In this document: positions 1 to 64,000 of the stretch, in pieces
Layout: each line of letters opens with the position of its first letter
Position numbering within the stretch: position 1 is the first letter of the stretch
Assembly: GCF_019029495.1 (NCBI RefSeq)
Contig: NZ_JAERQM010000003.1
Location: 124,001 to 188,000 of the forward strand
Reading direction: 5' to 3'
Source of the DNA: Falsiroseomonas oleicola
Lineage (GTDB): Bacteria > Pseudomonadota > Alphaproteobacteria > Acetobacterales > Acetobacteraceae
DNA length: 64,000 nt
The notes under the pieces: model-generated
Databases searched by the model: none
What the model saw: the letters and a program-made list of their open reading frames with translations, nothing else
Told to the model about the DNA's origin: nothing
Program-made: the position numbers and the translations under genes

Positions 1-312
1 GCCAGCCTGACCGTCTGGTCTGGTTCGAGCGCGGACCCGCTCTATCGCGAGTGGACCTCCGCCGCTGCGCAAATCCTGGCCGCGCCGGCCCATAGCCTTG
101 GCGGTGTCCTGGCCAAGCTCATCATGGCGTTGGACCAGATCGGCATCGCCCGGGAGGACGCGGAAGCCCTCGAGCCCTGCGAGGTGGCGGAGCATGCCTT
201 GCTGGAATGCATCCGCGCCCTTTCGGAGATCACGGGAATCAGCCTGGACGCGATGGGGGCGGACTTCGTCAGCGCCAAGCTCCGCGCCCCGGCGGCGGAG
301 GCGCGGGCATGA
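1..312 (+). CDS. Partial small phage-element protein (C-terminal part)
   Basis: The reading frame is open from the first base of the window, so the start lies to the left. The visible 103 residues are mostly helical and hydrophilic. They contain the stretch PAHSLGGVLAKL, which resembles PAAGFAGVLAKL in the next gene, so the two may be distant paralogues. Short proteins with a 'PA...G(V/I)AAKL' motif are common in alphaproteobacterial prophages (recollection, not checked). The stop overlaps the next start as ATGA, which implies translational coupling. Function is unknown. Confidence 0.6.
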   Translation, partial: ASLTVWSGSSADPLYREWTSAAAQILAAPAHSLGGVLAKLIMALDQIGIAREDAEALEPCEVAEHALLECIRALSEITGISLDAMGADFVSAKLRAPAAEARA

Positions 313-1091
313 CGAACGCAACCACCCGCCGCGGCGTCCTGGCCTTTGCGCCGGCCGCGCTGTTGCTGTCCGTCGCGCAGCCTGCGGAGGCGCCGCCTCT
401 GCCTCCGGCGACGCCCGTGGATGCCCTGCCGGAAGCCGATCGCCGGCTGCTGGCGCTGCGTGAATCCGCCAGGGCGGGAAGTGCGGCCTATTACGAAGCC
501 ATGCGGGCCGGCTGGGCGGCCGATGAGGCCGGCGACCGCGCTGCCCGCGCCGAAGCGGACGGCGCCCAGGAAGACGCCTGGGCGGCCTATGTGACCGCGC
601 TGGAGGAAATGGCGGAGATTCCAGCGGCAGGCTTCGCCGGCGTGCTGGCGAAGCTGTCTGCCACGGATGCCTACACGGATATCCACTGCGCCGCGAACGC
701 CGAGGAATTTGCCACCCTCGCCAGCGCCGCGGCCGATGCCGCGCGCATCCTGGCGGAGCTCGGCCTGGCCGCCGCCGCGCCGGCGCCTGTGCCGTCCCGC
801 GATTGCGCGCTGCTGACCTGGTGCGAGCAATGGCACGAAGCCGCCATCGAGCGCGAAGAGCGTTTCGACCTGGCGCCGGAGACGATGACCGCATCGGAGC
901 TTCGGGCGGAAGCGGCGCTGCGGCACCGCATGGCCGATCGGATGAGTCTCATCATCGGCACCCCGGCCCTGACCCGGGAAGGGCGGGTGGCGAAGGCGGA
1001 GATCCTTGAAGGCTATCTGGACGACCGGCGGGACATGGTCGCCCGGCTGGCGGCATCCCTGGTTCAGGATGTGACGCGGGGTGCCGCATGA
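309..1091 (+). CDS. Hypothetical exported/Tat-like phage-element protein
   Basis: A 260-residue protein of unknown function. The N-terminus (TNATTRRGVLAFAPAALLL) has a twin-arginine followed by a hydrophobic run, so a Tat-type signal or a short membrane anchor is possible. The rest is acidic, Ala-rich and helical, with several charged repeats that would suit a coiled coil. The motif PAAGFAGVLAKL echoes the preceding partial gene. The ATG at 309 was chosen over an upstream in-frame ATG at 207 because it forms a four-base ATGA overlap with the previous stop. The next gene overlaps in the same way at 1088. Confidence 0.6.
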   Translation: MTNATTRRGVLAFAPAALLLSVAQPAEAPPLPPATPVDALPEADRRLLALRESARAGSAAYYEAMRAGWAADEAGDRAARAEADGAQEDAWAAYVTALEEMAEIPAAGFAGVLAKLSATDAYTDIHCAANAEEFATLASAAADAARILAELGLAAAAPAPVPSRDCALLTWCEQWHEAAIEREERFDLAPETMTASELRAEAALRHRMADRMSLIIGTPALTREGRVAKAEILEGYLDDRRDMVARLAASLVQDVTRGAA

Positions 1092-1312
1092 CAGCCCGCG
1101 CCATCTGCGCCATGCGGCGCGCGCAGCGCCGGGCTGTCCGCGGCATCACCTATGGCGAGGTGCAGATGCTGGCCCTTGTCGTCACGGTGCTGGGCGAGGA
1201 TGCCGCGCGCGCCCTGGTCGCCGCGATGCCCGTGGCCGATGGGCCGGATGCGGTGGCCTGGGCGGTCGCCGAGGCCGCCCGCACGGCGGCGCCGGCCAGG
1301 GCGGCGGCGTGA
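1088..1312 (+). CDS. Small hypothetical protein of the element
   Basis: A 74-residue Ala/Arg-rich protein translationally coupled to the gene before it through an ATGA overlap. It begins with a basic stretch (RAICAMRRAQRRAVRG) and continues as a single helix-rich unit. I recognise no family. It is the last gene of a three-gene coupled set and is followed by a perfect GC palindrome. Confidence 0.5.
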   Translation: MTARAICAMRRAQRRAVRGITYGEVQMLALVVTVLGEDAARALVAAMPVADGPDAVAWAVAEAARTAAPARAAA

Positions 1313-1330
1313 TGACGCGGGCATTGTTGC

Positions 1331-1350
1331 GGCGGCCCGCGCGGGCCGCC
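1331..1350. terminator. 20-bp perfect GC palindrome after a three-gene set
   Basis: The left half GGCGGCCCGC is followed directly by its exact reverse complement. It lies 18 bp after the stop at 1312. There is no T-run, so it may be only a transcript-end stem or a protein-binding palindrome rather than a true intrinsic terminator. Confidence 0.35.
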
Positions 1351-1450
1351 ATGCTCGAAATCGGCGGGGCTAGGCTGGCCCCCGACAAGTCCGGACCCTC
1401 CGCGCCGGATTGCCCCGCCGACTACAGGCGCGGGGCGTGCGGAGGCGCGG

Positions 1451-2308
1451 ATGCAGCATCGGGAATCGGTGCCCGACGATCATGTGCCTGGATCGGGCAT
1501 GCTGCGGATAGAAGCCGGCGCGTCCCTGCCCTTCGATCTGTTCGCGGCTGCGGATGTCGAGTTGCTGTGTGGTGCGGCCCGCCGGTCGCCAGTGCCGGGA
1601 CTCAGACACCAACAAGAAGCCCTCCGCCTCAGCGATACGGCGATCGCGTTCGTCATGGAGCGGCGTCGCCGCGACATGACGGACAGGGAGAAGGTCGAGC
1701 TTATGAGCCGGATGGCGAAGCTCGCCGAGGAGCTGCACGGCTTCATGCGTCGTTCGGATATCGCGGATCTGTGGGACCCGGACATTGGCCACCTTCCGGC
1801 GATTCAGCTTGCGATGGACGCGCCCCACGATGCGGAGTTTTGGAGGCGGAAAGACGCCGCGAAGGAAGCGCGGTATCTGATCGGCGGCGATTCGGACCCT
1901 CAGCGCTTTCTTTGGATATTGCAGGTTGCCGCCACCGAACAGGCTCGGCGGTCAACCTTCCCCTCGCGCCGCGGCCCCGAGCGGCAGACGGCCCGGCATG
2001 TGTTCGTGTCGCGGGTGTTGCACGCCTACACCGCAATGACGGGCCAAGCTCCAGGCATCGGGCCTGCGAATGGCGGGACCCGCAAGGCCGGGCCGGCTGC
2101 GCGCTTCGTCGCCGAGGTCTGTCGGCTGATGCGTGCGAGGCTCACGCATCATGAGCGCGAGGTCGATCCCGGGATCGATGGGCTGCTTGCGTCGGGCGAA
2201 GCGGAACACGTCGCGGGCCAATGGGTTAGTGAGGCTCTTCGCCACCGCACGCGTGAAGAGCAGTTGCTGGCCCAGTTGCGTGGAGGGCCGCGCGGCTCGG
2301 CGACTTAA
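1451..2308 (+). CDS. Hypothetical phage-element protein
   Basis: A 285-residue soluble protein with many charged residues and no membrane segment. The middle (residues about 75-110) is an amphipathic helix region. The segment around residues 180-215 (VLHAYTAMTGQ, then AARFVAEVCRLMRARL) looks like an uncharacterised domain I associate with integrated elements, but I cannot name it. It stands alone, with 100-140 bp gaps on both sides, just before the AlpA-like regulator, so a regulatory or replication-accessory role is possible but unproven. Confidence 0.5.
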   Translation: MQHRESVPDDHVPGSGMLRIEAGASLPFDLFAAADVELLCGAARRSPVPGLRHQQEALRLSDTAIAFVMERRRRDMTDREKVELMSRMAKLAEELHGFMRRSDIADLWDPDIGHLPAIQLAMDAPHDAEFWRRKDAAKEARYLIGGDSDPQRFLWILQVAATEQARRSTFPSRRGPERQTARHVFVSRVLHAYTAMTGQAPGIGPANGGTRKAGPAARFVAEVCRLMRARLTHHEREVDPGIDGLLASGEAEHVAGQWVSEALRHRTREEQLLAQLRGGPRGSAT

Positions 2309-2423
2309 CCGCGCTTTACCGACTGCGGTTCAGCGTCGTGACGGGGGAATTATCCGTCGATGCGCAACCGCGATTTGTGTTGATAGTGGGACACCTCGGA
2401 ACACTCCAGAGGTAAACCTCCAT

Positions 2424-2666
2424 ATGCGGTACCAACCACCTGATCCGCTGTTGCCGCCCGAAAGTGCCGCAATTGAAGCGGGCCTTAGCATTCCTGCGTT
2501 CTATAAGGCGGTAGCCGCCAAGCGGCTGCCATCGCCAGTCTACCCGGCGCCGCGTGCGCCCCGTTGGCGACGAAGCGAGTTGCTTGCCGCGCTGGAAGTC
2601 ACCCGCGCTCTTCCTTCCCAGGCCAAGGCGGCTCGCCGCGAAGCCAAGCTGGCCCTGGCGGGCTGA
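2424..2666 (+). CDS. AlpA/excisionase-like winged helix regulator
   Basis: An 80-residue protein with the AlpA-type pattern: residues about 18-50 read SIPAFYKAVAAKRLPSPVYP and then APRWRRSEL, matching the usual 'GISRSTLYRLVKEGRFPKPVRLG...RWRRSEI' layout of the MerR-like AlpA helix-turn-helix. Such proteins activate integrase or excision genes of prophages, satellites and islands. The start at 2424 is backed by an AGAGG Shine-Dalgarno 8-12 bp upstream. An in-frame upstream extension from 2133 overlaps the previous gene and was rejected. The gene lies directly upstream of the replication module. Confidence 0.7.
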   Translation: MRYQPPDPLLPPESAAIEAGLSIPAFYKAVAAKRLPSPVYPAPRAPRWRRSELLAALEVTRALPSQAKAARREAKLALAG

Positions 2667-2676
2667 GGCGGCACTC

Positions 2677-3054
2677 ATGCAAACCCGTGCGATGCCCTCG
2701 GCGACCCCCGCCGCGGCGCATAACCCTGTTGGCCATGCGATGGGATCGCCGATGCGCGAGTCCCTGCGGAGCCTTCCCCTCGGCGCGCGCTGCCTGCTTC
2801 TGCTGCTGGCCGATGCAGCGGCGCAGTCCGGCCACGATGAGACGCTGCCCTTCTCCGACACGCCAAGCCTTGCCGTGGTGGCCCATGCCGAGGAAGCGGA
2901 GATCGCCGAGCATATCGCGACGTTGATCGATCAAGGGCTGCTGGCCGTCACGACCAGCGGGCGACTCCGGGTGGTTGCCCTGACCCGTACCGGTGGCATC
3001 CGCCGCCTGGCGCGGTTGGTGATGCAGCCACATGCCGGCGGAGGGCGCGGCTGA
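2677..3054 (+). CDS. Hypothetical winged-helix-like protein of the replication module
   Basis: A 125-residue protein. Residues about 30-100 (LPLGARCLLLLLADAAAQSG and on to IDQGLLAV) follow the pattern of a small winged-helix unit of the kind found near replication initiators: 'R..LL.L..DA', 'A..A.' and 'L...GLL'. This is a pattern judgement only. It begins 10 bp after the AlpA-like gene and its stop overlaps the next start as TGATG, so it is part of a coupled transcript leading into the primase. Confidence 0.5.
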   Translation: MQTRAMPSATPAAAHNPVGHAMGSPMRESLRSLPLGARCLLLLLADAAAQSGHDETLPFSDTPSLAVVAHAEEAEIAEHIATLIDQGLLAVTTSGRLRVVALTRTGGIRRLARLVMQPHAGGGRG

Positions 3055-3542
3055 TGCCGGGCACAACCTTCAATGCCCTCCCGCTCCATCTTCGCGGCAT
3101 CGTTGACTTCCGGATCCAGGGCGGCCGTCTGCACATGGTAGGGCCGCGCGACCGGCACCCCCACGGCCCGCCATCACGAAGCGAGCTGCTGTTCATCGGC
3201 GATGACCGGGACGGGCCGAATGGATCCCTCGGTCCGGCAGCTTTCGACGGTCCACGGCTGCGCCGCTGGTTGGCATCCTTCGGGCGTGGCGGCGGCGCCG
3301 TTGGCGTCTTCGGCGGGGCGCCAGACGCGGCGGCCTATAACTCCCTCTGTCTCTTCGCGGTGACGCTGCCGCGCGGCGCCGTCATCATCGAATGCGCGGT
3401 CGGTACGTGGCTGGAGTGGTCGCGCTACATCTACTCCCTTGCCCCCGACGCGCTGCGCATGGATGTGGTGCCAGGCGAAATTCAGGCCGAAGCCGTCCGG
3501 CACATGCGCGCCGAAGGCGCCTTTCCGGTGCAGATGCGGTGA
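3054..3542 (+). CDS. Hypothetical protein preceding the primase
   Basis: A 162-residue protein with mixed alpha/beta character. Its ends are coupled by one-base and four-base overlaps (TGATG at 3052 and GTGA at 3539) to the genes on either side. I recognise no family. The tight packing suggests that it works with the primase/ATPase pair, for example as an accessory replication protein. This is inferred from position only. Confidence 0.5.
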   Translation: MPGTTFNALPLHLRGIVDFRIQGGRLHMVGPRDRHPHGPPSRSELLFIGDDRDGPNGSLGPAAFDGPRLRRWLASFGRGGGAVGVFGGAPDAAAYNSLCLFAVTLPRGAVIIECAVGTWLEWSRYIYSLAPDALRMDVVPGEIQAEAVRHMRAEGAFPVQMR

Positions 3543-4399
3543 GCACCGCCCCGGAAATCGCGGCGCTGCTGGGCGGGCGCAAGGCCGCTGGTGGTGGCTT
3601 CATCGCGAACTGCCCCAGTTGCGGTGGCAAGAACTGTTTTCGAGTAAGTCAGAATCGAGAAAAGACCCTCTGGTGGTGCGCATACTGCCAAGACCAGCGC
3701 GCCATTACGGCGGCGGTGCTGGCGATCATCGGCGGGCAGGCGCCGATGGCGCCCAGCGTCGCGCCCGCCACTTCGCGCCAGGCGGCGCCGAGCGGGGATG
3801 CGGCCCTTGGCCTATGGTCGCGGGTGGTCCCGTGGCGGGATACCCCGGTGGCCAGCTACCTCGCCCTACGGCTGCCCGGGGTCGCCCTGCCGGCGCTGCC
3901 GGATATCGGCTTCCTTCCGCAGGCCAAGCATCCCGCCGGCGTCAGGCTGCCCTGCATGGTCGCGTTGCTGCGCGACGTGCATGGGGTGCCGACAGCGGTC
4001 CATCGGACCTTCCTCGCGCCGGGTGGCGTGGGCAAGGCGGCAGTCGAGCCCGTGCGGATGACGCTGGGCAATGTGCGCGGGAGCGCCCTGCGCATCTTCC
4101 CCGTGGCGGAGCGCCTGGTGGTTGGGGAGGGCATCGAAACCAGCCTCGCCGCCGGGCATCTGCTGCGCCTGCCCGCATGGGCCGCCATCAGCGCCGGCAA
4201 CCTGGGCCAGACGGTCGCCCTGCCGCCGGAGGTGAGGGAGGTGGTGCTGGCGATGGACGTGGACGGCCCCGGCCGCGCCGCCGCCGCGAAGGCCGCCGTC
4301 CGATGGAAGGCCGAGGGCCGCAAGGTGCAGCTCGCAAAGCCGCACCGCGAAGGCCAAGACTTCGCTGACGTGCTCGCGGAGCGCGCGAAGCGTGTCTGA
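3539..4399 (+). CDS. Zinc-ribbon/Toprim primase of mobile element
   Basis: A 286-residue protein starting at a GTG that overlaps the previous stop (GTGA). Near residues 25-50 two Cys pairs (CPSCGGKNCF and WWCAYC) form a CHC2-like zinc ribbon. The C-terminal half carries a Toprim fold: the acidic motif VGEGIETSLAA near residue 200 and LAMDVDGPGRAAA near residue 238, which correspond to the catalytic Glu and the DxD metal ligands. This layout matches the zinc/Toprim primases of phages and satellites, which make RNA primers for element replication. It overlaps the downstream ATPase gene by 8 bp, so the two probably act as a primase-helicase pair. Confidence 0.78.
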   Translation: MSTAPEIAALLGGRKAAGGGFIANCPSCGGKNCFRVSQNREKTLWWCAYCQDQRAITAAVLAIIGGQAPMAPSVAPATSRQAAPSGDAALGLWSRVVPWRDTPVASYLALRLPGVALPALPDIGFLPQAKHPAGVRLPCMVALLRDVHGVPTAVHRTFLAPGGVGKAAVEPVRMTLGNVRGSALRIFPVAERLVVGEGIETSLAAGHLLRLPAWAAISAGNLGQTVALPPEVREVVLAMDVDGPGRAAAAKAAVRWKAEGRKVQLAKPHREGQDFADVLAERAKRV

Positions 4400-5939
4400 G
4401 GACGATCCAGACGATTTCAGCATCGGAGATCCGGAGGACTCTCCGCCGGATGGGGGCGGGAAGAAGCCGAAGGCGAAGCGCCGCCGGCGGGACATCTCCA
4501 CTCTGGTGCTGAGCGAAATCGATCTGTTCCGTGGCGCGGACCACAAGCCCTATGCGGGGGTTCGCTATTCGCGCGGCCATGTCGAGACAATGCTTGTCAC
4601 CGGCCGCACCTTCGAGTTGCACCTTCGCGGCGTGGCCCATGACATCCACGGGGTCATCATCAGCGCCGCCGCGCTGCGTGCCGCGCTCGACATGGCTGAG
4701 ATGCGGGCGCTTGGCTCGGGCGATGTACGGCGCGTCTGGCGCCGCACGGCCGAGGTTGATGGCGAGCACTGGTTGGATATGGGTGGCGGTGACCCGAAGG
4801 GCGAGCGGCGCGCCATACGAATCACGGCGGCCGGATGGGCCATCGTTCCCGCGGAGGATGTGCCGGTTTTCTTCATCCGTTCCGACGACGCCTTGCCGCT
4901 ACCTGAGCCCATGCCCGGTGAGGCGCAGTACGGTGACCTTCGGTCCTTCATCAACGTCCAGGGCGAAGATGATGTCCTGCTCATCTGGGCTTTCCTGGTC
5001 TGCGCTCTTCGCGCCTTCCTCGGCAAGGGCGCGTACCCGCTGATATCCGTGATCGGTGAAGCGGGAGGCGGCAAGTCCACCTTCTGCTTGCTGCTGCATC
5101 TGCTGATCGATCCCAGCACTGTGACGCTGATCGGCCTGAGCGAGGATGTGCGGGATTATGCGGCGATCCTGCCGACGCGCCATGTTGTCAGCTTCGACAA
5201 CCTGTCGGGGTGCTCGGCGAGCATCAGCGACCTGTTCTCTCGTGTCGCGACGGGTGGCGTGCACATCGCCCGCCAGCTCAACACCAATGGCGAGCTGTAT
5301 ACGGCGAAGCTGCTGAACCCGCTGATCCTGAACGGCATCGCGGACAGCTTCGGGCGGCCGGACCTTCAGGAACGGACGCTGGTGATCGCGCTCGAGCGGC
5401 CGGCGGAGCGGCGGACGGATAGCGAGGTGCATGCGGAGTTCGAGCGCCTGCGGCCCGCGCTGTTGGGGCTGCTGCTGGATGGGTTGAGCGCGGCAATCCG
5501 CAACCTACCGAATACCGTGGTGGAAGATGCACCGCGCATGGCGGATGCGGCCCATTGGGCGGAGGCCGCGGCGCCTGGCCTCGGCATAGAGCCCGGTCGG
5601 ATCGTCGCCGCCTGGCGGTCGAACCGCGGCGCCATGGAGCGCGCGGCGCTTTCGGTGGATGACCTGGCGCGGTCGATCATCACGCTGCTGGATGAGGTCG
5701 AGCGCGACAGCGGAAGGGCCGAGTGGCGCGGCGAACCTGCCGAGCTGCATCGCCGGCTGAGTGACATTGCCGGGGAGCGTGTGACGAAGAGTCGCCTCTG
5801 GCCTTCGAATGCCGCCGGCATGTCGAATGCCCTGCGGCGCATCGTCGGGCCGCTGCGCAACGTGCACGGCATCGAAATCACGAAGGGCAAGGGCGGCGCC
5901 GATAGCACCCGATGGGTGAGCGTTCGCCGAGGTCCCTAG
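4392..5939 (+). CDS. P-loop ATPase, probable replication helicase partner
   Basis: A 515-residue protein with a Walker A motif GEAGGGKST near residue 225 and a plausible Walker B/sensor region (HVVSFDNLSG near 262), as in the virulence-associated-E and D5-like ATPases encoded next to Toprim primases. The N-terminus is acidic and then basic (KKPKAKRRRR) and may bind DNA. A GTG start at 4392 overlaps the primase stop. Helicase activity is inferred from the family pattern and pairing. A DNA-dependent ATPase of another kind cannot be excluded. Confidence 0.7.
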   Translation: MSEDDPDDFSIGDPEDSPPDGGGKKPKAKRRRRDISTLVLSEIDLFRGADHKPYAGVRYSRGHVETMLVTGRTFELHLRGVAHDIHGVIISAAALRAALDMAEMRALGSGDVRRVWRRTAEVDGEHWLDMGGGDPKGERRAIRITAAGWAIVPAEDVPVFFIRSDDALPLPEPMPGEAQYGDLRSFINVQGEDDVLLIWAFLVCALRAFLGKGAYPLISVIGEAGGGKSTFCLLLHLLIDPSTVTLIGLSEDVRDYAAILPTRHVVSFDNLSGCSASISDLFSRVATGGVHIARQLNTNGELYTAKLLNPLILNGIADSFGRPDLQERTLVIALERPAERRTDSEVHAEFERLRPALLGLLLDGLSAAIRNLPNTVVEDAPRMADAAHWAEAAAPGLGIEPGRIVAAWRSNRGAMERAALSVDDLARSIITLLDEVERDSGRAEWRGEPAELHRRLSDIAGERVTKSRLWPSNAAGMSNALRRIVGPLRNVHGIEITKGKGGADSTRWVSVRRGP

Positions 5940-6005
5940 TGCCAGGTTTCGGGCGCGCGCCGCTTCGCCCGATGCCTTTTCACATAGCGGCATGGAGTGA
6001 CGAAG

Positions 6006-6656
6006 ATGGATTTCAAAGCACTGTTTCCCATGCGCCCGAAGGGTGAGTCTGTGAAGGATATCGACGAAGCCCTTCAGCTTGCGCGGAACGCCGGAGAGGC
6101 GGCGCGCGCCAGCATCGGGGATATCCAGGCGCGGCGCGCAGCCGTGCTGCTGAATGGCAGCGAGCAGGAGGTCGCCAGCGCAGAGGCCGCGCTTGCGGCG
6201 GCGCGGGCGGATGCCGAACGGTCGGATGTCCTGGTGCCGGCCCTCGAACAGAAGCTCGCCGAGGCCCAGCGCCGCGAGCGGATCGCCGCCCTCGTCGTCC
6301 AGGTGGCGGAGGCCAACGCGAAGTGCGCGGCGGCGGAGAAGGCGATCCATGCCCGGTATGAAGAGCTGGCGCACGCTCTCGTGCGGGATGTGTTGCAGCC
6401 GGAGAATGAGGCGATCCGGGCGCGAGAAGCCGCGGCGCTGGCCGTGGATCGGCTGGTGCAGGATCTTCGCCTTGACGAGATCCCGGAAAACCTTCGGGTG
6501 AGGAAGGTGCCTTTCGGTGTGCAGATGCCGAACACCCTCTTCCGCAATCAGCTCGGCGACGAAATCAGGCTGCCCAGCCTGAAGGGCACCGGCTTTCCGA
6601 ACGATCATGTCGCGGCGATCTGGCCGCCGCACAATGGACACCGTCAGGGTGGCTAG
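6006..6656 (+). CDS. Coiled-coil phage-element protein
   Basis: A 216-residue protein. Residues about 15-140 are Ala/Glu/Arg-rich with heptad-like spacing (AEAALAAARADAERS, ALEQKLAEAQRRERI), so a long coiled coil is expected. The C-terminal 70 residues are more mixed. The ATG at 6006 has GGAG 8 bp upstream and was preferred to a GTG at 5997. The gene sits between the replication pair and the prohead-protease-like gene and overlaps the latter. A scaffold-like role is conceivable, but there is no direct evidence for it. Confidence 0.55.
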   Translation: MDFKALFPMRPKGESVKDIDEALQLARNAGEAARASIGDIQARRAAVLLNGSEQEVASAEAALAAARADAERSDVLVPALEQKLAEAQRRERIAALVVQVAEANAKCAAAEKAIHARYEELAHALVRDVLQPENEAIRAREAAALAVDRLVQDLRLDEIPENLRVRKVPFGVQMPNTLFRNQLGDEIRLPSLKGTGFPNDHVAAIWPPHNGHRQGG

Positions 6657-7227
6657 AGGCGCGGCGCCTCCGCCGGTTCCCCCGCCTCTCGCGGTGGAGC
6701 CGGCTTCTATCGACGGGGCTGCGCCGCCTTTCCTGCAATGGGGCGAGGTTGACGGACGACTCGGAAAGCGCGGCTTCGATTCGAAGGCGCGACGCATCGT
6801 CGGCCGCATCTGTTCAGAAGGTCCCGTGCAGCATCGGGGGGCGGATGAGCGGCTGATTCTGGACATGGCGAGGGCCGATCTGTCGCTGTTGAATTCTGGG
6901 CGGGCGCCTGTGCTGTTGGACCATATGCAGGCGTTCAGCGGCCTTATCGGCGTGGTCGATCGGGCGTGGGTTGAGGGCAACGCCTGCCTGGCAGAGATGC
7001 GGATCGGCCCCACGGCGAGATGCGCTGAGGTGTGGGATATGATCGCTGCCGGAATGCTGCAAAACATATCCATCGGATTCCGCTTTCTGGCCTGGCCTTC
7101 GGCGGCGGGTGTCCTGCGTGCGGCACAGTGGCACCCCTTTGAGGTCAGCCTTGTTACTGTGCCGGCGGACTGGACTGCGTCGCTGCTGCATGGTCGTTTG
7201 CCCAGCGCGGCCCCTTCGGTGGACTGA
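6634..7227 (+). CDS. HK97-type prohead protease-like protein
   Basis: About 197 residues. From the middle onward it follows the S78 (HK97) prohead protease pattern: LLDHMQAFSGLIGVVD supplies the candidate catalytic His, LQNISIGFRF the candidate Ser, and FEVSLVTVPAD is the conserved strand after it. In phages this protease matures the capsid by cutting scaffold and coat protein. Here no major capsid or portal gene lies in view. An alternative in-frame ATG at 6607 exists, and neither start has a clear Shine-Dalgarno. The Pro-rich N-terminus is unusual. The stop overlaps the next start (GATG). Confidence 0.68.
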   Translation: MDTVRVARGAAPPPVPPPLAVEPASIDGAAPPFLQWGEVDGRLGKRGFDSKARRIVGRICSEGPVQHRGADERLILDMARADLSLLNSGRAPVLLDHMQAFSGLIGVVDRAWVEGNACLAEMRIGPTARCAEVWDMIAAGMLQNISIGFRFLAWPSAAGVLRAAQWHPFEVSLVTVPADWTASLLHGRLPSAAPSVD

Positions 7228-7988
7228 TGTCCCGTCGCCTCACCTCACATCGCTGCTGGCCGGCCGCTCCGGCCGGCGCGCGCGATTCCATCCATGCGAT
7301 TGCGGTGGAGATCGCGGGTGGTGTGGCGAAGAGCGTTGCGCCCATCTGCACCGCGCTGGAAGCGGAGGCGGTGGCGCTGCTGCGGCGCTTGGCGCGGCAG
7401 GGAGGCGCGCCGACACGTGCCGTGGCCGTCGAACGCCTGCGCCGTCTACAGGCTGCCGCCGCAGCCCTGGCGCAAGCCTGCGCCGATCTGGACCCGGTGA
7501 CGCTGAGTCTTCTGGCGGCGCGATCGGCCACCCTCCCGCTGCGCGCGGCGGTGGTTATGGCAAGGCGCATTGCGGATTCGGCGAACGTCGCGCGGCTGGA
7601 TCTGGTGAACGCCACGCCGCCGACACCAGGCCCCGGCAATCTGGCGGATCGGCTATGGGGCGATCCGCGGTTGTCCCTCTGTCGCGGGTGTTGCGGCATC
7701 GTCTCCGCTTTTGCCGGCAAGGATGCATGCAGCAGCTCGCCCGGCGGCTTGGTTCATCGCACGGCAGCGGCCGTGTGGGACCGCGCAACTGGCGAGGTTG
7801 GGGAAGAGGCCGGCCTTGAGCGGTACGTCGCCATGGCACTGAGCATGACGCGGGCAGCGGATGCAGGCGGTTGCAGTGCAGAAGCGCGGTTTGTCGAATC
7901 TCCCGGCAGGGCGGGGGAATACGACAAAGCCTTTCGTGAGGAATCGATGCAGTTTTCCCCGACGCCGCAGCCTGCGGTCGCGCCGTAG
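7227..7988 (+). CDS. Hypothetical Ala/Arg-rich phage-element protein
   Basis: A 253-residue protein of unknown family. It is helical and Ala-rich through residue about 140, then has a small Cys cluster (LSLCRGCCG) near residue 153. The gene is coupled to the protease-like gene by a one-base overlap. Its place between protease and tape measure would suit a capsid or tail-junction protein, but no motif supports that. Confidence 0.45.
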   Translation: MSRRLTSHRCWPAAPAGARDSIHAIAVEIAGGVAKSVAPICTALEAEAVALLRRLARQGGAPTRAVAVERLRRLQAAAAALAQACADLDPVTLSLLAARSATLPLRAAVVMARRIADSANVARLDLVNATPPTPGPGNLADRLWGDPRLSLCRGCCGIVSAFAGKDACSSSPGGLVHRTAAAVWDRATGEVGEEAGLERYVAMALSMTRAADAGGCSAEARFVESPGRAGEYDKAFREESMQFSPTPQPAVAP

Positions 7989-8043
7989 ATGCGGCGGGCC
8001 TTGGTGATGGCCTTGCCGACGTCTGGTAGCGGGAGAATTGAAG

Positions 8044-10935
8044 ATGAGCGGATCGCGGGGGCGTAGCGTCTACAACTTCCGCGTCCAGGCTGAGGGGTTC
8101 AACGAATTCGTCCAGGACCTGCGCAGCGTCGCGGGTGAATCCGAGGCCGCGAACCGCGCCATCGAAACCCTGGTGCGATCCAGCCCGCAACTGGCCAGCG
8201 CGATGGAAGCGGCGGCCGCGGCGACGGAACGGGCGGCCAAGCGGGCGGTGGAGCTGCGGGAGCAGCAGGACCGAAGCGTCACTTCGGGCGGCCGGGCGAC
8301 GCAGACGGTGGGCGGCCTGTCTGCGGCGCTGGGCGACCTGGAAGGCAAGACGACGGCGGCGCGTCGCGCGGCCGGGGATTTCCGTGGGGCGCTGGATCTG
8401 ATCGGCGCCAACACCATCGCCCAGAAGGTCGGCGATGTCAGCAGCATCATCAGCAATGTCGGCGACACGCTGGGGGCCGCCGGCCTGGCTGCGGGGCGGT
8501 TCGAGGGTGCGTTGTCGCTGCTGTCGGGCCGTCTGGTTGCCGTGGCTGGCGTCGTCGCGCTGCCGCTGTTTTTGAACAGCGTGGGCCTCGGCATCAGCAC
8601 GGCTGGAGAGGCAGCCACGACTGCCGGCACTGCGATGGATCAGTGGCGCGAGATGCTGCTGCGCCTCAACCCGACCTTGGAACAGACGGCGCAGCTTGCG
8701 GAGCGGACGGCAAAGGCGCTCCGCGAGACGGAGCTGCGCGAGGTCGAGCTGCGTTACGGCCGTGTGGTGGAGGAGCGCGGTACGGCCATTGGCCGGCTGC
8801 CGGAAGTCGACGCGCAGCTGCGCGCGGCCGAGCGTGCGGCTGCTGATGCGGAGGCGCGTGCTGTTCGGATCGAGCTGGAACTCGGCGCTGGAGAAGGGCC
8901 TGTTGGCGACCGCGCAATGTTCGGCGTGGCGCAGCGCCGGCAGCGGGAGCGCGCGGCGAGCGCCGCGGTGGCGGCGCGCGAGCAGGTGAACACCCTGCGG
9001 AGCGAGCGGCTGCGGCTGGAAGAACAGATTAACGCGGCCGGGGTCGCGGCCAATCAGTACCGTAATGAGCGCGCGCGCCTTTCAGGCCCGATCTACGGCG
9101 AGCCCGCCGGGCCGCCAGCGCCGCCCGGCCTGACGGTACCGGCATCTTCCGCCGGTCGCCGCATCGCCGATACCTCCGCGCGCGACGCTGCGGCCGAGGC
9201 GCGCGATTACGATCGTTCCGAGCAATTGGCTCGGCGCACGGCGGAGGCGCAGTTCGATGCGTTCAGCCGCGTCCAGACCGAAATCACCCGCGCGCAGCAG
9301 CGCGAGGAAGCGGTGCGGGAACGCTCGGCGGAGCGGGTCACGGACAGCATCACCCGTTACGCGGCCGACGGCTTCGCGGACCTGTTCCAAAGCGTGGAAG
9401 GCGGCTGGGCCGCGACGCTGCGGAAGGTGCAACAGACGGCCCAGAACACCGTCATCCGCTTCGGGGCGGAGGCGATTATCCGCCCCGTGGTTGCCTCCGG
9501 CGTCAGTGCGCTGGGGCTGGGCAGCGGCGGCGGTGGCCTGTCGGACCTGCTGGGCCTCGGCCAGACCTTCGGCCAGGCGACCAGCCTGCTGGGGCTCGGC
9601 AGCGGTGGCGGCATCGGCGGTTTCCTCGGCCAGCCCATCTTTGGCCAGGCGGCGCTGGCCGGCTCCACCAACAGCGCCCTGGCGGCGCTGGGCCCGGGCG
9701 TCTACGGCCCGGCGACGCCTTCGGCCCTCGGGCTAAGTGGTGCCACCTTCGGCCAGGCGTTGGGGGGCATCGGCGGCGGCTTTGCCATCGGCAGCACCAT
9801 CGGCGGGCTGATCGCCGGCAACAGCGCCGCGCGGCAGACCAATGCGCAGATCGGCGCGGGGCTCGGCGCCGGCGCCGGCTTCCTGATCGGCGGGCCGGTG
9901 GGCGGGCTGATCGGCGGCGGCCTGGGCGGCGCACTGGGTGGCGTCCTCGGCCCTGGCGAAAAAACCAACGCCTTCGGCTATGGCGTCACGGCCTCCGGCG
10001 GCCAGTTGGGCCTGTCCGGGCTGTCGACCACGGGCGATGGCGCGGGCGGGGATGCCGCGATCCAGGCGGCGCAGCAGCAGGTGGCGCAGATCAATGCCGC
10101 GCTGGCCGCGGCCGGGCTGACGGTGCGGGACAACAACCGCGCCGTCACCGGCGGCGGAAACCGGCCGACCGATGGCAGCCAATCCGCCAGCTTCGAGGAG
10201 GCGCTGCGCACCTTCCGCTTCAGCAGCGGGAACAGCAACGTCCAGACGGCGCTGGATCGCCGGCCGGATGCGACGCTGGATGAGGCCCTGGCCATCGCCC
10301 AGAATTTCGAGGCGGTGAAAGCCGCGATCGAATCGCTGACGGCGGCACCGGTCTCCGCCCTGACGGCGGAGCTGCGGCAGATCGGCGTCGTCTTCGACGC
10401 GGCGCGCGCCAGTGCCGCCGAATATGGCCTGGCGCAGGACGAGCTGAACCGGCGCCAGCAGGAAGCGGTGACGCTGGCCGAGACCCGGTCGGAAGCCGGG
10501 TTGCTCGGCGGGCTGACGCAGCGGTCGCGGATCCTCGGCGGTTTCCTGGAAACGCGGGCGCGGTCGACCGGGTCGGCGCAGTCGCAGTTCACCGCGGCGC
10601 GGTCGCAGTTCGACAACGCCTTGGCGGCGGCCGGCGCGGCGGGCACCGAATCCGCCGATCTGTCCGGCCTGGTGCGGTCGGCGGAGGCTTTGCTCACCGC
10701 CAATTCCGCCTTCAATGGCGGCGGCGCCCAGGCGGCGGCGGTGGAGGCGCGGGTGCGCGGCGCGATCATCGCGGTGGGCGGACAGTTGGACCTGCCCGGA
10801 TTCACCGATGACCTGACGGGCGCGATCTACCGCGCCGGGGAACGGCAGGTGAATGAGCTGCAACAGATCCGGAGTGGACTGGATGCGCTGCGCGAGGAAG
10901 TGCGATCGATCCGCCTCCTTTCATCAAGAGGCTAA
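8044..10935 (+). CDS. Tail tape-measure-like protein
   Basis: A 963-residue protein, the largest of the element. Residues 1-90 resemble the start of tape-measure proteins (YNFRVQAEGFNEFVQDLRSV, then a helical Ala/Glu/Arg stretch). A hydrophobic segment sits near 160-190, long coiled-coil-like helices at about 215-350, and a block near 440-480 (FADLFQSVEGGWAATLRKVQ, RFGAEAIIRPVV) matches the C-terminal tape-measure domain of lambdoid tails. Residues about 490-640 are glycine-zipper repeats (GGGIGGFLGQ, GLGAGAGFLIGG). The ATG at 8044 has GGGAG 8 bp upstream and is preferred to TTG at 8038. Tape measures set tail length and help DNA injection. No other tail gene is visible nearby. Confidence 0.72.
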   Translation: MSGSRGRSVYNFRVQAEGFNEFVQDLRSVAGESEAANRAIETLVRSSPQLASAMEAAAAATERAAKRAVELREQQDRSVTSGGRATQTVGGLSAALGDLEGKTTAARRAAGDFRGALDLIGANTIAQKVGDVSSIISNVGDTLGAAGLAAGRFEGALSLLSGRLVAVAGVVALPLFLNSVGLGISTAGEAATTAGTAMDQWREMLLRLNPTLEQTAQLAERTAKALRETELREVELRYGRVVEERGTAIGRLPEVDAQLRAAERAAADAEARAVRIELELGAGEGPVGDRAMFGVAQRRQRERAASAAVAAREQVNTLRSERLRLEEQINAAGVAANQYRNERARLSGPIYGEPAGPPAPPGLTVPASSAGRRIADTSARDAAAEARDYDRSEQLARRTAEAQFDAFSRVQTEITRAQQREEAVRERSAERVTDSITRYAADGFADLFQSVEGGWAATLRKVQQTAQNTVIRFGAEAIIRPVVASGVSALGLGSGGGGLSDLLGLGQTFGQATSLLGLGSGGGIGGFLGQPIFGQAALAGSTNSALAALGPGVYGPATPSALGLSGATFGQALGGIGGGFAIGSTIGGLIAGNSAARQTNAQIGAGLGAGAGFLIGGPVGGLIGGGLGGALGGVLGPGEKTNAFGYGVTASGGQLGLSGLSTTGDGAGGDAAIQAAQQQVAQINAALAAAGLTVRDNNRAVTGGGNRPTDGSQSASFEEALRTFRFSSGNSNVQTALDRRPDATLDEALAIAQNFEAVKAAIESLTAAPVSALTAELRQIGVVFDAARASAAEYGLAQDELNRRQQEAVTLAETRSEAGLLGGLTQRSRILGGFLETRARSTGSAQSQFTAARSQFDNALAAAGAAGTESADLSGLVRSAEALLTANSAFNGGGAQAAAVEARVRGAIIAVGGQLDLPGFTDDLTGAIYRAGERQVNELQQIRSGLDALREEVRSIRLLSSRG

Positions 10936-10972
10936 ATTTCTATCAGGTCATTGCGGTGAATGGAGACGAACT

Positions 10973-11278
10973 TTGAGACAAAGCCCAACTGATCTTAGCC
11001 TTGTCTTGCAGCAATCAACGCGTCTTTTGGACGCGATAAACGCTGCGCTTGCGCGAGAGGAGGACCTACGCCGGGCCTCGGCCGCTTATGAGGCATCGGT
11101 TCAAGAGGTTCGCCTGGCAAGGGAAGCGTTCCTGCCGTTAATGGAAAGCAATCCAGAGGCGCGGGCCGCCTGGGACCGGGCGCGGGCTGGCCTGGGTTTG
11201 CCGCCGGCTGATCCTCCGGCGTCTTCGCCGCAGCCGAAGGTAGAAGGTCTGACCCTGCTACATGGCGGAAAGGCGTAG
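10973..11278 (+). CDS. Small coiled-coil protein after the tape measure
   Basis: About 101 residues from a TTG at 10973, which has GGAG 7 bp upstream. The in-frame upstream extension overlaps the tape-measure gene and is unlikely. The sequence is helical (LLDAINAALAREEDLRRASA, then VQEVRLAREAFL) and ends in a Pro-rich tail. Phages often have small chaperone genes next to the tape measure, usually upstream, so its position after the gene is atypical. Function is unknown. Confidence 0.45.
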   Translation: MRQSPTDLSLVLQQSTRLLDAINAALAREEDLRRASAAYEASVQEVRLAREAFLPLMESNPEARAAWDRARAGLGLPPADPPASSPQPKVEGLTLLHGGKA

Positions 11279-11472
11279 CTGGCCCATGCAAGTAGGCGCC
11301 CTTCCCCTGCCCTTCCCTGGGATGTCGCACGTTCGCCCGCACGGGACCGGGGTGTTTGGCCCTGGGCGGCGGCGGCGGATGCGCGGTGGAAATCGCTCGG
11401 GCGTTCGCATTTCGAGGCTTGACGGGCTCAATGTCCGATTTCGCCCCTTGACAGGCCGAATTTGGCACGGGT

Positions 11473-11488
11473 TGGCACGGCCCTTGCC
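11473..11488 (+). promoter_or_regulatory. Candidate sigma-54 (-24/-12) promoter
   Basis: TGGCACG, four bases, then TTGCC fits the RpoN consensus TGGCACR-N4-TTGCW except at the last base. GG at 11474-11475 and GC at 11486-11487 have the required spacing. A second TGGCACGG lies just upstream at 11463. The site is in the 320-bp gap 11279-11601, which shows no gene, and points to the HTH gene at 11602. Confidence 0.4.
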
Positions 11489-11601
11489 GTGGTGGGTCCC
11501 TCTGGCGCTCCGGCTAATACGGTGAGAATGCCCGCCCGGCTTCACCAGTAGGTGGGTCGAAAACCTGCCTAAACTATTGATACTTAACGATGGAGAGCGT
11601 C

Positions 11602-12156
11602 ATGTCGGTTAAGAGGGCTGAGGCGGCCCGCATTCTGAACGTAAGCAAGGCGAGGATCACCCAATACGTTAAGGATGGCATGCCCTCCCTGGCGGATGGG
11701 TCGATTGATATCGATGCGGCGCGGCGCTGGCTTAACGACAACATCGATCCCGCGAAGCGCGCGGGTTGGGCGACGGCGAAAGCGCAGCGGGAGCCGGCGC
11801 GGAGGCTGGGAGAATTCGTCCCCTTCACAGCCTATCCCGATCCGACACACCGGGGTTTTGCGGTCGCCGCGTGTGCCGCGATTCTCCAGATGCCGACGCA
11901 TGTGGTGAAGGCTGCTGCTGATATCGGGCTGAATCAGCGTCAGGCGGAGCAGCTCGCGGACCTGGCAATGACGTTCTTGTGGGGAGACCTGGAGGACAAG
12001 GCACGGGGCATCGGAATTCCCTGCAATGATCCGAGCGGCGATGTCCTCCGGCTGGATGATACTTGGTGTCATCGGTGGCAGGATCGGTTTCCGTGGCATG
12101 AATTGTACGGCCCGGACGGGGTGAGCAAGGTGACCGGCGAGATCCCAGAGGGATAA
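11602..12156 (+). CDS. Nu1-like HTH protein, possible small terminase
   Basis: A 184-residue protein whose first 50 residues form a helix-turn-helix/wing (EAARILNVSKARITQYVKDG) followed by DIDAARRWLNDNIDP. This is the layout of the phage Nu1/small-terminase DNA-recognition domain and of related HTH_17 regulators. The rest (residues 60-184) is a soluble domain with no motif I know. ATG 11602 is preferred to ATG 11590 because GGAG lies 6 bp before it. Either DNA packaging recognition or transcription control is possible. No large terminase subunit follows; a terminator does. Confidence 0.55.
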   Translation: MSVKRAEAARILNVSKARITQYVKDGMPSLADGSIDIDAARRWLNDNIDPAKRAGWATAKAQREPARRLGEFVPFTAYPDPTHRGFAVAACAAILQMPTHVVKAAADIGLNQRQAEQLADLAMTFLWGDLEDKARGIGIPCNDPSGDVLRLDDTWCHRWQDRFPWHELYGPDGVSKVTGEIPEG

Positions 12157-12186
12157 CTGCCGCCCATCTGTTGCATGGTTTGATAG

Positions 12187-12219
12187 GCCCGCTTCCAAGT
12201 CATGGGGAGCGGGCTTTTT
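12187..12219 (+). terminator. Intrinsic terminator of the element's right-end operon
   Basis: A 7-bp GC stem (GCCCGCT/AGCGGGC), with extra TCC/GGG pairing inside, is followed by five Ts. It lies 30 bp after the stop of the Nu1-like gene. Confidence 0.75.
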
Positions 12220-12354
12220 CGTGTCGACCAGGTGGTAACCGCAGCCGCGAATCACCTGGCCGTGGCCCTCTGCCAGCGAGCGGTCTGAGACCATGCGCCA
12301 CCCCTTCCAGCAGACAAGGAAGAAGCAAAAAAAGCGAGGAAAACCGCCACTTGC

Positions 12355-12607
12355 GGACGACCCGGACGACCCCGGACGATCAAGGGTGCTGCGAACCCCC
12401 CAGGACTTAGGCCGGTTACGGACGACCCGGACGACCCGGACGACCCTTTTTTTCTAATTCAGAAAAAGAGATGCAGAAGGGAGGTGTTGCCGCGCGAATG
12501 CGCGAGTCCGGAGATAGGGAAAAAGCCGTCCGGATCGTCCGGGTCGTCCGTAACCGGCCTTCAACCTAGGGTTTTTCCGGACGACCCCGGACGATGGCGG
12601 ACGATCA
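12355..12607. repeat. GGACGACCC iteron-like repeat cluster
   Basis: Nine-base GGACGACCC units recur head-to-tail at 12355, 12364 and (degenerate) 12374, again three times at 12420-12446, inverted at 12532-12549, and once more direct at 12579, 12589 and 12599 in degenerate form. The cluster lies in the non-coding end of the element, between its last gene and the tRNA. It could be a replication origin, a DNA-binding array for an element protein, or a recombination signal. Confidence 0.65.
12409..12560. repeat. 26-bp perfect inverted repeat spanning 100 bp
   Basis: The left arm 12409-12434 (AGGCCGGTTACGGACGACCC...) is the exact reverse complement of 12535-12560. The arms enclose a 100-bp spacer that is AT-rich at its start, with a T-run at 12447-12453. 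Each arm contains GGACGACCC units plus a unique GGCCGGTTAC segment, so this is more than a by-product of the short repeat. Confidence 0.75.
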
Positions 12608-12667
12608 CTCAGGGGTTTCGGGGCGATATCTCGGGCCTTGGCCCGGGGCGGAGGCTGGAGGCGAGGA

Positions 12668-12705
12668 TGTGCCCCCGATGTGCCCCAGGGCTCTATTGTG
12701 CCCCC
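12668..12705. promoter_or_regulatory. TGTGCCCC triple repeat, candidate integrase arm sites
   Basis: TGTGCCCCC occurs at 12668 and 12697, and TGTGCCCCA at 12679. All are direct and 37 to 74 bp from the tRNA 3' end. Short direct repeats flanking a tRNA attachment core are typical of tyrosine-integrase arm-binding sites. The assignment is inferred from position. Confidence 0.35.
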
Positions 12706-12741
12706 CGGCTAGTAACTGATGGCGTCTAAGCCATTGAAAAA

Positions 12742-12816
12742 TGGAGCGGGCGGGGGGAATCGAACCCCCGACATTCAGCTTGGGAAGCTGACGTTCTACC
12801 TCTGAACTACGCCCGC
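12742..12816 (-). tRNA. tRNA-Gly (anticodon CCC)
   Basis: The minus strand folds as a standard cloverleaf. The acceptor stem GCGGGCG/CGCCCGC uses 12810-12816 with 12746-12752. The D-arm is GTTCAGAGGTAGAAC. The anticodon loop TTCCCAA has anticodon CCC at 12784-12782. The T-arm is GGGGG-TTCGATT-CCCCC. CCA is encoded at 12744-12742. It reads GGG glycine codons. The phage-like element abuts the 3' end, so this gene is the likely integration target. Confidence 0.93.
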
Positions 12817-13198
12817 GCGCTGGAAGAAAGCATAGCGGGCGGGGCCTTCGGCGGCAAGGCAGAGGTGCTTCATCCTGAACAGAGGCCCGGTCTCTGGTAC
12901 TATCGGACCACGTCGGTGACCTCCGCCTGCCTGTCCCGGCGGCGGGCGGCCCGTTCCGCCCACGCCGGGCCTCATGCTTCGTCCGGACAGGGACGGCGAC
13001 GGGCAGGCGGACCTCGATCAAGCTGGGCGAGCACCCCGCTCTCAAGCCCGCCGACCGCCTTCGCCGACACAAGGGAAAGTTGGTCGCGGCACGTGCTTGA
13101 GGACCGCAATCCACCCCACGAAGTACCCCGGGCTCCGGGCGCACGCCGCGTTCGCTTGAACGCAACGCGTGCTCTAGAAGTAATTGAATCTAAATGCG
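12817..13198. other. Intergenic region without a recognisable gene
   Basis: About 380 bp between the tRNA and the stop of the LysR gene. Open frames here run into the tRNA or have no recognisable protein character. It presumably carries the tRNA promoter on the minus strand. I see no other convincing signal. Confidence 0.5.
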
Positions 13199-14098
13199 TC
13201 AGATGGCTTGCTGCGCGAGCGCCTCGATCTCCGGATGGAGCCATTCCAGAAATGGCGCCGCGCGCTGCCGCATGGCCGCGGTTGCCGGCATGACGATGCT
13301 GTAGACGACACCCGGCACCGTGATGCCGGGCCAGGGCGCCACCAGGCGCCCCGCGGCGACATCCGCCGCGGCCAGCAGGCTCGGTGCCACGATGAGGCCC
13401 TCTCCGGCGAGTGCCGCCTCATAGGCAACGTAGAAATGCGCGAAGCGTTGGCGTGGCTGGGCAATCCGCTGCACCGCCGCCGCGGCGAGCCAACGGTCCA
13501 GATCGCCGGATCGCGTCTGGCTTTCCAGCAGCGTCAGGGTGTCGGGCGCCGTTCCGCCCTGCGCCAGATGCGGGGCGACGAAGGCCGTCAGGGATTCGCG
13601 CAGCAAGGGCTGCGCCTCGTAGCCGGTGGGGACGAAGCCGTCGCGCCGGATCGCGAGGTGATGCGGCAGGGTCAGCCAGTCATCCCCGGTGTTGGTCGAA
13701 CGCAGGGTGACCTGCAATGTCGGCGCCGCACGCTCCAGCCGGAACAGGCGCGGAACCAGCCACTTCATGGCGAAGGTCGCCGGCGCCAGGACACTGAGCT
13801 GCGTGCGGGCCTTGTCCGCCGGCCGCAGCGCCGCCAGCCCGTCGCCGATCTGCGCCAGGCCCGCGGTGACCGATTGCGCCAGCCGGCGTCCCGCGCCGTT
13901 GAGCACGGCGTCGCGCCCCTCCTCGGCGAACAGCTTCTGGCCGACCCAGTGTTCCAGCGCCCGAAGCTGCTTGCTGATGGCCCCCGGGGTCACGTTCAGC
14001 TCCGCGGCCGCGGCGGCCCGGGAGCCCAGCCGCGCCACGGCTTCGAAAGCTTCGATCATGCGCAGGGAGGGACGGGCGCGGGGCGGATCGGCCATCAT
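13199..14098 (-). CDS. LysR-family transcriptional regulator (GcvA type)
   Basis: About 299 residues. The N-terminal winged helix (residues 10-70: LRMIEAFEAVARLGS, AAAELNVTPGAISKQLRALE) is followed by a LysR substrate-binding domain. Tandem ATGs at 14098 and 14095 follow a GGAGA at 14103-14107; the second gives better spacing, and an upstream in-frame extension is rejected. The gene is divergent from phnA, the arrangement known for phosphonoacetate-degradation loci, where a LysR protein activates hydrolase expression. It therefore probably senses phosphonoacetate or a related ligand. Confidence 0.88.
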   Translation of the reverse strand: MMADPPRARPSLRMIEAFEAVARLGSRAAAAAELNVTPGAISKQLRALEHWVGQKLFAEEGRDAVLNGAGRRLAQSVTAGLAQIGDGLAALRPADKARTQLSVLAPATFAMKWLVPRLFRLERAAPTLQVTLRSTNTGDDWLTLPHHLAIRRDGFVPTGYEAQPLLRESLTAFVAPHLAQGGTAPDTLTLLESQTRSGDLDRWLAAAAVQRIAQPRQRFAHFYVAYEAALAGEGLIVAPSLLAAADVAAGRLVAPWPGITVPGVVYSIVMPATAAMRQRAAPFLEWLHPEIEALAQQAI

Positions 14099-14159
14099 GA
14101 TGTCTCCATGAAAAGAATATGAAAACCTCATGTCAGCAGGAAATAACGGACCAGGATCG

Positions 14160-14171
14160 ACGAATATTCGT
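14160..14171. promoter_or_regulatory. 12-bp palindrome, candidate LysR operator
   Basis: ACGAATATTCGT is a perfect palindrome in the 142-bp gap between the divergent LysR and phnA genes. Dyads of this kind near the regulated promoter are where LysR proteins bind. Confidence 0.45.
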
Positions 14172-14240
14172 TGTTCGACCCCGGCGTTCTCCTGCGACAT
14201 ATAGCGCCGGACACAACGGGTCCGAAAGCTCGACAACCTG

Positions 14241-15515
14241 ATGACCGATGGGCTGACGCAATACACGCACCACGTCACTGTGAATGGGCGCCGCTATCGC
14301 CGCCCGGATGGCGCCGTCGTGGTGATCTGCCTGGATGGCTGGGACCCGGCCTATCTGGACGTGTCACTCGCGGCCGGGGAGCTTCCCGCGATCGCGCAAT
14401 GCGGCCTGCACGGCTTCCACGGCAACGCCGTCTCGGCCATGCCGAGCTTCACCAACCCGAACAACTTCTCGATCGTCACGGGCGTGCCGCCGGCGGGGCA
14501 TGGCGTCTCCGGCAACACCTATCTGGACCGCGCCACCGGGCAGCCGGTGATGGTCACCGGCGATGCGGAATTCCGCGCCCCCACCATCCTGGCGGCCCTG
14601 GCGGAGGCCGGTGTCGCCGTGGCGGTGGTCACGGCGAAGGACAAGCTGCGTCGCGCCCTGGCCAAGGGGCTGCCGATCGGCGCCCGCGGCATCGCCGTCT
14701 CCGCCGAACAGGCTGGCGCGGCCCGTCCGGAGACGCATGGCCTGGGCGACCTGCCCGGCCTGGTCGGCGCGCCGGCCCCGGGGCAGTACTCCGCCGAGCT
14801 GTCGCTCTTCGTGCTGGATGCTGGGCTGGCGCTGCTGCGCGGCGGCCGCGCGCAATGCCTGTATCTCTCGCTGTCCGACTACATCCAGCACCAGCACGCC
14901 CCGGAAGCGCCGGAGGCCCGCGCCTTCCTGCGCGCCGTGGACCAGCGCATCGGCGCGCTGATGGCGGAGGGCGCGCTGGTGGCCGCCACGGCGGATCACG
15001 GCATGTCCGACATGGCGCGGCCCGATGGCAGCCCGAACATCGTCTTCGTCGGCGACCTGCTCGATGCGCGCTTCGGCGCGGCGGCGGCGCGGGTGATCTG
15101 CCCCATCGCGGATCCCTTCGTGCGGCACCACGGCGCCTTCGGCGGCTATGTGCGCGTCCATCTGGCGCCCGGCGGCCCGGACCCGGCGGAGGTCATCGCC
15201 TTCCTGGCCGCGGTGCCCGGCGTGCACCTCGCGCTCAGCGGCGCGGAGGCCTGCGCCCGCTATGAGCTGGTGCCGGAGATGGAGGGCGAGGTCGCCGTGC
15301 TCGGTGCGCAGGGCGTCGCGCTGGGCGCGCGCGCGGCGGAGCATGACCTGAGCCAGTTGGCCGGCGCGCGCCTGCGTTCCCATGGCGGCGTGTTCGAGCA
15401 GGCTGTGCCCTTCCTGCTGTCGCGGCCGCTCGATCCGGCCTGGCTGGCGGCGCATCCGGCGCTGCGGAACTACGACATCTTTGATGCCGCGCTGAACGGG
15501 ACGCTGGCGCCATGA
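14241..15515 (+). CDS. phnA: Phosphonoacetate hydrolase
   Basis: A 424-residue member of the alkaline phosphatase superfamily. It cleaves the C-P bond of phosphonoacetate to acetate and phosphate using two zinc ions. The order and text of motifs match characterised PhnA proteins: metal ligand Asp32 (VICLDG), nucleophile Thr71 in PSFTNPNN, VTGVPPAGHG, RAPTILAALAEAG and VTAKDKLRRAL, then metal ligands in SDYIQHQH, ATADHGMSD and the late His of RSHGG. The length equals that of the family. It is the first gene of a six-gene run and faces a LysR regulator. The next gene overlaps by ATGA. Confidence 0.9.
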   Translation: MTDGLTQYTHHVTVNGRRYRRPDGAVVVICLDGWDPAYLDVSLAAGELPAIAQCGLHGFHGNAVSAMPSFTNPNNFSIVTGVPPAGHGVSGNTYLDRATGQPVMVTGDAEFRAPTILAALAEAGVAVAVVTAKDKLRRALAKGLPIGARGIAVSAEQAGAARPETHGLGDLPGLVGAPAPGQYSAELSLFVLDAGLALLRGGRAQCLYLSLSDYIQHQHAPEAPEARAFLRAVDQRIGALMAEGALVAATADHGMSDMARPDGSPNIVFVGDLLDARFGAAAARVICPIADPFVRHHGAFGGYVRVHLAPGGPDPAEVIAFLAAVPGVHLALSGAEACARYELVPEMEGEVAVLGAQGVALGARAAEHDLSQLAGARLRSHGGVFEQAVPFLLSRPLDPAWLAAHPALRNYDIFDAALNGTLAP

Positions 15516-16807
15516 CGCGGCGCGCCGTCGTCGTCGTGCTGGACGGGCTGCGCCGCGACCTGCTGGGCCCGGCGGCGACGCCGGCGCTGGCCGCCTTCGC
15601 AGGCGCGGCCACCAGCTTCGCGGCGCATCGCTCCGTCTTCCCCTCCGCCACGCGTGTCGTCTCCGCCTGCTTCGCCACGGGCTGCCTGCCGGCACGCCAC
15701 GGGCTGCAGGGCAATGGCGTGGCGCTGATGGAGGATGGCGTGCTGGTCCGGCACGATGTCGGCCACCCCGGCTTCATGGACCATCTGCGCGCCCTGCGGG
15801 GCCACAGCCTGGCGGTGCCGACCCTGGCCGAGCGTCTGGCGCAGGCGGGGCGGGAGGCGATGGTCTTCTCCAACGTCTCGCCCGGCGCCGCCCGCGCGCA
15901 TGACCCGGATGGCCATGGCTGGGTGCTGCACCGCGCCTGGGCGCATGGCCCGGGGCTGCGCCGGCTGAAGGGAGCGGAAGCGGTGGCGGAGGTCACGCTG
16001 GATGCCACCGGCGATGCGATGCTGACCGAGGCCTTTCTCACCCGCGCCCTGGCCGGGCGCGAGGCGGCGCTGGCCGTGCTGTGGCTGGGTGAGCCGGATG
16101 CCACGCAGCATGCCGTGCCGCTCGGCGCGCCGGCGGCCATGGCGGCCATCGCCGCGGCCGATGCCCGCTTCGCGCAGGTGCGCGCGGCGGTGCAGGCTCG
16201 ACGCGCAGCGGGCGAGGATATTCTTCTCATTGCCTGTTCCGACCATGGCCACCAGACGGTGAAGGCTGTGGTGGATATCGAGGCGGAGCTGGTCGAGGCC
16301 GGGCTGAAGCGGGATGCCGCCGATGCGGGGCTGCTCTCGGTCTCGAACGGCACGGCGGCGCTGGTCTACCTGCATCCGGACCGCGCGGCGCAGGCGGCGG
16401 CGGTGCTGGAGTTCCTTGCCGCGCGCCCCTGGGCCGGCGCGGTGTTCAGCGGCGCCGGGCTGGCCGGGATCGGGCACGCGCCGCGCGACCACCTGCTGTG
16501 TGCCGTGGCGATGGCGACGGAACACGCGCCCAACGCCCATGGCGTGCCCGGCCTCGCCTATGCCGCGAAGCCGGCCGGCGGCAAGCCGGACCGGCTCGGC
16601 TGCGGCCAGCATGGCGGCCTCGGCCTGGCCGAGCAGATGCCGTTCCTGATGATCGAGGGCCCGGGCTTCGCCGCCGGCGCGACGCGATCGGCGCCGAGCA
16701 GCCCGATCGACCTGGCCCCCACCATCCTGCGCCAGCTCCACCTGCCAGATGATGGCTGCGACGGGGCGGCGCTGCAGACACCACCACAGGAGAACGACGA
16801 TGACTGA
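15512..16807 (+). CDS. Alkaline-phosphatase-superfamily phosphodiesterase/hydrolase
   Basis: A 431-residue relative of nucleotide pyrophosphatase/phosphodiesterases. All the metal-site motifs are visible: Asp in VVVLDG, the nucleophile Thr in FPSATRV with ATGCLPARHG after it, GEPDATQH, CSDHGHQT and the late His in GQHGGL. It is coupled to phnA by ATGA and overlaps the next gene by 8 bp, so it belongs to the same pathway. A role on a phosphonate ester or a second C-P substrate is likely; the exact substrate cannot be read from the sequence. No signal peptide is seen, so it should act in the cytoplasm. Confidence 0.78.
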   Translation: MTRRAVVVVLDGLRRDLLGPAATPALAAFAGAATSFAAHRSVFPSATRVVSACFATGCLPARHGLQGNGVALMEDGVLVRHDVGHPGFMDHLRALRGHSLAVPTLAERLAQAGREAMVFSNVSPGAARAHDPDGHGWVLHRAWAHGPGLRRLKGAEAVAEVTLDATGDAMLTEAFLTRALAGREAALAVLWLGEPDATQHAVPLGAPAAMAAIAAADARFAQVRAAVQARRAAGEDILLIACSDHGHQTVKAVVDIEAELVEAGLKRDAADAGLLSVSNGTAALVYLHPDRAAQAAAVLEFLAARPWAGAVFSGAGLAGIGHAPRDHLLCAVAMATEHAPNAHGVPGLAYAAKPAGGKPDRLGCGQHGGLGLAEQMPFLMIEGPGFAAGATRSAPSSPIDLAPTILRQLHLPDDGCDGAALQTPPQENDDD

Positions 16808-18353
16808 CGTTCCGCTGAACCTGCTTCGCCGTCATCTGCTGCTCGGCGGCGCCGCATTGGCGCTTCCGGCCTCGGCACTTCCGGCATCCGCGCTGGCGCA
16901 ATCCGCGCCGCGCGCCGGCACCTTGAAGGTGGCCTTCCTCGGCCTCGACACCGCCGACCCGCATCGCCACACCGGCTCCATCGCCGTGCAACAGGTCTTT
17001 GTCGAGACGCTGACCTCGATCGCCGATGACGGCACCGTCAAGCCCTTCCTCGCCACGGCCTGGGAGATCAGCCCGGACGGCAAGCGCTACAGCTTCACGA
17101 TCCGCGAGAATGTGCGCTTCCACAATGGCCGCTTGCTGACCGCCGAGGATGTGCGCGCCAATGCGGTGCGCGTGCGCGATCAGGTGCGCGGCGGCTGGCT
17201 CTCCGCGCCGATGCGCCTGGTGGAAAGCCTGGAGGCGCCGGATGCGCGCACCTTCGTCATGACGATGAAGGAACCCTACGGCCCGCTGCTCAACCTGCTG
17301 TCGGAGCTGTGGATCGTGGCGCCGGAAAGCGAGGGCTGGGCGCAGACCATCCGCATGCCGATCGGCACCGGCCCGTTCCGCTTCGGCCGCTGGCAGCCGA
17401 ATGTCAGCTTCCATGCGCCGGCCTTCGCGCAGTACTGGCAGCCCGGCCTGCCGCGCGCGGAAGCGGTGGAGTTCTCGCTGCGCGACAGCAGCGACCTGTC
17501 GCTGGCCCTGCGCGCCGGTGACCTGCACATCGCGCGCGTCGGCTACGACAAGCTCGCCTCCGTCCGCGCCGATCCGAACCTGGAAGTGCAGTTCATGAAG
17601 GACACCACCTGGTGGTTCTGGTCCTTCAACAACCGCAATCCGCGCGCGCCCTTCAACGACATCCGCGTGCGCCAGGCCGTGTCCTACATGCTGGACAAGC
17701 CCGCCTTCATGCGCTTCGTGGCCGGCGAGGCCGGCGTCGTCACCAACCAGATGGCCGCACCGGGCCAGTTCTTCTGGGACAAGGCGATGCATGACGCCGA
17801 TGCCCATGCCGCGCCGAACGAGGACCGCGCCCGCGCCCTGCTGCGCGAGGCCGGCGTGAACCCGGCGAACACGCCCTGCCGCATCGTCTCCTGGCAGAGC
17901 ACCTATCCCGAGATCGCCGTGCAGGCGATGCGCAAGCTCGGCTTCCAGGTGGAGCATCTGGCGCTGGACGACATCGGCGCGCAGCGCCGCCTCGGCCAGT
18001 ACGACTGGGACCTGGCGCCCTTCGCCTCCGGCCCGCGCGCCGACATCTTCCTGCGCTTCGTGCGCATGATGTCGGATGGCCCGAATGTCGGCCTCTGGGG
18101 CGGCACGCGGGATGCGGAGTTCGACCGCCTGGTGGAGGCGGCCATCGCCTCAGTCGATCTGAATGAGCGCCGGCGCCTGTACCTCGCCGCCTGGCAGCGG
18201 GCGATGGACAACTACTACACCGTCGTCATCGGCCATGCGCCGGAGCCGATCGTGAACCGGCGCGAGGTCACGGGCTATTCGCCGGGCTTCACCTGGGGCC
18301 AGCACCGTGTCGATGGCGGGCTCGCCTTCGGCGCGCTGACGGCGCGCGGCTGA
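16800..18353 (+). CDS. ABC transporter substrate-binding protein, family 5
   Basis: A 517-residue periplasmic solute-binding protein of the Dpp/Opp/nickel type (SBP_bac_5). The signal peptide has a Tat-like start (LLRRHLLLGGAALALPASA) and cleaves near ALAQ. The mature part shows the hallmarks FLATAWEISPDGKRYSFTIR, RFHNGRLLTAEDV and IRVRQAVSYMLDK. ATG 16800 is preceded by AGGAG. Its place after two phosphonate-type hydrolases suggests that it binds a phosphonate or an organophosphorus compound rather than peptides. Confidence 0.88.
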   Translation: MTDVPLNLLRRHLLLGGAALALPASALPASALAQSAPRAGTLKVAFLGLDTADPHRHTGSIAVQQVFVETLTSIADDGTVKPFLATAWEISPDGKRYSFTIRENVRFHNGRLLTAEDVRANAVRVRDQVRGGWLSAPMRLVESLEAPDARTFVMTMKEPYGPLLNLLSELWIVAPESEGWAQTIRMPIGTGPFRFGRWQPNVSFHAPAFAQYWQPGLPRAEAVEFSLRDSSDLSLALRAGDLHIARVGYDKLASVRADPNLEVQFMKDTTWWFWSFNNRNPRAPFNDIRVRQAVSYMLDKPAFMRFVAGEAGVVTNQMAAPGQFFWDKAMHDADAHAAPNEDRARALLREAGVNPANTPCRIVSWQSTYPEIAVQAMRKLGFQVEHLALDDIGAQRRLGQYDWDLAPFASGPRADIFLRFVRMMSDGPNVGLWGGTRDAEFDRLVEAAIASVDLNERRRLYLAAWQRAMDNYYTVVIGHAPEPIVNRREVTGYSPGFTWGQHRVDGGLAFGALTARG

Positions 18354-18355
18354 CC

Positions 18356-19204
18356 ATGTCCGCCAGCGCCACGGCGGCATCGTCCCGCGCTGGCGGGATC
18401 GGCGGCTTCGGCATCGGGGCCGCGATCCTCGGTGTCGCGCTGCTCTTCGCGATCCTCGGGCCAAGCCTCGTGCCCTACGACCCGCTGATGCAGGAGCTGG
18501 CGGCGCGCAATGCGCCGCCGGATGCGCTGCACTGGCTGGGGCGCGACCATCTCGGGCGGGACGTGCTGGCGCGGCTTGCGGCCGGCACGCAGATCTCGCT
18601 CGCGGTGGCGCTGGGGGCCACGCTGCTGGCGGTCGGGCTCGGCGCCGGGCTGGGGCTGGTGGCGGAGGCGCTGGGCCGTTGGCCCTCCTTCCTGGTCTTC
18701 GGCGCCTTCGACATGGTCCGCGCCATGCCCTCCATCCTGCTGGCCTTGACGCTGATGGTGGCGCTCGGCGTCGGGATCTGGCCGCTGATCCTGGCGCTCG
18801 GCGTGGCCTTCGCACCGCATATGGCGCTGGTGGCCCGCGCGGCCTGGCGCCGTGAAAGCAGCGCGGGCTATGTGGCCGCGGCGCGCGTCATGGGCGCCGC
18901 GCCGCTGGCCACCATCTGGCGCCATGTGCTGCCCAATATCGCCGGCGCGCTGGTCACGCAGGCGGCCATCATCATGCCGCGCGCCATCACGACGGAAAGC
19001 GTGCTGTCCTTCTTCGGCCTCGGCGTCTCGCCCGAGACGCCGAGCTGGGGCCGCATGATCTCCGGCGCCTCCCGCTTCGCCGAATCCGCGCCGCATGCGG
19101 TGCTGGCGCCGGTGGTGGCGCTGTGCGTGGTGACGCTGGGCTTCGCGCTGATGGGCGACCGCCTGCGCCTGGCGCTCGACCCGCTGCGGGAGCGCGGGCG
19201 ATGA
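18356..19204 (+). CDS. ABC transporter permease, DppC/OppC type
   Basis: A 282-residue inner-membrane permease with about six helices. The N-terminal OppC-like segment PYDPLMQE and WLGRDHLGRDVLARL is followed by the BPD_transp_1 domain. The EAA loop is visible as YVAAARVMGAAPLATIWRHV. The late motif SFFGLGVSPETPSWGRM is typical of DppC proteins. It starts 2 bp after the binding-protein gene and overlaps the second permease by ATGA. Confidence 0.9.
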   Translation: MSASATAASSRAGGIGGFGIGAAILGVALLFAILGPSLVPYDPLMQELAARNAPPDALHWLGRDHLGRDVLARLAAGTQISLAVALGATLLAVGLGAGLGLVAEALGRWPSFLVFGAFDMVRAMPSILLALTLMVALGVGIWPLILALGVAFAPHMALVARAAWRRESSAGYVAAARVMGAAPLATIWRHVLPNIAGALVTQAAIIMPRAITTESVLSFFGLGVSPETPSWGRMISGASRFAESAPHAVLAPVVALCVVTLGFALMGDRLRLALDPLRERGR

Positions 19205-20108
19205 CACTCGCATTTCAGGCCGGGCTGGGCCTGCTGCGCCAGGTGCTGCTGCTGGCCGGCATCGCCATCGCGGTCTTCCTGCTGATCCGGGTCGTGCCCG
19301 GCGACGTGGTGGATTCCATGGCGCTGGAAGGCAGCCTGGATGACGAGGCCATCGCCGCGCTGCGCGCCGAACTCGGCCTCGATGCCGGGGCGCTGACGCA
19401 GTTCCGCATCTGGGCCAGCCATGCGCTGACCGGCGATTTCGGCAATTCGCTGCGCTTCGACCGCCCGGCGGCGGAGCTGATCCTCGACTCGCTGCCGACC
19501 ACCCTTCTGCTCGCGGCGCTGGCGCTTTCGGCAGGCCTGGCGCTGGGCATCGGGCTTGCGACGGCCGCGGTGCTCTGGCCGCGCTCGCCGCTGCCGGCGC
19601 TGGTGGAGGCGCTGAACCTCTGGTCCATCGCGCTGCCGACCTTCTGCGTGGGGCTGGCGGCGATCCTGGTCTTCTCGGTCTGGCTCGGCTGGCTGCCGGT
19701 GATCGGGCAATGGCTGTCGCCGGTGCTGATCCTGGCGCTCGACATCGGCGGGCAGGTGGTGAAGCCGCTGCATGAGGATCTGAAGGAAGCCGCGACCGCC
19801 AGCCATATCCGCACCGCGCGCGCCAAGGGGCTTTCGCCGGTGCGCATCGTGCTGCGGCACCTGCTGCCCAATGCGCTGACCACGGTGGTGGCGCTCGGCG
19901 GGTTGATCCTGGCCGGGATGATCGGCGGCGCCCTGACCATGGAGGTGCTGTTCGGCCTGCCGGGCCTCGGCACGCTGGCCTTCCAGGCGATCTCGGGGCG
20001 CGACTATCCGGTGATCCAGGCCGTGGTGCTGGTCTTTGCCGCGGGGGTCGTGGTGGTGAACTGGCTGGCTGACCTGGCGCAGCGCGCCCTGGACCCGAGG
20101 TTGCGGCG

Positions 20109-20112
<4 letters not shown>
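19201..20112 (+). CDS. ABC transporter permease, DppB/OppB type
   Basis: A 303-residue inner-membrane permease. The N-terminal helix is followed by the DppB-type IRVVPGDVVD motif. The EAA loop IRTARAKGLSPVRIVLRHLL and the C-terminal VEVLFGLPGLG-like text (MEVLFGLPGLG) are present. Order C-then-B is the reverse of most dpp operons. Start 19201 overlaps the previous stop (ATGA); a longer upstream frame is a shadow. It pairs with the DppC-type protein as the channel of the importer. Confidence 0.9.
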
Positions 20113-21632
<1,520 letters not shown>

Positions 21633-21659
21633 TGGTGGTAGTTCGCCGAAGTGGCTGTC

Positions 21660-22115
21660 ATGACGGACAGCACGACGACGACGCCACTCCTTAGCCCCTC
21701 GTATGACGGTAGTAAGAGCGGTTCCGGTGCCCGCGCGGGCCGCGGCGTCGAGGTTCGTGTGCGGGAGGTCCGGCGCCGGAACTGGTCGACGGAGGAGCGG
21801 CTGCGGATTGTCCGGGAGACGCTGGAGCCCGGCGTAATTGTTCAAGCGGTGGCGGACCGGCACGGCGTCAGCACCGGCCAGCTCTACACCTGGCGCAAGC
21901 AGATGCTGGCCACGGCGATGGCGGGCTTCGTGCCGGTGGAGGTGGTGCCGCAGGCACCGCAGCTCCCGCCGCCGGGCTCGGTCATGTCGCCTGACAGCAG
22001 CGTGCCGTCTGGCATGATCGAGATCACGCTGGCCTCCGGCGCCAGCATTCGCATCACCGGATGCGCCGACGCCGCGACGCTGCGCGTCGTGCTGGCCGGG
22101 ATGGGTGGGCGCTGA
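21660..22115 (+). CDS. tnpA: IS66 accessory protein TnpA
   Basis: About 151 residues. Residues 45-90 form a helix-turn-helix of the IS66 OrfA/IS3-like kind (RNWSTEERLRIVRETLEPG, VADRHGVSTGQLYTWRKQ). The C-terminal part (VPVEVVPQ, IEITLASGASIRITG, LRVVLAGM) is the standard IS66 OrfA end. A GTG at 21651 is an alternative start. The stop overlaps the tnpB start (TGATG). In IS66 elements this protein is needed for transposition together with TnpB and TnpC. Confidence 0.88.
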   Translation: MTDSTTTTPLLSPSYDGSKSGSGARAGRGVEVRVREVRRRNWSTEERLRIVRETLEPGVIVQAVADRHGVSTGQLYTWRKQMLATAMAGFVPVEVVPQAPQLPPPGSVMSPDSSVPSGMIEITLASGASIRITGCADAATLRVVLAGMGGR

Positions 22116-22462
22116 TGCTGGGCCCGCCGCCGGGTACGCGGGTGTTCCTTGCCTGCGGCACGACGGATATGCGCAAGGGCTTTGACGGTCTGGCCGCGCA
22201 GGTGCAGACGGTGCTGGCGCAGGATCCCTACAGCGGCGCGATGTTCTGCTTTCGCGGCCGCCGCGGCGACCTGCTCAAGATTCTGGTCTGGGACGGACAG
22301 GGCCTGATCCTCATCGCCAAGAGGCTGGAGAAGGGCAGGTTTGTCTGGCCGCAGACGCAGGCTGGCGTCGTCTCGCTGACCGCGGCGCAGCTCTCGATGC
22401 TGTTCGAGGGGATCGACTGGCGTATGCCAGCCTGGACGGCGCGGCCGCAGGCCACGGTGTAG
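22115..22462 (+). CDS. tnpB: IS66 accessory protein TnpB
   Basis: A 115-residue IS66 Orf2-like protein with the family text RVFLACGTTDMRKGFDGLAA, then FCFRGRRGDLLKILVWDGQG and KRLEKGRFVWP. The length is normal for TnpB, about 115 residues. The start overlaps the tnpA stop. An upstream in-frame start at 22061 lies inside tnpA and is not needed. Confidence 0.93.
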   Translation: MLGPPPGTRVFLACGTTDMRKGFDGLAAQVQTVLAQDPYSGAMFCFRGRRGDLLKILVWDGQGLILIAKRLEKGRFVWPQTQAGVVSLTAAQLSMLFEGIDWRMPAWTARPQATV

Positions 22463-22507
22463 CCAATCCGCCATTGCAGCGGCCATCGCGTTGCGTAGAA
22501 TCATGAT

Positions 22508-24109
22508 GTGCACGCCGCGTCGTTCGACACGCCTGACGCCGAAATCGCAGCGCTCCGCGCGCTGCTGGCGGAACGCGACGCGGTGCTGGCCGAGCGCGAT
22601 GCCGAACTGCGCAACGCGACCTTCGAAATCGAGAAGCTGAAGGTCCAACTCGCCACGCTGCGGCGGGACCGCTACGGCAAGTCGTCGGAGAAGCTGGCCA
22701 TCGAGATCGGCCAACTCGAGATGCTGATCGGCGATGCCGAGGAGGACCAGGCGCAGGCCGCGGCCCGGGCGGAGGCCAAGGCCGGGACGAAGGGCCAGCC
22801 TGGCAACCAGCGGCGCCCCGCGCTCCGCAAGCCGCTGCCGGAGCATCTGCCGCGCGAGACGATCCTGCACGAGCCGGTATTCGCCTGCCGTTGCGGCTGC
22901 ACCGACCCGAAGCGCCTGACGAGGCTAGGCGAGGACGTCACCGAGGTGCTGGAGAAGATCCCGGCCCGGCTGAAGGTCATCCGCCACGTCCGGCCTCGCT
23001 ATGCCTGCCGGGCCTGCGAGGCTGTCCTGCAGGCGCCCGCCCCCGACCTGCCGATCGAGAAGGGGAGGCCAGGTCCCGGCCTGCTCGCGCATGTGCTGGT
23101 CTCGAAGTATCTCGACGGCCTGCCGCTGTATCGCCTTTCGGCCATCCTGGCGCGCGAGGGCGTGGAGATCGAGCGGCAGACCCTGGCCGACTGGGTTGGC
23201 CGCGGCGCCTGGTGGTTGAGCCGCCTGGCCGAGGCGATCGGCGCCTATGCCCTGCGGCACGGCATCATCTGGACCGACGACACACCGATCGCCGTGTTGG
23301 CACCAGGGCGCGGCCGGACGCGTGAGGGGCGGTTCTGGGTCTATGCCATCGACCCGAGGCCCTGGAAGGGTCATGGGCCGCCCGCGGCGTTCTACCGCTA
23401 CTCGCCGGACCGCAAGGGCGAGCGGCCTCGCGGACACCTCGAGGACTTCGAGGGCTGGCTGCATGCCGATGGCTACACCGGCTACGACGCGCTGGCACGG
23501 CCGCGCGGCAACCAGCCGCCGCAGGTCATCCATGTCGCTTGCTGGGCGCATGCCAGGCGCAAGCTGTTCGAGGTGTTCGAGGCCACGAAGTCGCCGATCG
23601 CCGAGGAGGCGTTGAAGCGCATCGCCGGGCTCTACGCCATCGAGGCAGAGATCAACGGCAAACCCGCCGATCAGCGCCGGGCCGAGCGCCAGGCCCGCAG
23701 CAAGCCGCTGGTCGACGACCTGCACGATTGGATGCTGACGCAGCGGCGCCGGTTGTCCGGCAAGTCGACGCTTGGCAAGGCGATGCAATACGCGCTGAAC
23801 CGATGGGAGGCGCTGGCACGCTATCTCGAGGATGGCAGGCTCTCGATCGACAATAACCTCGCCGAGCGGCTGCTGCGCGGCATCGCTTTAGCGAGGAAGA
23901 ATTTTCTGTTCCTCGGATCGGACGCAGGCGGCGACCGCGCCGCCATCATCTACACCGTCGCCGAGACCGCGAAGCTGAACGGCCTGGACCCAGAAGCCTA
24001 TATCGCCGCCGTGCTCGACCGCCTCGCCCGCGGTCACACCATCGACCGCCTCGACGAACTCCTGCCGTGGAACTTCGCGCCCGCCCCGTCACCTGCGGGG
24101 ACCGGCTGA
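22508..24109 (+). CDS. tnpC: IS66 transposase TnpC
   Basis: A 533-residue transposase starting at GTG 22508. The N-terminal leucine-zipper-like helix (residues 10-50, repeating LLAERDAVLAERDAELR) is followed by a zinc-finger-like CRCGC/CRACE region near 125-175, then a DDE core: Asp in IWTDDTPI, Asp in LHADGYTGYD and Glu in DNNLAERLLR near 450. The end is the usual WNFAP of IS66. The stop lies inside the right inverted repeat. Confidence 0.94.
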   Translation: MHAASFDTPDAEIAALRALLAERDAVLAERDAELRNATFEIEKLKVQLATLRRDRYGKSSEKLAIEIGQLEMLIGDAEEDQAQAAARAEAKAGTKGQPGNQRRPALRKPLPEHLPRETILHEPVFACRCGCTDPKRLTRLGEDVTEVLEKIPARLKVIRHVRPRYACRACEAVLQAPAPDLPIEKGRPGPGLLAHVLVSKYLDGLPLYRLSAILAREGVEIERQTLADWVGRGAWWLSRLAEAIGAYALRHGIIWTDDTPIAVLAPGRGRTREGRFWVYAIDPRPWKGHGPPAAFYRYSPDRKGERPRGHLEDFEGWLHADGYTGYDALARPRGNQPPQVIHVACWAHARRKLFEVFEATKSPIAEEALKRIAGLYAIEAEINGKPADQRRAERQARSKPLVDDLHDWMLTQRRRLSGKSTLGKAMQYALNRWEALARYLEDGRLSIDNNLAERLLRGIALARKNFLFLGSDAGGDRAAIIYTVAETAKLNGLDPEAYIAAVLDRLARGHTIDRLDELLPWNFAPAPSPAGTG

Positions 24110-24116
24110 CGCTTAC

Positions 24117-24124
24117 GGTGGAGA
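24117..24124 (+). repeat. Target-site duplication, right copy
   Basis: GGTGGAGA, the second copy of the 8-bp target duplication of the IS66 element. Confidence 0.93.
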
Positions 24125-24285
24125 TCGGCGCATCGCAGGATGTCCTGCAAAACCCGGTCACGGGCTATGCGCAGGCCCTGGTTGCCGCCATGCCGCGCCG
24201 CCTTGCCCCGCCTTCGGCCACCAACGCCATGGCGGCCGGCGATTCGGCCAAGGCCCGATCACCCGAACCTTCGCCTTCATCCTGA
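24125..24285 (+). pseudogene. Severed C-terminal end of the fused ABC ATPase gene
   Basis: It reads IGASQDVLQNPVTGYAQALV and continues to a stop at 24285. It is in phase with base 21600 once the IS and one target copy are removed. VLQNPVTGYAQAL corresponds to the 'iF..P.hpYT..Ll' end of peptide-importer ATPases. No own start or ribosome site is expected, so it is a remnant. Confidence 0.88.
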
Positions 24286-24363
24286 GAGCGGCATCACAGT
24301 TCAGGCGAGCGAGAGGACAACGCCCCGGCCCGGCCTTGAAGGGGCTCTCGCCACCATGTGTCG

Positions 24364-24549
24364 ATCCAATCAGGGAGTACCGAGGCTGACGTCCTCGCCA
24401 CCATGGACTTCCCGCGCGAACACCGCGCCACGATCCAAAGCGCCAACCCCATCGATCGCCTCGATGGCGAGATCAGGCGCCGCATCGATGTCGTCAGCAT
24501 TGTTCCGAACGAGGGCGCCATTCTGCCGGAACAGTCCGACGAATGGGCC
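24364..24549 (+). pseudogene. IS256/Mutator-type transposase remnant
   Basis: The translation contains VLATMDFPREHRATIQSANP, then RLDGEIRRRIDVVSIVPNEG and LPEQSDEWA. These match the C-terminal part of IS256-family transposases ('MDFPKEHW..I.STNPLERLN.EIRRR.DVVGIFPN...', '..EQ.DEW'). Several residues between PNEG and LPEQ are missing, and the catalytic region is absent, so it is a decayed fragment. It lies just downstream of the ABC operon and shows that this spot has been hit by mobile elements more than once. Confidence 0.8.
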
Positions 24550-24643
24550 ACCCTGGGCGCTCCTGCGCCACGCGATGGGACAGGACCGCTCCAGACCCGG
24601 CACGCTCCGCCATCCAGCCGCCCGCGCACAGCGGCGAACGCTG

Positions 24644-24985
24644 TCAGGCCGCGTTCAGCAGCCCCTCGATCCGCCCGGCATCGGCGCGCGGAACGCGCAG
24701 TTTCAGCAGGCTGCCGTCGAGTGCGGTCGCGTGGCGATCCAGCGGCACGCTGCGCACCAGGCTCTCCAAGGCGAGCTTGGCGGCCTCATGGTCCGCAAAG
24801 CGGCGGGAGAGGGTGACGGCGTCGCGCACCTCGGGCCCCTCGGCATCTCCCTGATCCGCCTGGACCGCGCGCGGACCTTGGGTGGAGGTGACGGAGTTCG
24901 GATCGCTGGCCGGAAAACTGTCCCGGACGCCGATCTCGACATCGGCATCGGCTTCCTTGTCGGGCCGGTCGCTGGGCTTCTGCAT
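24644..24985 (-). CDS. Small conserved hypothetical protein
   Basis: A 113-residue acidic, hydrophilic protein. The first 40 residues (QKPSDRPDKEADADVEIGVR, then DSFPASDPNS) are disorder-like, and the second half is a small domain with LSRRFADHEAAKLALESLV. The 'DSFPASDPPS' pattern recurs in small alphaproteobacterial proteins, often stress-related (recollection). ATG 24985 has GGGGA 8-9 bp upstream and was preferred to an upstream start at 25078. Function is unknown. Confidence 0.6.
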   Translation of the reverse strand: MQKPSDRPDKEADADVEIGVRDSFPASDPNSVTSTQGPRAVQADQGDAEGPEVRDAVTLSRRFADHEAAKLALESLVRSVPLDRHATALDGSLLKLRVPRADAGRIEGLLNAA

Positions 24986-25133
24986 GGCTGAGGTCCCCTT
25001 CGTGAACCGATGTAACGCCGGAGGGTCCCGCGGGTTCGGCCCGCGCTGGAGCGTGATCCGTTCACCTTCGCTCACCATGCTTATATCAGCGGGCCGGTCA
25101 CTTGACCGGTCCGAGCGGCCGCCGCCGCTTATG

Positions 25134-25165
25134 CGTCGCGCCGAAGGCGCGCCTTCGGCGCGACG
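25134..25165. repeat. REP-like 32-bp perfect palindrome, copy 1
   Basis: A perfect inverted repeat centred between 25149 and 25150 (core AAGGCGCGCCTT flanked by CGCCG/CGGCG). Its central 28 bp are identical to 53182-53209. It lies in the 303-bp gene-free gap between the small hypothetical gene and the gentisate dioxygenase gene. Confidence 0.8.
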
Positions 25166-25288
25166 AAGCCAAGGAAACCGGAGGTTTCCGCCCGGCGACT
25201 GAGGGCGGCCCGGACCGGTCGCGCGATAGGGCCGTTGGTATGAGAGGACGCTGCGTTCGGATGATTCCCCCTGAACGCATTCTGCTTT

Positions 25289-26341
25289 TTAGAGCCGCGC
25301 CTCCCGCCACAGGCCCAGCTTCTGCTGTGCCGCGGCGTCGGAATAGCCGAACAGCACCAGATCGCGCTCCGCCGCCAGGGTCAGGCTGGCCCAGGAGGGA
25401 ACGACCAGAAGGTCGCGCGGCGCCAGGGCGAAATCCTGCTCACCGACCCGGGCGGTGCCCTGCCCCTCCACCACCACCAGCACCATCGCATCGGTGGCGC
25501 GGCGCGGCCTTGTGGCAAAACCGGCGGGCAGAAGGCGGACATGGGCGGCGATGGTCGGCATCACCGGGCCGCCATCGGCCGGATTCACGAATTCCAGCGC
25601 ATGGCCCAGATGCGGGTCGGGGTCGCCGTTCCGCGCCATGGCCGCCAGGCTGTCACGCCATTCGGCATAGGGGTAGTGGAACAGCGGCAGGCTGCGCGGC
25701 CGCCGCGCTGCCTGCGTGTCGGCGAAGGGGCGCAGGTTCCGGCCGTAGCGGGCGGCGGTGTCACCGGCCGGCGCGGTTTCGGGATGCGCCATGACGCCAT
25801 CCGGCAGGCGCTCCGCAAAGCTCGCGGCAAAATGGCGCACGGTGGGGATATCCAGCCCATCCAGCCAGATCATCGGCGCGCCGCTGGCATTGCCGTGGTC
25901 ATGCCATTGCCAGTTCGGCGTCAGCACCAGGTCGAAGGGCCGCATCACCGCCTTCTCGCCGTCCAGCGCCGTGAAGGCGCCGTCGCCTTCCATCACGAAG
26001 CGCAGCGCGCATTGCGTGTGGCGATGGCAGGGCGCGACCTCCCCCGGCAGGATCAGCTGCAACCCGGCATAGAGGCTGGTGGTGACGGAGGAGGTGCCCG
26101 GCAGCCCCGGATTTTCCAGGATCAGCACGCGGCGCTCGGCCTGTTCCGCGGTGATCAGGTCGCCAGCACGCAGCAGATGGTCGCGCGCCGTGTCGTAGTG
26201 CCAGAGATGCGGCTGCACCGGGGAGGCCGGGGTCGGCGTGACCAGCGCATGCAGCACTTCCCACAGCGGGAACAGATGCTGCGGCGCCATCTCGGCATAA
26301 AGCCCCTGCAGCAGCGCCTTCGGGTCGTTCGTCCCGTCCAT
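25289..26341 (-). CDS. Gentisate 1,2-dioxygenase-like bicupin
   Basis: A 350-residue bicupin dioxygenase. The first cupin has the metal motif PCHRHTQCALRFVMEG (two His, residues about 105-120), and the later HDHGN and GLDIP text follows gentisate/salicylate dioxygenases. The second cupin near 290-345 lacks a clear His pair. The reaction is ring opening of gentisate to maleylpyruvate with Fe(II) and O2. It starts 44 bp after trpA with a hairpin between them. No maleylpyruvate isomerase or hydrolase gene is nearby, so substrate (gentisate, hydroxynaphthoate or salicylate) is open. Confidence 0.8.
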   Translation of the reverse strand: MDGTNDPKALLQGLYAEMAPQHLFPLWEVLHALVTPTPASPVQPHLWHYDTARDHLLRAGDLITAEQAERRVLILENPGLPGTSSVTTSLYAGLQLILPGEVAPCHRHTQCALRFVMEGDGAFTALDGEKAVMRPFDLVLTPNWQWHDHGNASGAPMIWLDGLDIPTVRHFAASFAERLPDGVMAHPETAPAGDTAARYGRNLRPFADTQAARRPRSLPLFHYPYAEWRDSLAAMARNGDPDPHLGHALEFVNPADGGPVMPTIAAHVRLLPAGFATRPRRATDAMVLVVVEGQGTARVGEQDFALAPRDLLVVPSWASLTLAAERDLVLFGYSDAAAQQKLGLWREARL

Positions 26342-26363
26342 TTCCGTCGCTCCCGTCGCGCGG

Positions 26364-26385
26364 ACCGGGCGCGATGGCGCCCGGT
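26364..26385 (-). terminator. Hairpin after trpA
   Basis: A 9-bp perfect stem (ACCGGGCGC/GCGCCCGGT, loop 26373-26376) overlaps the trpA stop. The minus strand has no U-run after it, so it may only reduce read-through into the dioxygenase gene. Confidence 0.4.
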
Positions 26386-27203
26386 CAGCCCTTTCGGACA
26401 GCCTCCGCCAAATCCCGCACCCGGTCCAGCACCGCCGGCACGCTGGCCGGGGTGGCGCGGCCCTGCGGGTCGAGGCTGGCGACCAGCCCCTCGATCAAGG
26501 CGGAGGCGACCACCGCGCCATCGGCGATGCGCGACGCCTCGGCCGCCTGTTCCGGCGAGCGCACGCCGAAGCCGATGGCGATGGGCAGGTCGGTGAACCT
26601 GCGGATGCGCGGAATGGCAGCGGCGAGGTCGGCCGTGCTGGCGCTGCGCGTGCCGGTGATGCCGGTGATCGCCACGTAATAGACGAAGCCGGTGGTGGCG
26701 GAGAGCACCTTCGGCAGCCGCGCCTCATCCGTCGTGGGCGCCACCAGGCGGATCAGGTCGAGGCCATTGGCCGTCGCCTCCGGCGCCAGCTCGTCGGCCT
26801 CCTCGGGCGGCACATCCACCACGATCAGCCCGTCGACGCCCGCCTCGGACGCCTCGGCGCAGAAGCGGGCGACGCCATAGGACAGGATCGGGTTGAAATA
26901 GCCCATCAGGATGACCGGCGTGTCGGTATCCCCCTGGCGGAATTCGCGCACCATGCCGAGCGCGCCGGCCAGCGTGGCGCCGGCCTTCAGCCCGCGCTGC
27001 CCGGCCTTCTGCACGGTCGGGCCATCCGCCATCGGATCGGTGAAGGGCACGCCGATCTCGATCAGGTCGGCGCCGGCCGCCGGCATGCCGCGCAGGATCG
27101 CCATGGCGGTCTCGCGGTCCGGATCGAAAGCTTCGAGGAACGGAATCAGGGCGCCGCGGCCCTGGACCTTGAGGGCTGCGAAGCGAGTAGCAATACGAGA
27201 CAT
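26385..27203 (-). CDS. trpA: Tryptophan synthase alpha chain
   Basis: A 272-residue TIM barrel that splits indole-3-glycerol phosphate into glyceraldehyde 3-phosphate and indole. The indole channels to TrpB. The catalytic Glu and Asp lie in LIEIGVPFTDPMADGP (residues about 47-62), followed by VILMGYFNPILSYG and, at the phosphate site, IAIGFGVRSPEQA. The length is normal. Unusually, it is separated from trpB by about 730 bp holding an AT-rich gene. A GGTGGG lies upstream of the ATG. Confidence 0.95.
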   Translation of the reverse strand: MSRIATRFAALKVQGRGALIPFLEAFDPDRETAMAILRGMPAAGADLIEIGVPFTDPMADGPTVQKAGQRGLKAGATLAGALGMVREFRQGDTDTPVILMGYFNPILSYGVARFCAEASEAGVDGLIVVDVPPEEADELAPEATANGLDLIRLVAPTTDEARLPKVLSATTGFVYYVAITGITGTRSASTADLAAAIPRIRRFTDLPIAIGFGVRSPEQAAEASRIADGAVVASALIEGLVASLDPQGRATPASVPAVLDRVRDLAEAVRKG

Positions 27204-27277
27204 TTAATACCCACCAAAAACTGAATTTTTTGGGCGTTGAGCAATCTCCGCCCGCTTGTTTTACTATTCCGAAGCCG

Positions 27278-27751
27278 TCAGATGGATTGACTCATTTTTT
27301 CCATTTCGCTACCCAACGTTCCTCTGGAGCGCGCATAGATAAGATCTTGCGCCTGATCCACTGAAATAGATTTTTTATAGGTTTTGAAAAAGAGCTCGCG
27401 CATTTCTCGGATATCATTATTGGATAATATCGGCTCGACGCGCTGCGCCGGTGGGCTGGTGGGCGAGACAGCAAAGCCGTCGCGGTCATCGGAAATTCTA
27501 ATCGCCTTGGTCTTTTGATTAATAGAAACCAGTTGCTCTCTCATATCGAGAAACAAGGCAAGTATCGCTGCGCCCGGCAATGATACCAAAAATGCTCCAA
27601 GTGCACCAAGCAAGCCCGCACCAACACTGAATCTTCCATATGGACTTGCTGTACTTCCAAATCCCACAAAAGCAACCAGAGGGATGACCACTATCATTAC
27701 GAATAAAACGATATTGGCTATGCCAATCAAGAATTCTCGTAGCCCCGCCAT
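27278..27751 (-). CDS. AT-rich two-helix membrane protein of unknown function
   Basis: A 157-residue protein with two hydrophobic helices (residues about 9-31, IVLFVMIVVIPLVAFVGFG, and about 43-68) and a soluble C-terminal tail that includes NNDIREMRELFFKTYKKSIS. ATG 27751 has a strong GGAGGTGA site. Base use is strikingly unlike its neighbours: 19 of 60 bases at 27361-27420 are G or C, against roughly two thirds elsewhere. It lies between trpB and trpA, which normally adjoin, so it looks like acquired DNA. I recognise no family. Confidence 0.7.
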   Translation of the reverse strand: MAGLREFLIGIANIVLFVMIVVIPLVAFVGFGSTASPYGRFSVGAGLLGALGAFLVSLPGAAILALFLDMREQLVSINQKTKAIRISDDRDGFAVSPTSPPAQRVEPILSNNDIREMRELFFKTYKKSISVDQAQDLIYARSRGTLGSEMEKMSQSI

Positions 27752-27929
27752 GGCTCACCTCCGGTTCCTGCCTGATTCAGGAAGCGGGAGTGTTGTGGAC
27801 TCGCAAGAAAATGTAAACTGCCTTTTTTGGGTTTGCGGATTCGGCTCCATACCCTGTTCTAGCGCGTTTTCATCACCCCGAATCTGCCCTCACGCCCATA
27901 AAGTCATGCCAGCAGATCCGGAGATAGTA

Positions 27930-29174
27930 TCAGATCTTCTCGCCCAGGTGCCGCGCCACGGTGAAGATGTCCTTGTCGCCACGGCCGCACAGATTCATCA
28001 GGATGATTTTGTCCGCCGGCATCTTGGGCGCCATTTTCATGACTTCGGCCAGCGCATGCGCCGGCTCCAGCGCCGGGATGATACCTTCCTGGCGGGAGCA
28101 GAGTTGAAAAGCCTCCAGCGCCTCGTCATCCGTCACGCCGGAATATTGCACGCGGCCCAGCTCATGCAGCCAGGAATGCTCCGGGCCGACGCCGGGATAG
28201 TCGAGGCCGGCGGAGATGGAGTGCGCCTCCGTGATCTGGCCGTCGCCATCCTGCAACAGGTAGGTGAGGTTGCCATGCAGCACGCCCGGCCGGCCGCGCG
28301 ACAGGGCGGCGGCATGTTCCCCGGAATCGAGGCCCCGCCCCGCCGCTTCCACGCCGACCATGGCGACGGAGGGATCGTCCAGGAAGGGATAGAACAGCCC
28401 CATGGCGTTGGAGCCACCGCCGACGGCGGCCACCAGCACATCCGGCAGGCGCCCCTCGGCCTCCTGCATCTGGGCCTTCGCCTCGATGCCGATCACGCTC
28501 TGGAAATCGCGCACCATGGCGGGATAGGGGTGCGGACCGGCAACGGTGCCGATGCAGTAATAGGTGTCGTGGACATTCGCGACCCAGTCGCGCAGCCCTT
28601 CGTTCATCGCATCCTTCAGCGTCGCGGCGCCGGAGGTCACGGGCACCACCTCCGCTCCCAGAAGCTTCATGCGGAAGACGTTGGGCTGCTGCCGTTCGAC
28701 GTCGGTGGCGCCCATATAGACCACGCAGGGCAGGTCCATCAGCGCGCAGGCGGTGGCGGTGGCCACGCCATGCTGGCCGGCGCCGGTCTCCGCGATGATG
28801 CGCGTCTTGCCCATCTTCTTGGCCAGCAGGATCTGGCCGAGCACCGCGTTGATCTTGTGCGCGCCGGTGTGGTTCAGCTCGTCGCGCTTGAAATAGACCT
28901 TGGCGCCCATGCCGGGGGCTGCGTTCTTGCGCAGATGCGTGGTGAAGCGCTCGGCGAACCAGAGCGGGCTGGGGCGGCCGACATAGTGGGTCAGAAGGCG
29001 GCGCCATTCGGCCTGGAAGGCGGCGTCGGTCTTGCTGGCCTCATAGGCGGCCTCGACCTCCAGGATCAGCGGCATCAGGGTCTCGGCGACGAAGCGGCCG
29101 CCGAAATTGCCGAAGCGGCCGCGCGCATCCGGGCCTTGGCGGAAGGAATTGGGCAGGGCTTGGGTCACGGGCAC
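27930..29174 (-). CDS. trpB: Tryptophan synthase beta chain
   Basis: A 414-residue PLP enzyme joining indole and serine to give tryptophan. The PLP lysine is in [15 protein letters not shown] (residue about 105), and the phosphate-binding loop GGGSNA is near 250. The start is GTG 29174 with AGGA just upstream; another GTG lies two codons on. A GNAT gene precedes it on the same strand. It should form the alpha2-beta2 complex with TrpA despite the gap between the genes. Confidence 0.96.
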
Positions 29175-29202
29175 ATTTCCTGGACGTCGAGAGGGTCTTA
29201 GC

Positions 29203-29733
29203 TCAGCCGGGACGGCGGGTCACGCCGTGCAGGTCGGCCCAGACCCAGGCGGTTTCCGCGATGGCGACATCGCCATGCCAGCCGATCTGGCTTGTCCTGG
29301 GGATAGCGCCCGTGGCGGCGTAGAAGGCGCGGGCTCGCAGGTTTTTGTCCAGCGCCCAGGCGCCGGCATCGGCATGGCCGGCCCGCAGCAGCACTTCGGC
29401 CCCCGCCGCCAGCAGCGCCCGGCCCAGCCCACGCCCCTGGGCGCGGCGCAGCAGATACAGGCCCGAGACTTCGCCACCCGCGCCCAGCGCCGGATCCCGC
29501 GCCGCGCAGACCGAGATGAAGCCCAGTATGGCGCCCGCCTCCTCCGCCACCAGTGTGCTGCCGGGCAAAAGCGGCGCCGCTAGGTTGCGGGCCCAGGCGG
29601 CGCGGCGGCCGGCGGGGTCGGTCATCTCGGCCAGCAGGACTTCCGGCACCAGGCCGGGATAGGTCTCGGTCCAGGATTGCGCATGCATGTCGCCGATCGC
29701 CGGCGCATCCGCCGTGCTGGCGGGACGGATCAT
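29203..29733 (-). CDS. GNAT-family N-acetyltransferase
   Basis: A 176-residue acetyltransferase. The acetyl-CoA motif appears as [17 protein letters not shown] (residues about 95-112), and the early text ([28 protein letters not shown]) is typical of GNAT proteins annotated as acting on small molecules or protein N-termini. The late motif [13 protein letters not shown] is the usual 'N..A..FYe..GF' element. It overlaps trpF by four bases and lies between trpF and trpB, so it is co-transcribed with tryptophan genes. Its substrate is unknown. Confidence 0.85.
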
Positions 29734-30365
29734 GCGGCCTTCGCGGCCGCCACGAAGGTCGCGATGCGCACCGGGTCCTTGACCCCGCGCGCGACCTCGA
29801 CGCCGGAGGAGACATCGACGCCCGGCGCGCCACTAGCCGCGATGGCCTGCGCCACATTTTCGGGAGTCAGCCCACCTGCCAGCAGCCAGGGGCGCGGAAT
29901 CGCGCGGCCGGCGGTCAGCGTCCAGTCGAAGGGGGCGGCATTGCCGCCGGGCAGCGCCGCGCCGGGCGGCGCCTTGGCGTCCAGCAGGAAATGGTCCACC
30001 GCCGGGGCGTAATCCGCCAGGGCATCGAGATCGGTCGCATGGGCGATGCCCAGCGCCTTCATCACCGGCCGCCCGAATTTCTGGCGGATGTCGGCGCAGC
30101 GGGCGGGGGATTCCTCGCCGTGAAGCTGGATGATGTCGAGCGGCAGGGCGGCCAGAACCTCGGCCAGAAGCGCATCGGTCGGATCGACGAACAGCCCGAC
30201 CCGCGCCGGCCCGCCCGGCACGGCGGCCGAAAGCGCCGCGGCCTGGGCCGGCGTCACCGCGCGGGGCGAGGGCGGGAAGAAGACGAAGCCGCAGAAATCC
30301 GCCCCGGAGTCGCGGGTCGCGCGCAGCCCGGCCGCATCCGAAATGCCGCAGATCTTGACCAGCAT
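29730..30365 (-). CDS. trpF: Phosphoribosylanthranilate isomerase
   Basis: A 211-residue TIM barrel for the third step of tryptophan synthesis. VKICGI at the N-terminus contains the catalytic Cys, the late catalytic Asp is in VDHFLLDAK (residue about 128), and LAGGLTPENVAQAI and GVDVSSGVE mark the phosphate-binding end. It is coupled to pyrF upstream (one-base TGATG overlap) and to the GNAT gene downstream (four bases). Confidence 0.95.
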   Translation of the reverse strand: MLVKICGISDAAGLRATRDSGADFCGFVFFPPSPRAVTPAQAAALSAAVPGGPARVGLFVDPTDALLAEVLAALPLDIIQLHGEESPARCADIRQKFGRPVMKALGIAHATDLDALADYAPAVDHFLLDAKAPPGAALPGGNAAPFDWTLTAGRAIPRPWLLAGGLTPENVAQAIAASGAPGVDVSSGVEVARGVKDPVRIATFVAAAKAA

Positions 30366-31066
30366 CAGTTCACCCGCAGCGCCTGGGCGATCGACCAGGC
30401 CGCCTCCGCCGGATCGGCCGCCTGGGTGATCGGCCTTCCGACCACGATCCAGTCCGCGCCATCCCGCGCCACCTGTTCGGGGGTCGCGGTGCGGGCCTGG
30501 TCATCCGCCGCGCTGCCGGCCGGCCGCACGCCGGGCACCACCAGCACCGGCAATTCGCCCAGCGCATCGCGGATCGGCGCCACTTCCCGCGGCGAACAGA
30601 CCAGCCCATCGGCGCCGGCCGCCATGGCCAGCCGCGCCAGCCGCAGCACCTGCTGCACGGGCCCGCCGGAGACGCCGGTCTCCGACAGCGTCGCGGCGTC
30701 GATGCTGGTCAGCACCGTCACCGCCAGGATACGCGGCCGCGCCACCCCGCCGGCGGCCTCCGCCGCCTTGCGCGCCGCTTCCACCATGGCCGGACCGCCG
30801 GCGGCGTGGATGGTGATCCAGGCCGGGCCGAGCGGCGCCAGGGAACGCACCGCGCCGGCCACCGTGTTCGGAATATCGTGCAGCTTGACGTCGAGAAAGA
30901 CCGGACGCCGCGTGGCGATCCGCCGCACCGCCGCGCCGCCCTCCGCCGAGAACAGCTCCAGCCCCACCTTCAGCAGCCCGGCATGCGGCGCCACCGCATC
31001 CGCCCAGCCCTCGGCCGTGGCGAGGTCCGGCGCATCCAGCGCCACGCAAAGCCCGCAGCGGCGCAT
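30365..31066 (-). CDS. pyrF: Orotidine 5'-phosphate decarboxylase
   Basis: A 233-residue enzyme for the last step of UMP synthesis. The signature [13 protein letters not shown] with its Asp-x-Lys-x-x-Asp catalytic set is at residues about 57-69. LCVALD and LKVGLELF are at the N-terminus, and PGVRPAG and [11 protein letters not shown] close the phosphate site. It is followed directly by trpF and preceded by the LapA-like gene with a 4-bp gap. Confidence 0.95.
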
Positions 31067-31070
31067 GGGT

Positions 31071-31403
31071 TCAGCGCCCCGCCGGCAGGGTGAGGGTCAT
31101 CGGGGCCGGTGCGCCTTCATGCCGCGCCCGGGCCTCCTGCGCCTTCAGCACCGCGAGTTCCGCCTCCACCAGCTTGGCGGCGGCGGCCATCTCCCGCGCC
31201 CTGCGGCGCCCGGGCAGGCCGGCCGCCCAGGCCAGCACGGCGCCGACCAGGAAGCCGATGCCGGACAGGATCAGCACCGCCACCCCCAGCGGCGCCGCCC
31301 AGGCGAGGTCGAAAGGCCAGAGGCGCAGCTGCACCTCCTGCATATTGGACAGCGCGAACAGCGCGAGGAGGATGAGCAGCGGCAGGAACAGCAGCCAGCG
31401 CAT
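31071..31403 (-). CDS. LapA-domain inner-membrane protein
   Basis: A 110-residue protein with two membrane helices (residues 3-19, [15 protein letters not shown], and about 38-62) joined by [20 protein letters not shown], the LapA (DUF1049) hallmark. The C-terminal tail is a basic then helical cytoplasmic segment. In Enterobacteria LapA works with LapB in controlling lipopolysaccharide synthesis; no lapB is in this window. It lies between ihfB and pyrF, as in other alphaproteobacteria. Confidence 0.82.
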
Positions 31404-31504
31404 GGGGAGCCTCTCCGATCTTCGCGGCCTGTCCTACAGGCCCGCGCTGCCGGACGGAAGCACCAGACCCGTGTTCCGGGCGCATCAGGCCCTGGGGGCC
31501 GGTT

Positions 31505-31840
31505 TCACGCCTTGACGGTTTCGGCCTTGGCGCGCGGTCGGCGCGGCGGGTCCTGCAACGGACCGCCATTCACCCGCTCCCGCAATTCCTTGCCCGGCTT
31601 GAAATAAGGCACCGACTTGCCGTCCACCGAAACCGCCGTGCCGGTGCGCGGATTGCGCCCGGTGCGCGGGTCGCGGCGCTTGGTGGAGAAGGCGCCGAAG
31701 CCGCGCAGCTCCACCCTGTCCCCGCGCGCCAGGGCGCCGATGATTTCGTCGAAGATGGTGGTGACGATCAGCTCGACATCCGGCTGCCGCAGATGCGGGT
31801 TGGCTGCAGCAAGCTGCGCGATCAGTTCCGACCTGGTCAT
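31505..31840 (-). CDS. ihfB: Integration host factor beta subunit
   Basis: A 111-residue DNA-bending protein of the HU/IHF family. The N-terminus [16 protein letters not shown], the core [20 protein letters not shown] and the arm [20 protein letters not shown] are all present, and the tail is a basic extension. The start at 31840 is the conserved MTRSELI; a 45-residue upstream extension is rejected. IHF bends DNA at promoters, phage att sites and origins. Confidence 0.94.
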
Positions 31841-31916
31841 CCTGGCCCCCGGCACCCCCGCCCCCGGACGCGCCGGCCCGAAGGGGTCGGCCGGCTGCCC
31901 GGGGCTTCCTGATGTC

Positions 31917-32843
31917 TCAAAGCGAAGGCTGCCAAAGCGCGCGCATGCGGTCAACGCCAACCCATTCATCCGCAAAGCTTTTTGTCACGAATCCGAGGAT
32001 CGCGCCAAAAGTCCGTTCCGCCAGCCCACGAATCTCGATGTCGCGCGCCGGCAGGGAGGCCGGGATATCCCGCGTTTCGGCCAGCCAGGCCCGTGCCTCG
32101 GCCTCGCCGCCGATCGCATCGACCAGGCCGAGCGCCAGCGCCTCCCGCCCCGTGAAGACGCGGCCATCCGCCAATTCGCGCACCCGGGCGGGGTCCATGG
32201 CGCGGCCTTCCGCCACCATGGTGATGAATTGCGTGTGCAGGTCGCGGATCACCCGCTCCAGCTCCGCACGCCCTTCCTCGGTCAACGGGCGGAAGGGGCT
32301 GGGCTGGTCCTTGAATCGGCCGGACGCCACCGTTTCCGGCCGCACGCCGAGCCAGGCGAGCAGGCCGGAGGCATCGAAGCTCTGCAGGATCACGCCGATG
32401 GAACCGGTGACCGTCGCCTGACGCGCAAAAATCCGCTGCGCCGGCAGTGCCACCATATAGCCGGCCGAGGCCGCCGTGCCGCCCATCACCGCCACCACCG
32501 GCTTGTCGGCCGCCATCCGCGCCAGGGCCGCATGCAGGGATTCGCCGCCGGCGACGCTGCCGCCGGGGCTGTCGATGGCCACCAGCACGGCGCGCACGGA
32601 GTCATTGCGGCGCAGCCGGTCCAACTCCTCGATCAGCTTGCGGTCGTCGCCGATGAAGCCGGAGATGTTGAGCCGCGCGACATGCGCGCTGCCCAGGCCG
32701 GGCAGCAGGTCGGCCCGGCGGTCCTCCGACAGGCCGAAGGCCAGCGCCACGGCGGCCACCGCCAGCACGGCGGCGGCGCGCCACAGGGAAAGCCGGCGCT
32801 TCAGGCGGCGGCGGTCGAGCAGGAGGTCGGCATCAAGGGGCAT
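31917..32843 (-). CDS. sppA: Signal peptide peptidase SppA (S49)
   Basis: A 308-residue membrane-anchored serine protease that degrades leftover signal peptides. An N-terminal helix (residues about 18-40, [19 protein letters not shown]) is followed by the S49 domain: [15 protein letters not shown], the nucleophile Ser in [15 protein letters not shown] and the Lys in [14 protein letters not shown]. It is the short single-domain form. It begins 6 bp after the stop of the frameshifted YdcF-like gene. Confidence 0.92.
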
Positions 32844-32849
32844 GGCGGT

Positions 32850-33374
32850 TCACTTGGTGGGCGCGCTGGCGGTTGGCCAGGGCGCGATGTAGCCGGCGGC
32901 AAGATAGGCCGGCAACTTTGCCACCTCCCCCGGCACCCGGGCGCGGGTTTCGGGGCGCTGGTGCCAGGTGCCGCGCCGGACCGGGCCGAATTCCACCGGC
33001 AGGCAGCGCTTTCAGGCGCCGGCCAGTGGCGAGGCAGCGTCATGGCATAACGACGGCCGTTGCAGAACAGCCCCTCGCAGACAAGTTCTGCCGATGCCAG
33101 CAACCCGGCTTCCGCCAGGACGCGCAGGGAGAGGGCCACCTTCGCCCCGGTATCGGTCGCGGCGCGTTCCAGCAGCAGGGCGCCAGGTGGGACACCCAGG
33201 GCGGCCACCGTCTCCGCCCCGCAGGGTCGCGCCGCCGGAGATCAGGAGGCGGGGCACCAGCCCCTCCAGAAACGGCGAAGCGGCCGACCCCGCTTTCATC
33301 CCCGGCAACCGCGATGCGGTGGCGAAGACGAAGGCGCGGTCGGCCGCTTCACGCGGATGGTCCAGTCCAGCCAC
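32850..33374 (-). pseudogene. YdcF/DUF218-family gene broken by two frameshifts
   Basis: Three frame segments line up with one DUF218 protein. From GTG 33374: VAGLDHPREAADRAF to GLVPRLLISGG. After a one-base shift near 33220 (four Gs where three would keep frame): VAALGVPPGALLLERAATDT and CNGRRYAMTLPRHWP. After an opposite shift near 33015: LPVEFGPVRRGTWHQRP to a stop at 32850. DUF218 proteins are usually membrane-linked and of poorly known function. The two indels compensate, so sequencing or assembly error is as likely as real decay. It lies neatly between rpsA and sppA. Confidence 0.72.
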
Positions 33375-33401
33375 GCGCTCGGTCCCGGTGGGACCGAGCG
33401 C
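33375..33401 (-). terminator. Strong hairpin after rpsA
   Basis: A 12-bp perfect stem with a 3-base loop (33375-33386 pairs with 33390-33401), 14 bp after the rpsA stop. There is no U-run; the GTG of the YdcF-like gene abuts it directly. It may be a processing or attenuation site. Confidence 0.5.
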
Positions 33402-33414
33402 GGTCGAAGGCTGG

Positions 33415-35121
33415 TTAGTCTTCGCTCTGGCTGCGGCGACGGATCGCCGCGCCCAGAATGTCGCCCAGCGAGGCGCCGCTGTCGGTGGTGCCGTATTCAC
33501 GGACCGCCTCGCGCTCCTCCTCCACTTCCTTGCCCTTGATGGTCAGGGCCAGGCGGCGGCCGGCACGGTCGACGGCGGTGATCTTCGCATCGACCTTCTC
33601 GCCCACGGCGAAGCGGTCGGGGCGCTGGTCGACGCGGTCGCGGGCCAGTTCGGCGCGGCGGATGAAGCCGATCAGGACCTCGTCGACCTTCACCTCGATG
33701 CCGTTCGGCTCGATCTTCGTCACGGTGCAGGTGACGACGTCGCCCTTCTTGATCCGGTCCAGCACTTCGGCGGCCGGGTCGGCCTCAAGCTGCTTGATGC
33801 CGAGGGAGATGCGCTCCTTCTCCACATCGACGTCGAGCACCTTGGCCTTGACGTTGGAGCCCTTCTCGAAGTTGGCCATCGCCTGCTCGCCCGGGAGATC
33901 CCAGGACAGGTCGGACATATGGACCATGCCATCGAGATCCGGACCCAGGCCGACGAACAGCCCGAATTCGGTGATGTTGCGGATCTCGCCCTCGATGACG
34001 GTGCCCGGGGGATTCGCTTCCGCGAACAGCTCCCACGGATTGCCCTGCGCCTGCTTGAGGCCCAGCGAAATCCGGCGCTTCGGACCATCCACGTCCAGGA
34101 TCAGCACGTCGACTTCCTGCGAAGTGGCGACGATCTTGCCCGGATGGACGTTCTTCTTGGTCCAGGACATCTCGGAGACGTGCACCAGGCCCTCGACGCC
34201 CGGCTCCAGCTCCACGAAGGCGCCGTAGTCGGTGATGTTCGTCACGCGGCCGCTGAACTTGCCACCCACCGGGTACTTGATGGCGACACCTTCCCAGGGG
34301 TCGGACATCAGCTGCTTCATGCCGAGGCTGATGCGCTGGGTTTCCGGGTTGAAGCGGATGACCTGCACCTTCACGGCCTGGCCGATGGTCAGCGCCTCGG
34401 AGGGGTGGTTGATGCGGCGCCAGGCGATGTCGGTGACATGCAGCAGGCCGTCCACGCCGCCCAGGTCCACGAAGGCGCCGTAGTCGGTGATGTTCTTGAC
34501 GACGCCGTCGAGAACCATCCCTTCCTTCAGGCCCTGGATCAGCTCGCTGCGCTGCTCGGCGCGCGTCTCCTCCAGCACGGCGCGGCGCGAGACCACGATG
34601 TTGCCGCGGGCGCGGTCCATCTTGAGGATCTGGAAGGGCTGCGGGCTGCCCATCAGCGGGGTCACGTCGCGCACCGGGCGGATATCCACCTGGCTGCCCG
34701 GCAGGAAGGCCACGGCGCCGCCGAGGTCGACGGTGAAGCCGCCCTTGACCCGGCCGAAGATCACGCCGTTGACGCGCTGCTGCGCGGTGAACGACTTCTC
34801 CAGGTTGGTCCAGGCTTCCTCGCGGCGGGCCTTCTCGCGCGACAGGATGATGGCGCCGTCGCGGTCCTCGTAGCGTTCGACGAACAGCTCGATGACGTCG
34901 CCGACCTGGATTTCCGGCTTCTGGCCCTGCGGGGCGAATTCCTTGAGGGGGACGCGGCCCTCGGACTTCAGACCGACATCGACGACGGCGAAGTCGTCAT
35001 CGATGCGGATGACCTTCCCGGAGATGACGGAGCCGTGGAAGGAGGTGTTCTCACCCAGCGTCGCATCGAGAAGGGCAGCAAAATCTTCGCCAGGATCAGC
35101 GAAGGCGGTGGCGGTTGCCAT
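33415..35121 (-). CDS. rpsA: 30S ribosomal protein S1
   Basis: A 568-residue protein made of six S1 RNA-binding repeats, the normal size. Visible units include FHGSVISGKVIRIDDDFAVV, VDLGGVDGLLHVTDIAWRR, VELEPGVEGLVHVSEMSWTK and VGLGPDLDGMVHMSDLSWD. It draws mRNA to the 30S subunit and unfolds it. The cmk-rpsA-...-ihfB order is conserved widely in Proteobacteria. The 275-bp gap before it (35122-35396) presumably holds its promoter and leader. Confidence 0.96.
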   Translation of the reverse strand: MATATAFADPGEDFAALLDATLGENTSFHGSVISGKVIRIDDDFAVVDVGLKSEGRVPLKEFAPQGQKPEIQVGDVIELFVERYEDRDGAIILSREKARREEAWTNLEKSFTAQQRVNGVIFGRVKGGFTVDLGGAVAFLPGSQVDIRPVRDVTPLMGSPQPFQILKMDRARGNIVVSRRAVLEETRAEQRSELIQGLKEGMVLDGVVKNITDYGAFVDLGGVDGLLHVTDIAWRRINHPSEALTIGQAVKVQVIRFNPETQRISLGMKQLMSDPWEGVAIKYPVGGKFSGRVTNITDYGAFVELEPGVEGLVHVSEMSWTKKNVHPGKIVATSQEVDVLILDVDGPKRRISLGLKQAQGNPWELFAEANPPGTVIEGEIRNITEFGLFVGLGPDLDGMVHMSDLSWDLPGEQAMANFEKGSNVKAKVLDVDVEKERISLGIKQLEADPAAEVLDRIKKGDVVTCTVTKIEPNGIEVKVDEVLIGFIRRAELARDRVDQRPDRFAVGEKVDAKITAVDRAGRRLALTIKGKEVEEEREAVREYGTTDSGASLGDILGAAIRRRSQSED

Positions 35122-35396
35122 GTAACGGTTGTTTCCCGGTCAAATGCCCCGCTCGCGGGGCACTGGGGCATGCGCCTTCGTGGCAGGCCACGAACACGAC
35201 GTGATCGGAATGCGGCGCCGGCCGTCCCTCGGGAGCGGTTCCGGTCGCGCAGCCGATCCTCGGCTTGCGGACAGCAATGACGGAGCGTCCAATCCGGCCC
35301 CGGCAAGGCGGAGGGCCTGCGGCGAGGGCAGAAGCCCCCGTTGCCGCCACCTTTCCCCCCGGGCCAGGGCACCGCCACCCTGATGGGGTGTGCGGA

Positions 35397-36065
35397 TCAC
35401 GGGGGAGCGGGTAGGCCCGTCCGGGCGGTGGAGTCAAGCGGAATCCGGGCGCGCACCAGCGCCAGCGCGGTTTCGAAGGCCGCATCGGCGTCCAGGCTGG
35501 TGGTGTCGATCAGCGTGGCATCGGCGGCAGGCTTCAAGGGCGCCACGCTGCGGCCGCTGTCCTGCGCATCGCGGGCGCGCATTTCCGCCTCCACCTGCGC
35601 CAGCTCCGCCGCCACGCCACGGCCGCGCAGTTCCAGCCAGCGACGGCGGGCACGTTCCTCCGGGCTGGCGCTGACGAAAAGCTTCACCGGGGCATCGGGG
35701 AAGACCACCGTGCCGATGTCGCGGCCATCCAGCACCGCGCCATGCTGCCGGCCGAAATCGCGCTGCCAGTCGAGCAGCGCGGCACGCACGGCGGGAATGG
35801 CAGCGACGGCGCTGGCAGCCATGTCGGCGGCCGGGCCGCGCAGGTCGTTGCGGGCCAGGTCGGCCGGGGTCAGCGCCCGCGCCTGCGCCGTCGCGGCCTC
35901 CGCATCCCGGGGATCGGCGCCGCCATCCAGCAGCCGGCGGCCGACGGCGCGATACAGCAGGCCGGTGTCGAGATAGGGCAGGCTGAGCGCATCGGCGAGG
36001 CGCCGCGCCAGGGTGCCCTTGCCCGCCGCCGCCGGGCCGTCCACGGCGATGACCAGCGCGGTCAT
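35397..36065 (-). CDS. cmk: Cytidylate kinase
   Basis: A 222-residue kinase that makes CDP/dCDP from CMP/dCMP. The P-loop [17 protein letters not shown] is at the N-terminus, [12 protein letters not shown] follows, and [18 protein letters not shown] and [13 protein letters not shown] mark the CMP and lid regions. The start overlaps the aroA stop (ATGA). Confidence 0.95.
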
Positions 36066-37420
36066 GCCGCGGCGATCATCGCGGCGCCGGCCGCAAGGCC
36101 GTTCAGCCGCGCGGCGAAGCCGGGGAAGGAGGTCTCGATGAAGGCGCCGTCATCGATCCGCACGGGCTGGCGCGCGACAAGGCCCAGCACCAGGGCGGAC
36201 ATGGCGATGCGATGGTCCATGTGAGTCTCCACCAGCCCGCCACCCTCGGGCCGGCCTTCATTCCCGTGCACGATCAGATCGTCCCCCTCGATGGCGCAGC
36301 GGATGCCATTGGCCGCCAGCAGCGCGGCGGTGGCGGTCAGCCGGTCGCTTTCCTTCACCCGCAGCTCCCGCAACCCCCGCATCCGCGTGGTGCCCCGGGC
36401 GCAGGCCGCCACCACGGCCAGGATCGGATATTCGTCGATCATCGCCGGCGCGCGATCCGCCGGCACCTCGATGCCGGTGAGGGCGGAGGCGCGGATCAGC
36501 AGGTCCGCCACCGGCTCGCCGCCCTCGATACGGGGATTTTCCTCGGTGATATCGGCCCCCATCTCGCGCAGCGTGGCGAAGATGCCGGCGCGGAGCGGGT
36601 TCAGGCCGACGCCCTGGATGGTGAGCACCGAACCCGGCACCAGCAGCGCCGCGACCGCCGGGAAGGCGGCGGAGGAAGGATCGCCCGGCACCACCACCGG
36701 GGCGGCGATCAGCTCCGGCTGCCCGGTCAGCTCGATGACCCGGCCAGCGCCTTGCGGCGTCACCCGCACCGTCGCACCGAAATGCCGCAGCATGTTTTCC
36801 GTATGGTCGCGCGTCGCCTCCGCCTCCGTCACCCGGGTCACGCCGCGGGCACCGAGGCCGGCGAGCAGGCAGGCGGACTTCACCTGGGCGGAGGGCACCG
36901 GCACGGCATAGTCCAGCGGCAGCGGGTCCGCCGCGCCCTGCACCGCCAGCGGCAGCCGACCACCCGCACGCCCCACGAACCGGGCGCCGGTGGCGGCAAG
37001 CGGGTCGGTGACCCGCCGCATCGGTCGCTGGCGGAGGGAGGCATCGCCGGTCAGCACCGCGAAGACCGCATGCCCGGCCAGCAAGCCGCAGAGCAGCCGC
37101 GCGGCGGTGCCGGAATTGCCCATGTCGAGCACATCCGCCGGCTCCACCAGCCCGCCAATGCCACGCCCGGCGACCTGCCAGGTGCCATCGGCGCCCTTCG
37201 TCACCCGCGCGCCCAGCGCCCGCATGGCGGCGGCCGTGCGCAGCACATCCTCGCCTTCCAGCAGCCCGGTGATTTCGGTGGTGCCCACCGCCAGGGCCCC
37301 CAGCATCAGCGCCCGGTGGCTGATGGACTTGTCGCCCGGCACGGTGATCCGGCCGGTCAACGGTCCAGCCGGCGCGGCGGCACGCAGCGGCTTCGGGGCC
37401 GTGTCAGTCGGGTTGTGCAT
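36062..37420 (-). CDS. aroA: 3-phosphoshikimate 1-carboxyvinyltransferase (EPSP synthase)
   Basis: A 452-residue enzyme of the shikimate pathway joining PEP and shikimate 3-phosphate. [18 protein letters not shown] lies near residue 30, [19 protein letters not shown] near 105 and [13 protein letters not shown] near 355. ATG 37420 was chosen because it begins the conserved protein; the open frame runs about 1 kb further upstream but has no homologous content. It is the first gene of the minus-strand housekeeping run. Confidence 0.95.
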
Positions 37421-37533
37421 GACTTGGCGTTTGACATGCAGGGCGTGAAGTGGCAATCGCGCGCACCCTTTACGCCCCGGCGGCTCGCGGACCCCTGCGT
37501 GCGCCGCGGCCTGGCACGAGGCTCTTCTTCCCC

Positions 37534-37854
37534 ATGGCGAAGCCCGAACTTGGACTGAAGCGCATCTGCGTGTCCTGTGGCACGAAGTTCTACGACCTGA
37601 CCCGCGCGCCCGCGATCTGCCCGAAATGCGGCACCGAACAGCCGGCCGAGCAGCCGCGCCTGAAGCGTGCCGCCCCCCTGCCCGAGGACCGCAAGAAGCG
37701 CGCCGCGGTGGCCGAGAGCGAGGTCGAGGACGGCGTCGAGGTCGAGGCGGATGACGGCGACGAGGCGATCGAGGACGCCGAGGAGCTGGAGGATGCGGAT
37801 GAGGAGCTGGGCGACGACCTGGTCGTCGAGACCGACCGCGAGGAAGAGGTCTGA
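37534..37854 (+). CDS. FYDLN acidic protein (TIGR02300 family)
   Basis: A 106-residue protein with a zinc-ribbon N-terminus ([28 protein letters not shown]) and a very acidic C-terminal half (Glu/Asp runs). This is the alphaproteobacterial FYDLN_acid family of unknown function, here with FYDLT in place of FYDLN. The start at [10 protein letters not shown] is the conserved one; an upstream in-frame start at 37450 is less likely. It is divergent from aroA, as usual for this family. Confidence 0.88.
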
Positions 37855-37860
37855 TATTCG

Positions 37861-37879
37861 GCCGGCGGTCTCCGCCGGC
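37861..37879 (+). terminator. Hairpin after the FYDLN gene
   Basis: An 8-bp perfect stem GCCGGCGG/CCGCCGGC with a TCT loop, 6 bp after the stop, in the gap between convergent genes. No T-run follows. Confidence 0.4.
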
Positions 37880-37905
37880 TGAGTGATTGGCAAGGAGGCG
37901 TGGCT

Positions 37906-38262
37906 CTAATCCGGGTCGCGCCCCAGCGCCGATTCCAGCGCCTGCCGCGCCGCCCTCTGCCGGGCGAACAGCCGGCCCGGGGCCACCAGCCGCAGCCCCG
38001 GCCGGTCCACCCGCAGCAGCAGGGTGGCCCCCGGCGCCAGGCCGAGGGATTTGCGCAAGGAACCCGGCAGCGTCAGCCGCCCCTTGAGGTCCAGCGTGGG
38101 CGCCCTGCCCGCCGCCGCGCCCTCCCCCGGCAGCACATGCAGCTCGCCATCCTCGACCGCCACCACCAGCTTCATTCCGGGCACGATGCCGCAGGCGTCG
38201 CGCAGCATCGGGGTCAGCAGCACCCGGCCGCGGGTATCGAGGCGCAGTTTGTGGGGACGCAT
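37906..38262 (-). CDS. AbrB/SpoVT-like protein with two beta units
   Basis: A 118-residue protein. Two similar short beta units are seen: [20 protein letters not shown] with [13 protein letters not shown], and [20 protein letters not shown] with [13 protein letters not shown]. Both follow the AbrB/MazE swapped-hairpin pattern ('D.kGRi.LP..lR..lGl..Gd.l.v'). Such proteins bind DNA as transition-state or antitoxin-type regulators; no toxin gene is adjacent. ATG 38262 is the start used here; the upstream in-frame part is not needed. Confidence 0.68.
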
Positions 38263-38547
38263 GGGGAAATCCGGCCGTTTCGGTTGCGCAGTCTGCCGCA
38301 GATTCACCCCCCAGTGCAAAGGGGCCGCGTTCACGGCATGGGTGCAGCGTCGCCCCTGCATGACCTGCCAATGGATTCCTTTTGGTGCCGGGCCCCTGCG
38401 GCGTGTAGCCTTGTCGATTGAGGCTACGTGGCGCCCCCGCCATTCAGCCGATTCCCTGCGGCGCGCCGCACTACCCCCAAGCCGGACCTCCTCCGGCGGC
38501 GCGCCGTGGGGTTTCCTGCCCCGCTTCGGCTGGCGGCCGGATCCAGC

Positions 38548-38952
38548 TCAATCCACCAGCAGCTTCGACACGGCGAAGAAGCGCAGCGTGGCGGCGCGGA
38601 TGGTCATGTCGCCGCTGAATGGCGCGGGCTCCCCCTTCCGGTCCAGGAAGCCGATGCCGCCATCCTGGTCCAGATGCAGCGACAGCCCCGGCTCCAGCAC
38701 ATTGATCGCGGAAATGAGCTGAGTGAGGGTCACATGCCGCAGCGCCAGAACGTCCTGCCCCGCCACGCCCTGGAACTGCGCATCGCCATCCATCGGGCTC
38801 CAACTGGCGCAGGCAACGGCGGGGGTGGCGAGGCGGGGGTGGCGCGCCGGCGCGCGTCGGGAACCCCGCCCCCAGTCACCCGCCATCTCGCGCCAGTTCC
38901 GCGCCGTGCTCCCATCCCGTCGGCCGCTGGCCTTCCCCTGATCCATGCTCAT
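38548..38952 (-). CDS. Hypothetical protein with FSG-type beta tail
   Basis: A 134-residue protein of unknown family. The first 60 residues are low in order and Arg-rich; the rest is a compact domain (VLALRHVTLTQLISAINVLE, LSLHLDQDGGIGFLDRKGE, then FSGDMTIRAATLRFFAV). The ATG at 38952 follows a perfect AGGAGGT six bases upstream, which supports it as a real gene. Its end resembles the short frame at 39157-39267. The 285-bp gap between its stop and the AbrB-like gene shows nothing clear. Confidence 0.55.
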   Translation of the reverse strand: MSMDQGKASGRRDGSTARNWREMAGDWGRGSRRAPARHPRLATPAVACASWSPMDGDAQFQGVAGQDVLALRHVTLTQLISAINVLEPGLSLHLDQDGGIGFLDRKGEPAPFSGDMTIRAATLRFFAVSKLLVD

Positions 38953-39156
38953 CGTCCTACCTCCTGACCGGGGGCCGCCCGGTGGGCGACCGCCTTGCCG
39001 GGAAGCTATCCGCGCAGGCTCCCGGACAGCAGGAGGGTCGTTTCGATGGAGGTCATAGGCAGCGCCTACCCGCCCCAGCCCGCCATGGCCGGAATGCCGG
39101 CATGCCCCCCGAAAGGGGACGTGCGGGGGCGCCCGGTTCGGTGATGCGGCAGTGGA

Positions 39157-39267
39157 TCAGAACTGGATCTGGACGCGCTCCACATCGAAGAACGTCATGG
39201 TCTCGCCGCCAACGGTGATCTTGCCGCTGAAGCTGACCTGGACCAGGGCGTTCACCAGGATCTCCAC
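39157..39267 (-). pseudogene. Short relative of the 38548 gene, possible remnant
   Basis: The reading frame VEILVNALVQVSFSGKITVG, ending ETMTFFDVERVQIQF, shares the pattern FSG(K/D)(I/M)T(V/I)...FF.V with the end of the 38548-38952 protein. A longer frame would start inside the typA terminator. A GTG at 39267 is the only sensible start and has no ribosome site. It is read as a decayed duplicate. Confidence 0.35.
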
Positions 39268-39314
39268 GCCGGGCGCGTGCGACGAGGCCCGGCCAATGGG
39301 GGGTTCCGGCCACG

Positions 39315-39344
39315 AAAAAGGCCCGCCTGCAATGCAGACGGGCC
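39315..39344 (-). terminator. Intrinsic terminator of typA
   Basis: On the minus strand a 12-bp stem with one wobble pair (39333-39344 with 39320-39331) is followed by five Ts (39319-39315), 60 bp after the typA stop. Confidence 0.82.
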
Positions 39345-39403
39345 TTTCCACGTGAAACGTGCTCTCGCGAACGGCTTACGCCGATTCGGCTCCTGCGAAC
39401 GGC

Positions 39404-41233
<1,830 letters not shown>

Positions 41234-41433
41234 GGTTCTGTCCGGGTTCCGGCCACAAGAGTTTCAGCGAGGAATCCGAAACGGACCCTTCGCGCCGACC
41301 CCCGCCGCCCCGGGCATGACCGTCTGACGACGACCATCCAGGCACCACGCTGGGCCATTGGCATTGATGCGGCGCACACATAAGGCGGAAGCGGGCAAAA
41401 AGCGAGCACGAAGCGCATTGCCAGGCCCGGAAG

Positions 41434-41460
41434 GCAGCCCCGCTTCCTGGGCGGGGCTGC
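41434..41460. terminator. Hairpin after the 41471 gene
   Basis: A 10-bp perfect GC stem (GCAGCCCCGC/GCGGGGCTGC) with a 7-base loop lies 10 bp beyond the stop of the minus-strand secreted-protein gene. TTT follows only on the plus side, so direction is unclear. Confidence 0.55.
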
Positions 41461-41470
41461 TTTCGCGGGG

Positions 41471-42061
41471 TTACGGGGTGCTTGGCGCCGGCATCGGACC
41501 CGGCGTGAACATCGGCGCCGGGGCCGGGCCGAGGTTTCGGGGTGCGCCACCGCCCATGGTCTGCGGCGTAGCGGAACCCGCGCCGGTCATGCTGTCCGGC
41601 ACCATGGCGTCGCGGTTCATCACTGCGCCGGTGCTCTGCGCCGCCGGGCTCGGCGCGCTCAGGGCGGCCATGGCCTGGTCGATGCGGCGGTTCACCTCCG
41701 CACGGTCACGACGGTTCAGCGCATCCCGCGCCGCGCCAATCTCCGCGATGGCGCCGGAACTCGCCGGAGTGCTGGCACGGTCCGGCATGACGGAGCGCGT
41801 CAGGATGCGGGTCTCGGCCTGTTCCAGGTTTTCGCGCGCCTGGGCGATGCGGCCGGCGGAGAGCGATTCCCGCGCCTGGCGCAGGAAGGTCTCGGCCTGA
41901 TCGGCGGCAGCAGGGCTGGGGTTGGTGATGCTGTGGCCGGGCGCCGAATGGGGCGCGGCGGTGCCCTGCGTCTGCGTCATCACCTGGGCATGGGCCAGCC
42001 CGGGCAGGGCAAGCGGAATGGCCAGAGCCGTGGCGAAGGCGAGAGTCGAACGGATACGCAT
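41471..42061 (-). CDS. Secreted hypothetical protein, Pro/Ala-rich
   Basis: A 196-residue protein with a clean Sec signal peptide (residues 1-25, LAFATALAIPLALPGLAHAQ). The middle is helical (AETFLRQARESLSAGRIAQA, then RENLEQAETRIL), resembling the small periplasmic helix-repeat proteins of Acetobacteraceae, and the tail is Pro/Gly/Met-rich and probably disordered. An AGGAGG lies 5 bp before ATG 42061. Function is unknown. Confidence 0.72.
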   Translation of the reverse strand: MRIRSTLAFATALAIPLALPGLAHAQVMTQTQGTAAPHSAPGHSITNPSPAAADQAETFLRQARESLSAGRIAQARENLEQAETRILTRSVMPDRASTPASSGAIAEIGAARDALNRRDRAEVNRRIDQAMAALSAPSPAAQSTGAVMNRDAMVPDSMTGAGSATPQTMGGGAPRNLGPAPAPMFTPGPMPAPSTP

Positions 42062-42169
42062 GGAACCTCCTTTCCTGGGCCGGGATTGGCCCCTCGGAGA
42101 GTCCAACGCCGCCCGGGACCAGAGGTTCCAGGCGACGTAACGTCTTGATCCGGAAAAAGTTTCCGCAAT

Positions 42170-43159
42170 TCAGGCGGCGACGAGCGCCTTCAGGTCGGCC
42201 TGCGGGCGGGCGCCGAAGTGGCTGATCACCTCCGCCGCCGCCACCGAACCCCAGCGACCGCACTCGGCCATCGGCTTGCCCTGGGCGAGGGCCGCGAGGA
42301 AGCCGGCGGCATAGGCATCGCCCGCGCCGGTGGTGTCCACCACCTGCGTCGGCACCGCCGCCACCCGCCATTCCTGGTCGCCAGCGACCACCAGGCTGCC
42401 CTTTTCCGACAGCGTGATGGCGGCCAGCGAAACTTCCGTCCGGACCTTGGCGATGGCGGCGGCGAGGTCGTCGGTCTCATAGAGCGACAGGATCTCCGCC
42501 TCATTGGCGAAGAGGATGTCGGTCTCGTTCTTCACGAAATCCTGGAAGGCGGCGCGGTGCCGGCCGACGCAGAAGGGGTCTGAGAGGGTCAGCGCCACCT
42601 GCCGACCGGCTGCGTGCGCAGCCCGGGAGGCCTTGAAGAAAGCGGCCTTGGCCTCGGGCGGGTCGAACAGGTAGCCCTCCAGGTAGGTGACGGCGGCAGA
42701 GACCACCTCCGCCTCCGACACATCATCCGGGCCGAAGGCGACGCAGGCGCCCAGGAAGGTGTTCATGGTGCGCTGGCCGTCGGGCGTCACCAGGATCAGG
42801 CAGCGCGCGGTCGGCGCGCCGCCGGACAGGGGCGCGGTGGGGAAGTGCACGCCGGCGGCCTGGATATCGTGCCCGAAGACCTTTCCCAGCTCATCGGCCG
42901 CGACCTTGCCGAGGAAACCGACGCGCGCACCCAGCGCCGCGGCCACGGCGCAGGTATTGGCGGCGGACCCGCCGCTGCCTTCCACGCCCGGCCCCATGGC
43001 GGCGTAGATGCGCTCCGCCGCGGCGGTGTCGATCAGCGCCATGCCGCCCTTGGCCATGCCCTGTCCGGCGAGGAAACCATCCTCGGCCCGGGCCAGCACA
43101 TCGACGATGGCATTGCCGATGCCGAGCAGGTCGAGCTTGGGCGGGGGGGCGTCGGTCAT
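42170..43159 (-). CDS. PfkB-family carbohydrate kinase, adenosine kinase-like
   Basis: A 329-residue ribokinase-family enzyme. LDLLGIGNAIVDVLA opens the fold, GGSAANTCAVAAALG is the substrate loop near residue 65, and DTTGAGDAYAAGFLAAL near 275 is PfkB signature 2 with the catalytic Asp. Alphaproteobacterial proteins of this exact type are usually annotated adenosine kinase. Other nucleosides or sugars are possible. Start 43159 is the conserved one; the long upstream open frame is not homologous. Confidence 0.88.
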   Translation of the reverse strand: MTDAPPPKLDLLGIGNAIVDVLARAEDGFLAGQGMAKGGMALIDTAAAERIYAAMGPGVEGSGGSAANTCAVAAALGARVGFLGKVAADELGKVFGHDIQAAGVHFPTAPLSGGAPTARCLILVTPDGQRTMNTFLGACVAFGPDDVSEAEVVSAAVTYLEGYLFDPPEAKAAFFKASRAAHAAGRQVALTLSDPFCVGRHRAAFQDFVKNETDILFANEAEILSLYETDDLAAAIAKVRTEVSLAAITLSEKGSLVVAGDQEWRVAAVPTQVVDTTGAGDAYAAGFLAALAQGKPMAECGRWGSVAAAEVISHFGARPQADLKALVAA

Positions 43160-43279
43160 CGTGGTTCGGGCCTCGCTGCGGGTTCTGCGCGTGATGTGCG
43201 CCAGCGCCGATCGGGCTGCAAGGTCATGTGACCGACGGCCAGCTTGGCGCGGGCCGGGCGCCAGGCCATTTCCACCCTC

Positions 43280-43933
43280 ATGCTGACACCGCTGCTGCTG
43301 GCGCTGCGCCAGTTTCCCGACCCGGCCTTCCGCCGGCCGTTGCTGCTGGGCGCCCTCGGGGCCTTGGCCGGCCTCCTGGGGCTTGGCACGCTCTCCGCCT
43401 GGGGCCTCGGCGCGCTGGCGGGCGGAGAGGGGTGGCTGGCGGCCACGGCGGCCGCGGCCGGCGCCGTGCTGGTCGTCTTCGCGGCCTGGTGGCTGTTCAT
43501 TCCGCTGCTGCTGGCGGTTGCCGGCCAGTTCCTGGATGGCGTCGCCGCGGCGGTGGAGGCCCGGCATTATCCCGAACTGCCGCCACCGCGCGGCGCCAGC
43601 GCCGCCACCCAGGCCTGGAGCGCGGCGGTGCTGGCGGCGAAGATGGCGGGGCTGACGCTGATCCTGCTGCCCTTGTCGCTGCTGCTGCCCGTGGTCGGCG
43701 TGGTGCTGCTCTGGGCCGTTGCCGCGATCGGGCTGGGGCAGGGGTTGTTCGAGGGCGTCGCCCTGCGCCGCATGGGTCGCGACGCGGCGGAGGCGCTGCG
43801 CCGCCGTCATCGCACTGCCATCTGGGGACTGGGCAGCGTGCTGGCGCTGCTGGCGGCGGTGCCGCTGCTCAATCTGGCGGTGCCGGTGCTGGGCGCGGCT
43901 GCCATGACACATCTGCTGCATCGCCTTCGATAG
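43280..43933 (+). CDS. EI24/CysZ-like membrane protein
   Basis: A 217-residue protein with about four hydrophobic segments (residues 20-45, 57-90, 120-155 and 185-212). LALRQFPDPAFRRPLLLGAL at the start and the later LPLSLLLPVVGVVLLWAVAA fit the EI24 domain shared with the sulfate-uptake protein CysZ. ATG 43280 was preferred to TTG 43244, but neither has a ribosome site. No sulfate-assimilation gene is nearby, so substrate is open. Confidence 0.72.
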   Translation: MLTPLLLALRQFPDPAFRRPLLLGALGALAGLLGLGTLSAWGLGALAGGEGWLAATAAAAGAVLVVFAAWWLFIPLLLAVAGQFLDGVAAAVEARHYPELPPPRGASAATQAWSAAVLAAKMAGLTLILLPLSLLLPVVGVVLLWAVAAIGLGQGLFEGVALRRMGRDAAEALRRRHRTAIWGLGSVLALLAAVPLLNLAVPVLGAAAMTHLLHRLR

Positions 43934-44213
43934 GGCAACGCCCCGAATAGAGCGGCAGGCGAAACCTTCCGGCCCGCATTTCCAGTGGATGGTTCGCAAG
44001 AAATGCGGAAGCGGCGCGACCCGCCGTTGTCTCCCCGCGGCGGAGCGTGTTAGCCGGAAGGCCTGCATGGAGTGCCAGCCGCGCCTTGCTCGCATCGTCA
44101 GGGGGGTCCTGCCGGGATGCGACAGGGATGCGGTCCGGTATCCTGCCTGCGGCGTCTTGTCTGCGGTGTCACGGCCGTGGGGGACAGCGGGCCAGTACAG
44201 TAGAAGGGGGACG

Positions 44214-44882
44214 ATGATGAATGTCTTCGGCCGTCGCCGGGAAGAAAAACCGGCCGAGCCCAACCCCGACCAGTCCACCACCGTGCCCACCAGCCGCGAC
44301 CCGGATCTGGGCGCGCCCTCACTCCGACCTTCCAGGGATGCCTCGACCATGAGCCTCGCCCCCAAGCCGCCCTCGCCCACCATGCCGGGCGGCCCGACGC
44401 CGCCCGCCGGCACCGCCATCCCGCCGCGGCCGCCCCAGATGGGTGGCCAGATGGGTGGGCAACCGGGGCAGATGCCCGGCGCGCCGACCATGCCGGCGCC
44501 GCGGCCCCAGACGCCGGATCGCCGCACCCTGGTGGTCGGCCGCGGCATCAGCCTGCAGGGCACCGTGGCCGATGCCGAGCGCCTGGTGGTCGAAGGCACG
44601 GTCGAGAGCCAGATGATCCAGGCGACCGAGCTGTCCATCAGCCAGACCGGCGTCTTCAAGGGCGAGGTCCAGGTCGAGGATGCCGAGATCGCCGGCACCT
44701 TCGATGGCACGCTGACCGCGCGCGGCCAGCTTGTCATCCGCGGTACCGGCCGGGTCATCGGCACGGCCCGCTGCCGTCGCCTGATGGTCGAGGATGGCGG
44801 CCAGATCTCCGGCAAGATGGAGATGCTGGGCGAAGGCCAGATCTCCCCCGGCCCGGCGCCCCGCGCCTACGCCGAGGGCTGA
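44214..44882 (+). CDS. Bactofilin-type polymer-forming protein
   Basis: A 222-residue protein. Residues 1-100 are a disordered Pro/Gly/Met-rich linker (with QMGGQMGGQ). Residues 105-205 are a DUF583 right-handed beta-helix: VVGRGISLQGTVADAERLVV, EGTVESQMIQATELSIS, TGVFKGEVQVEDAEIAGTFD. Bactofilins form filaments without nucleotide and place wall or stalk enzymes. A LytM-type peptidase gene often accompanies them, but not here. AAGGGGG precedes the tandem ATG at 44214. The 280-bp gap before it shows nothing else clear. Confidence 0.85.
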   Translation: MMNVFGRRREEKPAEPNPDQSTTVPTSRDPDLGAPSLRPSRDASTMSLAPKPPSPTMPGGPTPPAGTAIPPRPPQMGGQMGGQPGQMPGAPTMPAPRPQTPDRRTLVVGRGISLQGTVADAERLVVEGTVESQMIQATELSISQTGVFKGEVQVEDAEIAGTFDGTLTARGQLVIRGTGRVIGTARCRRLMVEDGGQISGKMEMLGEGQISPGPAPRAYAEG

Positions 44883-44897
44883 CGCGCGCCGCGCTTG

Positions 44898-45587
44898 ATG
44901 CGCCGCATCGCCCCAATGGCAGGATCGCCGGCGGCCCCGATGGCCGCCATGCTGGTCGCCCTGCTATCCGCCTGCGCCCAGCCGGATCCGGCGGATCCGG
45001 TGGTGGTGTTGCAGGAGGCATTGGCTGCGCATCAGGCGAGCCTGGCGGCGATCGCACCCCGTCCCGCCGCGGCGGGGGGCGAGGGCTCCGTCGCCCCGGC
45101 TGTACCGCCGCCGCCGCGAACCACCGCCCGCGACCCGGGTGCGGCGCCCGGCATGGCCGGGCAGTTGGTGGGCCATCCGCCGGACAGCATCGCCACCTGG
45201 TTCGGCGAGCCAAGGCTGCGGCGGATGGAGGAGGGGGCGGAGATCTGGCACTACCAGGGTCCGCAATGCCATCTGGACCTGGTCTTCTACCGCGATGAGG
45301 CACCAGGCGGCATGCTGCGCGTGGCCTTTGCCGCCGCCCGCGCCATCGGTACCTCACGACGTGGGGAGGCCGCCTGCCTGCGCGACATCGCCCGAGGCGC
45401 CCTTCCGGCCGCAGGGCCGGCTTCCACACCGGCGGCGCCCGTATCTGGAACCACATCGGCGGAGCCGGTATCTGGTGCCACACCGGCGGAGCCGGTGTCT
45501 GGTGCCACGCCGGCGGAGCCGGTGGAGTTGGTTCCCACCATTCCCCCACCGCCGCCCTCGCCGCCCGATCAGCCGGTGGGCGCCTGA
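44898..45587 (+). CDS. Lipoprotein with tandem-repeat tail
   Basis: A 229-residue protein. The signal ends in a lipobox (LVALLSAC, Cys near residue 26), so it is probably an outer- or inner-membrane lipoprotein. Residues 90-170 form a small domain (GMAGQLVGHPPDSIATWFGE, IWHYQGPQCHLDLVFYRDE) resembling small lipoproteins that bind envelope partners. The tail has three 9-residue repeats of SGATPAEPV type and a Pro run. It starts 15 bp after the bactofilin stop and is probably co-transcribed. Confidence 0.72.
   Translation: MRRIAPMAGSPAAPMAAMLVALLSACAQPDPADPVVVLQEALAAHQASLAAIAPRPAAAGGEGSVAPAVPPPPRTTARDPGAAPGMAGQLVGHPPDSIATWFGEPRLRRMEEGAEIWHYQGPQCHLDLVFYRDEAPGGMLRVAFAAARAIGTSRRGEAACLRDIARGALPAAGPASTPAAPVSGTTSAEPVSGATPAEPVSGATPAEPVELVPTIPPPPPSPPDQPVGA
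45441..45521 (+). repeat. Three 27-bp in-frame tandem repeats
   Basis: Units begin at 45441, 45468 and 45495, with a few substitutions between them. Each codes for VSG(T/A)T(S/P)AEP. Copy number changes would alter the lipoprotein tail without shifting frame. Confidence 0.85.
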
Positions 45588-45624
45588 CAGCCTGGGCCTT
45601 CACGCACGGACATTCCGTCAGGCA

Positions 45625-45840
45625 TCACAGATACCGGCCACGCTCCAGGATTTCGAGGGTGTAGTCGTGGTAGCTCATGCCGAGTGCCTCGGCCCGCGCC
45701 AACCGCCGCAGCACCACCTCCCGCCCCGGGCTGCGCCAGGCGCGGCGATGCGCCTGGCGCCAGCAATGAAGGCGCCAGCCTTCCTCCGGATCCGGCTCCT
45801 CCAGCGGCGGGCCGCCATTATGGCCGGGCGGCGCGGTCAT
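45625..45840 (-). CDS. Small conserved protein (GHNGGPPL family)
   Basis: A 71-residue protein: PPGHNGGPPLEEPDPEEGWR, then HCWRQAHRRAWRSP, LRRLARAEALGMSYHDYTLE. The 'GHNGGPPL' opening and the Trp/Arg-rich helix are familiar from small alphaproteobacterial proteins of unknown function. It converges with the lipoprotein gene and is divergent from the XRE-cupin regulator. Confidence 0.65.
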   Translation of the reverse strand: MTAPPGHNGGPPLEEPDPEEGWRLHCWRQAHRRAWRSPGREVVLRRLARAEALGMSYHDYTLEILERGRYL

Positions 45841-45928
45841 GCCGCCCTTCGGGATGCAAAGGCACGGATCGTCATGGGGGGAGAGCCCTCGTCCTATCGA
45901 CTGAAACTATGATAGACGAAAATCCACT

Positions 45929-46516
45929 ATGCAAGATGATCCGATCGCCACAGCCGACGAGGCCACACAGCAGCTCGCCACCCGCCTGAAGACGGAGCGG
46001 GAGGCGCGTGGCTGGTCGATTGCCGAACTCGCGGAACGCTCCGGCGTCTCCCGCGCCATGATCAGCAAGGTGGAGCGCGGGGAGGCGAGCCCGACGGCCG
46101 CCCTGCTCGGCCGCCTCTCCGGCCCCTTCGGCCTGACCGTCTCGGCCTTGCTGGCGCGGGCGGAGGCTGCGGCACCCGGCGGGGTGGTGGTGCGGGTGGC
46201 GGAACAGGCGCTGTGGCGCGACCCGGGCACGGGCTATCTGCGGCGCATGGTCTCTCCGCCCGGCGCCAATCCGGAGCTGGTGCAGGTGGAGCTGCCACCC
46301 GGCGCGCGCGTGCCCTATCCCGCCGCCTCCTACGCCCTGCTCGACGGTCGCTGCATCTGGCTGCTGGAGGGGGAGTTGCTGTTCCATGAGGGTGCGCGGA
46401 CGCATCGCCTGGCCGCGGGCGACTGCCTGGCGCTCGGGCTGCCCGCGGACTGCGCCTATGAAAACCCCTCCGCCACGCAGCCCTGCCGCTATGTCGTGGC
46501 GGTGGCGCGGCGGTGA
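45929..46516 (+). CDS. XRE-family regulator with C-terminal cupin
   Basis: A 195-residue regulator. The Cro/C1-type helix-turn-helix covers residues about 15-70 (LKTEREARGWSIAELAERSG, VSRAMISKVERGEASPTAAL). A cupin domain covers 105-190 (VQVELPPGARVPYP, WLLEGELLFHEGA, LAAGDCLALGLP) and probably senses a small ligand. This class often controls an adjacent transporter or catabolic gene, and an AEC transporter gene follows on the same strand 53 bp away. A weak CTATC/GATAG dyad lies at 45894-45915 before its start. Confidence 0.88.
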   Translation: MQDDPIATADEATQQLATRLKTEREARGWSIAELAERSGVSRAMISKVERGEASPTAALLGRLSGPFGLTVSALLARAEAAAPGGVVVRVAEQALWRDPGTGYLRRMVSPPGANPELVQVELPPGARVPYPAASYALLDGRCIWLLEGELLFHEGARTHRLAAGDCLALGLPADCAYENPSATQPCRYVVAVARR

Positions 46517-46569
46517 GGGCCGTCGCATGATGATGCGCCGCAGCATGTCAGGGCGGATGTGAGTTCCGG

Positions 46570-47490
46570 ATGATGACCCATTGGCTGGACGCCTTCGTGC
46601 CGATCTTCGGCCTGCTCGCGCTGGGCGCGCTGCTGCGCCGCAAGCTGCTGCGGGACGATGCGATCTGGGCGGGGATCGAGAAGCTGGTCTTCTGGGTGCT
46701 GCTGCCCAGCCTGATCGTGAATGCCTTGTCCGGCATGCGGCTTTCGGAGCTGCCGGTGGGCGGGCTGGCCGGGACCATCTGGGGCGCGCTGCTGGCCGGC
46801 ACGGCCCTGGCGCTGCTGCTGTCGCGGGTGCTGGGCGCGCGGCATGCGGCCATGACCTCCATCCTCCAGGGCGGCATCCGCTTCAACAACCTGATGGGCT
46901 TCGCCATCGGCGGGGCGATCTGGGGGCCGCCGGGCATCGCGCTGTGTGCCGTCTGCACCGGCTTCATCGTGCCGATGGTGCAGGTGGTTTCCACCCTGGC
47001 CTTCGCCCTGGGCGGGGAAAGCCGGGTGCGGCCGCTGCGGCTGCTGCGCCAGGTGCTGCTGAACCCGCTGATCCTGGCCTGCGCCATCGGCTTCCTGCTG
47101 TCCTTCGCCGGCGGGCTGCCGGCGGGGATCAGCCCGATGGTGCGGGTGCTCGGCCAGGCTTCCGTGGCGCTCGGCCTGCTCTGTGTCGGCGCGGCGCTGA
47201 CCCTGCGCGGGCTGGGCGACCGGCCGCTGACCCAGGCGACGACCGGGCTTCTGAAGCTGGGCGTGATGCCGCTGATGACCTTCGGCCTGGCCGTAGCCGT
47301 CGGGCTGGGGCCGCTGCCCACCGCCATCGTGGTGATGCTGATGGCGCTGCCCACCGCGGCGACCAGCTATGTGATGGCGCGCGCCATGGGCGGCGATGCG
47401 CCGCTGATGGCGGCCATCACCACCAGCGAGCATGTGCTGTCCATCGTCACCCTGCCGCTGTGGATCTGGTTCCTGGGCAGCCGGTTCTGA
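46570..47490 (+). CDS. AEC (auxin efflux carrier) family transporter
   Basis: A 306-residue inner-membrane protein with about ten helices in two halves, typical of the AEC family (VFWVLLPSLIVNALSG, GGIRFNNLMGFAIGGAIWG, LPTAATSYVMARAMGGDA). Bacterial members export or import organic acids such as malate or malonate. Control by the XRE-cupin gene upstream is likely. It converges with maf, with 6 bp between stops. Confidence 0.86.
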   Translation: MMTHWLDAFVPIFGLLALGALLRRKLLRDDAIWAGIEKLVFWVLLPSLIVNALSGMRLSELPVGGLAGTIWGALLAGTALALLLSRVLGARHAAMTSILQGGIRFNNLMGFAIGGAIWGPPGIALCAVCTGFIVPMVQVVSTLAFALGGESRVRPLRLLRQVLLNPLILACAIGFLLSFAGGLPAGISPMVRVLGQASVALGLLCVGAALTLRGLGDRPLTQATTGLLKLGVMPLMTFGLAVAVGLGPLPTAIVVMLMALPTAATSYVMARAMGGDAPLMAAITTSEHVLSIVTLPLWIWFLGSRF

Positions 47491-47496
47491 CACTGA

Positions 47497-48120
47497 CTAG
47501 CCCGCCAGCACCCCATGCTGGCGGAGAAAGCGCAGCAACGGCAGCAAGGGCAGGCCCAGAATGGCGCTGTGCTCGCCCTCCACCTTGGCCATGAGCTGCA
47601 CGCCCGGCCCCTCCAGCCGATAGGCGCCGACCGAGGCCAGAAGCGCCTCGCCCTCCGCCGCCAGGTAGTGGTCCAGGAAATCCTCGGAGAAGTCGCGGAG
47701 CGTCAGGCGGGGGGTGGTGACGTCCTGCCAGATGCGTTCGCCGCCGCGCCAGGCCACGGTCGCCGTCACCAGTTCATGCCGCCGGCCACGCAGTTCCAGA
47801 AGCTGGCGGCGGGCGGCCGCCATGTCCGCCGGCTTGTCGTACCAGCGCAACTGGCCGGCATCATCGGCACAGACCAGAAGCTGGTCGCCGCCGATCACCA
47901 GCGCGTCGGGCCGCTTCCGCGCCACGCGCATCGCCTTGGCCTCGGCCAGCATCAGCGCCGCCTCGGCGGGGGGAATCCCCTCCGCCTGCGCGCCCTCCTT
48001 GATCGCCGCCTCATCCACCGCAGCCGCGATCGCCTCGAAGCGCAGCCCGGCCGCGGCCAGCACGGCGCGGCGGCTGGCGGAGGCGCTGGCCAGGACCAGC
48101 GCAGGCGTCCCGGCCTGCAT
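47497..48120 (-). CDS. maf: Maf-family nucleoside triphosphate pyrophosphatase
   Basis: A 207-residue house-cleaning pyrophosphatase acting on odd or pyrimidine nucleotides. LVLASASASRRAVLAAAGL at the start is the Maf signature, VIGGDQLL is the active-site loop and KVEGEHSAILGLPL closes the fold. ATG 48120 overlaps the PPSR stop (TGATG). The PPSR-maf pair is conserved beside hemE in alphaproteobacteria. Confidence 0.92.
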   Translation of the reverse strand: MQAGTPALVLASASASRRAVLAAAGLRFEAIAAAVDEAAIKEGAQAEGIPPAEAALMLAEAKAMRVARKRPDALVIGGDQLLVCADDAGQLRWYDKPADMAAARRQLLELRGRRHELVTATVAWRGGERIWQDVTTPRLTLRDFSEDFLDHYLAAEGEALLASVGAYRLEGPGVQLMAKVEGEHSAILGLPLLPLLRFLRQHGVLAG

Positions 48121-49025
48121 CACCCGCCGCCCGCCTCCAGCGCCAGCACGGTGGAGGCCGGGTCGATGGAACGCGGCGGATCCTGCGCCCGGACGCCGCG
48201 GCGGGCGTGCCAGGCCTCCATCAGCTGCAGCACGGTCGCCGCCGTTTCCTCGATGGAGCGGCGCGTCACGTCGATCACCGGCCAGCCGAATTTGGTGCAG
48301 AGCCGACGGGCGGCCTGGATCTCCGCCTTCACCGCCTCATGGTCCACATAATCGGTCACGTCATGGTGCACGCCATGGCCGCCGATCAGCTTCAGGCGGT
48401 GGCGGCGGATTTCGATCAGCGCATTGGTCTCGATATGCAGGCCGATCACGGGGCAGGGCGCGGCTTCCAGCTCCATCGGCAGCGGCGCGCCCGGGACCAG
48501 CGGCACATTGGCGGCCTTGATGCCGCGATTGGCCAGGTAGAAGCAGGTGGGCGTCTTGCTGCTGCGGGAGACGCCGACGATGCAGACATCGGCCTCCGCG
48601 ATGCCGGCGGTGCCCTGGCCGTCATCATGCGCCAGCACGTAGTGCATGGCGTCGATCCGGCGAAAGTAGTCGGCATCCATCACATGCTGGGCGCCGCGCT
48701 TTTCACGCGCCTGGGCGCCGATCGCCGTCTGCAGCAGTTCCATCACCGGCTCCAGCGGCGACAGATGCTCGATATGCAGGCGCTGGCAATGTTCCTCCAG
48801 GGCCAGGCGAAGCGAACGGTCGACCAGGGTGAACAGCACCGGGCCCTGTTCCGCCTCGATCCCCTCCAGCACCCGGTCGAGCTGGAGGCGGGAGCGGATC
48901 AGCGACCAGCGATGATGGATGACATGCGCATCCTCGAAGCGGGACAGGGTGGCGCGGGCGATCGAGTTCAGCGTCTCCCCGGTGCTGTCGGAGACCAGAT
49001 GCAGGTTGATCGTGCGGCTGGGCAT
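48120..49025 (-). CDS. Pyruvate, phosphate dikinase/PEP synthase regulatory protein (DUF299)
   Basis: A 301-residue bifunctional kinase/pyrophosphorylase that switches pyruvate phosphate dikinase or PEP synthase. [20 protein letters not shown] is the family start, and the P-loop [19 protein letters not shown] is at residues about 145-163. ATG 49025 was chosen as the conserved beginning. The target dikinase is not in this window. It is first gene on its strand beside the long hemE gap. Confidence 0.92.
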
Positions 49026-49471
49026 GGTGATGCGCCTGATCCCGGGGCCGGGGCGGCCCGACAATTCCCCTGCCGCAAGCCTACCGGAAGCGGCGGGGTC
49101 ATGACAGGCCGAGGATGACCGGCGACGGGCCGGTGGATTGGGGTGGATGATGGGGACAAGTCGGGACGCCCGGCACCCCCTTCCGATTCAATGGGGACAA
49201 CCCCGCCGCCGGCGGTACACGGGACTGATTCACAAGGCTGCGGACGGCTTCCGGGGACAGACTGAATCATCCTGCCGAGTCAGGGACTTGGCGAACGCGA
49301 CGCGGGGGATGGGCCTGTGGATGAAAAGCGGGTCAGCCGTGATCCCCATCGCCCACAGGCCCCTACATCTACCCCAACCTCTATAAGATTCTTTCTTCTT
49401 ATTGGGGAATTGGCGTTTCCACGCTCCTGCCTTAGGCAAGGGGGCATGGGGCGGAACCAGGGGAGGCCGGT
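49026..49471. other. Candidate chromosomal origin (oriC) region beside hemE
   Basis: A 446-bp gap without a gene. In Caulobacter and Rickettsia the origin is adjacent to hemE, and the PPSR-maf/hemE/mltA/Tim44 surroundings here match that neighbourhood. It holds near-consensus DnaA boxes at 49316-49324 (TGTGGATGA) and 49226-49234 (TGATTCACA), a GGGGACA motif three times (49152, 49193, 49253) and an AT-rich stretch at about 49381-49403 that could melt. The boxes are weak, so this rests mostly on synteny. It also contains the hemE promoter. Confidence 0.45.
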
Positions 49472-50539
49472 TTGACGGTGGAGCCAGCAGGCGTGGATGC
49501 ACTCGAAAAGCCCCTTCTGCGGGCATTGTCCGGCGAGGCGGTCTGGCCGCCGCCCATGTGGCTGATGCGCCAGGCTGGCCGCTACCTGCCCGAATACCGG
49601 GAGGTCCGGGCCGAGGCCGGCGGCTTCATCAAGCTCTGCACCACGCCCGAGATGGCGGCGGAGGTCACGCTTCAGCCGATCCGCCGCTACGGCATGGATG
49701 GCGCCATCCTGTTCTCCGACATCCTGATGGTGCCCTGGGCACTCGGCCAGCCGCTGCGCTTCGCCGAGGGCGAGGGGCCGCAACTGGAACCGTTGCGCGA
49801 CCTGGCGGCGGTGAATGCTCTGGAGGTGGGCGCCGTGCGGGAACGCTGCGCCCCCATCTTCGAGACGGTGCGCCTGGTGCGCGCCGCCCTGGATGCGCAG
49901 CACCCCAGGACCGCGCTGATCGGCTTCGCCGGCAGCCCCTTCACGGTCGCCTGCTACATGGTCGAGGGTCATGGCAGCCGGGATTTCGCCACCACCCGGC
50001 AGATGGCCTATGCCGACCCGGCGCTGTTCGGGAAGCTGATCCGTACCCTGGTGGAATCGACCACCGACTACCTGCTGGCCCAGGTGGAGGCGGGGGCCGA
50101 GGCGCTGATGCTGTTCGACAGCTGGGCAGGGCTGTTGCCACCCGCGCAGTTCCGTCGCTGGGTGATCGAGCCCACCGCGACCATCGTGCGGTCGCTGAAG
50201 CGGCTGCATCCCTCCATCCCGATCATCGGATTTCCGCGCCTCGCCGGGCCGCTGATCGGCGAATACACGCTGCGGACGGGGGTCAATACGGTGGCCATGG
50301 ACACCAGCATGGACCCGCGCTTCGCCGCCACGGCAGTGGCGCCCACGGTGGGGCTTCAGGGCAATCTGGACCCGCTGGTGCTGATCGCCGGCGGCGCGGC
50401 GCTGGAGCTGGAGGCGCGGCAGATCCTGGCCGCCATGCGCGGCCGGCCCTTCGTGTTCAACCTCGGCCATGGCATCGAGAAGGTGACCCCGCCCGAGCAT
50501 GTGGCGCAGCTTGTCCGAATTGTGCGGACGGGGGGCTGA
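49472..50539 (+). CDS. hemE: Uroporphyrinogen decarboxylase
   Basis: A 355-residue TIM-barrel enzyme turning uroporphyrinogen III into coproporphyrinogen III for heme. The signature PPMWLMRQAGRYLPEYR is near residue 28, ILFSDILMVPWALG near 80, and FAGSPFTVACYMVEG, GFPRLAG and NLGHGIEKVTPPEHV follow. The start TTG 49472 has GGGAGG 5-6 bp upstream; GTG 49478 is an alternative. It converges with mltA with 3 bp between stops. Confidence 0.95.
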   Translation: MTVEPAGVDALEKPLLRALSGEAVWPPPMWLMRQAGRYLPEYREVRAEAGGFIKLCTTPEMAAEVTLQPIRRYGMDGAILFSDILMVPWALGQPLRFAEGEGPQLEPLRDLAAVNALEVGAVRERCAPIFETVRLVRAALDAQHPRTALIGFAGSPFTVACYMVEGHGSRDFATTRQMAYADPALFGKLIRTLVESTTDYLLAQVEAGAEALMLFDSWAGLLPPAQFRRWVIEPTATIVRSLKRLHPSIPIIGFPRLAGPLIGEYTLRTGVNTVAMDTSMDPRFAATAVAPTVGLQGNLDPLVLIAGGAALELEARQILAAMRGRPFVFNLGHGIEKVTPPEHVAQLVRIVRTGG

Positions 50540-50542
50540 AGG

Positions 50543-51664
50543 CTACTTCGGCAGCAGCACGAAAAGCTCTGCCCGATCGCGCATGCGGCCGGCCTGTTCG
50601 GCCGCCGCCTCGCCCCAGCCAGTGAACAGATCGGCCCGCGCCGCGCCGCGAATGGCGCCGCCGGTATCCTGCGCCACGGTCAGTTGGCGCAGGGACGGTC
50701 CTCCGACCACCCAGACAGGGGTGCCGAGGGGAGTCCTGGTGCGGTCCACCGCGACCGACCGTCCTGGCGTCAGCGGGGCGCCCAGGGCCCCGAGGGGCCC
50801 CTGTTCCGCTGGCAGGTCCAGGGGGCGGAAGAAGATGTAGCTCGGATTGCGCGCCATCAGCGCCGCCGCTTCCTCCGGCGTCGCGGCGGCGAGCCAGGCG
50901 CGGATGGCCTGCATGGACATCGTCTCCCGCGTCAGCACGCCGGCTTCCAGCAAAGCGCGGCCGATGGCGTAGTAGGGATGGCCGTTCTGGGCGGCGTAGC
51001 CCAGGCGCAACACCCGCCCATCGGTCAGCCGGACGCGGCCGGAGCCCTGGATCTGCAGGAAGAAGGCATCCACCGGGTCATCCACCCAGACCAGCTCCAG
51101 CCCGCGTCCATCCAGGGCGCCGGCCATGATCTCTGCGCGGCTGGGGAAGGGGTGCAGGCGGCCGTCGCGGACCAGGCCGGCGGTGCGGCGGCCGCGCAGG
51201 TCGCCGGCGAAGGCGCCGAGATCGACCTCCACCAGCTCCGGCGGGCGGGCATGCAGGGGGGTGGCGTGGCGGGCATCGGGGGTCGGGCTGCCGCGCAGTT
51301 CCGGCTCGTAATAGCCGGTCAGGGTATCGCTGCCGACCGCATGGGCGGTGAAGCGGCTTTCGAAGAAGTCGCGTGCCGCGTCGTCCGTTTCGGGAAGCTG
51401 GGCCGCCGCGGCACAGGGCGCGGCGAAATCGCCCGCGGTCCGGGCCAGCGCGCCCTCTCCGCCGAGGGACCGTTCGGCCGGCATCCGGCCAATGACCTCG
51501 CAACTGCGCCGGAAGGCCGGCAGCGCCTGCGCCACCCGGTCCTGCCGCCACCCCGGCAGTTCCGAAAACGCCACCTGACGAAGGTCGGGCCCGGCCTCCG
51601 AACACCCCGCCAGGAGCACCACAGCCCCCAGCACCCAGCTTCGCAAACCCGGAAAAACCTTCAC
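50543..51664 (-). CDS. mltA: Membrane-bound lytic murein transglycosylase A
   Basis: About 373 residues. The signal peptide ends in a lipobox (VVLLAGCSE), so it is a lipoprotein. The MltA domain follows (TAHAVGSDTLTGYYEPELRG), then the 3D domain with its Asp set (VDRTRTPLGTPVWV, VAQDTGGAIRGAARADLFTG, WGEAAAEQAG). It cleaves peptidoglycan to 1,6-anhydromuropeptides. GTG 51664 gives the signal peptide directly; TTG 51688 adds eight residues. It belongs to the conserved Tim44-mltA pair. Confidence 0.92.
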   Translation of the reverse strand: MKVFPGLRSWVLGAVVLLAGCSEAGPDLRQVAFSELPGWRQDRVAQALPAFRRSCEVIGRMPAERSLGGEGALARTAGDFAAPCAAAAQLPETDDAARDFFESRFTAHAVGSDTLTGYYEPELRGSPTPDARHATPLHARPPELVEVDLGAFAGDLRGRRTAGLVRDGRLHPFPSRAEIMAGALDGRGLELVWVDDPVDAFFLQIQGSGRVRLTDGRVLRLGYAAQNGHPYYAIGRALLEAGVLTRETMSMQAIRAWLAAATPEEAAALMARNPSYIFFRPLDLPAEQGPLGALGAPLTPGRSVAVDRTRTPLGTPVWVVGGPSLRQLTVAQDTGGAIRGAARADLFTGWGEAAAEQAGRMRDRAELFVLLPK

Positions 51665-51704
51665 CCCCGGACCGCGGCAGCGTCCCAAAAAAAGCGTCCC
51701 AGAA

Positions 51705-52385
51705 CTAAGCGGAGCGGGTGGCGGTGAGGCGCCAGGTGGGGTCTTCGCTGCGGAGGTCGCGCTGGAAGGTCCAGATGTCGGTCAGTTCCGTCACGGCTTC
51801 CGCGCCGGCGGAGATGCTGCCGTCGCTGGCCGTGGTCAGGTTGATCTGGTCGGAGACGAAGCGGACGACGACATCCGCCACCGTGCCGCGCAGATCGGCG
51901 GATTCGATACCGGCCTCCTGCATGGCGCGGACCTCGGAGCGCTGGGTTTCGCCGGCCTGTTCGCGGGCTGTGATGGCACCCTCGAAGCCGCCATAGACCT
52001 CATCGGCCAGCAAGGCGCGCAGGGTTTCGCGGTCGCCGCGGGCGAAGGCGTCCACCACCATGCGGAAGGCGCCCTCGGCGCCGGTCAGGAAGCCGTGCGG
52101 GTCGAAGCTGGGATCGATGCCCTTGATGCGCACGAGGGCCTGGCCAGTCGGCGTGCGCGGGTCGGGCACCACGAGGCGGGTGGTGCTGGCGGCGGCGGCG
52201 GGCGGCAGTTCCGGCACCTCGTCGCCTGCGGGGCGTGCCGCGCGCGGGTCGTAGGGCGGCGCATTGGCGTCGCGCGGCGGGCGCTCATAGCCGGTGCGGC
52301 GGCCGAGTACGCTGCGCAGGCGCAGCACCAGGAAGGCCGCGACCATTGCGAACAGGATCAGATCGACAGGAAAGCCGCCCGACAT
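51705..52385 (-). CDS. Tim44-domain membrane-associated protein
   Basis: A 226-residue protein. An N-terminal helix (residues 4-20, FPVDLILFAMVAAFLVLRLR) and an RTGYERPP linker precede a Tim44-like domain (FLTGAEGAFRMVVDAFARGD, LRALLADEVYGGFEGAI, WTFQRDLRSEDPTWRL). Bacterial TimA proteins of alphaproteobacteria are membrane-bound relatives of mitochondrial Tim44. ATG 52385 has GAGGAG 6-7 bp upstream. It is followed by mltA, as in related genomes. Confidence 0.88.
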   Translation of the reverse strand: MSGGFPVDLILFAMVAAFLVLRLRSVLGRRTGYERPPRDANAPPYDPRAARPAGDEVPELPPAAAASTTRLVVPDPRTPTGQALVRIKGIDPSFDPHGFLTGAEGAFRMVVDAFARGDRETLRALLADEVYGGFEGAITAREQAGETQRSEVRAMQEAGIESADLRGTVADVVVRFVSDQINLTTASDGSISAGAEAVTELTDIWTFQRDLRSEDPTWRLTATRSA

Positions 52386-52577
52386 TGCCAACTCCTCATC
52401 AAGCACTCACTTAAGGCGCCCTCCGGTCCCCCGCAACGGGCCGTCGTGGATTGCCTCCCGGACTGCCATCGGATGGACTGTCCGACACTGGCACCGACGC
52501 TGTATCACACTGCCCTCAACGCAGGGCCGGCGCGCGGGATTGCTCCGCCGCGCCGCCCTTTCGGAGCCTCGCCGCCC

Positions 52578-53135
52578 ATGATCCTGCTGCGCCACGGCCA
52601 GAGCGAGTTCAACCTGCATTTCAGCGCCACCCGGCGCGATCCCGGCATCATCGATCCGCGGCTGACCCCGCTGGGCCATTCCCAGGCGGAGGAAGCGGCG
52701 GCGGCGCTGGCGGCGCAGGGTATCACCCGCATCATTGCCTCTCCCTACAGCCGGGCCCTGCAGACCGCGGCGCCATTGGCCAGCCGGCTCGGGCTGAAGG
52801 TGATGGTGCAGCCGCTGGTGCGGGAACGCTACGCCTTCACCTGCGATGTCGGCAGCCCCACCACGGCGCTGGCCGCCGAATGGCCGCATCTGGACTTCAG
52901 CCATGTGGAGGAGGTGTGGTGGCCGGCGCAGGAGGAACCGGCGGACCAGGTGCTGGCCCGTGCCGCGTTGTTCCGGGGGGAGATGTCGGCGCTGCACGAC
53001 TGGTCCAGCACCCTGGTCGTCGCGCATTGGGGCTTCATCCTGGCGATGACCGGCCAGTCCGTCGCCAACGGCACATGGCTACGCTGCGATCCGACGGAGC
53101 CGGCGCTGACTGAGGTGTCCTGGAAGCATCATTAG
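52578..53135 (+). CDS. Histidine phosphatase family protein
   Basis: A 185-residue phosphatase of the phosphoglycerate mutase-like superfamily. The phospho-His motif LLRHGQSEFN is at the N-terminus, IIASPYSRALQTA near residue 52, and the second catalytic His lies in TLVVAHWGFILAM near 153. ATG 52578 opens the conserved start. A longer in-frame extension overlaps the Tim44 gene and is rejected. Substrate is unknown. Confidence 0.88.
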   Translation: MILLRHGQSEFNLHFSATRRDPGIIDPRLTPLGHSQAEEAAAALAAQGITRIIASPYSRALQTAAPLASRLGLKVMVQPLVRERYAFTCDVGSPTTALAAEWPHLDFSHVEEVWWPAQEEPADQVLARAALFRGEMSALHDWSSTLVVAHWGFILAMTGQSVANGTWLRCDPTEPALTEVSWKHH

Positions 53136-53181
53136 GCCAGTGACATCGGACGCCGGGCGCGGCCTTCAGCCGCCTGGCTCA

Positions 53182-53209
53182 TCGCGCCGAAGGCGCGCCT
53201 TCGGCGCGA
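53182..53209. repeat. REP-like 28-bp perfect palindrome, copy 2
   Basis: Identical to the central 28 bp of 25134-25165, again in a gap between genes (after the histidine phosphatase stop, before the convergent YggS gene end). Confidence 0.8.
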
Positions 53210-53288
53210 CGCAGTTGCCGCGGCGCCCGTTCGGGCACCCGGCCCCGCGGGCCCCGGGTTGCGCCGGTCTTCGATGTCGGTTCGGGCG

Positions 53289-53984
53289 TCAGGCCGGCGC
53301 GGGACGGCCACCAAAGATGGCGGTGCCGACGCGGATATGGGTGGCGCCCTCGGCGATCGCGGCCTCGAAGTCGCCGCTCATGCCCATCGAAAGCGTGGTC
53401 AGGCCGTGGCGGGCGGCCATGGCTGCCAGGGCGGCGAAATGCGGGCGTGGGTCGCCTTCGACCGGCGGGATGCACATCAGGCCGGTGACGGGCAGGCCAT
53501 GCTCCTCGCGGCAGGCGCGGATGAAGGCATCCGCCTCGGCACGGGCGATGCCGGCCTTCTGAGGCTCGTCGCCGATATTCACCTGGATCAGGAAGCTGGG
53601 CTGCCGCGCCTCCTTCACCATCGCCTCCCGCAGCGCCAGGGCCAGCTTTGGGCGGTCCAGGCTTTCGATCACATCGGCGATCCGCACCGCGTCCCGCGCC
53701 TTGTTGGTCTGCAGCGGGCCGATCAGGTGCAGGCGCAGCGCGGGGTGGCCAAGGCGCAGATCGGGAAATTTGGCCGCCGCCTCCTGCACCCGGTTCTCGC
53801 CGAAAACGGTCTGGCCACAGGCCAGCGCCGCCGCGACGGCCGCCGCCGGATGGGTCTTGGAGACCGCGACCAGCGTCACCGAGGCCGGGTTGCGGTTGGC
53901 GCGCAGGCAGGCCTCGGCGATCCTGTCCCGGATGCGCCCGAGATTGGTGGCGATGGCGGCGTCGGTGGGGGAGAGTTCGGGCAT
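53289..53984 (-). CDS. YggS-family PLP homeostasis protein
   Basis: A 231-residue protein binding pyridoxal phosphate without known catalysis. It has VTLVAVSKTHPAAAVAAALA with the PLP lysine near residue 43, FGENRVQEAAAKFP, LHLIGPLQTNKA and LSMGMSGDFEAAIAEGATHI, RVGTAIFG near the end. It keeps free PLP and amino-acid pools balanced. Its start codon shares CATG with the start of the divergent gene at 53983. Confidence 0.94.
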   Translation of the reverse strand: MPELSPTDAAIATNLGRIRDRIAEACLRANRNPASVTLVAVSKTHPAAAVAAALACGQTVFGENRVQEAAAKFPDLRLGHPALRLHLIGPLQTNKARDAVRIADVIESLDRPKLALALREAMVKEARQPSFLIQVNIGDEPQKAGIARAEADAFIRACREEHGLPVTGLMCIPPVEGDPRPHFAALAAMAARHGLTTLSMGMSGDFEAAIAEGATHIRVGTAIFGGRPAPA

Positions 53985-54636
53985 GGCGGCAAGGCTAGCG
54001 CAGGATCGCCACGCCGGAAATCAGCCCGGCAGCCTTGCCGCACAGGCGGCCCGTCTGCGCCCGGCATCGCTGCGCGGTGGTGCGCTGCCGCGGCTCTGGC
54101 TGGTCTCCGATCCCGCGCGGCTGCCTGATCCCTGTGCAGCAGCGGCACGGCTGCCACTTGGGGCCGGGGTGCTGGCGCGGGGCTTGGCGCCCGCGGTGCT
54201 GGCGCGGCTGGGGCGGATCGCGGCGCGGCGGGGGATTTGCCTTCTGGTGGGCGGCGATGCGCGGGCGGCCTTGCGGGCACGCTGCGGGTTGCATCTGCCG
54301 GACCGGCCGGCGGGTCCCGGGCTGACGGCCTTCCTGCTGGCGCGGCAGCGGCGGGTGCCCTGGGCGATGCTGTCCCTGGCAGTGCATGGCCATGCGGGCC
54401 TGTCCAGGGCGCGCCGGGTGGATGCCGATTTCGGCTTCGTCTCCCCGGCCTTTCCCACAGCCAGCCATCCGGGCGCGCCGGCGCTGGGCCCGTTGCGCTG
54501 GGCGGCGCTTGCGGCGCGGCTCGGCCGGCCGGCGGTGGCGCTGGGTGGCGTGGCGCCCGCCAGCGCCCGGCGCCTTCCGCGCCATGGGCCTGGCCGTGTC
54601 GCCGGCCTGGCGGCGATCGGGGCGCTGGCCGGATGA
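53983..54636 (+). CDS. Thiamine phosphate synthase/TenI-like protein
   Basis: About 217 residues. LPRLWLVSDPARLPDPCAAA opens a TIM-barrel-like fold, and GAGVLARGLAPAVLARLGRI, GICLLVGGDARAALR, LHLPDR and FGFVSPAFPTASHPGAPALG follow the TMP-TENI pattern. The usual diphosphate-binding residues are not all clear, so it may be a divergent non-synthase member. No thi genes are adjacent. The start is uncertain: ATG 53983 overlaps the start of the YggS gene on the other strand, and no alternative ATG is close. Confidence 0.68.
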   Translation: MAARLAQDRHAGNQPGSLAAQAARLRPASLRGGALPRLWLVSDPARLPDPCAAAARLPLGAGVLARGLAPAVLARLGRIAARRGICLLVGGDARAALRARCGLHLPDRPAGPGLTAFLLARQRRVPWAMLSLAVHGHAGLSRARRVDADFGFVSPAFPTASHPGAPALGPLRWAALAARLGRPAVALGGVAPASARRLPRHGPGRVAGLAAIGALAG

Positions 54637-54864
54637 GCCGGCGTGCTCTGGGCGCCATGGGGGTGTGTGGCGTCTCTGCCACAGTGTCTCAAGGAAGTCG
54701 CGACGAGGCGCCAAGCGCCGTTGCCGTCGCCGCAGTCCCAAGACCATTATCCGCCCGGGCCTGACTGCTACCGGGGGGGAACCTGGTAGCGGCGTCCTGC
54801 CGAGGGGGGCAGGCGGGTCGTGGGCATGCCGGGGGCTACCCGGCGCAGGAGGAGGTTTTTGGAT

Positions 54865-56046
54865 ATGCGCAAGATTCTGCTGGGCACCACTGCGGTGGTT
54901 GGCGCCGCGCTGATGGGCATGAGTGTCGCCCAGGCGCAGACGGCCCCGACGGTTCGCGTGGGCGGCTACTTCGAGTTCACCGGTGGCTATGTCGACGACA
55001 ACTTCGACACCGCGGCGACGACCGGCCTGCCGTCCTCCCGTTCCAAGGTGGACTTCCGGTCCGACATGGAACTCCACGTGATCGTGCGCGGCAAGGCGGC
55101 CAATGGCCTGTCCTACGGCGCCGAGATCGAGCTGCAGATGGACGCCAACAACACGTCCTCCACGGCCGTCGACACCGACGAGATGTGGGGCTTCGTCTCC
55201 TCCCCGACCCTCGGCACCCTGCAGTTCGGTGACCAGGACAGCGCCGCCGACCAGCTGAAGGTCGCCGCCCCGTCCGTCACCAACCTGGGTGAGTCGGGCG
55301 GCTGGGACGAGTTCATCGCGCCGGAAGCCGGTGGCACCCGCTACATCCTGACGACGATCAACGACGGCAGCGACAGCACCAAGATCATCTATCTGTCCCC
55401 GCAGTTCTTCGGCTTCGACTTCGGCGTCAGCTATGCGCCGAACCAGTACGAGGGTGAGAACTTCCTGATCGGTGGCTCCTCCACCGTTCTGCAGCGCGAC
55501 TCCAACGCCGGCTCCATCCGCAACGAACTGTCCGGCGCCATCCGCTACCGCGGCAGCTTCGGCAATGTCGGCGTGGCCGCCGCCTTCTCCGCGATGCGTG
55601 GCGATGCCCCGTCGGGCACCACCGTGCGCGACCCGAACGCCTACCAGGCCGGCCTGAACCTGTCCGCCTACGGCGTCACGGTTGGCGGTCACTACGTCTG
55701 GGGCCGTTACGGCGGTTCCGCTCCGGGCCGCGCTGGCCTGGCCCCGGGCCTGAACAACTCCAACAACTGGACGATCGGTGCGACCTACCGCGCCGGTGCG
55801 ATCGCGGTCGGCGCCTTCTACGCCCTCGGCAAGCGTGACAACGCCCTGGTCGGCGTGTCCGACCGTGAGCAGCAGGCGATCGGCGTCGGCGCCGTCTACA
55901 CCATGGCGCCGGGCCTCGAAGTGTTCGCCAACTACACCAACATCGAGGACGAGAACGTCCGCGCTGCTGGCACCGCGAACGTTGCGGCCAACTACCGCAA
56001 CCGCAGCATCGATGTCTTCATCATCGGCACGCGCCTGGCCTTCTGA
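54865..56046 (+). CDS. Outer-membrane porin
   Basis: A 393-residue beta-barrel protein. The Sec signal (KILLGTTAVVGAALMGMSVA, cut after QAQ) leads to TVRVGGYFEFTGGYVDDNFD, typical of alphaproteobacterial porin_4-type proteins. Strands alternate throughout, VSSPTLGTLQFGDQDSAAD is the usual porin loop, and the end DVFIIGTRLAF has the terminal Phe needed for barrel assembly. AGGAGGAGG precedes the ATG. Codons here are strongly biased, fitting high expression. It is a single gene with its own terminator; the 228-bp gap upstream should hold the promoter. Confidence 0.92.
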   Translation: MRKILLGTTAVVGAALMGMSVAQAQTAPTVRVGGYFEFTGGYVDDNFDTAATTGLPSSRSKVDFRSDMELHVIVRGKAANGLSYGAEIELQMDANNTSSTAVDTDEMWGFVSSPTLGTLQFGDQDSAADQLKVAAPSVTNLGESGGWDEFIAPEAGGTRYILTTINDGSDSTKIIYLSPQFFGFDFGVSYAPNQYEGENFLIGGSSTVLQRDSNAGSIRNELSGAIRYRGSFGNVGVAAAFSAMRGDAPSGTTVRDPNAYQAGLNLSAYGVTVGGHYVWGRYGGSAPGRAGLAPGLNNSNNWTIGATYRAGAIAVGAFYALGKRDNALVGVSDREQQAIGVGAVYTMAPGLEVFANYTNIEDENVRAAGTANVAANYRNRSIDVFIIGTRLAF

Positions 56047-56070
56047 TCCTTCCGGATCGGAGACCGAAAG

Positions 56071-56101
56071 GGGGCGGCAGGGAAACCTGCCGCCCCTTTT
56101 T
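56071..56101 (+). terminator. Intrinsic terminator of the porin gene
   Basis: An 11-bp perfect stem with a GAAA tetraloop (56071-56081 pairs with 56086-56096) followed by five Ts, 25 bp after the stop. A second T-run follows shortly after. Confidence 0.93.
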
Positions 56102-56214
56102 GTTGCCCCCTTTTTGTTGCGTCGGGTTTCGAGACCCTACCCCCGGCTTTGCGATTGGCCGGCATCCGGGTAAAGACCTGTCGGAAGTGCCCCCGCCGGG
56201 CTGGGATGGGAAAG

Positions 56215-56760
56215 ATGCGCCTGACGCGACTGATGATGCTGGGCTTCACGGCAACCCTGATCGCCGGGTGCAGCGCGCTCGAAGGCAATGTCCGCACGCC
56301 GGAGCTGGACGAATACAGTTCAGACCGCCGGCGCGACCAGGTCCGCGGGCGGCTGGGCGGCACCGATGGCATCCTGATCTTCGGAACCGAGCGCAACCAG
56401 CGGGGCGGCACGGGCAGCGGCGATGCCTCCGGCATCGGCGTCAATGCCTTCCTCTGGCGCGCGGCGCTGGACACGCTGTCCTTCATGCCACTGTCCTCCG
56501 CCGATCCCTTTGGCGGCGTGATGATCACCGACTGGTATTCGCCCCCTGGCACGACCGGCGAGCGGTTCCGCGCCACGGCCTATATCCTCGGCCGCCAGCT
56601 TCGCTCCGATGGCGTGCGGGTGGCGCTGTTCCGGCAGGAACTGCGCGGCAATGCCTGGGTCGATGTTCCGGTCGCCGCCTCCACCGCCTCCGAGCTTGAG
56701 GATCAGGTCCTGGCCCGGGCGCGGGAACTGCGCGCCCAGTCCACTGCGGCCGCCCGCTGA
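56215..56760 (+). CDS. DUF3576 lipoprotein
   Basis: A 181-residue protein. The signal ends in a lipobox (FTATLIAGCSA). The body shows the DUF3576 pattern: GIGVNAFLWRAALDTLSFMP, then DPFGGVMITDWYSPP and RFRATAYILGRQLRSDGVRV. The family is alphaproteobacterial and of unknown function, commonly located right before leuS, as here. ATG 56215 is the start that gives the signal peptide. Confidence 0.88.
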   Translation: MRLTRLMMLGFTATLIAGCSALEGNVRTPELDEYSSDRRRDQVRGRLGGTDGILIFGTERNQRGGTGSGDASGIGVNAFLWRAALDTLSFMPLSSADPFGGVMITDWYSPPGTTGERFRATAYILGRQLRSDGVRVALFRQELRGNAWVDVPVAASTASELEDQVLARARELRAQSTAAAR

Positions 56761-56854
56761 GGCGCTGCGCGCATCCCTTGCCGCCGGGGCGTTCCGCCCT
56801 GGCGGATAGTGCGCTATTCGGAAGGCCCAACCCAGGCCAGCGCACCCCAGCACG

Positions 56855-59485
56855 ATGAACGACATCGCCTCCCCCCCCGACCAGAAACAGCCGCCCCGGC
56901 ATGACTTCGCCGCGGCGGAGCCGCGCTGGCAGGCGGAATGGGACCGCCGCGGCTGCTTCGCCGTGCCGGATGTGCCGCCCGAGGGGGCGAGCAAGTACTA
57001 TGTGCTGGAGATGTTCCCCTACCCCTCCGGCAAGATCCACATGGGTCACGTGCGGAACTACACGCTGGGTGACGTCGTGGCGCGCTACAAGCGCGCCCGC
57101 GGCCATCTGGTGCTGCATCCGATGGGCTGGGATGCCTTCGGCCTGCCGGCCGAAAATGCCGCGCGCGAACGCGGCGTGCATCCGGGCGAGTGGACCTACC
57201 AGAACATCGCCAATATGCGCACCGAGCTGAAGCGCATGGGCCTGTCGCTGGACTGGTCCCGCGAATTCGCCACCTGCGATGTCGGCTACTACGGCAAGCA
57301 GCAGAAGCTGTTCCTGGATTTCTGGAAGGCCGGGCTGGTCGAGCGCAAGGAAAGCTGGGTCAATTGGGATCCGGTCGACGGCACCGTGCTGGCCAATGAA
57401 CAGGTGATCGACGGCCGCGGCTGGCGATCCGGCGCGCTGGTCGAGAAGAAGAAGCTCTCCCAGTGGTTCCTGGCCATCACGAAATATGCGCCGGACCTGC
57501 TGGAGGCGCTGGGCGGGCTGGATCGCTGGCCTGAGCGCGTGAAGCTGATGCAGTCCAACTGGATCGGCCGCAGCGAAGGCGCGAGGGTGCGGTTCAAGCT
57601 GACCGAGCCGGTGGCGGAGACGGCCGAGGTGGAGGTCTTCACCACGCGGCCCGACACGCTGTTCGGCATGAGTTTTCTTGCTGTTGCCGCCGAGCACCCG
57701 CTGGCGGCTGCAGCCGCTGCCGCCAATCCGGACGCCCAGAAATTCGTGGCGGAATGCCGCAGCATGGGCACCAGCGAAGTGGCCATCGAGCAGGCGGAAA
57801 AGCGCGGCTTCGACACCGGCTTCCGGGTGGCGCATCCCTTCATCGAGGGAAAGACCTTCCCGGTCTGGATCGCCAACTTCGTGCTGATGGAATACGGCAC
57901 CGGCGCCATCTTCGGCTGCCCCGGCCATGACGAGCGCGACTTCGAATTCGCCACCAAATACGGGCTGGAGATCAAGCCCGTGGTGCTGCCGCCGGGCGCC
58001 GACCCGGCCACATTCGCGCTGGATGACGCCGCCTATACCGATGACGGCACGCTGTTCAATTCGGATTTCCTGGACGGCAAGCCCGTGCCCGCCGCCAAGC
58101 GCGCGGCCATCGAGAAGCTGGAGGCCCAGCAGCAGGGCACCGGCGTGGTGAACTGGCGCCTGCGTGACTGGGGCGTGTCCCGCCAGCGCTATTGGGGCTG
58201 CCCGATCCCGGTCATCCATTGTGATGCCTGCGGCGCTGTGCCGGTGCCGGAGGACCAACTGCCGGTCGAGCTGCCGCAGGACGTGGATTTTTCGAAGCCC
58301 GGCAATCCGCTGGATCACCACCCGACGTGGAAACACGTCAATTGCCCGTCCTGCGGCGCCCCGGCGCGGCGGGAGACGGATACCTGCGACACCTTCGTCG
58401 ACAGCTCCTGGTATTTTGCCCGCTTCTGCTCGCCCGGCGCGGCGGAGCCGGTGACGCAGGCGGCGGTGAATGCCTGGCTCCCGGTCGACCAGTATATCGG
58501 CGGCATCGAGCACGCGATCCTGCACCTGCTCTATTCCCGCTTCTTCACCCGCGCGATGCAGGCGACCGGCCATCTGGATGTGAAGGAGCCCTTCGCCGGG
58601 CTGTTCACCCAGGGGATGGTGCAGCATGAAAGCTACAAGGGCCCCGATGGCCGCTGGCTGTATCCGGAGGAGGTGGATTTCAACCTCGCCGCCGACGGCA
58701 CACGCACCGCCACGCTGAAGGGTGGCAACGCGCCGGTGACCATCGGCCGTGTCGAGGCGATGTCGAAGTCGAAGCGCAACACGGTCGACCCGGGCGCCAT
58801 CATCGGCAAATACGGCGCGGATACCGCCCGCTGGTTCATCCTCTCCGACAACCCGCCCGAGCGGGACATGGAATGGACGGAATCCGGCGTCGCCGGGGCG
58901 TTCCGCTTCACCCAGCGCGTCTGGCGCCTGGTCAACAACGCATTGCCCAGCCTGCCGCCCGCCGGCACCCCCCTGGGCGAGGCCACCGGCGCGGCGAAGA
59001 AGCTGCGCCAGGTGACGCACCGGACCATCGTCGCGATCACGGAGGCGCTGGACAGTTTTGCCTTCAATGTCGCGGTCGCGCGGATCCACGAATTCGCCAA
59101 TGCGATCGGCGAGGCCGAGCCGCAGGCCGAGGGCATGGGCCCGGCGCTGCGGGAGGCGCTCGAGATGCTGGCCCGCCTGGCCGCACCGATGATGCCGCAT
59201 CTGGCGGAGGAGCTTTTCGCGCTCCTCAATCCAGACTCGGAAAAGCTCGTCGCACAACTGCCCTGGCCGGAGGCGGATGCCGCCCTGGTGAAGGCGGAGA
59301 CGATGACCCTGGCCGTCCAGGTGCTCGGCAAGCTGCGCGCCACCATCGAAGTGGCGGTGGGCGCATCCGATGCCGAGATTTTCGCCCTGGCCGAGGCCGA
59401 GGAGAACGTGCAGCGTGCCTTCGGCGGCAAGCCAGTGAAGAAGCGGATCCATGTTCCGGGGCGGGTGGTCAATTACGTCGTCTGA
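56855..59485 (+). CDS. leuS: Leucyl-tRNA synthetase
   Basis: An 876-residue class I synthetase, full length. The HIGH-type motif [19 protein letters not shown] is near residue 55, a CP1 editing domain spans about 225-420 ([25 protein letters not shown]), and the KMSKS motif [20 protein letters not shown] is near 635. The end [16 protein letters not shown] is the usual C-terminus. The lptE-like gene overlaps its end by 35 bp. Confidence 0.97.
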
Positions 59486-60113
59486 ATCCCCCACACGGCG
59501 CGGGCTGCTGCTCGGCGCCGGCCTTCTGGCCCTGGGCGGCTGCGGCTTCCGGCCGCTCTATGGCCGGGGCGGCATGGCGGAGGGTGAGCCGGATCTGCGC
59601 GCCCAGCTCGCCGGCATCCGTGTCGCCTTGGTGCCGGAACGCTTCGGACAGCTGCTGCGCCGGGCGCTGACCCAGCGCCTGGGCCAGGATATCGGCGGGC
59701 CGCGCCAGTCTGCCGTGCACGAGCTGCGGGTTTCCCCCAGCCTGCAGGCAGAGGGTGTGGGCATCCAGCTCGATGGCACGGCGACGCGCATCCGCTACCT
59801 CGGCACTGCCAACTGGCTGCTGGTGCGCCTTGGCCCGCCGCCGGAAACACTGGCGACCGGCATCGAGCGCAGCATCGAGGCCTACAACATCCCGCCCAAC
59901 CAGTTCTTCGCGGCCGATAGCAGCCGGGAAGAGGCGGAGCGCCGGATGGCGGAGGTGCTGGCGGAGCTGGTGGTGACCCGCCTCGCCGTCGCCTTCCGCC
60001 GCGGCCTCGCCACCGCCCCGGCCCTGGGCCAGGTGCCGGAGCCTGCCGCCACCGAGGCGCTGCCGGCGCTGCGGCCGGAACTGGCGCCAGGGCTGGTCCG
60101 GCCCGACCGCTGA
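59451..60113 (+). CDS. lptE: LPS-assembly lipoprotein LptE
   Basis: About 220 residues. [20 protein letters not shown] supplies signal and lipobox, with the Cys followed by GFRPLYG, the mark of alphaproteobacterial LptE. The domain continues with [20 protein letters not shown] and a Pro-rich tail. LptE plugs LptD in the outer membrane for LPS delivery. The first available ATG (59451) lies inside leuS; a non-ATG start closer to the signal is possible. leuS-lptE-holA is a conserved alphaproteobacterial order. Confidence 0.88.
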
Positions 60114-60120
60114 TCCGGCC

Positions 60121-61131
60121 TTGGCCAAGCTCGATCCCAAGCGAATCAATGCCTTCCTCGCCGATCCCGGGCCGACCCGGGCCGTGCTTCTGTACGGCGA
60201 CGATGCCGGGCTGGCGCGGGAAAGGGCGGAGGCGCTGCTGCGCGCCGTGCTCGGCGGCGACCTCTCCGACCCCTTCCGCCTCGCCGAGCTGAGCCGGGAG
60301 GAAGCCGCCCGCCCGGGCGCCCTGGCCGGGGAGGCGGCGGCGCTGGCGATGACCGGTGGCCGCCGCGTGGTGCGGCTGCGCGATGCCACCGACGCCCATG
60401 CCACCCCGCTGAAGGAGGCCCTGGCCGGGGCCGGAGAGGCGCTGCTGATCCTGGAAGGCGGGGAGATGACGGCGCGGTCCAAGCTGCGCGTCCTGGCCGA
60501 GGCGGCGCCGGATGTCGCGGTGATCGCCTGCTGGCGCGAAAGGCCGGACGAACTGGCCGGCACCATCACCCGCCTGCTGCGGGAGGCGGGGGTGCAGGTG
60601 GATGCGGCGGTCGCCGGCTGGCTGGCCGCCCGGCTGGGTGAGGATCGCATGCTGCTGCGGCGCGCCGTGGAAGTTCTGGCGCTGCATGCGGGTCCGGGCG
60701 GCACGGTGGATGAGGCAGCGGCGCGGGCCTGCGTGGCGGAGGGTGTCGGCGCCGATCTCGACACCGCCCTGATGGCCGCGACCGAGGGCAATGCCAGGGC
60801 GGCCGATGCGGCCCTGGACGCCGCCTTCGCCGAGGGCGCCAATGCGGTGATGGTGGTGCGCGCCACCCTGCGCCATGTGCAGCGGCTGCATGAGGCGCAG
60901 ATCGCGGGTGATTCCGGCGCGCTGCGCCCGCCGGTCTTCTTCCGCCACAAGCCCGCCTTCGACCGTGCCTTGCGGCTTTGGCCGACGGCCGCGCTGGAGG
61001 CGCAGGGCGCGGCCCTGCTGGAAGCCGAGCGCCGCACCAAGACCACCGCCTTCCGCGAGGTGCATGAGGCGCTGGCCCGCGCCGGCATCGCCGCCCTGGC
61101 CCGCCAGGCCGCCGGCTTCGCCCGGCGGTAG
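60121..61131 (+). CDS. holA: DNA polymerase III delta subunit
   Basis: A 336-residue clamp-loader subunit that opens the beta clamp. TRAVLLYGDDAGLARERAEA and LLILEGGEMTARSKLRVLAE are typical HolA text, with GEDRMLLRRAVEVLALHAG near 180. The Walker motif is degenerate, as normal for delta. It starts at TTG 60121, 8 bp after the lptE stop. Confidence 0.92.
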   Translation: MAKLDPKRINAFLADPGPTRAVLLYGDDAGLARERAEALLRAVLGGDLSDPFRLAELSREEAARPGALAGEAAALAMTGGRRVVRLRDATDAHATPLKEALAGAGEALLILEGGEMTARSKLRVLAEAAPDVAVIACWRERPDELAGTITRLLREAGVQVDAAVAGWLAARLGEDRMLLRRAVEVLALHAGPGGTVDEAAARACVAEGVGADLDTALMAATEGNARAADAALDAAFAEGANAVMVVRATLRHVQRLHEAQIAGDSGALRPPVFFRHKPAFDRALRLWPTAALEAQGAALLEAERRTKTTAFREVHEALARAGIAALARQAAGFARR

Positions 61132-61244
61132 AGCCCCCTGGCCTATTGCTGCGCTGCAAGGCTCACGCAGAAATTTTTCTTCGTGCTTGAAGTGGCGTGC
61201 CCATCTGCGGTTGCATCCAACTGTCATGCAGTGGGAGGTCGCGG

Positions 61245-61970
61245 ATGCGCCGCAGGTCCCTTCTCGTCGCGGCGGGTTCCGCGGCCGGCTTGCCTCCCCC
61301 CCGACCCGCAAGGGCGGAGGAGCCGGTGGATGTGGCGCTGGTCCTCGCCGTGGATGTCAGCCGCTCGGTCGACGAGGATGAGGCGCGACTTCAGCGGGAA
61401 GGCTACCGCAATGCCATGACCGACCCCCGGCTGGTGGAGGCGATCCGCGGCGGCATGATGGGGGGTGTCGCCATCTGCTACGTCGAATGGGCCGGCATCG
61501 AATACCAGCGGCTGGTGCTGCCCTGGACGCGCATCGGGGCGCAGCGGGATGCGGAGATCTGGGCGGACCGGCTGGCGGAGGCGCAGCGCAACTCACTCTC
61601 CTGGACCTCCATCTCCGGCGCCATCGACTTCGCCCGGCAGGCATTGGCCGACTGCCCCTTCGAGGCGACGCGCAAGGTCATCGACGTCTCCGGCGACGGG
61701 GTGAACAACAGCGGCCCGCCGGCGGAGGAGGCGCGCGACCGGGCGGTGGCGGAGGGCATCACCATCAACGGCCTGCCGATCCTGAACGACCGCCCCACCT
61801 TCGGCCGCCGCCCGCCGATCCCGCTGGATATCTATTTCCGGGAAAGCGTCATCGGCGGCCCCGGCGCCTTCATGATCGCGGCGGAGGATTTCGACGTCTT
61901 CGGCCAGGCGGTGCGGCGCAAGCTGATCCGGGAAATTGCCGGGCTGCCGAGGGAGCAGCGCTTCGGGTGA
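61245..61970 (+). CDS. DUF1194 secreted protein with VWA-like fold
   Basis: A 241-residue protein with a signal peptide (RRRSLLVAAGSAAGLPPP, cut near ARA). The mature part begins VDVALVLAVDVSRSVDEDEA, a MIDAS-like D-x-S-x-S motif, and continues with WTSISGAIDFARQALADCPF and KVIDVSGDGVNNSG. This is DUF1194, an alphaproteobacterial family related to von Willebrand A domains and of unknown function. GGGAGG lies upstream of the ATG. It stands alone. Confidence 0.88.
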   Translation: MRRRSLLVAAGSAAGLPPPRPARAEEPVDVALVLAVDVSRSVDEDEARLQREGYRNAMTDPRLVEAIRGGMMGGVAICYVEWAGIEYQRLVLPWTRIGAQRDAEIWADRLAEAQRNSLSWTSISGAIDFARQALADCPFEATRKVIDVSGDGVNNSGPPAEEARDRAVAEGITINGLPILNDRPTFGRRPPIPLDIYFRESVIGGPGAFMIAAEDFDVFGQAVRRKLIREIAGLPREQRFG

Positions 61971-62098
61971 AACAGGGCGACATGATTGGCCTTCTGTTTC
62001 AACAGGTTGCCCGCACGGCGTCGTGATCGGGGGCTGATTGGCCCCTGCGGCATTCTGATCCGCCAGCCGAGCTTCCGGTTGCGCTGGAGACCAGTGCC

Positions 62099-63160
62099 TT
62101 GGCCTTGATTCGCGCCTTCTGGCATGGCGGGGCGCTCAGCCCCTATGAAGTGCTGTGCCTGAGCAGCTTCGTCCATCATGGCCATGCGACGGAGCTCTAC
62201 AGCTACGACGCCGACCTGGTGGTGCCACCCGGTGTGGTGCTGCGCGATGCGGCGGAGGTGCTGCCGCGGTCGCGCATCTACTTCTACGCCAACGGGCTCG
62301 GCGCCGGCAGCATCGCCGGCTTCACCAATCTGTTCCGCTACACGCTGCTGGCGCAATCACCCGGCTGGTGGGTGGATTGCGACGTGATCTGCCTGCGCCC
62401 CGACCTGCCAGAGGTACCGGTCTTCTGCGCCTGGGAAGGGCCGGACCATGCCCTGGTCGGCAATGCCATCCTGAAGCTGCCGCCCGATGATCCGCTGCTC
62501 GCGGCCATGTTGGCGGATCATGAGGCCTTCGAGCCGGGGCGGAGCTGGGGCACCTCCGGCCCCTATCTCCTGACCAAGGCGCTGCGCGCGGCGGGCCGGC
62601 TGGCGGAGGTGCAGGAATGGCCCCTGGCCTATCCCTGGCATTTCACCCGGGCCTTCGACGTCTTCGACCCGGCGGAGGCCGAAACCGTGGCGCGGGCGGC
62701 CCAGGGCGCCGCCTTCCAGCATCTGTGGAACGAGATGTTCAACTGCGCCGGCATGAACAAGCTGCTGGCGCCGCCCGAGGGCAGCTACCTGGACCGGCTG
62801 TGTCAGGAACACGGGGTGATCTTCCCCAGCACCCTGCGCCTGCGTCCGGGCGATCTGCGCCGTCAGGCCCGGGCCACCCATGCGGCGCAGCAATGGGAGC
62901 ATGCCCAGGTGGAACAGGCACGGCTGCGCGACCTGCTGGCCCAGGCCAATGCCGAACAGGCCCGGCTGATCGGCCTGCTGGAGAAATTCGAGGCACTCGC
63001 CATGGCCGAGCGGCACGAAACCGCGTGCTGGCGCATGGCGCATCGGTCCGAGGCGCGGCTGCGTCAGGCGGCGGTCATACTGCATGATGCCATGGCGGCG
63101 CGGCTGGAACTTGCCGAGGCGCCGATCTGGCGCCGCTGGCTGCGTTTCGGCCGCGCGTAG
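62099..63160 (+). CDS. DXD glycosyltransferase-like protein with coiled-coil tail
   Basis: A 353-residue protein. LIRAFWHGGALSPYEVLCLS, TNLFRYTLLAQSPGWWVDCD with the DxD-type VDCDVICL near residue 98 and SWGTSGPYLLTKAL match sugar-transferase families (Gly_transf_sug/capsular type) using nucleotide sugars and a divalent metal. Residues about 255-310 form a coiled coil (QVEQARLRDLLAQANAEQAR). It starts at TTG 62099 without a strong ribosome site. The acceptor is unknown. It converges with the CorC gene. Confidence 0.8.
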   Translation: MALIRAFWHGGALSPYEVLCLSSFVHHGHATELYSYDADLVVPPGVVLRDAAEVLPRSRIYFYANGLGAGSIAGFTNLFRYTLLAQSPGWWVDCDVICLRPDLPEVPVFCAWEGPDHALVGNAILKLPPDDPLLAAMLADHEAFEPGRSWGTSGPYLLTKALRAAGRLAEVQEWPLAYPWHFTRAFDVFDPAEAETVARAAQGAAFQHLWNEMFNCAGMNKLLAPPEGSYLDRLCQEHGVIFPSTLRLRPGDLRRQARATHAAQQWEHAQVEQARLRDLLAQANAEQARLIGLLEKFEALAMAERHETACWRMAHRSEARLRQAAVILHDAMAARLELAEAPIWRRWLRFGRA

Positions 63161-63169
63161 CGGCGCGAG

Positions 63170-64000
63170 CTATTCGGCCGCCTGCCGCGTCGCCTCCCCG
63201 GCCGCGCCGGGCCGGCGCACGCGCAGCCGGCGGATGCGCCGCGGATCGGCGTCCAGCACCCGGAATTCCAGGCCGGAGGGGTGCGAGATCAGCTCCCCCC
63301 GCGCCGGCACGCGCCCGGCCAGGGTGAAGATCAGCCCGCCGACCGTGTCGATATCCGCGCTGCGCTCCTCATCGGTCAGCACCGCGCCGAACTTCTGCTC
63401 GAAAGCCTCGACCGTGGTGCGGGCATCCAGCTCCACCGTGCCATCCGGGCGGTCCTGGATGGTGGCGGGGGCGACCTCGTCATGCTCGTCGGAGATGTCG
63501 CCGACGATGGTCTCCACCAGATCCTCGATGGTCACCAGCCCGTCGATGCCGCCATATTCGTCCACCACCAGCGCCATATGGATGCGGGCGGCGCGCATCT
63601 GCAGCAGCAGGTCCAGCACCGGCACGGTCGGCACCACGAAGAGCGGCCGGCGCAGGATGGCCTTCAGCGAGAAGCTCTCGGCGTCCCGTCCGACCGAGGC
63701 GAAGACATCCTTGATATGGACCATGCCGACGATGTCATCGAGATTCTCCCGATAGACCGGGAAGCGGCTGTGACCCTCCCGCTGGATCAGGCGGATGGCC
63801 TGGTCCAGGGTCAGATCCTGCGGCATCGCCAGGATGTCGGCGCGGGGCACCATGACGTCATAGGCGGCCTTGTCGCGCAGCCGCAGCACATTGCCGAGCA
63901 AGGCGCGTTCATTCAGGTCGAGCCCACCGCCGAAGCCGTCCGGCGTTCGGGGCGCGCCTTCCTCCTGCCGGCCCTCCAGCAACTCCTCCACCTGGTCGCG
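63170..64000 (-). CDS. CorC/HlyC-type CBS-domain protein, partial
   Basis: The C-terminal 277 residues are visible; the frame is open through the right edge (...RDQVEELLEG). Two CBS repeats (VMVPRADILAMPQDLTLDQA, VDEYGGIDGLVTIEDLVETI) precede a CorC_HlyC domain (DTVGGLIFTLAGRVPARGEL). It lacks membrane helices in the visible part, so it may be the soluble CorC type that follows ybeY in many genomes. The role is in magnesium/cobalt efflux or envelope function. Confidence 0.86.
   Translation of the reverse strand, partial: RDQVEELLEGRQEEGAPRTPDGFGGGLDLNERALLGNVLRLRDKAAYDVMVPRADILAMPQDLTLDQAIRLIQREGHSRFPVYRENLDDIVGMVHIKDVFASVGRDAESFSLKAILRRPLFVVPTVPVLDLLLQMRAARIHMALVVDEYGGIDGLVTIEDLVETIVGDISDEHDEVAPATIQDRPDGTVELDARTTVEAFEQKFGAVLTDEERSADIDTVGGLIFTLAGRVPARGELISHPSGLEFRVLDADPRRIRRLRVRRPGAAGEATRQAAE

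Follow-up and report, generated by a model that had tools for sequence, protein, structure and literature searches.

A candidate phage satellite of Falsiroseomonas oleicola with its own tape measure and stand-alone prohead protease

Falsiroseomonas oleicola carries a 16.1-kb, att-bounded, satellite-type element in tRNA-Gly(CCC) that encodes an uninterrupted tape measure and a stand-alone prohead protease. We think it probable, with some reserve, that this element is a helper-dependent satellite that supplies the tape measure for chimeric tails and the protease for helper heads. The same genome holds the presumed helper, a prophage with a matching tape measure and the same module upstream of terS. 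In this independent lineage, within an alphaproteobacterial family, tape measures recur among the satellites, often accompanied by a stand-alone prohead protease. These findings suggest that certain satellites remodel the tails of their helper phages.

The window is a stretch of 64,000 nucleotides (contig NZ_JAERQM010000003.1), of which positions 1–12,816 were examined here. The element was extended left beyond it in locus L010 (window position = L010 position minus 7000). Its left end lies 3339 bases before window base 1, at a 46-bp attL core (L010:3662-3707) that is a copy of the tRNA-Gly end. The identical 46-bp attR core lies at 12741–12786, overlapping the integration target, a tRNA-Gly(CCC) gene on the minus strand (12742–12816) that a preliminary description of the DNA, made from its letters, had already linked to the element. 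That description had proposed looking further left for an integrase and a second att copy, and both were located there, the former as a tyrosine integrase recognized by Pfam (PF00589; L010:3889-5238). No large terminase, portal, capsid, or other head or tail gene lies between the window and attL. An ordinary prophage running left past the window was dismissed, as the element stops at attL 3.3 kb to the left. Like phage satellites in general, the element is att-bounded and has its own integrase and replication genes. Its left part also encodes a 173-aa protein whose gene starts left of the window (3' part at 1–312, +; whole gene L010:6791-7312), a 260-aa protein with an N-terminus that by eye resembles a twin-arginine or lipoprotein signal (309–1091, +), and a 285-aa protein (1451–2308, +) with a 32% identical homolog in the related locus L119. 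A screen of the element for defense genes returned weak matches only (EACC1, 7e-4, below the Pfam cut-off).

The replication genes anticipated in the preliminary description were borne out. The AlpA-like HTH regulator (2133–2666, +; conserved part about 2421–2666) was named by eye; it has no Pfam or PHROG match and is 55%–75% identical, over 29–95 residues, to proteins that occupy the corresponding position upstream of the primase in L098, L102, L119, and L120. The Toprim primase (3392–4399, +; homology from residue ~50) matches phrog_510 (1.7e-39), Pfam DUF7146 (4.9e-20), and Toprim_3 (4e-15). Next to it, as in close relatives, is a 515-aa P-loop replication ATPase (4392–5939, +) whose G-E-x-G-x-G-K-S stretch is invariant across six homologs; neither Pfam nor PHROG names it with confidence (the AAA_22 match, E = 0.037, falls short of the cut-off). 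Two named phage records hold a related ATPase (29%), and neither the ATPase alignment nor the tape measure found a relative among the viral contigs searched. A putative replication origin (12354–12605) contains seven GGACGACCC iterons, counting both strands, in a span of about 235 bp, arranged as two inverted clusters with an AT-richer stretch between them (about 12446–12500). In its layout, this region resembles the origin described for E. coli PICIs, i.e., two iteron clusters flanking AT-rich DNA (PMC6092414).

Head and packaging functions are represented by few genes. A coiled-coil-type protein, so named by eye (6006–6656, +), belongs to a family common to L098, L099, and L100, on similarity that is weak (E 1e-4 to 0.01) but recurs; its one match in a PDB profile search, a scaffold/myosin coiled-coil fusion (E = 0.3), is not meaningful. 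It is followed by the prohead protease (6607–7227, +), which matches phrog_4523 (7e-25) over the protease part only (profile 26–171 of 644) and Pfam Peptidase_S78 merely at E = 0.024. The protease call of the preliminary description stands, whereas its term "HK97-type protease remnant" does not: the gene lacks a capsid domain, is also found alone in relatives, and keeps His106, Ser155, and Glu179 in all four aligned sequences. Between the protease and the tape measure is a putative coding frame of 253 aa (7227–7988, +); a capsid hidden in it was considered and rejected, with no Pfam, PHROG, or PADLOC match. A small open frame of 141 aa (10853–11278, +) overlaps the end of the tape measure gene. 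Further downstream is a small-terminase (Nu1)-like HTH protein, TerS (11590–12156, +), whose early assignment agrees with its match to phrog_57 (1.3e-10). Among 20 ORFs of the element, Pfam and PHROG detected no MCP, portal, connector, TerL, tail tube, tail assembly chaperone, or other tail gene (the scan left out two small frames, L010:6414-6794 and window 1112–1312). The reported lack of capsid, portal, and large terminase thus holds up to attL. We saw no unexplained large same-strand ORF in the element and no pseudogenes or remnants of the missing structural genes; as in phage satellites generally, the full virion gene set is absent.

The tape measure itself is an uninterrupted protein of 963 aa (8044–10935, +). 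It matched no Pfam or PHROG model, and a PDB profile search gave nothing of note. We nevertheless agree with its earlier naming as tape-measure-like because an 84% identical homolog sits in the presumed tail region of the resident prophage, because distant relatives vary in length (738–1410 aa), and because two of four relatives scanned (L217 and L222) match PHROG tape-measure models; L218 and L219 have no PHROG match, nor does a 1,407-aa homolog in L099. The satellite and prophage proteins are nearly equal in length (963 versus 968 residues) and differ mainly in one internal swapped block, at about residues 220–370. Judging from substitution rates (dN 0.030 and dS 0.21 for residues 370–945, satellite versus prophage), the tape measure is under purifying selection over most of its length. 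Only one named phage record holds a relative, over 14% of its length.

The resident prophage (C12:601098-641979; 40.9 kb) is att-bounded in tRNA-Arg, with a 51-bp repeat, and encodes TerL, a portal, and a protease-capsid fusion. It differs from the satellite in its integrase, its tRNA, and nearly all of its DNA: just two substantial matches stand out, one spanning the tape measure (2.9 kb, 85%) and one of 97 bp (89%), and the remaining ones have E values of 6e-5 or worse. The TerS proteins of the two have no relation recognizable by BLAST. The 97-bp match lies just upstream of terS in both (11470–11563, +, in the satellite); it follows the satellite's tape measure at a distance of ~0.5 kb, whereas in the prophage it is located ~11.5 kb upstream of that gene. 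Its 49-bp core (11491–11539) is identical in both copies, and a 39-base stretch of this core has exactly two occurrences in the genome and none in 14 further genomes from the genus, with up to 3 mismatches allowed. The module had no significant match in three viral contigs with related large terminases, two of which (L140 and L141) include the terS side; an exact 18-base match to the core elsewhere in viral contigs lies within an unrelated phage's coding frame, and we took it as chance. On these shared segments, we consider the 41-kb prophage the likely helper and the module a putative cos or late-control site.

The cos assignment is positional, and the module could instead be a helper-controlled sigma54-type late promoter, with packaging through the satellite's own TerS. 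Both copies contain a perfect TGGCACG-N4-TTGC (at 11473 in the satellite), which we take to be the sigma54 consensus, and no further perfect match was found across the 15 loci scanned. Moreover, two direct repeats 29 bp apart lie upstream (11409–11461), the prophage likewise has a repeat pair 29 bp apart, and such pairs resemble activator sites. The longest identical block, however, is the 49-bp core, which lies downstream of the −12 element in a stretch that a promoter has no need to conserve, and a position upstream of terS is the usual one for a cohesive-end site. We regard the promoter reading as possible but doubtful.

Under the satellite reading, the element would be excised by its own integrase and the AlpA-like factor, replicate from the iteron origin with its own primase and ATPase, and be packaged via the terS-adjacent site that it has in common with the prophage. 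It would make neither a capsid nor a complete tail; rather, single assembly proteins would replace or modify those of the helper. The tape measure would be built into helper tails, yielding chimeric tails, and the stand-alone protease, with its coiled-coil partner, may act on helper head assembly. Since the two tape measures are near-equal in length and differ in one block, the purpose is probably not a changed tail length. The satellite protein probably serves to mark, protect, or re-target satellite tails; for example, it might guard against defenses aimed at the helper's tape measure.

We read this as the same principle of chimeric tails as in the PLE satellites of Vibrio cholerae, in an unrelated lineage and with a protease partner. 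According to a 2026 paper, the PLE's own tape measure enters PLE virions and replaces that of the helper ICP1 (PMC12987554). The preliminary description, which knew of no tape measure without other tail genes, is corrected in that one respect. PLE11 and PLE4, as portrayed there, are likewise integrated satellites that encode their own tape measure with few or no other tail genes, and the chimeric tails seen in PLE11 virions are proposed here from genes. The same paper states that satellites other than PLEs had not been reported with a tape measure, shows putative ones in PLE-like Vibrio elements and cf-PICIs, and leaves open the benefit of changing tails. There are clear differences. The PLE tape measure is accompanied by a tail assembly chaperone, whereas the element lacks one of its own; its relative L101, as PLEs do, has a chaperone-like tail gene (by eye; phrog_166) beside the tape measure. 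PLE1 uses a large serine recombinase, as opposed to a tyrosine integrase and a tRNA site. The PLE11 tape measure is about 20% identical to the helper's and 95 residues apart in length, as given in that paper, against 84% and near-equal length here. The element also has Toprim primase/ATPase replication, a stand-alone prohead protease, and TerS, and its candidate helper is temperate, in a host family other than that of V. cholerae.

The tape measure might alternatively be a weapon that poisons helper tails as a dominant negative or competes for parts, with the satellite using unmodified helper tails. Satellite-borne anti-phage proteins that target tail assembly are on record, namely Rta (PMC12987554) and Tai (PMC11364771), and the helper tape measure is closely similar in length and at its ends. 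Yet a poison would have no need to remain full-length with most of the protein under purifying selection, and the proven case, the PLE, puts its tape measure into its own virions. We consider a weapon unlikely.

Relatives in the same bacterial family bear on the remaining alternatives. Three further att-bounded elements have a tape measure: L166 and L134/L099 with a stand-alone protease, and L168 with a protease-MCP fusion. Five partial elements have one as well. In L167 (tape measure plus protease) and L100 (tape measure alone), a tRNA adjoins on the right, no att repeat was found, and the left end is off the contig; L101, L175, and L176 are integrase-bearing loci. The head protease of L175 comes from another family (phrog_53, 6e-96; ClpP-like by eye). 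L166 and the partial L167 share the subset of TerS, stand-alone protease, and tape measure, the last from a family different from the window's. Many other elements in the family have no tape measure. Within the ATPase lineage, three of seven close loci have one (window included; the others 42%–48% identical); one of the rest has a protease-capsid fusion, one a protease and then the contig end, and two end right after the ATPase. In a tblastn panel of 22 distant ATPase loci, some on short contigs, neither a tape measure nor a protease was found. The preliminary description had proposed to look for conserved co-occurrence at tRNA-Gly(CCC) in other Acetobacteraceae genomes. In the family's other tRNA-linked elements, what recurs is the theme, a tape measure that is often accompanied by a stand-alone protease, and not the exact gene order. 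None of three other tape-measure elements has a prophage in its own genome that shares long DNA with it, and the second match of the L101 tape measure in its own genome is merely distant and partial.

Passive, recent capture of a functionless tape measure from the prophage by recombination would account for an identity to the resident copy (84%) that far exceeds that of the next-closest relative found (L218, 46% over the first 481 residues). We hold it to be quite improbable: synonymous divergence of 0.17–0.52 across the conserved parts does not point to a very recent event, sister elements have tape measures of another family, and, with the module placed oppositely in satellite and prophage, one collinear exchange cannot explain both segments. 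Decay of a complete phage, with loss of the capsid, portal, terminase, and majority of tail genes and chance survival of a few others, which the preliminary description had allowed beside a satellite or tail-modifying element, is just as improbable and is rejected as the main reading: TerS, protease, and tape measure do remain, in roughly phage order except that TerS is last, but no interruption affects the att sites, integrase, primase, ATPase, or tape measure, other structural remnants were not seen, a tape measure accompanies a head protease of a different kind in L175, and the recurrence of the same odd subset in L166 and L167 with a different tape-measure family is a convergence not expected from chance decay.

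The element also has features in common with other satellites. cf-PICIs are similar in size and carry phage structural genes, and a sampled set of them includes putative tmp genes (PMC12987554, Extended Data Fig. 10, legend). Their gene set comprises MCP, protease, portal, connectors, and the two terminase subunits, as summarized in one description (PMC10690885), whereas only a protease and TerS were found here. Gram-negative PICIs of the EcCICFT073 type likewise have int, AlpA, a primase/replication gene, a size near 15 kb, and an iteron origin of two clusters around AT-rich DNA; in the element, primase and ATPase are separate genes. PICIs are described as having no phage structural genes, in a passage written of Gram-positive PICIs (PMC6092414), unlike the element with its two, the tape measure and the prohead protease. 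For Gram-positive PICIs, the att site is stated never to be used by prophages.

More tentatively, these satellites may, rather than produce or shrink capsids, seize single assembly checkpoints of the helper with cassettes that are interchangeable among members and matched to the helper. DNA choice would be taken over by the satellite's TerS together with the helper's packaging site, head maturation by a stand-alone prohead protease (one of two unrelated kinds, depending on the member), and tail assembly by an exchangeable tape measure that is about as long as the helper's and has a single swapped recognition block. The cassettes would comprise a tape measure, a protease plus tape measure, a protease-capsid fusion, or a tape measure plus fusion. 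We found no description of such single-checkpoint takeover in the open-license literature, preprint servers aside. The endogenous pair of satellite and presumed helper opens the purpose of the satellite tape measure to testing by simple deletions, and near-equal length with one swapped block separates a change of tail length from a change of tail identity.

Finally, an empty-site comparison with 14 further genomes from the genus showed that the flanks of the element are not conserved. Two other genomes of the genus (G304 and G287) contain 45-bp copies of the tRNA-Gly end (93%–100%), and a related integrase adjoins the intact tRNA in G304 and the tRNA-Gly-end copy in G287.

We used the first 12.9 kb of the window as a query against the source genome (5.6 Mb in 30 contigs; the window is G000:C23:124001-188000). 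An exact 46-bp second copy of the tRNA-Gly end was found 3.3 kb beyond the left edge of the window, at C23:120662-120707. In the leftward extension of the window (L010; window coordinates are L010 coordinates minus 7000), the two repeat copies, confirmed by script, lie at L010:3662-3707 (attL) and 19741-19786, which gives the element a length of 16,125 bp. A tyrosine integrase of 449 aa (PF00589, 3e-9; phrog_1, 1e-35) begins 182 bp inside attL. Extension to the left, which the preliminary description had proposed as the way to find an integrase and a second att copy, thus located both. From attL, the integrase is followed by several small genes of unknown function, one or two of them on the minus strand, an AlpA-like HTH gene, a Toprim primase, and a P-loop ATPase. 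Next come a coiled-coil-type protein, a prohead protease (6607-7227, +), an uncertain 253-aa frame, a tape measure (8044-10935, +), and a small frame, and then a TerS/Nu1-like protein (terS; 11590-12156, +), iterons, and attR within tRNA-Gly(CCC) (12742-12816, -). Genes for integration, replication, and selected single assembly functions, all uninterrupted, lie between the att sites.

Pfam and PHROGs scans of 20 ORFs of the element, a set without the two small called frames at L010:6414-6794 and window 1112-1312, gave no hit to a large terminase, portal, capsid, or connector, nor to any further tail gene, so the earlier remark that no capsid, portal, or large terminase is visible holds as far as attL. 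Among the ORFs of at least 250 aa in the element, every large same-strand frame was accounted for. In alignment with phage protease-capsid fusions, the protease covers their protease part and ends with it; His106, Ser155, and Glu179, which we take to be its catalytic residues, are invariant in the four sequences compared. Near the tRNA, seven GGACGACCC iterons lie within ~235 bp in inverted clusters flanking an AT-richer stretch; E. coli PICI origins are described as an AT-rich region flanked by two iteron sets (PMC6092414). By sequence, the element appears to be an att-bounded phage satellite whose group has exchangeable morphogenesis genes. In two further genomes from this genus, an integrase (L199:3552-4721 and L200:7924-9141; 42-43% identity to the panel integrases) adjoins the tRNA-Gly gene or a 45-bp copy of its end; tRNA-Gly(CCC) is a recurrent integration site. 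A 114-aa protein at L010:5606-5950 (-) matches EACC1 (effector-associated component) below the threshold and may be a cargo or defence gene.

The 963-aa protein itself matched no Pfam or PHROG model. Its 84% homologue of 968 aa lies in the resident prophage on contig C12, downstream of head genes and ahead of further late genes. None of the presumed tail genes scanned in this prophage was named by PHROG (they belong to unknown-function families or have no match), and the tail region was therefore assigned by position. Homologues at greater distance within the family are 738-1410 aa long. PHROG was run on five candidate regions: L217 and L222, both alignable to the window protein, match tape-measure models; L218 and L219 have no match; and L220, which was matched by similarity (E 3e-12) and missed by a later tblastn, is matched by many tape-measure models. 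With this caveat, we accept that the 963-aa protein is a tape measure.

The C12 prophage (C12:601098-641979) is 40.9 kb long, is bounded by 51-bp repeats at tRNA-Arg (C12:601098 and 641929), and carries an integrase, TerS, TerL, a portal, and a protease-capsid fusion. In a blastn comparison of prophage and satellite, two matches were substantial: the tape measure, with 85% identity over 2,915 bp, and a segment of 97 bp with 89% (E 1e-26). All others were short, with E 6e-5 or worse. The 97-bp match (window 11470-11563) sits immediately upstream of terS in both, and no BLAST similarity was detected between the two TerS proteins. This module contains a 49-bp identical core (window 11491-11539). 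A perfect sigma54-like -24/-12 motif, TGGCACG-N4-TTGC, lies directly 5' of terS at window 11473-11487 in the satellite and at L011:4942-4956 in the prophage locus, and repeat pairs spaced 29 bp stand upstream of the shared module in both. A 39-base piece of the core occurs twice in the source genome and in 0 of 14 other genus genomes at up to three mismatches. We interpret the module as a putative site for packaging or late control that prophage and satellite have in common; control of late genes in both through RpoN is possible. The C12 prophage is likely the helper.

Across 963 aligned codons, the satellite and prophage tape measures differ with dN 0.107 and dS 0.382. These values fall to 0.030 and 0.210 for residues 370-945, and residues 220-370 share only 45% identity with dS > 1, which we interpret as an exchanged block. 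The final 18 residues also differ, and the two lengths agree within five residues (963 versus 968). That the length is kept and mainly one block is swapped suggests that the satellite tape measure serves tail identity rather than tail length. The PLE11 and ICP1 tape measures differ by 95 residues and the satellite tails are ~10 nm shorter (PMC12987554); no such change would be expected here. Rta escape maps to residues 314-387 of the ICP1 tape measure (PMC12987554). We speculate that the satellite protein might serve to evade factors directed against the tape measure of the helper, to fit other tail parts, or to aid DNA entry. Upon prophage induction, the satellite would excise and replicate, its DNA would be packaged via a terS-linked site into heads made by the helper, and its particles would receive tails assembled on the satellite tape measure. 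Helper procapsids would be the target of the protease, acting with the coiled-coil protein whose gene precedes its own.

By the features tested, the element belongs to none of three known classes: it has structural genes, unlike PICIs in their published description; no capsid, portal, or TerL was found, which sets it apart from cf-PICIs; and it is not a PLE. The genes of PLE11 include those for a tape measure, a putative tail assembly chaperone, and a baseplate hub protein, and its tails are chimeric; the authors of that study state that no tape measure had been reported from other satellites and present putative tape measures from PLE-like elements and cf-PICIs (PMC12987554). Among open-licence papers, we found none that describes a phage satellite combining a tape measure, a prohead protease, putative chimeric tails, and an Acetobacteraceae host.

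Among 299 family genomes, 23 matched the ATPase, 54 the protease (mostly within open frames >500 aa), and 18 the tape-measure end; the L100 tape measure as query matched 48. Counting the window's own, there are seven close ATPase loci (the other six at 42-48% identity): three with a tape measure, one with a protease-capsid fusion, one with a protease and then the contig end, and two that end right after the ATPase. At greater distance, 22 ATPase loci, a number of them on short contigs, were run through a tblastn panel (E 1e-4), which detected a tape measure or protease in 0 of 22; one has a capsid-like match 9 kb off. Among 20 loci retrieved, several with tape measures or proteases are ordinary prophages or of ambiguous type. 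The contigs of G241, G244, G285, and G280 end close to replication or tape-measure genes.

Several other loci were examined in detail. L166 (14.6 kb, 45-bp att, tRNA-Glu) carries an integrase (by inspection), primase pieces, TerS (phrog_83), a stand-alone protease, and a 602-aa tape measure. Two more have 19-bp att copies (18-19-bp matches are weaker boundary evidence than 45-46-bp ones): L134/L099 (~18.3 kb, tRNA-Glu), with an integrase (by inspection), a primase-helicase, a coiled coil, a stand-alone protease, and a 1,407-aa tape-measure homologue (29% identity to the window protein over 239 residues; no PHROG match), and L168 (10.4 kb, tRNA-Ala), with a primase-helicase (by similarity), a 509-aa tape measure, a 619-aa protease-capsid fusion, and an integrase. 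A search of the genomes of L166, L134, and L168 for a prophage with a long DNA match was negative in all three (0/3). L167 (TerS, protease, 621-aa tape measure) and L100 (primase, ATPase, two coiled-coil genes, 588-aa tape measure) both run off the contig at the left and have tRNA-Thr at the right; a search for att repeats found none in either. L101, which meets a contig end at the right, encodes an integrase, primase, ATPase, tail protein (phrog_166), 574-aa tape measure, and minor tail protein (phrog_1924); its tail genes are followed by a possible cargo protein (L101:14457-14972) whose N-terminus looks HAD-like by eye. L176, a 4.6-kb contig, has an integrase and a tape measure. L175 has an integrase, a 673-aa tape measure, and a primase, and shares the pairing of tape measure and stand-alone protease with the window element, but its protease is of another family: a head maturation protease (phrog_53, ClpP-like by eye; L175:7958-8617, -) that adjoins the tape measure.

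Two att-bounded elements of ~9 kb, L120 and L177, have a protease-capsid fusion (10703-12622 and 6233-8065 (-), respectively) and no tape measure; in a scan of part of their ORFs, no portal or large terminase was found among the called genes. L120 has the same integrase (58% identity), AlpA, primase, and ATPase types as the window element; this points to an exchange of capsid and tape-measure genes between related satellites. A 6.5-kb element at tRNA-Lys (L116:6242-12804; 50-bp att), in which the tblastn panel found no morphogenesis gene, has an integrase, an ATPase, and AGCGTTCCG iterons. Small proteins with twin-arginine/lipoprotein-like N-termini (by eye) recur at window 309-1091, L099:8305-8805, L175:4606-5519 (-), and L167:10337-11023. 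Elsewhere in the window, ARAGORN called a tRNA-Ala(tgc) of 94 nt at 54478-54571, an unusual length for this tRNA that may reflect a miscall.
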